A DNA stretch of 20,423 nt from a virus, in the IMG/VR virus record IMGVR_UViG_3300034073_001055, positions 1 to 20,423 of that record; one strand, given 5' to 3'. The translations under genes were made by a program, and so were the position numbers. The notes under the pieces were generated by a model. That model had not been told where the DNA came from and searched no databases. It saw only the letters and a list, made by a program, of their open reading frames with translations. Positions within the stretch are counted from its first letter, which is position 1. Each line of letters opens with the position of its first letter. Below are positions 1 to 20,423 of the stretch, piece after piece.

Positions 1-153
1 GCTGTGGACTTTTTTGTCCATGGCGCCGATATTTACAAGGTTCAAGACTGGTGCGTAAAGAACTGGCCGTATAGCACCGGTCTAGGCGCGCCCAAGGGCT
101 TCGTGCATCTAGGAATACGCCAAGGCAAGCCGAGACTCACTTGGCCTTATTAG
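1..153 (+). CDS. Peptidase M15-like endolysin, C-terminal end (partial)
   Basis: The frame is open from base 1 to a TAG at 151-153, so only the last 50 residues are present. They contain AVDFFVHGADIYKV, then GLGAPKGFVHLGIRQGKP and a terminal LTWPY. This matches the C-terminal part of M15A-type (VanY/DUF882-like) peptidases, where an Asp in an A-x-D motif and a late FVH histidine bind zinc. Family members often read FVHxD; here a Gly follows FVHL, a minor departure. Such peptidases cut peptidoglycan peptides and serve as phage endolysins. Its place before a phosphoesterase and HNH gene fits the end of a late lysis region. The N-terminal half lies outside the window, so family assignment rests on a short segment. 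Confidence 0.55.
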   Translation, partial: AVDFFVHGADIYKVQDWCVKNWPYSTGLGAPKGFVHLGIRQGKPRLTWPY

Positions 154-181
154 ACTTTCCGTGTAAGCCGCTACAAACGGC

Positions 182-1033
182 ATGGCGATTACGTCTACAC
201 GAGTATCGCCAGAGCTTTTGGAGATACGCATACCGTATCACAGCCACAAAGAAGAAGCAACGTTCTTGCTGCTGTCAGACATTCATCTAGACAATCCAAA
301 ATGCGACCGCAGGCTGCTGCTGCAGCATCTTGACGAATGCAAAGCCATTGGCGGTCATGCGCTGATGTTTGGCGACGTGCTATGCCTGATGCAAGGCAAG
401 AAAGACCGTCGCGGCAGCAAAGGCGACATCAGGCCAGAGCATCTAGGCGGCAACTACTTTGACTTGGTTTTCCGTGAGTCAGCGGATCTGCTCAAGCCTT
501 ACGGCGACATGATCTTGATGATGGGCGACGGCAACCACGAGACCGCTGTGCTCAATAATCAAGAGATTGACCCACTAGAAAACGTGGTGCGGCTGATGCG
601 CAATGATGGTGCCGTCACCGAGCACATGGGCTATCAAGGCTTTGTGCGGTTTGCATTTAGGCAAGAAGCCGGCAGAACACGCCGCTGCACATTGTTTTTC
701 CATCATGGAGCATGGGGCGGCATCGTCACCAAAGGCACCATGGGCGGTGGTCGCTACGCGCAGATCGCACCTGATGCGGACATCATGGTTAACGGCCACA
801 ACCATGAGCGCAGCATTGTCGCGCATCCATGTTATCGCATCGCAGAAAACGGTAAGGCATGGGTTGAGCAACGCTGGCACCTGCAGACCGGTACCTACAA
901 GCAAGAGTTCGGTGCTACTGGCGGTTGGGCGATCGAGCGGATCGTAATGCCTAAGTCCCTCGGCGGTATCTGGATGACACTAAGACCACGAGAGCGCGGC
1001 GGTGTTGACATCATCTGCAGGCCAACCGTATGA
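182..1033 (+). CDS. Calcineurin-like metallophosphoesterase
   Basis: This 283-residue protein carries the full metallophosphoesterase motif set in order: SDIH (D33, H35), FGD (G64-D65), GDGNHE (N118, H119), HHG (H174-H175) and GHNH (H206, H208). These residues bind two metal ions in the calcineurin-like fold, which hydrolyses phosphomonoesters or phosphodiesters. There is no signal peptide, so it is probably cytoplasmic. The substrate is unknown; related phage enzymes have been suggested to act on nucleic acid ends or cyclic nucleotides. The ATG at 182 is the first in frame after the preceding TAG and has no Shine-Dalgarno sequence. Its stop overlaps the next start as ATGA. Confidence 0.85.
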   Translation: MAITSTRVSPELLEIRIPYHSHKEEATFLLLSDIHLDNPKCDRRLLLQHLDECKAIGGHALMFGDVLCLMQGKKDRRGSKGDIRPEHLGGNYFDLVFRESADLLKPYGDMILMMGDGNHETAVLNNQEIDPLENVVRLMRNDGAVTEHMGYQGFVRFAFRQEAGRTRRCTLFFHHGAWGGIVTKGTMGGGRYAQIAPDADIMVNGHNHERSIVAHPCYRIAENGKAWVEQRWHLQTGTYKQEFGATGGWAIERIVMPKSLGGIWMTLRPRERGGVDIICRPTV

Positions 1034-1212
1034 GGCAGTACGTCCTTGAGGTTGAATACACCATCGTCGTCGAAAGCGACAACGAAGATCCACAAGAGGT
1101 ATCAGATGACTTCGTGGCGCGGCTCACTGAGTTAGCGCCATCAAACGACCACATCTTGGGCTTAGCGGTCCAAGTGTTACCCATCCCTGAATTGCGTGGA
1201 TCATCTGATTGA
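1030..1212 (+). CDS. Small acidic hypothetical protein (60 aa)
   Basis: The start ATG shares its last bases with the TGA of the phosphoesterase gene (ATGA), typical of translational coupling. The protein is short and acidic: MRQYVLEVEYTIVVESDNE followed by a helix-like segment and a hydrophobic stretch (HILGLAVQVLPI). It may form one small alpha/beta domain. No family was recognised and no motif points to a function. Its 3' end overlaps the start of the HNH gene by 17 bases. The tight coupling on both sides is the main support for a real gene. Confidence 0.6.
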   Translation: MRQYVLEVEYTIVVESDNEDPQEVSDDFVARLTELAPSNDHILGLAVQVLPIPELRGSSD

Positions 1213-1495
1213 TGGCTCAAACCTTATCCCCAAACGCAATGCAAAACAGCAATTCAGAAAGCGAATCTTTGAGGCATGGAGCCATCAATGCGCCTATTGC
1301 GGCGTACCGGCTGACACGCTTGACCATGTAAGGCCGCGCCATAAAGGCGGTTCTACAGTGGCATCTAATCTGGTGCCGGCATGCAAAAATTGCAACCGCA
1401 AAAAAGGCAGTGAAGACTGGCGAGAATGGTTCAGCCGTCAAGCCTCATGGTCCGAAGTTCGCGCTCAACGGATTCAGGACTGGTTGATTGATTAA
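1196..1495 (+). CDS. HNH endonuclease
   Basis: This 99-residue protein is a compact HNH nuclease. It shows a zinc-binding CAYC (C32, C35), the catalytic LDHV (D43-H44), the GG turn, NLVPAC with N58, and a second zinc pair CKNCN (C63, C66). HNH domains cut DNA through a beta-beta-alpha-metal fold. Small free-standing HNH genes in tailed phages are either homing-type nucleases or packaging partners of terminase; here it lies far from the terminase genes. The start is a GTG at 1196 overlapping the previous gene; no in-frame ATG fits better. The next gene downstream runs the other way, so transcription is convergent. Confidence 0.85.
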   Translation: MDHLIDGSNLIPKRNAKQQFRKRIFEAWSHQCAYCGVPADTLDHVRPRHKGGSTVASNLVPACKNCNRKKGSEDWREWFSRQASWSEVRAQRIQDWLID

Positions 1496-1550
1496 GCATC
1501 TGATGATAGAAAATCAATGCTTGCCATGCTTGGCGGTGATCTTTACACAT
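1431..1550 (-). CDS. Possible small protein downstream of the sigma factor (39 aa)
   Basis: An ATG at 1550 overlaps the end of the leftward sigma factor gene (ATGTGTAA) and opens 39 codons beginning MCKDHRQAWQALIFYHQMLN. The frame stays open upstream inside the sigma gene to an ATG at 1613, so a 60-residue form is also possible. The last 65 bases lie antisense to the end of the HNH gene. The start-stop overlap fits the coupling seen across this operon, but the antisense overlap and short length make the call weak. Confidence 0.25.
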   Translation of the reverse strand: MCKDHRQAWQALIFYHQMLNQSTSPESVERELRTMRLDG

Positions 1551-2484
1551 TCCATTTAGGCACACTCTGTAGATGTCCCCAATTTTGTGGATCGTTGGTG
1601 GTGACATGTCCAAGCGGGGTATCGTCTAAGGGATTGCTCATCAGCATACGCAAGCGGTTTAGGCCGCGGCGTTCGATGTTTTGCAATCTGGTTTTGCTAA
1701 TACCCATTTGCTGTTCCAAAGCAGCCCAACTGACTGGTATGGCTAGGTTTCTGGCTTGTATTACCTGTTGCGTTGTATGGTCTAAATACTTGGCAAAGTA
1801 TTCCATCATTTGACTGATTTCTTGGCTTGTCGTTACATCTTCTTCAAGACAAGATGGGTCGGCAATGGTATCACCAATTGAACCGCTATCTGCCGCATGT
1901 ACTTTCTGATCGAGGCTGGTGACTCGGTAACTGCGCTTGAGCATCATCGACAACTCTTTAGGCTCCATACCAACAGCTTTGGCCAACTCGCTCAGCGTTG
2001 GCTCTCGACCTAACCTATGACCCATGTCTTGAGCGATGCGGTTAATTTTAAATAACAACTCATGCAGCGATGATGGTAAGCGGATCATGGCATCCTGCAT
2101 GATGAGCGCTCGTGTAATACCTTGGCGTATCCACCAGTAGGCGTAGGTTGAAAACTTGTAACCGCGTGATGGATCAAACAGTTCAACAGCACGCGCAAGG
2201 CCGATATTGCCTTCTTGGATCAGATCCATCAACTCAAGCGTGCGGTTTTGCCGCTTGTGGTACTTGCGCGCTACGTGTACGACAAGCTGGAGATTGGATT
2301 GAATAAACCGCTGGCGTGCGCGTTCGCCACCACGCAGGTCACGTCGCTCGTCAGGTGTTAGCTGTTCCTTGCCGCGTAATTCTCTCCATCTGACAACACG
2401 ACGGCCAAGTTGTATCTCTTGATCCGCCGTAAGCAATGGATGCCTGGCAATACTGTTGAGATAGTCTTTGATGCTGTCAGCCAT
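1543..2484 (-). CDS. Sigma-70 family RNA polymerase sigma factor, cyanobacterial type
   Basis: This 313-residue protein would direct host RNA polymerase to chosen promoters. Region 1.2 is at the N-terminus (DSIKDYLNSIARHPLLTADQ). Region 2 spans about 55-135 with LMDLIQEGNIGLARAVELFD and YKFSTYAYWWIRQGITRAL, the core-binding and -10 recognition segments. Region 3 follows (about 140-215). Region 4 is divergent: the usual helix-turn-helix is replaced by ALEQQMGISKTRLQNIERR, with little remaining of the segment before it, so -35 recognition may differ. The domain order resembles group 2 sigma factors of cyanobacteria. About 30 residues follow region 4. It is the last large gene of the leftward operon, so it probably accumulates after the promoter near 6840 fires. 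Confidence 0.93.
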   Translation of the reverse strand: MADSIKDYLNSIARHPLLTADQEIQLGRRVVRWRELRGKEQLTPDERRDLRGGERARQRFIQSNLQLVVHVARKYHKRQNRTLELMDLIQEGNIGLARAVELFDPSRGYKFSTYAYWWIRQGITRALIMQDAMIRLPSSLHELLFKINRIAQDMGHRLGREPTLSELAKAVGMEPKELSMMLKRSYRVTSLDQKVHAADSGSIGDTIADPSCLEEDVTTSQEISQMMEYFAKYLDHTTQQVIQARNLAIPVSWAALEQQMGISKTRLQNIERRGLNRLRMLMSNPLDDTPLGHVTTNDPQNWGHLQSVPKWNV

Positions 2485-2485
2485 G

Positions 2486-2737
2486 ATGAATCCACTGGTT
2501 CACACAATGGAAGCACAGTTCCACGGCGCTGCCAACGCTAACATGTTGCGCCAGTTACATGCCGCAAAGGATTACAACGCCTTGCTTGAGTATGGTCTGC
2601 TGCTGGCCGAGCAAGAGGCTAGCCAGCGATCGCAGATCAAATGGTTGGCTGCCGAGGCAATGCGCTCATGCAGCGTCGAGCCGTGGCACCTGAGCGCGGC
2701 CAAAGACCTGCTCAGTGACCTTGCTGGCCGTGACTAG
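2486..2737 (+). CDS. Small helical hypothetical protein on the opposite strand
   Basis: This rightward frame fills the gap between two leftward genes, sigma factor and dCTP deaminase, where no leftward frame is seen. The product (83 residues from ATG 2486; ATG 2507 giving MEAQFHGAANANML is an equally good start) looks fully helical and protein-like, for example YNALLEYGLLLAEQEASQR. No motif or function was recognised. Its start lies 2 bases from the divergent sigma start and its 3' end overlaps dCTP deaminase by 72 bases. Its promoter would have to lie inside the sigma gene, which is odd. Support is the composition and the otherwise empty gap. Confidence 0.5.
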   Translation: MNPLVHTMEAQFHGAANANMLRQLHAAKDYNALLEYGLLLAEQEASQRSQIKWLAAEAMRSCSVEPWHLSAAKDLLSDLAGRD

Positions 2738-3229
2738 CCGGTCGCCGTTGTAGTGTCCTACGGTCGCATAGCTGAGCGCTGGGCGTTGGCTCATACGAAA
2801 GAACACCATCTGGCCGATCTTCAAGCCCGGATAAATCGGTAACGGCTGAAGCTGCCGCTGGTTCTTTAGTTCCAGTGTCAGGCTGCTGCCATGCCAACCG
2901 GGATCGGCATAACCGGCGTGTAGATTTTCGTATCCTTCACGCGCGCGGCTTGACTTTAGGAAGAACAACCCAGCGACATCCTCTGGCATGTTGAACATTT
3001 CCATCGTCTGCGCAAGAATGAACTGCCCTGGCACCAGTTCGTATGGGTGTTCTGGCGTGTAATGCTTGATCGACAGCGGAATCATTTCGTGCGATTGCAC
3101 GGATTCCAGCAGGATGAGACTACCAAGCCGCAAGTCAAGACTGGCAGGATTGATCAACTCTGGGTCATGGTCTTGCACCATGCCTTCATTGCGGATCAGG
3201 TCTTGGATTTCGGTGTCACACAGAATCAT
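2666..3229 (-). CDS. dcd: dCTP deaminase / dUTPase-fold enzyme
   Basis: This 187-residue protein belongs to the dCTP deaminase-dUTPase superfamily. It shows INPASLDLRLG (27-36), LVPGQFILAQT (65-75), the nucleotide-binding KSSRAREG (92-99), and HAGYADPGWHG followed by LTLELKN, whose Glu (E120) is the expected catalytic residue. The reaction expected is dCTP plus water to dUTP and ammonia, feeding dTMP synthesis; some members also hydrolyse dUTP. The Glu and the SSRA motif favour deaminase over plain dUTPase. In phages such enzymes rebalance the nucleotide pool, and they can matter where unusual pyrimidines are made. It overlaps the preceding small gene by 14 bases. Confidence 0.85.
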   Translation of the reverse strand: MILCDTEIQDLIRNEGMVQDHDPELINPASLDLRLGSLILLESVQSHEMIPLSIKHYTPEHPYELVPGQFILAQTMEMFNMPEDVAGLFFLKSSRAREGYENLHAGYADPGWHGSSLTLELKNQRQLQPLPIYPGLKIGQMVFFRMSQRPALSYATVGHYNGDRLVTASKVTEQVFGRAQVPRLDAA

Positions 3230-3359
3230 TGTTCTCCGCTAGTCCGGTGTACAGGGCGTGCATGGGATGATTTTTGTCATGCCGTCCATCTGCGGCATAT
3301 AGCGCCTCTAGATCATCTTGACGCTGCTGTTGTTCTTTGGGGTCGCAATCAAGTTTCAT
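3216..3359 (-). CDS. Small phage protein with HPMHxLYTGL motif (47 aa)
   Basis: A short gene starts at ATG 3359, overlapping the end of the zinc-ribbon gene by 11 bases, and ends 14 bases inside dCTP deaminase. The product has a charged Gln-rich helix (DPKEQQQRQDDLEALYAADG) and then KNHPMHALYTGLAE. The pattern (helix, GR, HPxHxLYTGL) recurs, as far as I recall, in small proteins of tailed phages; no function is known. The overlaps on both sides fit the chained coupling of this operon. Confidence 0.6.
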   Translation of the reverse strand: MKLDCDPKEQQQRQDDLEALYAADGRHDKNHPMHALYTGLAENNDSV

Positions 3360-3570
3360 TGGTTTTGATTTCAAGGACTCTTCCATTGGGGGACCATTTC
3401 AATTTGTATTTGCTAAGGGTTTGCTCTGGTTGCTGCTGTGTATACCACCGATGATCGCAACCATCACACCTTCGCCTCCTGACAATTATGCCATCTTTTA
3501 GGGGGCTGGTCATAATGACATACGTTTTTTGGCAAGAGCACTTAGGGCATCTGATTTGAACTGTTGGCAT
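3349..3570 (-). CDS. Zinc-ribbon protein (NrdR/Ogr-like)
   Basis: This 73-residue protein has two zinc-knuckle pairs, CPKC near the N-terminus and CDGC about 25 residues later, with a basic RRRR before the second pair and a following HRWYT. This is the layout of NrdR-type zinc ribbons and of phage Ogr/Delta-like late activators. Such ribbons bind nucleic acid or support transcription regulation. Only the ribbon is present; the NrdR ATP-cone domain is absent. The start at 3570 lies inside the previous gene (61-base overlap), but no later start would keep CPKC. It may be a small regulator working with the phage sigma factor; that is inference. Confidence 0.65.
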   Translation of the reverse strand: MPTVQIRCPKCSCQKTYVIMTSPLKDGIIVRRRRCDGCDHRWYTQQQPEQTLSKYKLKWSPNGRVLEIKTNET

Positions 3571-3791
3571 GATTCTTCAAGGTCATTGGCTAAAACTGCA
3601 GCGGAGCGCAGCATTGTACTTAATTTGATCGGCTGCATCTCTTTTGCCATCGCATAGCGTATTGCTTGGCGAAAGCCCATGCTAATGTTGCCGGCACCAA
3701 GCTTGCGAGCAGCTTCGATCTCTTCACGGCTCATGCGGATGTTGACCGTAAAGTTGCGACCTTTACCTTTAGGTTTGCGGTCACTAGGCAT
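3510..3791 (-). CDS. Ribbon-helix-helix DNA-binding protein (93 aa)
   Basis: After a basic N-terminus (MPSDRKPKGKGRN) comes a beta strand FTVNIRM and two helices, SREEIEAARKLG and SMGFRQAIRYAMAKE. This is the arrangement of CopG/Arc-type ribbon-helix-helix proteins, whose paired strands enter the major groove of an operator. A second helical region with ALANDLEE-like heptads may support oligomers. ATG 3791 was chosen because it begins directly before the basic arm and overlaps the preceding gene by 8 bases. It is one of three ribbon-helix-helix-like proteins here and a candidate for binding the recurring TGCACA palindrome. Confidence 0.65.
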   Translation of the reverse strand: MPSDRKPKGKGRNFTVNIRMSREEIEAARKLGAGNISMGFRQAIRYAMAKEMQPIKLSTMLRSAAVLANDLEESCQQFKSDALSALAKKRMSL

Positions 3792-4032
3792 GAACCCGTT
3801 GCCATTGGACAGCGCCGGCAATCTCTTCGCACCCAACGATGCAGCAACCATCAGACAGCCAGTCTTCGCAAAGTAAAGACAACATCTGATTTCGCATTTC
3901 AGGCTCAGCCCAGCGATCTATGTCAATGCGCTTGTACAGCGGGTCTTCTGTATCAATTCCAACGGCATAGCGACTGACAACGCCGAAATTTGGATGTGCA
4001 ATTGAAATCAAAAGATTGACGTAATTGTGCAT
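3784..4032 (-). CDS. Hypothetical protein (82 aa)
   Basis: The product begins MHNYVNLLISIAHPNFG and ends in a Cys-rich, hydrophobic part (SLLCEDWLSDGCCIVGCEE). The four cysteines do not make a recognisable zinc motif. It sits 4 bases after the DUF3310 gene and overlaps the next gene by 8 bases, so it belongs to the same transcript. No family was recognised. Confidence 0.5.
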   Translation of the reverse strand: MHNYVNLLISIAHPNFGVVSRYAVGIDTEDPLYKRIDIDRWAEPEMRNQMLSLLCEDWLSDGCCIVGCEEIAGAVQWQRVHA

Positions 4033-4036
4033 TGTT

Positions 4037-4258
4037 TTAGTTTGTGTTGGAAGGTTTGCCGATTAGCCATTGCATATACCAATTGGCTTTGCGCAATGAC
4101 TCAGTGCCACCTTTGTGCTGTTCACGCCAGACGTACTTGAGCACATTGCCTTTGCAATAGCCCTTGAACTCTTCTGGCGTTAATGCAGCCTGAATGGCCT
4201 CGATACATTCAATAGTGCCCTGTGTGTAATGCGATGGGTGGTTAACTGGGTCGGTCAT
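4037..4258 (-). CDS. DUF3310 family protein
   Basis: This 73-residue protein has the DUF3310 signature: VNHPSHYTQGTIECIEAI, then GYCKGNVLKYVWR and a final KANWYMQWLI. The family is common in tailed phages and is often annotated as a putative nucleotide kinase, though no catalytic mechanism is established and the protein is too short for a P-loop kinase. It lies between two small genes downstream of the sliding clamp, overlapping the upstream one by 17 bases. A role near nucleotide metabolism is suggested only by context. Confidence 0.8.
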   Translation of the reverse strand: MTDPVNHPSHYTQGTIECIEAIQAALTPEEFKGYCKGNVLKYVWREQHKGGTESLRKANWYMQWLIGKPSNTN

Positions 4259-4394
4259 CCTGCATCAGCTCCATCAGTTGCAAGATGTACGCAGCAAAGG
4301 CGGTGTGCGTCATAACAGCATGGGTGCCGGGCGGCATTCCATAACTATCACGCCACCAGTCTTCAAAGGCTGCTTTAATGGCGGCTTCGTTCAT
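4242..4394 (-). CDS. Small phage protein with WWRDSY and PPGxHAVMTH motifs (50 aa)
   Basis: The ATG at 4394 overlaps the TGA of the clamp gene (TGATG). The product reads MNEAAIKAAFEDWWRDSYGM, then PPGTHAVMTHTAF and AYILQLMELMQ. The WWRDSY-PPG-HAVMTH pattern is one I recall from small uncharacterised phage proteins, probably a helical hairpin. No function is known. Its 3' end overlaps DUF3310 by 17 bases. The stop-start overlap and distinctive motif support a real gene. Confidence 0.65.
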   Translation of the reverse strand: MNEAAIKAAFEDWWRDSYGMPPGTHAVMTHTAFAAYILQLMELMQDDRPS

Positions 4395-5473
4395 GATTGA
4401 CGCACCTGCACTGGCATGACAAGGTAGATATTATCATCGTTCTTTGCGCATTTGATGATCGCTGGAGTCATTGATGTTATTGTTAATAGCTCAATTTCGT
4501 CACCGTGAAACTGTTTAATGCCATCGATTAAATAGTTGACATTAAAAGCAATATCCGGCAGGGTCCCGGTTGATGGCATATTTTCGCTTCCATGACCAGT
4601 TTCGGACTCGGCTTGGACAAGCAAGCTCCCAAATTCGTCGTCCGATTTCAGTTTTACGATATTACTGCCATCGCAGCAGATGATTGCAATGCGCTCAAGT
4701 GTTTCAAGCATTTTTCTTCTATCAACAGTCAGTGTATGCTTAAAAGCTTTTGGTATTAGTTGATCAACATCAGGGAAAGTACCATCCAGCACGCGACCAA
4801 CAATGGTAGTACTATCGTCAACAGCAATGCTGGCCTGATACTTGTCAAAAGAAATTGAGATTTGTGGTGAGTCAACTCGAAGTACCTGCTGCAATGTCTT
4901 GGCTGGTATCACTACATCTATGTCTGCTGGTTCGCAAGGCTGCTTCCTTATTGAAAGTCTGTGGCCGTCCGTGGATTCAAGTCTTAACTGATTGGACTCA
5001 GCTTTGAAATGGACGCCAGTTAAAACTTGTTTTGACTCATCAGTGCTGCAGCAGGATAAAACCGCCTTTAAAGAATCTGATACGGCCAGGTCAATAGAGT
5101 TTTCGCTGTCAATTACTGGCAGATCGGGAAAGTCCTCTGCAGAAGCAGTCGAAAGCCGATAGCAGCCGCTTGGCGTTTTAAGCACAAGAGAATTGTTATC
5201 TGTCTCAAAATTGATTGCTGCTTGCCGATCAATCTTGGCGACAATTTCCGATAACAGCTTGTACGGCACTGTAACTGATCCAGGCTCTTCAACCAAGGCG
5301 ACGGTTGTATGCCTGATACCCATGTCAATGTTGTAGCAGGTGGCCTCAAGACTGCCTGTTTTAACGCAAAGCAGCACATTGCAAAGAATTGGGTGCATCT
5401 TTGCGCTGCCTACCGCTTTGCCAACCAGGCGCAAGGCATGATTTAGGTTTGACTGTGTAATAACAAATTTCAT
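4391..5473 (-). CDS. dnaN: DNA polymerase III beta subunit (sliding clamp)
   Basis: This 360-residue protein is a full-length bacterial-type clamp, close to the usual 360-390 residues. Recognisable signatures include the N-terminal MKFVITQSNLNHALRLVGKA, the FPDLP motif (in SAEDFPDLPVI), LTGVHFKAESNQLRLESTDGHR in domain 2, and a C-terminal LVMPVQVRQ. Three repeated domains form a dimeric ring that holds polymerase on DNA. The sequence style is close to cyanobacterial DnaN, so capture from a host is likely. Phages more often encode a T4-type clamp or none. It would have to be loaded by the host clamp loader, since no loader is seen here. It sits mid-operon, coupled by overlaps to both neighbours. 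Confidence 0.95.
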   Translation of the reverse strand: MKFVITQSNLNHALRLVGKAVGSAKMHPILCNVLLCVKTGSLEATCYNIDMGIRHTTVALVEEPGSVTVPYKLLSEIVAKIDRQAAINFETDNNSLVLKTPSGCYRLSTASAEDFPDLPVIDSENSIDLAVSDSLKAVLSCCSTDESKQVLTGVHFKAESNQLRLESTDGHRLSIRKQPCEPADIDVVIPAKTLQQVLRVDSPQISISFDKYQASIAVDDSTTIVGRVLDGTFPDVDQLIPKAFKHTLTVDRRKMLETLERIAIICCDGSNIVKLKSDDEFGSLLVQAESETGHGSENMPSTGTLPDIAFNVNYLIDGIKQFHGDEIELLTITSMTPAIIKCAKNDDNIYLVMPVQVRQS

Positions 5474-5694
5474 GGTTGGTACCTGCTGGGGTCTTTCATT
5501 GATGCCAGAAACAAAATTTCCACGATTCGATTTGAAGCCTTGTGAAATGAGACAGCAAGCTCAACCGGAATCGAATTGCCATCATCGATTGCGTTATCAA
5601 GAATGGCTTGTGCCGTCGCCTCTGCATTATCGAACAGCTCGCTTAAGCAGTCAATGACTGGCTGCTGTTTTGCTGAAATTTCTACCCTTGTCAT
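5470..5694 (-). CDS. Hypothetical protein upstream of the clamp (74 aa)
   Basis: The product is mainly helical: MTRVEISAKQQPVIDCLSEL, then an Ala-rich helix and FHKASNRIVEILFLASM. There is no recognisable motif. Its stop overlaps the clamp start (ATGA) and its own start overlaps the previous gene by 4 bases, so it is almost certainly co-translated with dnaN. No function is proposed. Confidence 0.6.
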   Translation of the reverse strand: MTRVEISAKQQPVIDCLSELFDNAEATAQAILDNAIDDGNSIPVELAVSFHKASNRIVEILFLASMKDPSRYQP

Positions 5695-5891
5695 GCTGCT
5701 GCCCCGCTACGCAAGCCTTGATGGAATCGGCTGGCGGTGCCATAGGTGGCAACCAGTTCGGGAAAAGCATCAAGGATGCGACGTCTGTTATTGGGGTCTG
5801 CCTTGAGACCGGCATAGGCCAATGCTTGATAAAAGCTGCCGCCGTATTGGCAGGCGGTCGCCAGTGTCCAATAGATGTCGTGTTCAGTCAT
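5691..5891 (-). CDS. Small phage protein with NRRRILDAFPEL motif (66 aa)
   Basis: ATG 5891 gives MTEHDIYWTLATACQYGGSF, then YQALAYAGLKADPNNRRRIL and DAFPELVATYGTASRF. The pattern of a GGSF turn, an Ala-rich helix and NRxRILDAFPEL is one I recall from many small uncharacterised phage proteins. It overlaps the next gene by 4 bases. The longer frame starting at 5981 was rejected because its extra 30 residues lie inside the upstream gene. Confidence 0.7.
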   Translation of the reverse strand: MTEHDIYWTLATACQYGGSFYQALAYAGLKADPNNRRRILDAFPELVATYGTASRFHQGLRSGAAA

Positions 5892-5898
5892 GATGAAA

Positions 5899-6642
5899 TT
5901 AAAAAAGTTGTGAGAGTGTGTGCTTTGTAACCTGGTAATGCTTTTGCGTGCCAGGTACACGTTCGATAAAGCCGAAGTCAAGCAAATGACTGATAGCCGC
6001 AGAGACCATTCTTCTCCACCGAGGCTGATCTTTGTACATTTTCAGTAAGTCACCTTCCCAAAAGTCATCGAACGAACTTTCGATGTAAGCATTGATTGAT
6101 ATGGTTGAAAATGGCGAAACCTGAAACCTTGTATTGCTGCCGATAATGCCGCGAATTATGTCAGACCATTCAACACTGCCCCTAAACTTAGGTGCACTTT
6201 TTTCCAATTCAGCTTTTTGGATCTCGCATGCATTTTCTGTAGATTTTTCTTTGTAAAGCTCAAGAATGCTAAGTGCTTGCCGAAGCATTGACAGCGCGTT
6301 CTCTATTTCTGTCGAGCTTGTCACAGGCTGTATTGTTTTCTGGAAACTTTGATTTGCCAGTGGAAGTGCTGTGCCTTTGTATTCACCTGCATAACGCTCG
6401 TCCAGGCATGGGCTAATGCGTTCTGCTTTAAGGATTGTTCCCGGCTCTAGTTCGCTAAACCATTCCTCGTTGTCAGGCGAAAACAGGATGCCGCTGTATT
6501 CTTTATTTCCATGCAAAAAGTAACACTTTGCTTGCAATGAACCGTGAACGGTCCTTGACTGGCAAAGGTAGCGAAATTTTGCATTCAGCTCTTGCGGCAA
6601 AATTACAGGCTCTGGCGCAAGAAACATTTGATCAGAAGTCAT
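5899..6642 (-). CDS. Unrecognised protein with C-terminal winged-helix-like region (247 aa)
   Basis: This is the second-largest protein of unknown function in the leftward operon. Residues about 1-100 look beta-rich; about 110-150 form a charged helix; the C-terminus (WRRMVSAAISHLLDFGFIER followed by VPGTQKHYQVT) has the helix-helix-wing look of a winged-helix domain, often DNA-binding. ATG 6642 was chosen because it overlaps the end of the preceding small gene by 11 bases; an upstream ATG at 6678 would lengthen the overlap. The clamp lies three genes downstream, so a replication role is possible but is only inference. It ends TLSQLF, which only loosely resembles a clamp-binding peptide. Confidence 0.65.
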   Translation of the reverse strand: MTSDQMFLAPEPVILPQELNAKFRYLCQSRTVHGSLQAKCYFLHGNKEYSGILFSPDNEEWFSELEPGTILKAERISPCLDERYAGEYKGTALPLANQSFQKTIQPVTSSTEIENALSMLRQALSILELYKEKSTENACEIQKAELEKSAPKFRGSVEWSDIIRGIIGSNTRFQVSPFSTISINAYIESSFDDFWEGDLLKMYKDQPRWRRMVSAAISHLLDFGFIERVPGTQKHYQVTKHTLSQLF

Positions 6643-6796
6643 CACCCATGTCCTCCAGTGCAATAACAAGACCGTCAAAGTCTTCGCTTGCAGGCAAGAC
6701 TGATGTCAAAAGGTCAACAGCTTCGCCATAGTCCTCTCGCAGCGAATCAAGATAATCACTGCGATCCTTGTAGCCGTTTTGCTCGTAGATGGTCAT
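6632..6796 (-). CDS. Small acidic phage protein, first gene of the leftward operon (54 aa)
   Basis: ATG 6796 begins MTIYEQNGYKDRSDYLDSLR, then EDYGEAVDLLTSVLPASEDF and DGLVIALEDMG. The NGYKxRxDYLxxL pattern is familiar from small phage proteins of unknown function; it resembles a short acidic helical protein. It is the first gene after the promoter near 6840 and after the leader hairpin at 6815-6829. No Shine-Dalgarno sequence lies just before the ATG; the only purine-rich stretch is inside the hairpin, over 20 bases upstream. Confidence 0.7.
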   Translation of the reverse strand: MTIYEQNGYKDRSDYLDSLREDYGEAVDLLTSVLPASEDFDGLVIALEDMGDDF

Positions 6797-6814
6797 TGGG
6801 TTGCCGGTGGTTGT

Positions 6815-6829
6815 GGAGGTTCCCCCTCC
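6815..6829 (-). promoter_or_regulatory. 5' leader hairpin of the clamp/sigma operon
   Basis: On the leftward strand the leader reads GGAGG-GGGAA-CCTCC, a perfect 5-bp stem with a 5-base loop. It begins about two bases after the predicted transcription start and is followed by a C/A-rich leader ending at ATG 6796. It buries the only SD-like GGAGG. Two other leftward operons carry a hairpin at the same place. Confidence 0.45.
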
Positions 6830-6837
6830 ATGGATCA

Positions 6838-6867
6838 ATAGTATCACACCTATGCACTGTTTGTACA
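6838..6867 (-). promoter_or_regulatory. Leftward promoter of the clamp/sigma operon
   Basis: The -35 candidate is TGTACA (6862-6867) and the -10 candidate is GATACT (6840-6845), 16 bases apart; TACTAT (6838-6843) is an alternative -10. Both boxes are imperfect (four of six). Placement in the only non-coding gap before the long leftward operon, just past the SSB terminator, supports the call. Confidence 0.4.
6853..6867. promoter_or_regulatory. Operator-like palindrome (degenerate copy)
   Basis: TGCACTGTTTGTACA differs at two arm positions from TGCACA-N3-TGTGCA, which occurs as perfect copies at 9572-9586 and 15955-15969. It overlaps the predicted -35 of the leftward promoter, where a repressor would block RNA polymerase. 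Confidence 0.4.
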
Positions 6868-6890
6868 CAGATTTGTAAATAGCATGAAAT

Positions 6891-6914
6891 AAAAAAAGCC
6901 GGGTTGCCCCGGCT
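6891..6914 (-). terminator. Intrinsic terminator after ssb
   Basis: On the leftward strand the sequence is AGCCGGG-GCAA-CCCGGCT followed by seven T residues. The 7-bp GC-rich stem, GNRA-type loop and T tract form a textbook rho-independent terminator, placed 22 bases past the ssb stop. It separates the recombination operon from the clamp/sigma operon. Confidence 0.92.
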
Positions 6915-6935
6915 GGTTTCTTTTGATTGCTTGCT

Positions 6936-7262
6936 TCAGAACGGAGTCTCCATGGCTTTTGCCTTGGGTGGCAAGCTGAAATCATTGACTCGCATCACGA
7001 TTTTCGCTCCCTTATCACCGTCTTTGCGCTCGTACTGTTCGACGTAGCCATCTCCAACAACGGTCACCTGCGATCCCTTGATGAGAAAATCGCCGATGAC
7101 CTGCGCACGCTTGCCCCATACAGAGCAGTCAATGGCGGTAACAATGTCCCCGTCACGCCCTTTGCGGTTGCAAAGCACCGTAAAGTTTGCAACTTCAGCT
7201 TCGCCTACGGTTTTGATCTCCGGGTCCCTGGCAAGATTGCCAACAGCAGTCAGTGTCAACAT
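6936..7262 (-). CDS. ssb: Single-stranded DNA-binding protein
   Basis: This 108-residue protein is an OB-fold SSB: MLTLTAVGNLARDPEIKTVG, then VANFTVLCNRKG, DCSVWGKRAQVIGDFLIKGS and QVTVVGDGYVEQYERKDG. It coats single-stranded DNA during replication and recombination, normally as a tetramer. It is shorter than cellular SSBs, with no long linker; the end METPF keeps the terminal Pro-Phe but lacks the strongly acidic tail that normally recruits partner proteins. It is the last gene of an operon with an annealing protein and RusA, followed by a strong terminator. Confidence 0.92.
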   Translation of the reverse strand: MLTLTAVGNLARDPEIKTVGEAEVANFTVLCNRKGRDGDIVTAIDCSVWGKRAQVIGDFLIKGSQVTVVGDGYVEQYERKDGDKGAKIVMRVNDFSLPPKAKAMETPF

Positions 7263-7300
7263 GATTGGATAGCGGTTTGATAATGCGTTGCGACTAGCGG

Positions 7301-8020
7301 TTAGCTAGACAGAAACGCATTGATGAACTCGACCTGGCCTTGTGTTTTGATCTCTTTGGACAATGCCGCCTTGGCATCTAGCTTGTACTGCTTGCGAAAC
7401 GCTTTTGTCAGCTCTGCAATTTTGTCTGGTGTTTTTTCGTGCACTTCCGATAACAGCGCAATGACCATTTTGTATTCTTCCTCGTCGATAGGCATCTCAG
7501 AGACATCGATTTGATTGGCAGACTCTGGTTGCGGTGCCGTCTCTGGTTTTGATTCTGCCTTTGGCTTGGCAGCGGGCTTTGGTTTTTCCTCTACAGCAAC
7601 AGCGACTGCATTGCCAGCCTCTGTAACCTCTTCTTTTGCCCACAGCTCGTAACCAAGTGAGAGCGTGAATGCAGCACAAGCGCAAAGAGCACGCCGATGA
7701 GCGTCTGTCAATGCACGAGCGCTGATCTTGTCAAACTGAATGGCATTGTTTCGGTTATCCATGATCGGAAACGGAAAGTCGGCCGTCGCCTGATCTTCTG
7801 GGCCGGTGAAATAGCCAATTAGGTAGCCAGTGCCATCTGGTGCTTTCCAGATGTGATTCCCATCTTGGGCTTGTTTGAGATGAAATTCCCAACCAGGGGC
7901 ATGTGTGTGCAGATGATTGGCAATGCGCGCCCAGGCGACATACGATGCGGCATAGCTGCCACTGCCTTTGCTATAAACATCGTCTTTGGTGATGACACCA
8001 GCGAGATTTGGATAGGTCAT
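7301..8020 (-). CDS. Single-strand annealing protein, Sak3/DUF1071-like
   Basis: From ATG 8020 the product is 239 residues. Residues about 15-125 resemble DUF1071 (Sak3) recombinases: ASYVAWARIANHLHTHAPGW, a variable strand region, FPFPIMDNRNNAIQF and DAHRRALCACAAFTLSLGY. These proteins anneal complementary single strands, as Red beta does. A Pro/Lys/Glu-rich linker follows, with repeated KPKA/KPET, and then a helical tail that may contact SSB. The next gene is ssb and the preceding one RusA, a typical recombination neighbourhood. ATG 8020 gives an ATGA overlap with the rusA stop and is preferred over a TTG at 8035. Confidence 0.75.
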   Translation of the reverse strand: MTYPNLAGVITKDDVYSKGSGSYAASYVAWARIANHLHTHAPGWEFHLKQAQDGNHIWKAPDGTGYLIGYFTGPEDQATADFPFPIMDNRNNAIQFDKISARALTDAHRRALCACAAFTLSLGYELWAKEEVTEAGNAVAVAVEEKPKPAAKPKAESKPETAPQPESANQIDVSEMPIDEEEYKMVIALLSEVHEKTPDKIAELTKAFRKQYKLDAKAALSKEIKTQGQVEFINAFLSS

Positions 8021-8445
8021 GAGATAGGTGTGCAAGTAATGATTGCGCCTGGGCGCTCTGATGGTGTGCAGTAACGCTTGTAGGCGTTAATCTCGACAAC
8101 TTGGCAGTCATCGTCAAACAGCACGGTCGTCAAGGCATCAAGAATGCCTCGCGTGAGTTTGTCGATGTCACCAATACTTTTGCTGATTGCTTTGACTGGT
8201 GCCCTATTTGATAGTTCGCCTTTGCTGTTGAAATGCGACTTAGGACGTGGAAAGCAAAATGCCAAGCTGACGGACATTGGAACACTGGTGTCCCACTGTT
8301 GCGGTCGATTGCATTGAGCGGCAAAACGAACATCTTGACGCCAAGGCTTGAGATGCGGGCTGGATTCAACCATGCGACCATTGCCAAGAGACCGTTTGCT
8401 GCCTTGTGGCCGACTGATGCCTTCCACAAAGAATGTGATGCTCAC
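8017..8445 (-). CDS. rusA: RusA-like Holliday junction resolvase
   Basis: From a GTG at 8445 the product is 142 residues, close to RusA. It begins VSITFFVEGISRPQGSKR, the N-terminal strand and PxPKxR-like motif of the family, and later has the metal-binding core: GDIDKLTRGILDALTTVLFD followed by DDCQVVEI. The Asp residues of DxDK and FDDD match the RusA active site. The enzyme cuts four-way junctions during recombination and replication. The GTG shares bases with the upstream TGA (GTGA), the best argument for this start; an in-frame TTG at 8469 would overlap more. Confidence 0.88.
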   Translation of the reverse strand: MSITFFVEGISRPQGSKRSLGNGRMVESSPHLKPWRQDVRFAAQCNRPQQWDTSVPMSVSLAFCFPRPKSHFNSKGELSNRAPVKAISKSIGDIDKLTRGILDALTTVLFDDDCQVVEINAYKRYCTPSERPGAIITCTPIS

Positions 8446-8747
8446 TTTTGTTTGACATGGCTCACGCAAACATAGGTTGTAACCTTGCGATCTGCAATAC
8501 CTAGGTGCTGCTCGCGCTCTTGTAATGCCTTGACGGCTGGCGAATAAGACCAGGTTGTGCGTGCTCTGCGTTCCAGCTTGACGCCCTCGACAACAGCATT
8601 ACCTTTTTCGTCGAGGTAGTCATCGAGGTCACCGACGGACCATGCGACAGAAAGTTGGCCGATGATGTCAGATTTTTCTGTTTCAAGCTCTTTGATAAGA
8701 GCTGAGATTTCAGAGACCCTGCGAGTCATTTCTTGGATAGCTGTCAT
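8442..8747 (-). CDS. Coiled-coil hypothetical protein, Gam/Gp157-like by context (101 aa)
   Basis: ATG 8747 gives MTAIQEMTRRVSEISALIKE and a charged coiled coil, followed by an acidic middle (DLDDYLDEKGNAVVEGVKLE) and a C-terminal part with TTWSYSPAVKALQEREQHLG and a beta-like tail. The layout, a coiled coil followed by an SPAVKxLQExEQ segment, resembles phage proteins placed beside recombinases; similarity to Gp157 or the nuclease inhibitor Gam is only suggestive. It is the first gene after the strong promoter at 8786-8814 and overlaps rusA as GTGA. Upstream in-frame codons lie in the promoter and were rejected. Confidence 0.6.
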   Translation of the reverse strand: MTAIQEMTRRVSEISALIKELETEKSDIIGQLSVAWSVGDLDDYLDEKGNAVVEGVKLERRARTTWSYSPAVKALQEREQHLGIADRKVTTYVCVSHVKQK

Positions 8748-8764
8748 GATGATCTGTGTGTAGT

Positions 8765-8778
8765 GGCAGTTGTCTGCC
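8765..8778 (-). promoter_or_regulatory. 5' leader hairpin of the recombination operon
   Basis: The leftward strand reads GGCAG-ACAA-CTGCC, a perfect 5-bp stem with a 4-base loop. The predicted transcription start from the promoter at 8786-8814 is about 8779, so the hairpin would sit at the very 5' end. A C/A-rich leader without a Shine-Dalgarno sequence follows to ATG 8747. Confidence 0.45.
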
Positions 8779-8785
8779 TGCTGCC

Positions 8786-8814
8786 ATTGTACCAAAAAGT
8801 GCAAAGGCTGTAAA
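8786..8814 (-). promoter_or_regulatory. Leftward promoter of the recombination operon
   Basis: On the leftward strand -35 TTTACA (8809-8814) and -10 TACAAT (8786-8791) are exactly 17 bases apart, each five of six to the sigma-70 consensus. It precedes the coiled-coil/rusA/annealing/ssb operon. The spacer holds TGCACTTTTTGGTACA, a possible degenerate operator with one extra base between its arms. The non-coding stretch 8815-8960 also holds an 8-bp inverted repeat (8852-8859 with 8908-8915) of unknown meaning and nothing else that I recognise. Confidence 0.75.
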
Positions 8815-8960
8815 TAGATGGTCAGGATTTGGATCAAGATTGCATAAGCTGCAACAGCCCCACCGAGGACTTATTTGACCGTTGCTCTTGCCTTGTCTTA
8901 GCGCAGTGGCTGTTGTTCGACTTTCAGCCAATAGGCATCAGGAATCCCGACCTGACGCGA

Positions 8961-9155
8961 TCAAGACAAAGGGTCCTGCTCATAGCCAAAGAACCAATGA
9001 TCCGGACCAAAGCGCTTCATGAGTTTTAAATCAGTTGATGTCATGCTGCTTGTTTCGGGATCTTTGCAAATTGCTTGTGCTTGTTGCAACGAAAGACCGG
9101 ATTCAATTCTTATTGGTGAATTATTGAAGCGAAAGCAATAAACAGAATAGGTCAT
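8961..9155 (-). CDS. Small hypothetical protein (64 aa)
   Basis: ATG 9155 overlaps the TGA of the upstream gene (ATGA). The product reads MTYSVYCFRFNNSPIRIESG, then LSLQQAQAICKDPETSS and a C-terminal KRFGPDHWFFGYEQDP. A beta strand pair, a helix and an aromatic tail suggest a small globular fold. No family was recognised. It is the third gene of a short leftward operon driven by the promoter at 9548-9577. Confidence 0.55.
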   Translation of the reverse strand: MTYSVYCFRFNNSPIRIESGLSLQQAQAICKDPETSSMTSTDLKLMKRFGPDHWFFGYEQDPLS

Positions 9156-9331
9156 CGAATTGTTTGATTGCGTTTGTGGAAGCTGGCTGACAGCTTTTTG
9201 TCAAGCTGAAAGATTTTGTCTTCGTATGATCCAGGTTCTGGTTCGTATTGCCAATCGCCTTTACGAAGCTCGATTGCTTCGTGGCGAACAACGCAATACA
9301 GAAGATCAAGATCGGAATGAGTAAAGTCCAT
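9152..9331 (-). CDS. Small hypothetical protein (59 aa)
   Basis: ATG 9331 follows the upstream stop by one base and its own stop overlaps the next start. The product starts MDFTHSDLDLLYCVVRHEAI, then ELRKGDWQYEPEPGSYEDKI and a basic tail (KLSASFHKRNQTIR). It looks like a helical protein; no motif was recognised. The longer frame from 9388 was rejected because it would sit inside the upstream gene. Confidence 0.55.
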   Translation of the reverse strand: MDFTHSDLDLLYCVVRHEAIELRKGDWQYEPEPGSYEDKIFQLDKKLSASFHKRNQTIR

Positions 9332-9332
9332 G

Positions 9333-9509
9333 TCACATGCCCATTTTTTCTTTAAGCAGCTTTCCAAAAGCTTTGCGATATTTCGCAAGCTCTCGTTTGG
9401 ACTGCATCATGTCATCAAGGCGGCCAGCAGCAAAATGATGCTGATAGGCGGTTTCTTGTTCGCTAATGAGCTGTTTGATGTGATGTAGCTGGTCTGTGAT
9501 TGTGGTCAT
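9333..9509 (-). CDS. Small basic helical protein (58 aa)
   Basis: ATG 9509 gives MTTITDQLHHIKQLISEQET, then AYQHHFAAGRLDDMMQSKRE and a Lys-rich helix LAKYRKAFGKLLKEK. Two long helices with heptad spacing suggest a helical hairpin or small coiled coil. It is the first gene after the operator-promoter at 9548-9586 and ends one base before the next start. No family was recognised. The codon after ATG (ACC) and the short C/A-rich leader resemble the start at 6796. Confidence 0.6.
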   Translation of the reverse strand: MTTITDQLHHIKQLISEQETAYQHHFAAGRLDDMMQSKRELAKYRKAFGKLLKEKMGM

Positions 9510-9524
9510 AGGTCCTGGTGGTGG

Positions 9525-9540
9525 TCGAGATCCCTCCCGA
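9525..9540 (-). promoter_or_regulatory. 5' leader hairpin of the small-gene operon
   Basis: The leftward RNA would read UCGGGA-GGGA-UCUCGA, a 6-bp stem with one G-U pair. The predicted transcription start is about 9541, so it begins at the transcript 5' end, as in the operons starting at 6796 and 8747. It hides a GGGAGG sequence. Confidence 0.45.
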
Positions 9541-9547
9541 TGTAGAC

Positions 9548-9577
9548 ATTATACACCATTTTGACCACTAGTGCACA
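9548..9577 (-). promoter_or_regulatory. Leftward promoter of the small-gene operon
   Basis: A perfect -10 TATAAT lies at 9548-9553 on the leftward strand. The -35 is weak: TGTGCA (9572-9577) at 18-base spacing or TTGTGC (9573-9578) at 19. Either one is embedded in the palindrome at 9572-9586, so a bound protein would cover it. Confidence 0.65.
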
Positions 9578-9586
9578 ATCTGTGCA
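9572..9586. promoter_or_regulatory. Operator-like palindrome TGCACA-ATC-TGTGCA
   Basis: Two perfect 6-base arms flank a 3-base centre. The same arms with GTC in the centre occur at 15955-15969, also over a predicted -35 region. It starts immediately after the stop of the 67-residue gene. Likely the binding site of a dimeric phage regulator. Confidence 0.65.
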
Positions 9587-9790
9587 TTAAGGTGTTTTTG
9601 CCTTGTCTCGCATGGCTCTGTAGTCCACACGAGCAACCTTTTTGACCTTGCGCGTATTGTTGCCCTTGACTCGCTTTTGCCCATGCTTGGCGTATCGTTC
9701 GGCAGTTGCCAGTCTTGCCGCTGCGATCGCCTCATCTCTGCCTGGTGGTTCAGGTATGCCTGCATTGGCAAGGATTTCTGTCCAGTTCAT
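9587..9790 (-). CDS. Small basic phage protein with AGIPEPPGR motif (67 aa)
   Basis: ATG 9790 overlaps the TGA of the exonuclease gene (TGATG). The product begins MNWTEILANAGIPEPPGRDE, then an Ala-rich helix AIAAARLATAERYAKHG, and ends in a very basic tail (KRVKGNNTRKVKKVARVDYR). The NW-x-EILA-x-AGIPEPPGR pattern is, from memory, common in small uncharacterised phage proteins near recombination genes. The basic tail suggests nucleic acid binding. It is probably co-translated with the exonuclease and may assist it. Confidence 0.65.
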   Translation of the reverse strand: MNWTEILANAGIPEPPGRDEAIAAARLATAERYAKHGQKRVKGNNTRKVKKVARVDYRAMRDKAKTP

Positions 9791-10404
9791 CAGAATGGCA
9801 GCGCGATGGATTTTGAATGTTCCATGAGTTTGTCTTCCCAAGCTGAAAAGCAGTCGCTAGGGCTTTCACTGATGACGCGACTGCGCCCTGGGCCGACGAC
9901 AACCGTGCAGCATTTGCTGACTTCTATCGACGGGTAGTTCAGGTTTAAGCCGTGCAGGTATCCGCCGAGTTGAGCGGTGGCCGCCTTGCGTGTGTCAACA
10001 GCTTTTTCAGTTTGAACGGTCTTGAAGTCCAGCAAGGTGATGCCGCCGTCAGATGTGCGTATAACCCCGTCGAAGGTGCCTGCAATCTCGTGATGAGGGA
10101 TCACAACACCAAGTTCGACAGCAAGCGTCTCAGCACCTTCTAGCAGCCAGCAAGACTTGAGGGCATCAATCCATGGCTCGTACTCGCCAGCCTCTGGCTC
10201 AAGCCCAAGCAGCAGCGCCTCGGCAGCCGTATGCACATGGTTGCCTCGTGGCTGCCAAATGTGCCGCGTCTCTTCAAAGCGAGCCTGCTGCTCTGCTGTA
10301 ACTGGCTGAGCAATCCTGCTCACGCTGTAGCGCATCCAGGAACCCCGGTAACGGTATCGATGAATGTCTGGAAAAAACTCCAGGTCGGCGAGCGGCTGCA
10401 ACAC
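9790..10404 (-). CDS. PD-(D/E)XK exonuclease (RecB/Cas4-like phage nuclease)
   Basis: This 204-residue protein shows the PD-(D/E)XK core: RGNHVHTAAE (53-62), an acidic strand with E97, AGTFDGVI (D112), LLDFKT (D126, K128) and the late QLGGYL (Q145, Y149). This motif order is typical of RecB-type and phage recombination exonucleases that chew double-strand ends. Together with the annealing protein, SSB and RusA encoded leftward of it, it would complete a Red-like recombination pathway. The start is a GTG at 10404; the preceding 50 bases hold a divergent promoter pair. It overlaps the next gene. Confidence 0.82.
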   Translation of the reverse strand: MLQPLADLEFFPDIHRYRYRGSWMRYSVSRIAQPVTAEQQARFEETRHIWQPRGNHVHTAAEALLLGLEPEAGEYEPWIDALKSCWLLEGAETLAVELGVVIPHHEIAGTFDGVIRTSDGGITLLDFKTVQTEKAVDTRKAATAQLGGYLHGLNLNYPSIEVSKCCTVVVGPGRSRVISESPSDCFSAWEDKLMEHSKSIALPF

Positions 10405-10406
10405 GT

Positions 10407-10435
10407 TTGATTCGCTTGTGCCCTCATTGTATAAT
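10407..10435 (+). promoter_or_regulatory. Rightward promoter for the replication arm
   Basis: -35 TTGATT (10407-10412) and a perfect -10 TATAAT (10430-10435) are 17 bases apart. Transcription would start near 10442, inside the operator-like palindrome, leaving an 18-base leader before ATG 10460. Confidence 0.8.
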
Positions 10436-10456
10436 GGCAGTGCACCATTTGTTCAA
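10428..10456 (-). promoter_or_regulatory. Leftward promoter for the exonuclease
   Basis: On the leftward strand -35 TTGAAC (10451-10456) and -10 TATACA (10428-10433) are 17 bases apart. The two -10 boxes of this and the rightward promoter overlap on opposite strands, so the promoters should compete for polymerase. Confidence 0.65.
10441..10455. promoter_or_regulatory. Operator-like palindrome between divergent promoters
   Basis: TGCACCATTTGTTCA matches TGCACA-N3-TGTGCA at ten of twelve arm positions. It lies at the rightward transcription start and in the spacer and -35 of the leftward promoter, so one bound dimer could shut both arms. Confidence 0.45.
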
Positions 10457-10459
10457 ATC

Positions 10460-10621
10460 ATGCCCAGAGTTGTTGTAGACCTCAGCCAGACGATGCACGC
10501 TTGGCTAGAGTCAAAGCGAGGCGAGTGGAAGCCGAGAACGGTTGTCCTGAGAGAGATCATCGAGGATGCCATGCATCGAGATCTAGCTCAAAAGGCTTCT
10601 AACGGCAGCGACGCCAAATAA
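10460..10621 (+). CDS. Small ribbon-helix-helix regulator (53 aa)
   Basis: ATG 10460 gives MPRVVVDLSQTMHAWLESKR, then WKPRTVVLREIIEDAMHRDL and a polar tail. A short strand (RVVVDLS), helix, turn and second helix (TVVLREIIEDAMHRDL) match an Arc/CopG-like ribbon-helix-helix fold. As the first gene of the rightward arm, preceded by an operator-like palindrome at its own transcription start, it is a good candidate for an autoregulatory early repressor. That is inference. The longer frame from 10364 was rejected because it runs through the promoter. Confidence 0.65.
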   Translation: MPRVVVDLSQTMHAWLESKRGEWKPRTVVLREIIEDAMHRDLAQKASNGSDAK

Positions 10622-10624
10622 AAA

Positions 10625-10666
10625 GCCCGGCAGCGTCGCCACGCGTACCGGGCACCCTTAACGGGG
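10625..10666 (+). promoter_or_regulatory. Structured leader before the replication initiator
   Basis: Directly after the stop of the ribbon-helix-helix gene, GCCCGG (10625-10630) pairs with CCGGGC (10648-10653), enclosing an inner stem GCGT-CGCC-ACGC (10633-10644). A smaller CCC-TTAAC-GGG hairpin (10655-10665) follows, then a C/A-rich leader to ATG 10690. No T tract follows on this strand, so it is not a rightward terminator; on the opposite strand the big hairpin is followed by five T residues. It may tune initiator expression or stop antisense transcription. Confidence 0.5.
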
Positions 10667-10689
10667 AAGCAACCACAAGCAAACCAATT

Positions 10690-11487
10690 ATGCCACGAGT
10701 CAAGTCAACTGGCTTCTCGATCTGTCCACATGAGCTGCTGGATCAGATTGCCGAGCCAGGCGGAAAGCAAAGAGTCTGCGTCTACCTGCTGCTGCATCGC
10801 TACGGAAATGCCAGTCAGCAAGGCTGCTACGCCTCGGTCACAACGCTGTCAAAAGAGCTTGGCAGCAGCCGTCGTGATGTCATGTCAGCCATTCATTGGC
10901 TAATCGATAACGGGTGGGCCACTTACACCTACGACGACGGTCATCGCAGGCACATCTACCTGAACGCCGATAGGCGCAAGCAACGCAGTGGCGGTAGTCA
11001 AAAGGGCACTGATGCCCGGTATCCAAAAAGGCACCGCGGTATCCAAAAAGGCACCAATAGCGAAAGTGCCCTTTTAGGCACCGACCCTGGTATCCAAAAA
11101 GGCACCCAAACAAGAACCCATAAACAAGATCCCTCTATGGCTTTACTAGGTACTGACGTACCTACTAAACCCATAGATGCAGATTCATGTGAAAAAAACG
11201 GGAAAGGAAAGACCAGATCACTTCCTGCTGAACTTGAGCGCCATCGCGAGCTGATCCAGGCGTTCTGGAAGATCAAGAAAGGCTCAAAAGGTGACATCGC
11301 CTGGAAACTTTTGTGCACAGAGCTGTTAAAATTCCATGGGCACCTCGGACCCGATGTGGTCGAGGAGCAGTTGACACACGCGATCAACGGCAAATGGGCG
11401 GGCATCAACTACGGCCGTCATTTGCAGTTCAACCCGCACCTCGTCAGCGCAACAGCCAGCACCGCACCCGAATACGTGATTCGTTAA
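10690..11487 (+). CDS. Replication initiator, lambda O-like winged-helix protein
   Basis: This 265-residue protein has an N-terminal winged-helix region (about 15-100): RVCVYLLLHRYGNASQQGCY, then ASVTTLSKELGSSRRDVMSA and IHWLIDNGWATYTYDDGH, as in phage O/DnaD-type initiators. The middle (about 101-140) is low-complexity and encoded by iteron-like DNA repeats, giving repeated GIQKGT. The C-terminal part (about 180-265), with ERHRELIQAFWKIKKG and a final INYGRHLQFNPHL, may contact a helicase or loader. Such proteins bind origin iterons and recruit replisome parts; here the origin probably lies in the gene itself. It follows the structured leader at 10625-10666. Confidence 0.75.
   Translation: MPRVKSTGFSICPHELLDQIAEPGGKQRVCVYLLLHRYGNASQQGCYASVTTLSKELGSSRRDVMSAIHWLIDNGWATYTYDDGHRRHIYLNADRRKQRSGGSQKGTDARYPKRHRGIQKGTNSESALLGTDPGIQKGTQTRTHKQDPSMALLGTDVPTKPIDADSCEKNGKGKTRSLPAELERHRELIQAFWKIKKGSKGDIAWKLLCTELLKFHGHLGPDVVEEQLTHAINGKWAGINYGRHLQFNPHLVSATASTAPEYVIR
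10993..11106. repeat. Iteron-like repeats, probable phage replication origin
   Basis: The unit GGTATCCAAAAAGGCACC occurs exactly at 11018-11035, 11038-11055 and 11089-11106. A degenerate direct copy lies at 10993-11010 (14 of 18) and an inverted copy at 11065-11082. The first two exact copies are 20 bases apart. The array lies inside the replication initiator gene, as lambda iterons lie in O, and an A-rich stretch follows. Confidence 0.7.
11147..11164. repeat. Inverted repeat next to the iterons
   Basis: TAGGTAC-TGAC-GTACCTA is a perfect 7-base inverted repeat with a 4-base centre, 40 bases after the last iteron and inside the A-rich part of the initiator gene. It could be an origin element or a protein site. 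It encodes the LGTDVPT part of the initiator linker. Confidence 0.45.
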
Positions 11488-11783
11488 TGGAACTTTTTGA
11501 CACACGCCTTGCCAACGCCTACATCTGGGCTTGCAGCGAAAAGAAAGACCGCTCGTTCCCACCAAAGCAGGTTTATCGAGCAACGCAGCAGCCCAATTTC
11601 GACAAACTTGCGATCGATCACAATCAGATTGGTGATTTTCCAGTTGGTCGCTACGACGAGGTGGGGCGTTACCAGACCTACTGCCCGCCGCTGCCCAGTG
11701 TCGCTGGTGGCCTTGGGCGTTACATCATCCACCCAGGCGCCGAGGAGGCGTACAAGACTGCCGTTAAGGCTGCTTGGTCATGA
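11487..11783 (+). CDS. Hypothetical protein coupled to the initiator (98 aa)
   Basis: The ATG at 11487 overlaps the TAA of the initiator (TAATG). The product begins MELFDTRLANAYIWACSEKK and continues with YRATQQPNFDKLAIDHNQ and a Gly/Tyr-rich part (VGRYDEVGRYQTYCPPLPSV). It ends in a helix. No family was recognised. Coupling to the initiator suggests an early function, possibly with replication. Longer frames starting inside the initiator were rejected. Confidence 0.6.
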   Translation: MELFDTRLANAYIWACSEKKDRSFPPKQVYRATQQPNFDKLAIDHNQIGDFPVGRYDEVGRYQTYCPPLPSVAGGLGRYIIHPGAEEAYKTAVKAAWS

Positions 11784-12049
11784 CACTGCACCCACTCGGC
11801 ACCTTCGACGGGACCGGCGATACTCTTGCTCGAATGGCTGCCAAAGGTCATTGCTCTATCGATGACCTTGACAAAGCTCCGCCTGGTGCAGTAGCTGGCT
11901 ACGAGCCACGCAACTTGCTCAAAGACTGGATCGCTGTCAATCAAGCCAAATGGCAGCAAATCCTTGACGAGCACAACGTTCAGCCTGAGCCAGCCGTAGA
12001 GGCTTGCCCATCACCACGCGATTTCCCTACAAACGATCTGCCTTTCTGA
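11780..12049 (+). CDS. Hypothetical protein (89 aa)
   Basis: ATG 11780 overlaps the previous stop (ATGA). The product starts MTLHPLGTFDGTGDTLARMA, has a helical middle (LLKDWIAVNQAKWQQILDEH) and ends PRDFPTNDLPF. The terminal acidic-Leu-Pro-Phe resembles the tip of SSB tails that recruits replication partners, but this alone does not make it an SSB. No domain was recognised. It is co-transcribed with the initiator. Confidence 0.6.
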   Translation: MTLHPLGTFDGTGDTLARMAAKGHCSIDDLDKAPPGAVAGYEPRNLLKDWIAVNQAKWQQILDEHNVQPEPAVEACPSPRDFPTNDLPF

Positions 12050-12348
12050 TGCCACGTTTCGCAAACTGCAAAGTCGAAGTGCGCTTTGACCAGGAAACCT
12101 TTGACCAAATCAACAAAGCTGCTACCGCCTGTGGCCTTACGCGCTCAGAGTTCATTCGCAATGCTGTTGTGGGAAATAACGCTTGCGTTGCGTCAGAGGT
12201 GTCTGGAAGCGTCTCCAAGCCGCCTCTAACTCTTGACAGGTATCTGACACTGGTCCAGCAGGTTTACCGCGCCCTGGGCGGCTCTGTGAGCAGATCAACG
12301 GCTGAACTGTGCGTTGCCGTTACCGTGCAAAGCATCTACAAGGGCTAA
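12049..12348 (+). CDS. Ribbon-helix-helix / MobC-like protein (99 aa)
   Basis: ATG 12049 overlaps the previous TGA (TGATG). The N-terminal half reads KVEVRFDQETFDQINKAATA followed by CGLTRSEFIRNAVV, a strand and two helices with the L-x-R-SEFIRNAV pattern of CopG/MobC-type ribbon-helix-helix proteins. The C-terminal half (LTLDRYLTLVQQVYRALGGS) is helical and may mediate oligomerisation. It probably binds DNA near the origin or regulates the arm. The longer frame from 12004 adds residues encoded in the previous gene and was rejected. Confidence 0.65.
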   Translation: MPRFANCKVEVRFDQETFDQINKAATACGLTRSEFIRNAVVGNNACVASEVSGSVSKPPLTLDRYLTLVQQVYRALGGSVSRSTAELCVAVTVQSIYKG

Positions 12349-12356
12349 ATCCAGTC

Positions 12357-12566
12357 ATGGACCAGCAGCTTGAAGTTAAAGGCATCAGTGGGTTGTACAA
12401 GTTTTCGTACAATGCTGACGAAAGAAGCCTTCGTTTAACCGCTTGGCCCAATGGTGACCCATCAGCGCGCATCATTGCTGCTGGCTTGCCACAGACATTG
12501 GAAAAAGCTCGCCTTGCTGCTCAAAACTATGTAAGGTATGTTGAAACTGACTTCCAAAGCTGCTGA
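12357..12566 (+). CDS. Hypothetical protein (69 aa)
   Basis: ATG 12357 gives MDQQLEVKGISGLYKFSYNA, then a beta-rich stretch RSLRLTAWPNGDPSARIIAA and a helix with LEKARLAAQNYVRYVE. It looks like a small beta-sheet plus helix domain. No family was recognised. It ends 8 bases before the ParB-like gene. The longer frame starting at 12309 lies within the previous gene and was rejected. Confidence 0.55.
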   Translation: MDQQLEVKGISGLYKFSYNADERSLRLTAWPNGDPSARIIAAGLPQTLEKARLAAQNYVRYVETDFQSC

Positions 12567-12574
12567 CAGCTTCA

Positions 12575-13378
12575 ATGCTTCCTTTCGACAATGTTGAGAC
12601 AGAATCGACTGTCACGTCGATCAAAGATCTCAAATATGACCACAAAAATGCTCGCCGTCGCACTGATCGGTCAAGCACGCTGATTGCTGAATCGCTTAAA
12701 CGTTATGGAGCGGCTCGCAGCATCGTTATCGATGAAGAGAACCGCATCCTTGCAGGCAATGGCACCATTGAAGGCGCTAAGTCAATCGGCATCAAAAAAG
12801 TGCGCGTCATCGAAACCGATGGCAGCGAGATCATTGCCGTTAAACGCACTGACCTAAACGAGGAAGACAAAATTGGTCTTGCCCTTGCTGATAATCGCAC
12901 CAGCGATCTCAGCGAATGGGATGGGGCAATGCTGCATCAGCTCAGTGAAGAGCATGACATCAGCGCCTGGTTCAGCAAAGAAGAACTTGATGAGCTTTTT
13001 GGTGTCGAAGAAACCATTGACGAAGATAGCCCTTACACAAACAAAACCACGGCTCCTATCTACGAACCAACAGGCGCACAGCACAAGCCCGAGCATCTCT
13101 ACGACACCGCAAAAACAAATCGCCTGCTTGCCGATATCGAAGTAGCCGAGATCCCTGATGACATCAAGGATTTCCTAAAATCAGCAGCACATCGGCATAC
13201 GGCTTTTAACTACAGTAAAATTGCTGACTATTACGCGACGGCATCAAAAGAAATCCAAGAACTGTTCGAGCAGTCAGCACTGGTCATTATTGACTTTGAA
13301 CAAGCCATCGAAAATGGCTTTGTCCGCCTAGACGCCAGCATCGAAGAAGCTTTCAAGCAGGATCATCCACATGCGTGA
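12575..13378 (+). CDS. ParB-like nuclease-fold protein paired with a glycosyltransferase
   Basis: This 267-residue protein has an N-terminal ParB/Srx-like domain (about 12-85): IKDLKYDHKNARRR, LIAESLKRYGAARSIVIDEE, then NRILAGNGTIEGAKSIGIKK. The usual AGHGR box is AGNGT here, so the His and Arg of many ParB-fold enzymes are replaced. A second part (95-145, LALADNRTSDLSEWDG) is typical of phage ParB proteins that travel with DNA-modifying enzymes. The C-terminal region (about 170-260) with FNYSKIADYYATASKEIQEL and FEQSALVIIDFEQAIENGFV seems a separate conserved domain. Its stop overlaps the glycosyltransferase start by 8 bases, so the two are probably made together. ParB-fold proteins can bind DNA and CTP or ATP; a targeting or base-modifying role is inferred. 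Confidence 0.78.
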   Translation: MLPFDNVETESTVTSIKDLKYDHKNARRRTDRSSTLIAESLKRYGAARSIVIDEENRILAGNGTIEGAKSIGIKKVRVIETDGSEIIAVKRTDLNEEDKIGLALADNRTSDLSEWDGAMLHQLSEEHDISAWFSKEELDELFGVEETIDEDSPYTNKTTAPIYEPTGAQHKPEHLYDTAKTNRLLADIEVAEIPDDIKDFLKSAAHRHTAFNYSKIADYYATASKEIQELFEQSALVIIDFEQAIENGFVRLDASIEEAFKQDHPHA

Positions 13379-14231
13379 CGACTTTTGCATCTTTATCCTG
13401 TCAAACCGCAGGCCAGATAACATCAAAACGCTTGAGACCCTTCAGCGTTCCAATTACGACGGCAAGTGGTACATCGTCATCGACGACGAAGACCCGACAG
13501 GCGATCAATACAAAAAAGCCTACGGCGACAAGGTTCTGGTCTTTTCTAAAGCCAAGGTCGCAGAAACGACAGACTCATGCGATACGTCAAAAGACCGCCG
13601 CACGCCGTTATGGGCACGAAACGCCTGCTGGGATCTGGCGAAGCAAGTCAAATGCCGTTACTTTTGCCAGCTTGATGACGATTACACCTGGTTCTCCTAT
13701 CGCCGCATAGGTCGCAAAGACCCAGGCGGTCCGCCGAAATACTCGAACTTTAAGGCAGAAAGCCTTGATATCGTTTTTGGTGCCATGATCGAGCTGCTTG
13801 AATCAACACCATCCGTGTCAAGCATTGCGTTCTCTCAAGGTGGTGACTACAACGTCAGCTCAGAAAAAGCCAGACGTGTCCTGCGCAAAGCAATGAACTC
13901 ATTCTTTTGCGATACGCAGCGCCCGTTCAAATTCATCGGCAAGTTCAACGATGATGTCAATACCTACATCGCCCATGGTGCCACGGGCAAGCTGTTTTTT
14001 ACCTACTGCCCAATACAGCTCACACAAGGCGTAACGCAGCAAAACAAAGGCGGAATCACTGAGGCCTACAAGGAAAATGGCACCTACGTCAAATCCTTCT
14101 ACACCGTCATGATCTCGCCGTCGTCAACATGGATCGAACTCATGGGCCACAAGAATCCACGCCTACACCACACACATGACTGGAATAAGGTATGCCCTAA
14201 AATCATCCACGAAAAATATCGACGCCAATAG
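13371..14231 (+). CDS. TET-associated-type glycosyltransferase (TAGT/GREB1-like)
   Basis: This 286-residue protein resembles the TAGT/GREB1 family of GT-A-type glycosyltransferases found in phages. Motifs: FILSNRRPDNIKTLETLQ (8-25), WYIVIDDEDPTGDQY (33-47), RTPLWARNACWDLAK (77-91), the acidic QLDDDYTWF (100-108) expected to hold the sugar nucleotide through a metal ion, FNDDVNTY (192-199) and a C-terminal HHTHDWNKVCPKII. Family knowledge: TAGTs add sugars to oxidised or hydroxymethylated pyrimidines in phage DNA. No TET/JBP oxygenase, cytosine methyltransferase or pyrimidine hydroxymethylase is in the window, so the accepting base is unknown. Coupled to the ParB-like gene and just ahead of terminase. 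Confidence 0.82.
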   Translation: MRDDFCIFILSNRRPDNIKTLETLQRSNYDGKWYIVIDDEDPTGDQYKKAYGDKVLVFSKAKVAETTDSCDTSKDRRTPLWARNACWDLAKQVKCRYFCQLDDDYTWFSYRRIGRKDPGGPPKYSNFKAESLDIVFGAMIELLESTPSVSSIAFSQGGDYNVSSEKARRVLRKAMNSFFCDTQRPFKFIGKFNDDVNTYIAHGATGKLFFTYCPIQLTQGVTQQNKGGITEAYKENGTYVKSFYTVMISPSSTWIELMGHKNPRLHHTHDWNKVCPKIIHEKYRRQ

Positions 14232-14277
14232 TCCAGATATGCTATACATGGTCAAGAAGTAGTCAGTCGTTGCATAA

Positions 14278-14601
14278 ATGGCCCCCAAACGTGGACCAAA
14301 AGCTGAAACCCTTGAACGCGCTGAACGTTTTGCGCGCATCATTGCCAATGGTGGCAGACGGTCAGATTGCATCCGCTACGCCAGGGAAAACTGGGGGGTC
14401 AAAGACGATGCCTGTGATCTTTACCTGCGGCTGGCACGCGAGAAGCTGAAGGCCGACTGGGACATCGAACGACCGCAGATGGTGGCTGACCTGCTAAGCC
14501 AGTGCTCCACATTGCAGATGGAAGCAAGGCGCGCTGGGCAGTATCACATCGCACTCGGCGCTATCAACACAGCAGCAAAGCTTGCAGCACTTTGCTCATG
14601 A
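14278..14601 (+). CDS. terS: Terminase small subunit
   Basis: This 107-residue protein begins with a basic arm MAPKRGPKAETLERAERFAR and a helix-turn-helix (IANGGRRSDCIRYARENWGV) followed by long helices (YLRLAREKLKADWDIERPQM). The size, basic N-terminal DNA-binding region and helical oligomer core fit a small terminase subunit, which selects phage DNA for packaging. Its stop overlaps the start of the large subunit (ATGA). The 46 bases before it hold no clear promoter. Confidence 0.8.
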   Translation: MAPKRGPKAETLERAERFARIIANGGRRSDCIRYARENWGVKDDACDLYLRLAREKLKADWDIERPQMVADLLSQCSTLQMEARRAGQYHIALGAINTAAKLAALCS

Positions 14602-15938
14602 GCATTCTGCTGGAAGCCAAGCCAGGGCATGTGCTTTACAGCGGTGAAGCCGGCAGTAGTGCTCCAACAGCCACCGAAGTCATCGAGCGTATCAACGCAT
14701 CGCTGCTGCCGCATCAAAAGGCGTTCTGCGATGACATGGAACATCGCAAGATTGGCCTTGTCTGCGGGTTTGGTGCTGGCAAGACTTACAGCCTGGTTGC
14801 CAAAGCCTGTGTGCTTGCAGCCAAGAACGTTGGCCACGTCTCAGCCTTATTCGAACCAGTCGCGCCGATGCTCAGGGACATCCTTGAACGCACCATGGAC
14901 GACCTGCTGTCTGAATGGGAGATTCCCTATACCTTTCGCGTCAGCCCGCTGCCTGAGTACGTTCTAACGTTTGCCGAGGGGCAGCACACGATCCTGCTAC
15001 GCACCATGGAAACATGGAACCGGATTCGTGGTCAAAACCTTTGCGCAATTGGATTTGACGAAGCCGATACGGCGAACAAGCGCACAGCGGATCAAGCGAC
15101 ACGAATGGCGTTAGCTCGTCTTCGTGCTGGCAATGTCAGGCAGTTTTATGCCGCCACAACACCAGAGGGTTATGGCTGGGCGTATCAAACGTTTCAGCGA
15201 GAGGCGAAGGATGATACGCGGCTCATTCAAGCCAAAACCGAAGACAACCCATACCTGCCAGATGACTTCATTCCAAGCTTGATTGAGAACTATCCCTCGA
15301 ACCTGATCAAGGCGTATCTGAATGGCGAGTTTGTCAACCTGACGACGGGCAGTGTGTATGACCGCTTTGACCGCAGCAAGCATGTATTTACCAAGCTGCC
15401 TGACTTTGCCAATGAACCGCTGCGTATTGGCGTTGATTTCAACGTTGGCAATATGAGCGCCGTGATCGCCGTGCGTTATGGTGATCGGTTAACAGTGATC
15501 GATGAAATCTCTGGAGCGCATGACACTGATGCGTTGGCTCAAGAGATCAAGCGTCGTTACCCAGAGCATCGCATCTATGTCTATCCAGATGCCAGCGGCG
15601 GCAACCGCAGCACCAATGCAAGTCAAACTGACATTCAGATCCTTGAGACCTATGGCTTCAGCAACCAGTCATCGCGTAGCAATCCTCCCGTCCGTGATCG
15701 GGTGGCTGCTGTTCAGGCTTTGCTGGAGAACGGCAAGGGTCAAATAAGGTTGCAAGTTTCTGACACTTGTAAACGGCTGATCGAGTGCCTTGAGCTGCAG
15801 TGCTGGACAGAGAAAGGCGAGCCTGACAAGGATGCCGGGCACGATCACATGAATGATGCCCTTGGCTACATCATTTGGCGTGAGTTCAATCCGCTGCATT
15901 CCCGCGCTGGCAGGGCAACTGGAATCAGGTTGTATTAA
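14598..15938 (+). CDS. terL: Terminase large subunit
   Basis: From ATG 14598 the protein is 446 residues. The ATPase has Walker A GFGAGKT (57-63), Walker B IGFDEAD (151-157) and a coupling motif with AATTPEGYG (185-193). The nuclease has GVDFNVG (D280), VYPDASG (D331) and HDHMNDALGY (D420), the RNase H-like acidic triad. It drives DNA into the prohead and cuts it at headful or cohesive ends. The family is Terminase_6/3-like; I cannot fix the packaging type. The start is chosen from the ATGA overlap; the frame runs open upstream to 14502 inside terS, which was rejected. Confidence 0.95.
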   Translation: MSILLEAKPGHVLYSGEAGSSAPTATEVIERINASLLPHQKAFCDDMEHRKIGLVCGFGAGKTYSLVAKACVLAAKNVGHVSALFEPVAPMLRDILERTMDDLLSEWEIPYTFRVSPLPEYVLTFAEGQHTILLRTMETWNRIRGQNLCAIGFDEADTANKRTADQATRMALARLRAGNVRQFYAATTPEGYGWAYQTFQREAKDDTRLIQAKTEDNPYLPDDFIPSLIENYPSNLIKAYLNGEFVNLTTGSVYDRFDRSKHVFTKLPDFANEPLRIGVDFNVGNMSAVIAVRYGDRLTVIDEISGAHDTDALAQEIKRRYPEHRIYVYPDASGGNRSTNASQTDIQILETYGFSNQSSRSNPPVRDRVAAVQALLENGKGQIRLQVSDTCKRLIECLELQCWTEKGEPDKDAGHDHMNDALGYIIWREFNPLHSRAGRATGIRLY

Positions 15939-15953
15939 CATTTGTACACAGCA

Positions 15954-15984
15954 TTGCACAGTCTGTGCATTGATTGTGTATGAT
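15954..15984 (+). promoter_or_regulatory. Rightward promoter before the portal region
   Basis: -10 TATGAT (15979-15984) lies 19 bases after TTGCAC (15954-15959), a long spacing, so the -35 may be poor and need an activator. The palindrome at 15955-15969 covers the -35. A TTTGTACACAG string at 15941-15951 recurs at 6860-6870 within the other operator region. Confidence 0.45.
15955..15969. promoter_or_regulatory. Operator-like palindrome TGCACA-GTC-TGTGCA
   Basis: Both 6-base arms match the site at 9572-9586 exactly, and here the palindrome extends to 7 bases around a single centre base. The site sits over a predicted -35 region in the only non-coding gap between terminase and portal. Confidence 0.65.
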
Positions 15985-16010
15985 TAGGTCATTCCAAACG
16001 AATTCCAACC

Positions 16011-16139
16011 ATGATCAACAACCCTTGGATCAACCGCGCAGCCGCTATCGTGCTGCTGCTGTGCGTCTATATCGCTGGCGTTGACAGCGGCATTAAAGCC
16101 CATCACGACCAGCCCGATTGCCAAGAGCGCGTAAACTGA
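16011..16139 (+). CDS. Small single-pass membrane protein (42 aa)
   Basis: The frame from ATG 16011 encodes MINNPWINRAAAIVLLLCVY, a hydrophobic stretch through IAGVD, then a polar tail (SGIKAHHDQPDCQERVN). One transmembrane helix with the N-terminus probably inside is likely. It follows the operator-promoter at 15954-15984 with a 27-base leader. Size and topology could fit a small holin-like or spanin-like protein, but the location before the portal gene gives no support for lysis. Function unknown. Confidence 0.55.
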   Translation: MINNPWINRAAAIVLLLCVYIAGVDSGIKAHHDQPDCQERVN

Positions 16140-16163
16140 CGGCATTGTCAATGCGGTGTCGCT

Positions 16164-17609
16164 GTGTATAGCGGTTACAACTTCTATGACAGGCCGCTAG
16201 CGCAGCGTACGGTCACCAAGGTCAATGACCCCAATACCAGTTGGTACGCGCAAGAGCCGCATTGGATCTTGATTGAAGATCTGCTGCAGGGCACCTACGG
16301 CATGCGCAAAAAGCATCGCCGCTACCTGCCTCAAGAGCCACGCGAGCTAGACGAGTCCTATGACAACCGCCTAGCCCGCAGCGTCTGCCCGCCGTATTAC
16401 ATCCGCCTTGAACGGATGCTGGCTGGCATGTTGACCCGCAAGCCTGTACGGCTGGATGACACCGCTGATGTCATCCGCGAGCAACTGTTCGACGTAGACC
16501 TGCAAGGCAATGACCTCAACGTTTGGACCTATGAAGCAGCCCGCAAGATGGTCCGCTATGGCCACGTTGGTACTTTGGTGGATGCGCCTGCTGATGGGGG
16601 TAGACCTTATTGGGTGACCTACACACCACGGCAAATCCTTGGCTGGCGCACCGAGACGCAAGAAGGCCGGCAGGTGTTGACCCAGCTCCGGCTGGCGGAA
16701 GTGGTCACCGTCCCTGATGGTGAGTTTGGCGAAAAGTCCGTCGAGCAGGTGCGTGTACTGACGCCTGGTGAATACCGCATTCACCGCAAAGATGACAACG
16801 GCGAGTTCATTGTTGTTGATGAAGGTCGCACCAGCCTGAGCGAAATACCGTTCAGCATCGCCTACGCGCAGCGCACGGCATTTATGGAGTCGCGCCCGCC
16901 GCTGGAAGATATTGCTGAGCTAAACCTAAAAACTTACCAAGTGCAGTCGGACCTTGACAACCAACTGCACATCAGCGCCGTGCCAATGCTGGCGTTTTAT
17001 GGGTTCCCGTCTGCTGCTGAAGAGGTATCAGCCGGTCCCGGCGAAGCGATCGCATTCCCAGCCGAAGGCCGTGCCGAGTACATCGAGCCAGCCGGTCGCA
17101 GTTTTGAGGCGCAGTTCCGCAGACTTGAGCAGCTTGCTATGCAGATCAATGAGCTGGGCTTGTCGGCGGTACTAGGTCAGAAGCTGAGCGCCGAAACCGC
17201 CGAAGCAAAGCGCATTGACCGCAGTCAAGGCGACAGCACCATGATGGTCATTGCGCAGAACATGCAGGACATGATCGACAACAGCCTGCAATTTCATGCG
17301 CAGTACCTCGGCAATGCCACCGCTGCTGGCAGCAGCTATGTCAACCGCGACTTCCTTGGCGCACGCCTTGAGCCGCAGGACATCACCGCCCTACTGTCGC
17401 TGTATACCGCTGGCACCATCAGCCAAGAAACCCTGCTGCGTGAACTAGCCGAAGGCGATGTCCTTGGCGATAATTTTGATGTAGACGAAGAACTTGAGGC
17501 AACATCCAATGCGGGGCTTGACCTACCGACTGCTCGACTGGCTGACAGACTGGTTGGTAGCGGTGATGATATGGGTGGAACCGAAGAGGCCGAGACGCCA
17601 GGGGATTGA
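16164..17609 (+). CDS. Portal protein, DUF4055 type
   Basis: This 481-residue protein matches the DUF4055 portal-like family: WILIEDLLQGTYGMRKKH, a long helical core with SYDNRLARSVCPPYYIRLER, MLAGMLTRKPVRL, then beta-rich stem parts and a C-terminal region with AETAEAKRIDRSQGDSTMM. The portal forms the dodecameric ring through which DNA enters and leaves the head. It lies between terminase and the MuF head protein, the usual order. The start is a GTG at 16164 without Shine-Dalgarno; no ATG lies near the N-terminus in frame. The C-terminus is acidic. Confidence 0.85.
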   Translation: MYSGYNFYDRPLAQRTVTKVNDPNTSWYAQEPHWILIEDLLQGTYGMRKKHRRYLPQEPRELDESYDNRLARSVCPPYYIRLERMLAGMLTRKPVRLDDTADVIREQLFDVDLQGNDLNVWTYEAARKMVRYGHVGTLVDAPADGGRPYWVTYTPRQILGWRTETQEGRQVLTQLRLAEVVTVPDGEFGEKSVEQVRVLTPGEYRIHRKDDNGEFIVVDEGRTSLSEIPFSIAYAQRTAFMESRPPLEDIAELNLKTYQVQSDLDNQLHISAVPMLAFYGFPSAAEEVSAGPGEAIAFPAEGRAEYIEPAGRSFEAQFRRLEQLAMQINELGLSAVLGQKLSAETAEAKRIDRSQGDSTMMVIAQNMQDMIDNSLQFHAQYLGNATAAGSSYVNRDFLGARLEPQDITALLSLYTAGTISQETLLRELAEGDVLGDNFDVDEELEATSNAGLDLPTARLADRLVGSGDDMGGTEEAETPGD

Positions 17610-17616
17610 TTACACC

Positions 17617-17829
17617 ATGTGCAAGTTGCCTGACGAAGTACTTGCTGTGGTGCGCATGAAATACTACAAAGGCGGCAAGGCTGACGAGGTAGATGAGATG
17701 GTCATTATGGAGGATGGTCAGAACGGCTATGACGCATTTGCCGCGGCCATCCGTGGCGCGCTTGCTCGCGGCGCTGATATCAGCATCAGATCGCAATATC
17801 GCCCTGATCAGCTTGGCATCATCTCATGA
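17617..17829 (+). CDS. Small hypothetical protein between portal and MuF (70 aa)
   Basis: ATG 17617 gives MCKLPDEVLAVVRMKYYKGG, then DEVDEMVIMEDGQNGYDAFA and a helix into RSQYRPDQLGIIS. A strand-helix arrangement with an acidic middle; no family was recognised. The stop overlaps the MuF start (ATGA). A longer frame from 17494 is inside the portal gene and was rejected. Confidence 0.6.
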   Translation: MCKLPDEVLAVVRMKYYKGGKADEVDEMVIMEDGQNGYDAFAAAIRGALARGADISIRSQYRPDQLGIIS

Positions 17830-19016
17830 GCACGCCAGAGGCGCTATACCGCAATGCGATTGACCTGAACCGTTATAGCAACAGCGTTGCGCGGCGCATC
17901 ATCAATGCGTACAACGACATCATTATTGATAGCGTCAACCAGCTCCGCACCATTGACGAACTGGCGGCACCTGTCAAGGCTGCACGGCTGCGTGCCATTT
18001 TGGCGCAACTGAAAGACAGCCTTGCGACATGGGCGGGTGATGCGACTGAGCTGACAGCGCTAGAGCTGCAAGGCATCGCGCAGCTTCAGTCGGAATTTGT
18101 CACAGACCAGTTAGCACGCGTGCTGCCTGCTGGCACTCGTGATGCGGTGCGCACCGTTGAGATCAGCCCGCAGTTTGCGCAGTCGGTAGTCACAACTGAC
18201 CCAACGCAGCTCAACGTGGTCGCACTTTCTGATGACCTGTTTGCTGCTGTAGAGGGCGCCCCGACTACGTTTTCGCTGACCGCCGCCCAAGGTGCGACTA
18301 TTACGCTGCCAAATGGCGAGGTCATACAAAAGGCATTTCGCGGCATTGCGGTTGACCAGGCTGAGCGGTTTAGTCAAGTGGTAAGGCAAGGACTCCTTAC
18401 TGGCGAGCCGACACCAGAGATTGCCAAGCGTCTGATTGGCAGTCTGCAATTTGGCGAGAGTGCTCGTAACGTGCGGCAACTCATCGCAGCAGGCGGTCAA
18501 GCAACAGCAGTGGCAGACAATCAAGTGTTGGCACTGGTGCGGACTAGCGTGAACCAAGTGGCCAATACCGCCAGCCAGCAGGTGTATGAAGCGAATCAGG
18601 ACATCACTAAGCGCTATCGCTATGTGGCAACATTGGACACCCGCACCAGTAGCATTTGCCGTGCATTGGATGGTCGAGAATTTGAATACGGCAAAGGACC
18701 GATGCCGCCGCTTCATTTTCAGTGCAGGAGCACCACGGTGCCGGTGATTGACCCTGATATCCTGCCGCCATCTGAAACAGCAACACGAGCTAGCCAAGCT
18801 GGCCAGGTGCCAGTCAATGAGTCCTATGGTCAATGGCTTGCTAAGCAGCCGCTGCCGGTCAAGGCCAAGGCGTTGGGCGCCAGCAAAGTCGCTTATTTTG
18901 ACAAGCTATCGGCCAAGTATGGCCCTAAGGATGCCATCGCCAAATTGGTGCGCGATGATGGGTCAGAGTTAACGTTAAACCAACTCCGCGCACGTTATGG
19001 ACCTACCCGCACTTAG
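17826..19016 (+). CDS. Minor head protein, MuF family
   Basis: This 396-residue protein has a long helical N-terminal half and the MuF (Phage_Mu_F) domain at about residues 230-310: LVRTSVNQVANTASQQVYEA, then YVATLDTRTSSICRALDGRE and PPLHFQCRSTTVPVID. The RTSxxCRALDG and PPLHxxCRS boxes are the family hallmark, with conserved Cys and His residues. MuF proteins are packaged in the head next to the portal and may be ejected. A C-terminal tail of about 85 residues follows, with repeated Lys-Ala segments (VKAKALGASKVAYFDKLSAK). No toxin domain is visible in the tail. Confidence 0.92.
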   Translation: MSTPEALYRNAIDLNRYSNSVARRIINAYNDIIIDSVNQLRTIDELAAPVKAARLRAILAQLKDSLATWAGDATELTALELQGIAQLQSEFVTDQLARVLPAGTRDAVRTVEISPQFAQSVVTTDPTQLNVVALSDDLFAAVEGAPTTFSLTAAQGATITLPNGEVIQKAFRGIAVDQAERFSQVVRQGLLTGEPTPEIAKRLIGSLQFGESARNVRQLIAAGGQATAVADNQVLALVRTSVNQVANTASQQVYEANQDITKRYRYVATLDTRTSSICRALDGREFEYGKGPMPPLHFQCRSTTVPVIDPDILPPSETATRASQAGQVPVNESYGQWLAKQPLPVKAKALGASKVAYFDKLSAKYGPKDAIAKLVRDDGSELTLNQLRARYGPTRT

Positions 19017-19305
19017 GCATTTCAATGAAGGCGTCATTCACAGCGACCCAGTTGAGGTGCTTGTTGGTGAGGCATGGGTGACTGCAGTGCTGTGCTATTC
19101 CGATGGCATTGGCCATTATTGGGCGACACCTGATATGGCTAGGCTTAGTCCAGTTGCAGAATGGCGCCATGCCGCTCAAGCGGGGCAAGTCACAGGAGGT
19201 AATCTCGGAGAACATCCGCCGCGAAATCAAGGCGGGCAAGTCGCCAAAACAGGCGGCAGCAATCGCGTACGCAAAAGCCGGCAAAAGCCGCAAGCGGAAG
19301 GCTAA
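18997..19305 (+). CDS. Hypothetical protein overlapping the next gene in another frame (102 aa)
   Basis: ATG 18997 overlaps the end of MuF by 20 bases. Residues 1-60 look like a real small beta domain (SDPVEVLVGEAWVTAVLCYS followed by GHYWATPDMARLSPVAEWR). From residue 58 on, the same DNA also encodes the small protein at 19169-19312 in another frame, and the tail becomes Gly, Arg and Gln-rich (EHPPRNQGGQVAKTGG), as expected of imposed coding. The gene is plausible for its first half; the 137-base overlap is unusual. No family was recognised. Confidence 0.45.
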   Translation: MDLPALRHFNEGVIHSDPVEVLVGEAWVTAVLCYSDGIGHYWATPDMARLSPVAEWRHAAQAGQVTGGNLGEHPPRNQGGQVAKTGGSNRVRKSRQKPQAEG

Positions 19306-19312
19306 AAAATGA
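19169..19312 (+). CDS. Small basic phage protein, DUF6496-like (47 aa)
   Basis: ATG 19169 gives MPLKRGKSQEVISENIRREI, then KAGKSPKQAAAIAYAKAGKS and a basic tail RKRKAKK. The pattern MPLKxGxSQxxISENI and KQAxAIAxxKAGKSRK matches a small protein family I recall from many phages, often near head genes (DUF6496-like; name from memory). Function is unknown; the charge suggests nucleic acid contact. It overlaps the previous frame by 137 bases and the next start as ATGA. The longer frame from 19103 was rejected. Confidence 0.72.
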   Translation: MPLKRGKSQEVISENIRREIKAGKSPKQAAAIAYAKAGKSRKRKAKK

Positions 19313-19530
19313 AACGCGGCGACCGTGTTAGCTGGATGTACCAAGGCACTCGCACCTTTGGTGTAATCACCAGTATTGGCGGTGAGCGCGCAACCATCTC
19401 TACGCCGAGCGGCGGCAGCGTTACCCGTGTTGGTGGTCAGGATGATCCAATCGTTCGGATCAAATCCGAGTCAACTGGCAACGCGGTCATCAAAAAGCGG
19501 TCAGAGCTGACGCGGGCGCCAAAGCGATGA
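19309..19530 (+). CDS. DUF2945-like Tudor-type small protein (73 aa)
   Basis: ATG 19309 overlaps the stop of the previous gene (ATGA). The product MKRGDRVSWMYQGTRTFGVI continues with TSIGGERATISTPSGG and ends KKRSELTRAPKR. The GDRVSW-x(6-8)-GxI opening and later KKRSEL resemble the small beta-barrel (Tudor-like) DUF2945 family, in which a short barrel is followed by a KxxxEL motif. Role in phages is unknown. Its stop overlaps the next gene start. Confidence 0.7.
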   Translation: MKRGDRVSWMYQGTRTFGVITSIGGERATISTPSGGSVTRVGGQDDPIVRIKSESTGNAVIKKRSELTRAPKR

Positions 19531-19802
19531 TTACCTACCGCGGCGAGCAGTTTGACGGCTACAACAAGCCGAAGCGGACGCCTAAGCATCCGACAAAATC
19601 CCATGCAGTGCTCGCCAAGGAAGGCGATACCGTCAAGCTGATCAGGTTCGGTCAGCAGGGCGTATCTGGCTCACCAGCGCGCAAAGGTGAATCAGCAGCA
19701 GATAAGGCTAGACGGGCATCGTTTAAGGCTCGTCATGCGGCCAATATCGCCAAGGGTAAGCTCAGTGCTGCGTTCTGGGCGGATAAGGCGAAGTGGAGTT
19801 GA
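19527..19802 (+). CDS. Head-region phage protein with SADKARRxSFKARH motif (91 aa)
   Basis: The product MITYRGEQFDGYNKPKRTPK continues with a beta part (HAVLAKEGDTVKLIRFGQQG) and a basic helical C-terminus, ESAADKARRASFKARHAANI followed by AKGKLSAAFWADKAKW. The ADKARRxSFKARHxxNIAKGKxSAAxWAD motif is widespread in phage head clusters as I recall them, next to portal and MuF genes; its function is not established. The start overlaps the previous stop (ATGA). The last 41 bases overlap the leftward gene at 19762-19992. Confidence 0.78.
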   Translation: MITYRGEQFDGYNKPKRTPKHPTKSHAVLAKEGDTVKLIRFGQQGVSGSPARKGESAADKARRASFKARHAANIAKGKLSAAFWADKAKWS

Positions 19803-19992
19803 CACGCTCCTGCGTGTGAATCCACGTTTTCAGCTCAGCTATATACCACCGCAAATCTTGAGCCTTGGCAGCGTGCCAGCCATTGCCAGTGGTGCGGTAA
19901 AGATGCTCGTGACGGTCTACCGCATCAAGGCATTGCTTGATAAGCGGATTCCACGGTTGACGGACAGGCGTATCCCATTCACGCTTTGACAC
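19762..19992 (-). CDS. Leftward hypothetical protein inside the head cluster (76 aa)
   Basis: This frame starts at a GTG at 19992 and runs against all neighbours. The product MSKREWDTPVRQPWNPLIKQ continues with CLDAVDRHEHLYRTTGNGWH and AAKAQDLRWYIAELKTWIHT. The D-RHExLYRTTGNxWHxxKAQxLRxYIxxLKTWI pattern looks like a real helical protein and resembles a family I recall from cyanobacterial phages. Its end overlaps the rightward gene by 41 bases, and its start lies inside the rightward promoter at 19986-20014. No leftward promoter is obvious in the GC-rich bases upstream. Confidence 0.55.
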   Translation of the reverse strand: MSKREWDTPVRQPWNPLIKQCLDAVDRHEHLYRTTGNGWHAAKAQDLRWYIAELKTWIHTQERVNSTSPYPPRTQH

Positions 19993-20014
19993 GATCGTGC
20001 CGCGCCGTTACGAT
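19986..20014 (+). promoter_or_regulatory. Rightward promoter for the scaffold/capsid genes
   Basis: A perfect -35 TTGACA (19986-19991) lies 17 bases before TACGAT (20009-20014), four of six to consensus. Predicted transcription start is near 20021, leaving a 23-base leader before ATG 20044. Confidence 0.6.
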
Positions 20015-20025
20015 GACAGCGTAAT

Positions 20026-20040
20026 TAAGCCTGCGGCTTA
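20026..20040 (+). promoter_or_regulatory. Leader hairpin directly before the scaffold start codon
   Basis: TAAGCC-TGC-GGCTTA is a perfect 6-base inverted repeat ending three bases before ATG 20044, so it takes up nearly all of the predicted leader and the place where a ribosome-binding site would be. No Shine-Dalgarno sequence is present. Confidence 0.5.
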
Positions 20041-20043
20041 TCC

Positions 20044-20423
20044 ATGTCTGACGAAACACAAACCCAGGAGCCTGCGGCTACCGGGGGTGACAATACCGAA
20101 GCGTTGCAGCGCAGCGTTGAGGCACTTGAGCGCAAGAATCAAGAGCTAATCGCAGAATTGCGACAGGCAAAGAAAACAAAACTGCCCGATGGAGTCAACG
20201 TCGAAGAGCTGCTTGAGTTCAAGCGCAATTACGAACAGCAACAACTTGAATCACAAGGAAAGTACAGCGAAGCAAGGCAAGCTCTGGAGCAGCAGTTCCG
20301 TGAGGCGACGGCAGAAAAGGACCAGCGCATCTCAGACCTCGAAGCCCGTGTTCGAGAGCTAGAGCTGATTACGCCAGCCGTCACGGCACTAGCCGACATT
20401 GTGCATGATCCTGACATGGTGCT
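20044..20423 (+). CDS. Capsid scaffold-like coiled-coil protein (partial, N-terminal 126 aa)
   Basis: The frame from ATG 20044 is open to the window end. The product MSDETQTQEPAATGGDNTEA continues with a long charged coiled coil (ALERKNQELIAELRQAKKTK, then KYSEARQALEQQFREATAEK and ISDLEARVRELEL). An acidic disordered start and a Glu/Gln/Lys-rich coiled coil just after the portal and MuF genes are typical of phage scaffold proteins, which shape the prohead and leave or are cut before packaging. The major capsid gene should follow outside the window. Assignment is by composition and position, not by a specific motif. Confidence 0.75.
   Translation, partial: MSDETQTQEPAATGGDNTEALQRSVEALERKNQELIAELRQAKKTKLPDGVNVEELLEFKRNYEQQQLESQGKYSEARQALEQQFREATAEKDQRISDLEARVRELELITPAVTALADIVHDPDMV

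Follow-up and report, generated by a model that had tools for sequence, protein, structure and literature searches.

A conserved symmetric site at early promoters of uncultured cyanophages as the probable operator of a phage-encoded repressor

To our knowledge, early gene control in cyanosiphoviruses has been little described. Phage P22 Arc is a 53-residue protein of the ribbon-helix-helix (RHH) class (PMC4803016), a 17-bp repeat (TGTTCGG-N3-CCGAACA) of the Cluster O mycobacteriophages (Corndog group) is thought to bind a dimeric protein and is present in 34 copies, mostly away from promoters, for which the authors judge a transcriptional role unlikely (PMC4351075), and the stoperators of L5-type mycobacteriophages are many dispersed sites served by a single phage repressor (PMC9283540). 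The viral DNA analyzed here (IMG/VR record IMGVR_UViG_3300034073_001055, 20,423 nucleotides, hereafter the window) carries a dyad, TGCACA-N3-TGTGCA, which like the Cluster O repeat is genome-dispersed and perfectly symmetric about a 3-bp centre, but which differs from it in that copies are few and those conserved lie at promoters with a fixed spacing. Stoperators lack symmetry and halt elongation as well, whereas the dyads found here are symmetric and lie at promoters. The nearest named phages by terminase are the cyanosiphoviruses KBS-S-2A (KBS2A), S-H1 and MED4-184 (55–60% identity), in none of which the dyad-promoter cassette was found; KBS2A is described as having no integration elements (PMC3751600).

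Two perfect dyads are present in the window against 0.01 expected, a number seen in 0 of 100 shuffles, as had been claimed from first inspection of the sequence. Two-change dyads at 6853 and 10441 and a three-change form at 8800, spanning the -35 and upstream spacer of the 8814-8786 promoter, were also located (Table 1), and all coordinates and mismatch counts of the first-pass annotation proved correct. The degenerate dyads are not significant when judged from the window alone: at up to two mismatches 5 dyads were counted (2.76 expected), a number attained in 20 of 100 shuffles, and at up to three mismatches 15 (20.3 expected). The dyad at 3248 (at most two mismatches) is inside a gene. All five sites of Table 1 are intergenic at promoters given plausible gene starts, as previously proposed for four of them.

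Table 1. Operator sites, associated promoter and leader elements, and the candidate repressor gene in the window.
Feature	Position	Strand	Remarks
Leader hairpin TGGAGG/CCTCCA	6814..6830	-	5' terminus of 6853 promoter transcript
-10 TACTAT of 6853 promoter	6843-6838	-	9 bp from dyad, by L198 alignment
Operator dyad TGTACA-aac-AGTGCA	6853..6867	-	Leftward promoter between SSB and gene at about 6797
Leader hairpin GGCAG/CTGCC	8765..8778	-	5' terminus of 8800 promoter transcript
Weak operator TTTACA-gcc-TTTGCA	8800..8814	-	Leftward promoter of gene at 8442; TACAAT (8791-8786) 8 bp downstream
Leader hairpin TCGGGA/TCTCGA	9525..9540	-	5' terminus of 9572 promoter transcript
Perfect operator	9572..9586	-	Leftward -10 TATAAT at 9553-9548, 18 bp away; L172 likewise
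Divergent-gap operator	10441..10455	.	Leftward -10 TACAAT (10431-10426) 9 bp downstream
53-aa RHH-like ORF	10460..10621	+	Best repressor candidate; in all 11 non-duplicate dyad records
Perfect operator	15955..15969	+	Rightward promoter after terminase; -10 TATGAT 15979-15984, 9 bp away

A clade was defined as the 11 non-duplicate records which share the 53-aa ORF. Across these, dyads recur at orthologous promoters with a fixed spacing to the -10, which disposes of the refutation foreseen at the outset, namely that related phages would show no conservation of the sites. Perfect dyads (6 against 0.15 expected) and one-mismatch dyads (9 against 2.45) were in excess in the 11 records, with two-mismatch dyads at the chance level (24 against 24.6). 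Of the 39 dyad/-10 pairs with spacings of 0–30 bp, 15 had a spacing of exactly 8 bp and 23 one of 7–9 bp; the peak was absent from 181 related non-clade loci without the 53-aa ORF (1.72 Mb), which gave 5 pairs at 7–9 bp, and 20 wider relatives contained neither the ORF nor any dyad with one mismatch or fewer. Chance recurrence is rejected on the shuffle count and this spacing peak. What makes the weak dyads of the window credible is their counterparts in relatives, where the dyad recurs at orthologous promoters with its spacing unchanged: the SSB gap holds one also in L085, L090, L172, L196 and L198, the 8800 site has its orthologue at 12401 of L172 with identical spacing to the -10, and the 15-mer at 10441 has an identical copy in L083. 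Coding fractions were discarded, as the greedy ORF mask extends each ORF through promoters as far as the first ATG/GTG/TTG; it counted 6853 and 10441 as coding, and left just 4 of the 6 perfect sites and 2 of the 9 with one mismatch in non-coding sequence. The clade consists of uncultured viruses of cyanobacteria in which several genes have the same 15-letter symmetric site at a constant distance from their starts.

When the sites were oriented, both halves carried information, and 21 of 25 had a symmetric R-N-Y centre, as expected for a dimeric binder. At most sites the dyad is 8–9 bp upstream of the -10, so that the distal half-site takes the -35 position, and a bound protein would compete with sigma; as a -35 this half is poor, matching TTGACA at a mean of 3.84 of 6 positions. 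Two features of a phage repressor operator were found: a symmetric site recurring beyond chance at promoters of one genome, and its conservation at orthologous promoters of related phages. In our view, TGYACA-RNY-TGTGCA serves as operator for a dimeric repressor made by the phage, for which the 53-aa RHH-like protein is the likeliest candidate; we give this reading a probability of about 0.6. Bound with its distal half over the -35, the repressor would shut down the leftward early promoters, which serve replication and recombination genes, and through the 10441 site also the divergent promoter from which it is made, so that it may act as an Arc-like timer. Repression is deduced from the position of the sites, and the timing role is likewise presumptive. 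The first-pass proposal of one repressor stands as far as a shared, conserved dyad at several promoters is concerned, while its genome-wide reach was too strong a claim: most sites belong to early promoters of the left arm or to the divergent promoter, and the late 15955 site was present in two of the seven clade records in which the gap was read (the window and L083, at 327) and absent from five.

The 53-aa protein is the probable binder in that its ORF is in all 11 clade records and adjoins the divergent promoter. Like P22 Arc it is a small phage protein of 53 residues with, in the predicted model, an N-terminal strand followed by two helices and an operator at a promoter; unlike Arc it has no detectable sequence relation to that protein, and its presumed operator differs in sequence from the Arc operator. 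The model has an extended segment (residues 1–9) and helices at 10–22 and 26–52 (pLDDT 82, pTM 0.41), and was computed as a lone chain in which a two-chain ribbon cannot form. RHH antitoxins occupied the first two rows of a Foldseek search with this model (E 2.3–2.5), a weak structural match which hints at membership of the RHH class, while VIA gave a Z of at most 3.0 with photosystem chains ranked above RHH, and a second model had no convincing structural match. No Pfam family, the RHH (Arc/MetJ/CopG) profiles included, scored above cut-off for any of 8 family members; the ORF had no PHROG match and nothing below E 0.97 in a PDB sequence search, its profile had no match in prokaryote genomes, and tblastn against named phages returned only a weak match in Leptospira phage LE1 (E 0.3). 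A clear dyad at its own promoter was seen in 5 of 11 clade records, with half-sites or a three-mismatch form elsewhere.

It was suggested earlier that three RHH proteins of this phage be considered as binders, of which the 53-aa protein beside the divergent promoter fits; the other two are missing from dyad-bearing records, the putative RHH at 12004 from G002, G003, G005 and G006 and that at 3510 from the 30-kb record G010. Among further proteins set aside, the NrdR-like zinc ribbon was found only in the window among the records searched, HTH_3 proteins exceeded the cut-off in 2 of 13 records and not in the window, the HTH_36 protein is of replication-initiator type with its own iterons, and the symmetry of the site argues against a sigma factor as its reader. 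It is unlikely, in our estimation, that a different phage protein binds the dyad as repressor, such as the 84-aa product of 9587-9841 or another conserved small ORF. The 9587, 11313/11774 and PDDEXK ORFs are in every clade record which covers them and, with HTH_36 likewise in all records, co-occurrence cannot single out the 53-aa ORF; these three, however, have relatives in L091, a record without the dyad, and none both adjoins the divergent promoter that bears the dyad and has the outline of a small DNA-binding protein, as the 53-aa ORF does. The 9587 ORF had no Pfam or PHROG match.

The rigid spacing to the -10 could be compatible with activation too. T4 MotA boxes are an example of phage-protein-dependent promoters in which the -35 is replaced, and the dyad might similarly be an activator or sigma-appropriation site at promoters which fire only with a phage protein, a reading favored by the 8–9 bp spacing, the poor -35 and the sigma factor encoded by these phages. 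We regard this as rather improbable, since 9572 and its L172 orthologue have a spacing of 18 bp, the 10441 site lies downstream of the rightward -10 TATAAT (10430-10435), before the ATG of the 53-aa ORF, where a bound protein should block, and the genes behind these promoters are expected to be early-acting.

That the dyad belongs to a cyanobacterial regulator of the host and was borrowed by the phage, as phages are known to do, is very improbable. The composite operator-promoter pattern matched 20 contigs in 84,980 prokaryote genomes, none cyanobacterial, against an estimated 15 or so by chance, which supports the view that it is no common host element. Cyanophage loci that are related but have no 53-aa ORF also lack the dyad, and the cyanobacterial LexA (SOS) box, RGTACNNNDGTWCB, differs in half-site and spacing from the 15-bp dyad with its TGYACA half-site and 3-bp centre; that the motif is unlike the LexA box was pointed out from the start. 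In all of IMG/VR the pattern was found in three contigs, two of them in the clade and the third within an unrelated portal gene. The dyad-promoter pattern can also serve as a marker tying metagenomic fragments to the clade, and early control in these phages becomes testable through a defined operator, a rule for its spacing and a single 53-aa candidate. A beta-clamp query gave no confirmed relative.

A 5'-terminal hairpin opens 20 of 25 leaders of dyad promoters, against 1.7 expected in an unselected test, so that operator, promoter and hairpin together have the look of one cassette, and the hairpin offers a second, RNA-level handle on these promoters. For the hairpin and site-information counts the 6853 promoter was entered at a spacing of 8, whereas the L198 alignment favors 9. 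The arm re-dealing test was confined to hairpin-bearing leaders (16 of the 20 were typed, leaving 12 distinct ones after removal of 4 repeats), its 100% pairing being by selection, and Rfam had no match in the window. A three-part cassette of operator, fixed -10 and variable 5' hairpin may be spreading in these genomes, with the small-protein slot swapped between phages, although we hold this only tentatively. The distal half of the operator would double as the -35, and the hairpin would vary in sequence by copy with its pairing kept; the 53-aa protein would set when early transcripts form and the hairpin their fate, through lifetime or read-through, while the message of the 53-aa protein itself, which has no hairpin, would be handled differently. 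If the wider family does swap the small protein in this slot, the slot would be a specificity (immunity-like) locus with no integrase seen, PF00589 being found in 0 of 13 records, all of which are or may be fragments. An hhalign comparison between the 53-aa family and the small ORFs that occupy its slot in wider relatives was poor (probability 2.4), and no recurring dyad was found for these alternative ORFs, only origin-type repeats. The L091/L240 slot carries AGCGC-N7-GCGCT, with one further perfect copy in that record (7810).

Re-scanning the window returned the TGCACA-N3-TGTGCA dyads at the coordinates and with the mismatch counts listed in the first-pass annotation, and the two perfect copies, which it had held to be improbable, were far above chance (0.01 expected). 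The weaker copies were not above chance when the window was taken alone. Relatives were collected with queries for the terminase (80 of 142 loci kept), the portal (80 of 587 loci kept), the PDDEXK nuclease (9 loci) and the replication initiator (7), and with profiles of the PDDEXK nuclease (35) and of the 53-aa ORF (11), a ribbon-helix-helix-like (RHH) ORF beside the divergent promoter. Besides the window, G001-G008 and G010-G012 carry the 53-aa ORF, 12 records in all; G011 and G012 look identical in their overlap and were counted once, which leaves a clade set of 11 (window, G001-G008, G010 and G011). Against order-1 shuffles these 11 records contained 6 perfect dyads versus 0.15 expected and 9 with one mismatch versus 2.45, while two-mismatch dyads were at chance level (24 versus 24.6). 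No dyad was found in the relative G009 (also L091), which has the PDDEXK nuclease at 49% and a different small ORF in the genome slot of the 53-aa ORF.

The window, 20,423 bases long, spans an IMG/VR record in full; its terminase is closest to those of cyanophages S-H1, KBS-S-2A and MED4-184 (55-60%). Its leftward early arm encodes a sigma factor, a dCTP deaminase-like protein, a beta clamp, SSB, a Sak-type annealing protein, RusA and the PDDEXK nuclease, and the rightward arm the 53-aa ORF, an O-like replication initiator, a ParB-like protein, a TAGT glycosyltransferase, terminase, portal and a Mu F-like protein.

Dyads with at most three mismatches were paired with -10 hexamers matching TATAAT in at least 5 of 6 positions (A2 and T6 required) at spacings of 0-30. 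Among 39 such pairs in the 11 records, the spacing was 8 bp in 15 and within 7-9 bp in 23, whereas 181 related-phage loci without the 53-aa ORF (1.72 Mb, partly overlapping) showed no spacing peak, with 2 pairs at 8 bp and 5 at 7-9 bp. At least one 7-9 bp pair was present in 10 of the 11 records, and in the eleventh, G004, the hexamer of such a pair matches at 4 of 6 positions, TATTGT. An 8-bp gap places the start of the first half-site 23 bp upstream of the -10, which is the -35 position of a promoter with a 17-bp spacer; the gap is 18 bp at two promoters, that of the 9572 dyad and its G001 orthologue. The oriented consensus of 25 sites was T-G-Y-A-C-A / n-n-Y / T-G-T-G-C-A with information in both halves, and the centre was R-N-Y at 21 of them; the sites were hand-curated from the same clade scans, so the consensus is no independent test. 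At the divergent promoter, clade records other than those in the table had half-sites or a three-mismatch form only.

Dyad-bearing promoters and other features of the window and its relatives
Feature	Coordinates	Records and remarks
Dyad copies, window	6853, 8800, 9572, 10441, 15955	perfect at 9572 and 15955
Leftward early promoter upstream of gene 9333		window, G001, G007, G010, G011; G003 with three mismatches
Leftward early promoter upstream of gene 8442 or its neighbour		window, G001; G004, G005, G006 at corresponding gap
Leftward early promoter between SSB and next leftward gene		window, G001, G002, G007, G010, G011
Divergent promoter, dyad 9 bp upstream of leftward -10, downstream of 53-aa ORF's -10		window, G008
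Divergent promoter, dyad upstream of 53-aa ORF's -10		G002, G007, G010
Dyad after terminase		window and G008 only, of seven clade records with that gap read
53-aa ORF	10460-10621 (+)	window
Leader hairpins	6814-6830, 8765-8778, 9525-9540 (-)	window
Leader hairpins		L083, L085, L087, L089, L090, L172, L173, L175, L196, L198
Strong hairpin, T runs on both strands	6897-6914	window, between SSB and next leftward gene
Direct repeats in initiator gene	10988-11106	window, four
Direct repeats in initiator gene	5630-5746	L090, four
Direct repeats in initiator gene	10279-10372	L172, three
Perfect AGCGC-N7-GCGCT	6155-6171 (L240 slot)	L091, promoter of different small ORF in same slot
Perfect AGCGC-N7-GCGCT, second copy	7810	L091
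HTH_3 (Cro/CI-type) ORF near a dyad	3011-3100 (-)	G002
HTH_3 (Cro/CI-type) ORF near a dyad	2740-2829 (-)	G010
73-aa ORF	3349-3570 (-)	window
ParB-like protein and glycosyltransferase	12575-14231	window

Three IMG/VR contigs contain the combined pattern TGCACARNYTGTGCA-N8/9-TATANT. Two belong to the clade, one of these having it twice, and the third is L195, an unrelated phage in which the match falls within the portal gene. In genome_contigs the pattern matched 20 contigs from varied bacteria and archaea, none of them cyanobacterial, with a chance estimate of about 15. No description of the site was found in the available portions of the literature on cyanophage ribbon-helix-helix proteins, cyanophage promoter motifs and early-promoter operator overlap (including PMC6157547), and the nearest published layout found, from the accessible part of its source, was that of the Cluster O mycobacteriophages (PMC4351075).

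Elimination of other proteins leaves the 53-aa ORF as the strongest candidate for the dyad binder. In its structure model an extended N-terminus precedes two helices, and the best Foldseek matches, to the RHH domains of the PrpA and ParD antitoxins, are weak (E 2.3 and 2.5); a VIA ranking of the model put photosystem chains on top (Z 3.0) and profile searches gave no match. Among twenty wider relatives whose slot region was examined, several had other small ORFs of similar outline which align poorly with the 53-aa family, none had a dyad with at most one mismatch, and no recurring dyad was found for their slot ORFs. L091 carries a different perfect palindrome there. Small HTH_3 ORFs near a dyad were seen in two clade records only, and a 73-aa window ORF with the zinc-ribbon domain of NrdR only had no match among the remaining clade records searched.

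A dimer bound over -35 to about -21 would keep sigma region 4 off the promoter, and at 10441 it would in addition stop the divergent transcript close to where it begins. The predicted outcome is repression with self-limitation, a combination known from Arc. An integrase profile gave no matches in 13 records, and KBS2A is described, in the part of the source available, as without integration elements (PMC3751600); a lytic-cycle timer is therefore more likely than a lysogeny switch, as far as records that are or may be fragments can show.

Leaders of 20 of the 25 dyad promoters open with a hairpin (stem of at least 5 bp, at most 7 nt from the predicted transcript start) compared with 1.7 in composition shuffles. 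The stems are 5-8 bp and vary in sequence among copies, for example TCAGGG/CCCTGA, AGACGG/CCGTCT and CCGGG/CCCGG. The five hairpin-free leaders run into the PDDEXK gene (window) and the 53-aa ORF (G007, G002, G010), the fifth being the late one of the window. Because similar hairpins also follow the slot small-ORF promoter in some of the wider relatives that lack the dyad, the leader hairpins are separate from the operator; they may act in transcript stability or read-through.

The hairpin beyond SSB looks terminator-like in both directions, and a similar element occurs in L085, L090 and L172. The direct repeats in the gene for the O-like initiator, each about 20 nt long (GGTATCCAAAAAGGCACC), resemble origin iterons; wider relatives have AGGTC-N6-GACCT repeats near the same place, mostly 23-24 bp apart. 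The ParB-like protein adjoins a TET-associated glycosyltransferase (PF20691), a pair hinting at modified DNA bases.

Follow-up and report, generated by a model that had tools for sequence, protein, structure and literature searches.

A conserved C-terminal domain of ParB-like phage proteins is the obligate partner of TAGT glycosyltransferases, in what is probably a DNA-modifying unit without a dedicated base hydroxylase

What does a phage-encoded glycosyltransferase of the TAGT type modify when no enzyme that could prepare a base for it is found with it? To our knowledge, all DNA glycosyltransferases characterised so far use a 5-hydroxymethyl or an already glycosylated base, and we know of no phage DNA glycosylation that begins at anything other than a base already bearing a hydroxyl. 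The question is raised by a gene pair (Table 1) in a 20.4-kb IMG/VR virus fragment (the window, i.e., the whole stretch of DNA analysed here), in which a ParB-like protein is encoded next to a TAGT, an enzyme type reportedly named by Iyer et al. in 2013. Our literature search, outside which that naming paper fell, found no paper joining ParB with TAGT. With a probability of roughly 0.6, we propose that the pair is a two-subunit phage glycosyltransferase that modifies DNA without a dedicated base hydroxylase. New here are the obligate partner of the TAGT—the previously unrecognised C-terminal domain (CTD) of the ParB-like protein—and the missing of the known precursor step.

Table 1. Features of the gene pair and its downstream neighbours in the window
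Feature	Positions	Strand	Description
ParB-like protein	12575..13378	+	267 aa; putative N-terminal ParB/Srx-type domain, flexible linker and conserved C-terminal helical domain
CTD of the ParB-like protein (helical, aa ~150-264)	13022..13366	+	obligate TAGT partner
TAGT glycosyltransferase	13371..14231	+	286 aa, GT-A fold
DDD motif of the TAGT (aa 102-104)	13674..13682	+	putative metal/sugar-nucleotide site
HH pair of the TAGT (aa 266-267), near the C terminus	14166..14171	+	candidate third metal ligand
Small gene at the terminase-small-subunit position	14278..14601	+	107 aa; phrog_34910 (function unknown)
Terminase large subunit (TerL)	14601..15938	+	Terminase_6N 1e-13, Terminase_6C 1.2e-12

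The sequence-only reading of the window had described two coupled genes immediately before terminase, one encoding a ParB fold followed by a second conserved C-terminal domain, the other carrying the TAGT-type motif QLDDDYTWF. Both reading frames are indeed present on the same strand and share 8 bases; the motif contains the DDD triad, which is invariant, as is the HH pair, across 42 aligned TAGTs; and the second domain is real, being the best-conserved portion of the ParB-like protein in the alignment, with Y154, P161, Y163, R207, Y220, E232, D240 and G248 invariant. The position relative to terminase needs a correction: the pair lies just upstream of TerL, but not immediately so, since a small gene intervenes, and in other cassettes several terminase small subunits occupy the equivalent slot. 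Elsewhere in the window, on the minus strand, are a phage-borne RNA polymerase sigma factor (1543-2484; phrog_351, 5.7e-68) and, judged by eye, a candidate dCTP-deaminase/dUTPase-type protein (2666-3229) and a candidate DNA sliding clamp (4391-5473).

The window TAGT is a match to PF20691 (E value of 3.5e-29; 102.6 bits against a curated cut-off of 27.5) and to phrog_842 (6.5e-67). Its AlphaFold (AF2) model is confident (pLDDT 85.8, pTM 0.86) and shows a GT-A fold with the acidic DDD in place; Foldseek matched it to the GT-A enzymes SpsA (1.2e-5), SunS and WrtF, with glycogenin also among the matches. By analogy with other GT-A enzymes, we infer that the HH pair is a candidate third metal ligand. 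Tandem TAGT genes occur at loci L071, L239 and L246-L249, and the first copy in L239 keeps the acidic motif and lacks the C-terminal HH pair. The characterised member of PF20691, the T6 TAGT, adds glucose onto glucosylated cytosine in DNA (PMC13216743). This beta-glucosyl-HMC-alpha-glucosyltransferase shares with the cassette TAGT its family, its GT-A fold and its phage origin, but it acts after a dCMP hydroxymethylase and an alpha-glucosyltransferase, whereas the cassette has no hydroxymethylase and its CTD is obligate; T-even phages yielded no CTD gene.

The partner protein is less easily placed. It matches phrog_620, annotated as "ParB-like partition protein" (9.5e-34), and gave no match to Pfam ParB_N. 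In its AF2 model (pLDDT 78), residues 145 to 159 form a linker with pLDDT below 50, and Foldseek with the whole model returned weak matches to ParB-CDP and Noc (best E value of 5e-3, probability 1.0), which involved the ParB portion alone. Nothing was matched to the CTD, whose sequence likewise had no credible match in the PDB; these searches support no assignment of the CTD to a known fold.

Comparing ParB-TAGT neighbourhoods in other phages revealed a widespread conserved unit in which the CTD, rather than the ParB domain, is the constant companion of the enzyme. We compared 218 distinct TAGT loci, which come from viruses that span many bacterial phyla and from a single haloarchaeal virus; in 211 of them the CTD adjoins the TAGT (209 upstream and 2 downstream). 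The seven exceptions comprise four TAGTs at contig edges without upstream DNA (one of them, L235, cut at 20 bases), one locus cut by a contig end, and the two damaged TAGT genes of phages LL-Ku and Ld17. The converse also holds, as all 78 loci newly found with a CTD profile carry a TAGT, and so do all 28 isolated-phage records found by tblastn with the CTD. In up to 25 of these 211, including a few on cut contigs, no ParB domain was found with the CTD, and at some loci the CTD stands alone as a gene of ∼120 to 150 aa. In a mirror-tree analysis of 96 non-redundant pairs, in which shared ancestry is uncorrected, TAGT and CTD divergence correlated with r=0.70; under the same proviso, the partial correlation is 0.65 for TAGT and CTD given ParB and 0.04 for TAGT and ParB given CTD; this contrast, drawn within a single protein, is informative. 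Given this linkage, the partial correlations and the loci missing the ParB domain, we regard the CTD as the obligate partner of the TAGT. The CTD-only loci and the partial correlation rule out the ParB domain as the primary partner, and, judging from the loci without it, this domain is dispensable. Plasmid-type partition is not favoured either: because a TAGT is the partner in nearly every locus and the ParB domain can be missing, we propose no partition role for the ParB-like protein.

These loci probably overlap with a group already on record: solitary TAGT homologues, in 288 of 753 phage genomes that have neither alpha-GT nor beta-GT, have been called "potential novel transferases" (PMC13216743), and the main text of that paper mentions no ParB or other partner protein for them. 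Those solitary enzymes probably include the CTD-TAGT clade, which has no classical partners, and if the cassette acts on DNA, it would help to account for many of them.

Is the base prepared elsewhere in the genome, as the sequence-only reading had offered as one explanation for a glycosyltransferase pair without an oxygenase? No TET/JBP, thymidylate-synthase-like, C5-methyltransferase (C5-MTase), N4/N6-methyltransferase (N4/N6-MTase) or 2OG-FeII_Oxy_3 family was found in the window; genes missing from such a fragment prove little, and we therefore searched whole related genomes for base-preparing enzymes. TET/JBP (PF12851) gave nothing over the cut-off in 39 records, ruling out a TET-linked system, and the thymidylate-synthase family (PF00303) was absent from 38 of these 39, the one exception being Vibrio phage pv27, where the gene may serve plain dTMP synthesis. 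Across 24 records, 2OG-FeII_Oxy_3 was found in none and N6/N4-MTases in three; C5-MTases were found in none of 24 phage or virus records, the sole match being the bacterial genome that holds locus L263. The complete phage c5 (31.8 kb), which has an intact pair, showed no base-modifying enzyme among the best 25 of 34 other Pfam families, and its gene list names none. The searches addressed known families, and a hydroxylase that belongs to no recognised family and is annotated as hypothetical would escape them. The lack of an oxygenase thus extends beyond 20 kb to complete related genomes, and a precursor made by a hydroxymethylase or another enzyme elsewhere in the genome is disfavoured. In the other explanation offered by that reading, the ParB-like protein itself would target or prepare the base; its invariant part, however, is the CTD and not the ParB domain.

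The genes that do accompany the pair point in another direction. A fusion of histidine phosphatase and cytidylyltransferase lies between the ParB-CTD gene and the TAGT gene at L152:3359-4300 and in 32 more loci, and the cytidylyltransferase is a separate gene after the TAGT at L250:5870-6298; altogether, CTP_transf_like with or without His_Phos_1 occurs in 34 loci, some of which are overlapping fetches of one contig. UDP-galactopyranose mutase directly follows the TAGT at L263:5834-6970, L269 and L272 (PF03275 at 1.2e-72 for L263, the only one of the three scanned), which suggests galactofuranose as the donor sugar in these three phages. Epimerases lie near the pair in two loci, an RGP-family gene in one, a methyltransferase gene in one, and a radical SAM gene directly 3' of the TAGT in eleven (L247:5830-6819 and ten more). 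The TAGT bears a fused P-loop domain in one locus (L261:4449-5852) and ParB-CTD does so in another (L051:11095-12390); this domain has weak kinase-type and terminase-small-subunit matches, and a kinase-domain scan found no additional viral relatives. Known base oxidases are not among the accessory genes. As far as gene content can tell, these genes would serve the sugar side, with a donor supply that varies and an acceptor side that needs the pair alone.

Both sets of results bear on a rival explanation, namely, that the TAGT sugars a hydroxylated pyrimidine in the manner of T-even or TET phages, with the hydroxyl coming from the host or from a phage enzyme that has escaped recognition. As far as we know, characterised enzymes of this kind use a 5-hydroxymethyl or glycosylated base, as does the T6 TAGT (PMC13216743), and the thymidylate-synthase-family gene of pv27 would fit. 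However, the TET/JBP, 2OG-FeII_Oxy_3 and PF00303 results, the best 25 of 34 Pfam families of c5 and the want of any base-side accessory gene speak against it, and a common host supply is unlikely for hosts that range from Lactobacillus to Haloarcula. We consider this explanation unlikely.

For the two-subunit DNA glycosyltransferase that we prefer, the following course can be envisaged. The TAGT would act as a GT-A enzyme with a nucleotide-activated sugar as donor, whose identity accessory genes may alter; the CTD would hold the TAGT as an adaptor or activator; and the flexible linker that usually ties the CTD to the ParB/Srx-type domain would allow the latter to engage phage DNA, such that the complex adds sugar to DNA shortly before packaging. 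The acceptor could be a group on an unmodified base or one prepared by the pair itself. A narrower version, in which a sugar such as galactofuranose is attached to an unmodified base, for example, at an exocyclic amine, with sites picked by ParB-CTD, is put forward tentatively, as a possibility that falls short of even odds. If the cassette does act on DNA, it would point either to a base-preparing subunit of a new type or to the joining of sugar directly to an ordinary base; the latter would be a new DNA-modification chemistry without prior base hydroxylation in viruses of both bacteria and archaea.

We infer that DNA is the acceptor, ParB the targeting arm and protection the effect, and the first of these draws on three parallels: the action of the T6 TAGT on DNA, ParB domains fused to methylases or neighbouring CmoX, and the ParB-like ATPase DpdB. 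Some N4/N6 DNA methylases carry a fused ParB-like domain, for example, in prophiT48-1, whose gp48 lies directly upstream of terminase, at the place that the cassette takes in other phages; in these phage proteins, however, the effector is an N6/N4 methylase, and neither CTD nor TAGT is present. DpdB works alongside a base-modifying enzyme in 7-deazaguanine DNA modification (PMC12839542), but the DpdA-DpdB system relies on a transglycosylase and a preQ0 base, and the DpdB type differs from the ParB-CTD architecture of the cassette. Proteins with a ParBc domain are frequent neighbours of the DNA carboxymethyltransferase CmoX (PMC12783734), a carboxymethylcytosine system that, unlike the cassette, transfers a C5 carboxymethyl from Cx-SAM and has no glycosyltransferase.

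The acceptor might instead be a protein—one of the host, one that the phage uses for packaging or builds into its virion, or the CTD itself—with ParB bringing the TAGT to DNA-bound targets. The modelled fold hints at this, with the peptide S-glycosyltransferase SunS among the best matches of the TAGT and glycogenin also present; moreover, the CTD has invariant polar residues, several Tyr among them, and pairs strictly with the TAGT, and the pair usually adjoins terminase genes. On the other hand, the T6 enzyme of PF20691 works on DNA-linked glucose (PMC13216743), ParB-like domains have repeatedly been joined to DNA-modifying enzymes, and in Vibrio jumbo phages the pair is distant from terminase, and we hold a protein acceptor to be more doubtful still than a hydroxylated pyrimidine. 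That the sugar serves as a packaging or identity mark, placed at a small number of defined positions in the DNA so as to license or time the action of terminase and not to shield the genome, is very improbable: terminase genes follow shortly after the pair in the window and in phages that infect E. coli, Lactobacillus, Porphyromonas and Nocardia, and many of its downstream neighbours encode terminase small subunits, yet terminase is not adjacent in the Vibrio jumbo phages, LL-Ku and Ld17 manage packaging with a damaged pair, and in another phage a DNA methylase sits at the equivalent place.

The pair is found far beyond these examples. Isolates that carry it infect E. coli, Salmonella, Lactobacillus, Nocardia, Porphyromonas, Vibrio and the archaeon Haloarcula (in HHTV-2, terminase lies eight genes beyond the pair), the same gene arrangement recurs in a divergent Porphyromonas-type clade, and bacterial genomes with the pair belong to Gammaproteobacteria, Firmicutes, Bacteroidota, Cloacimonadota, Actinobacteria, Verrucomicrobia, Kiritimatiellae and Spirochaetes. 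Different deletions in LL-Ku and Ld17, both relatives of c5, took ParB and part of the TAGT, indicating that the pair is dispensable and that both genes are lost together.

The function proposed here can be tested, as c5 and LL-Ku offer a natural pair of intact and damaged phages and the cassette is common in E. coli, where at least 80% of it is present in 905 of 5,426 complete genomes (intactness rests on a reading-frame check of two strains). There it is flanked by trkG and terminase genes, and it provides a function-level hypothesis for ynaK of E. coli K-12. The first ∼85 aa of this 87-aa Rac prophage protein are identical to the start of the ParB subunit of an intact E. coli cassette, but the CTD and TAGT are gone, and ynaK is what remains of a truncated cassette ParB protein. 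In E. coli FDAARGOS_497, an intact 262-aa ParB subunit (L281:3501-4289) is labelled as pseudogene "ynaK" in RefSeq, apparently owing to comparison with the shortened K-12 reference.
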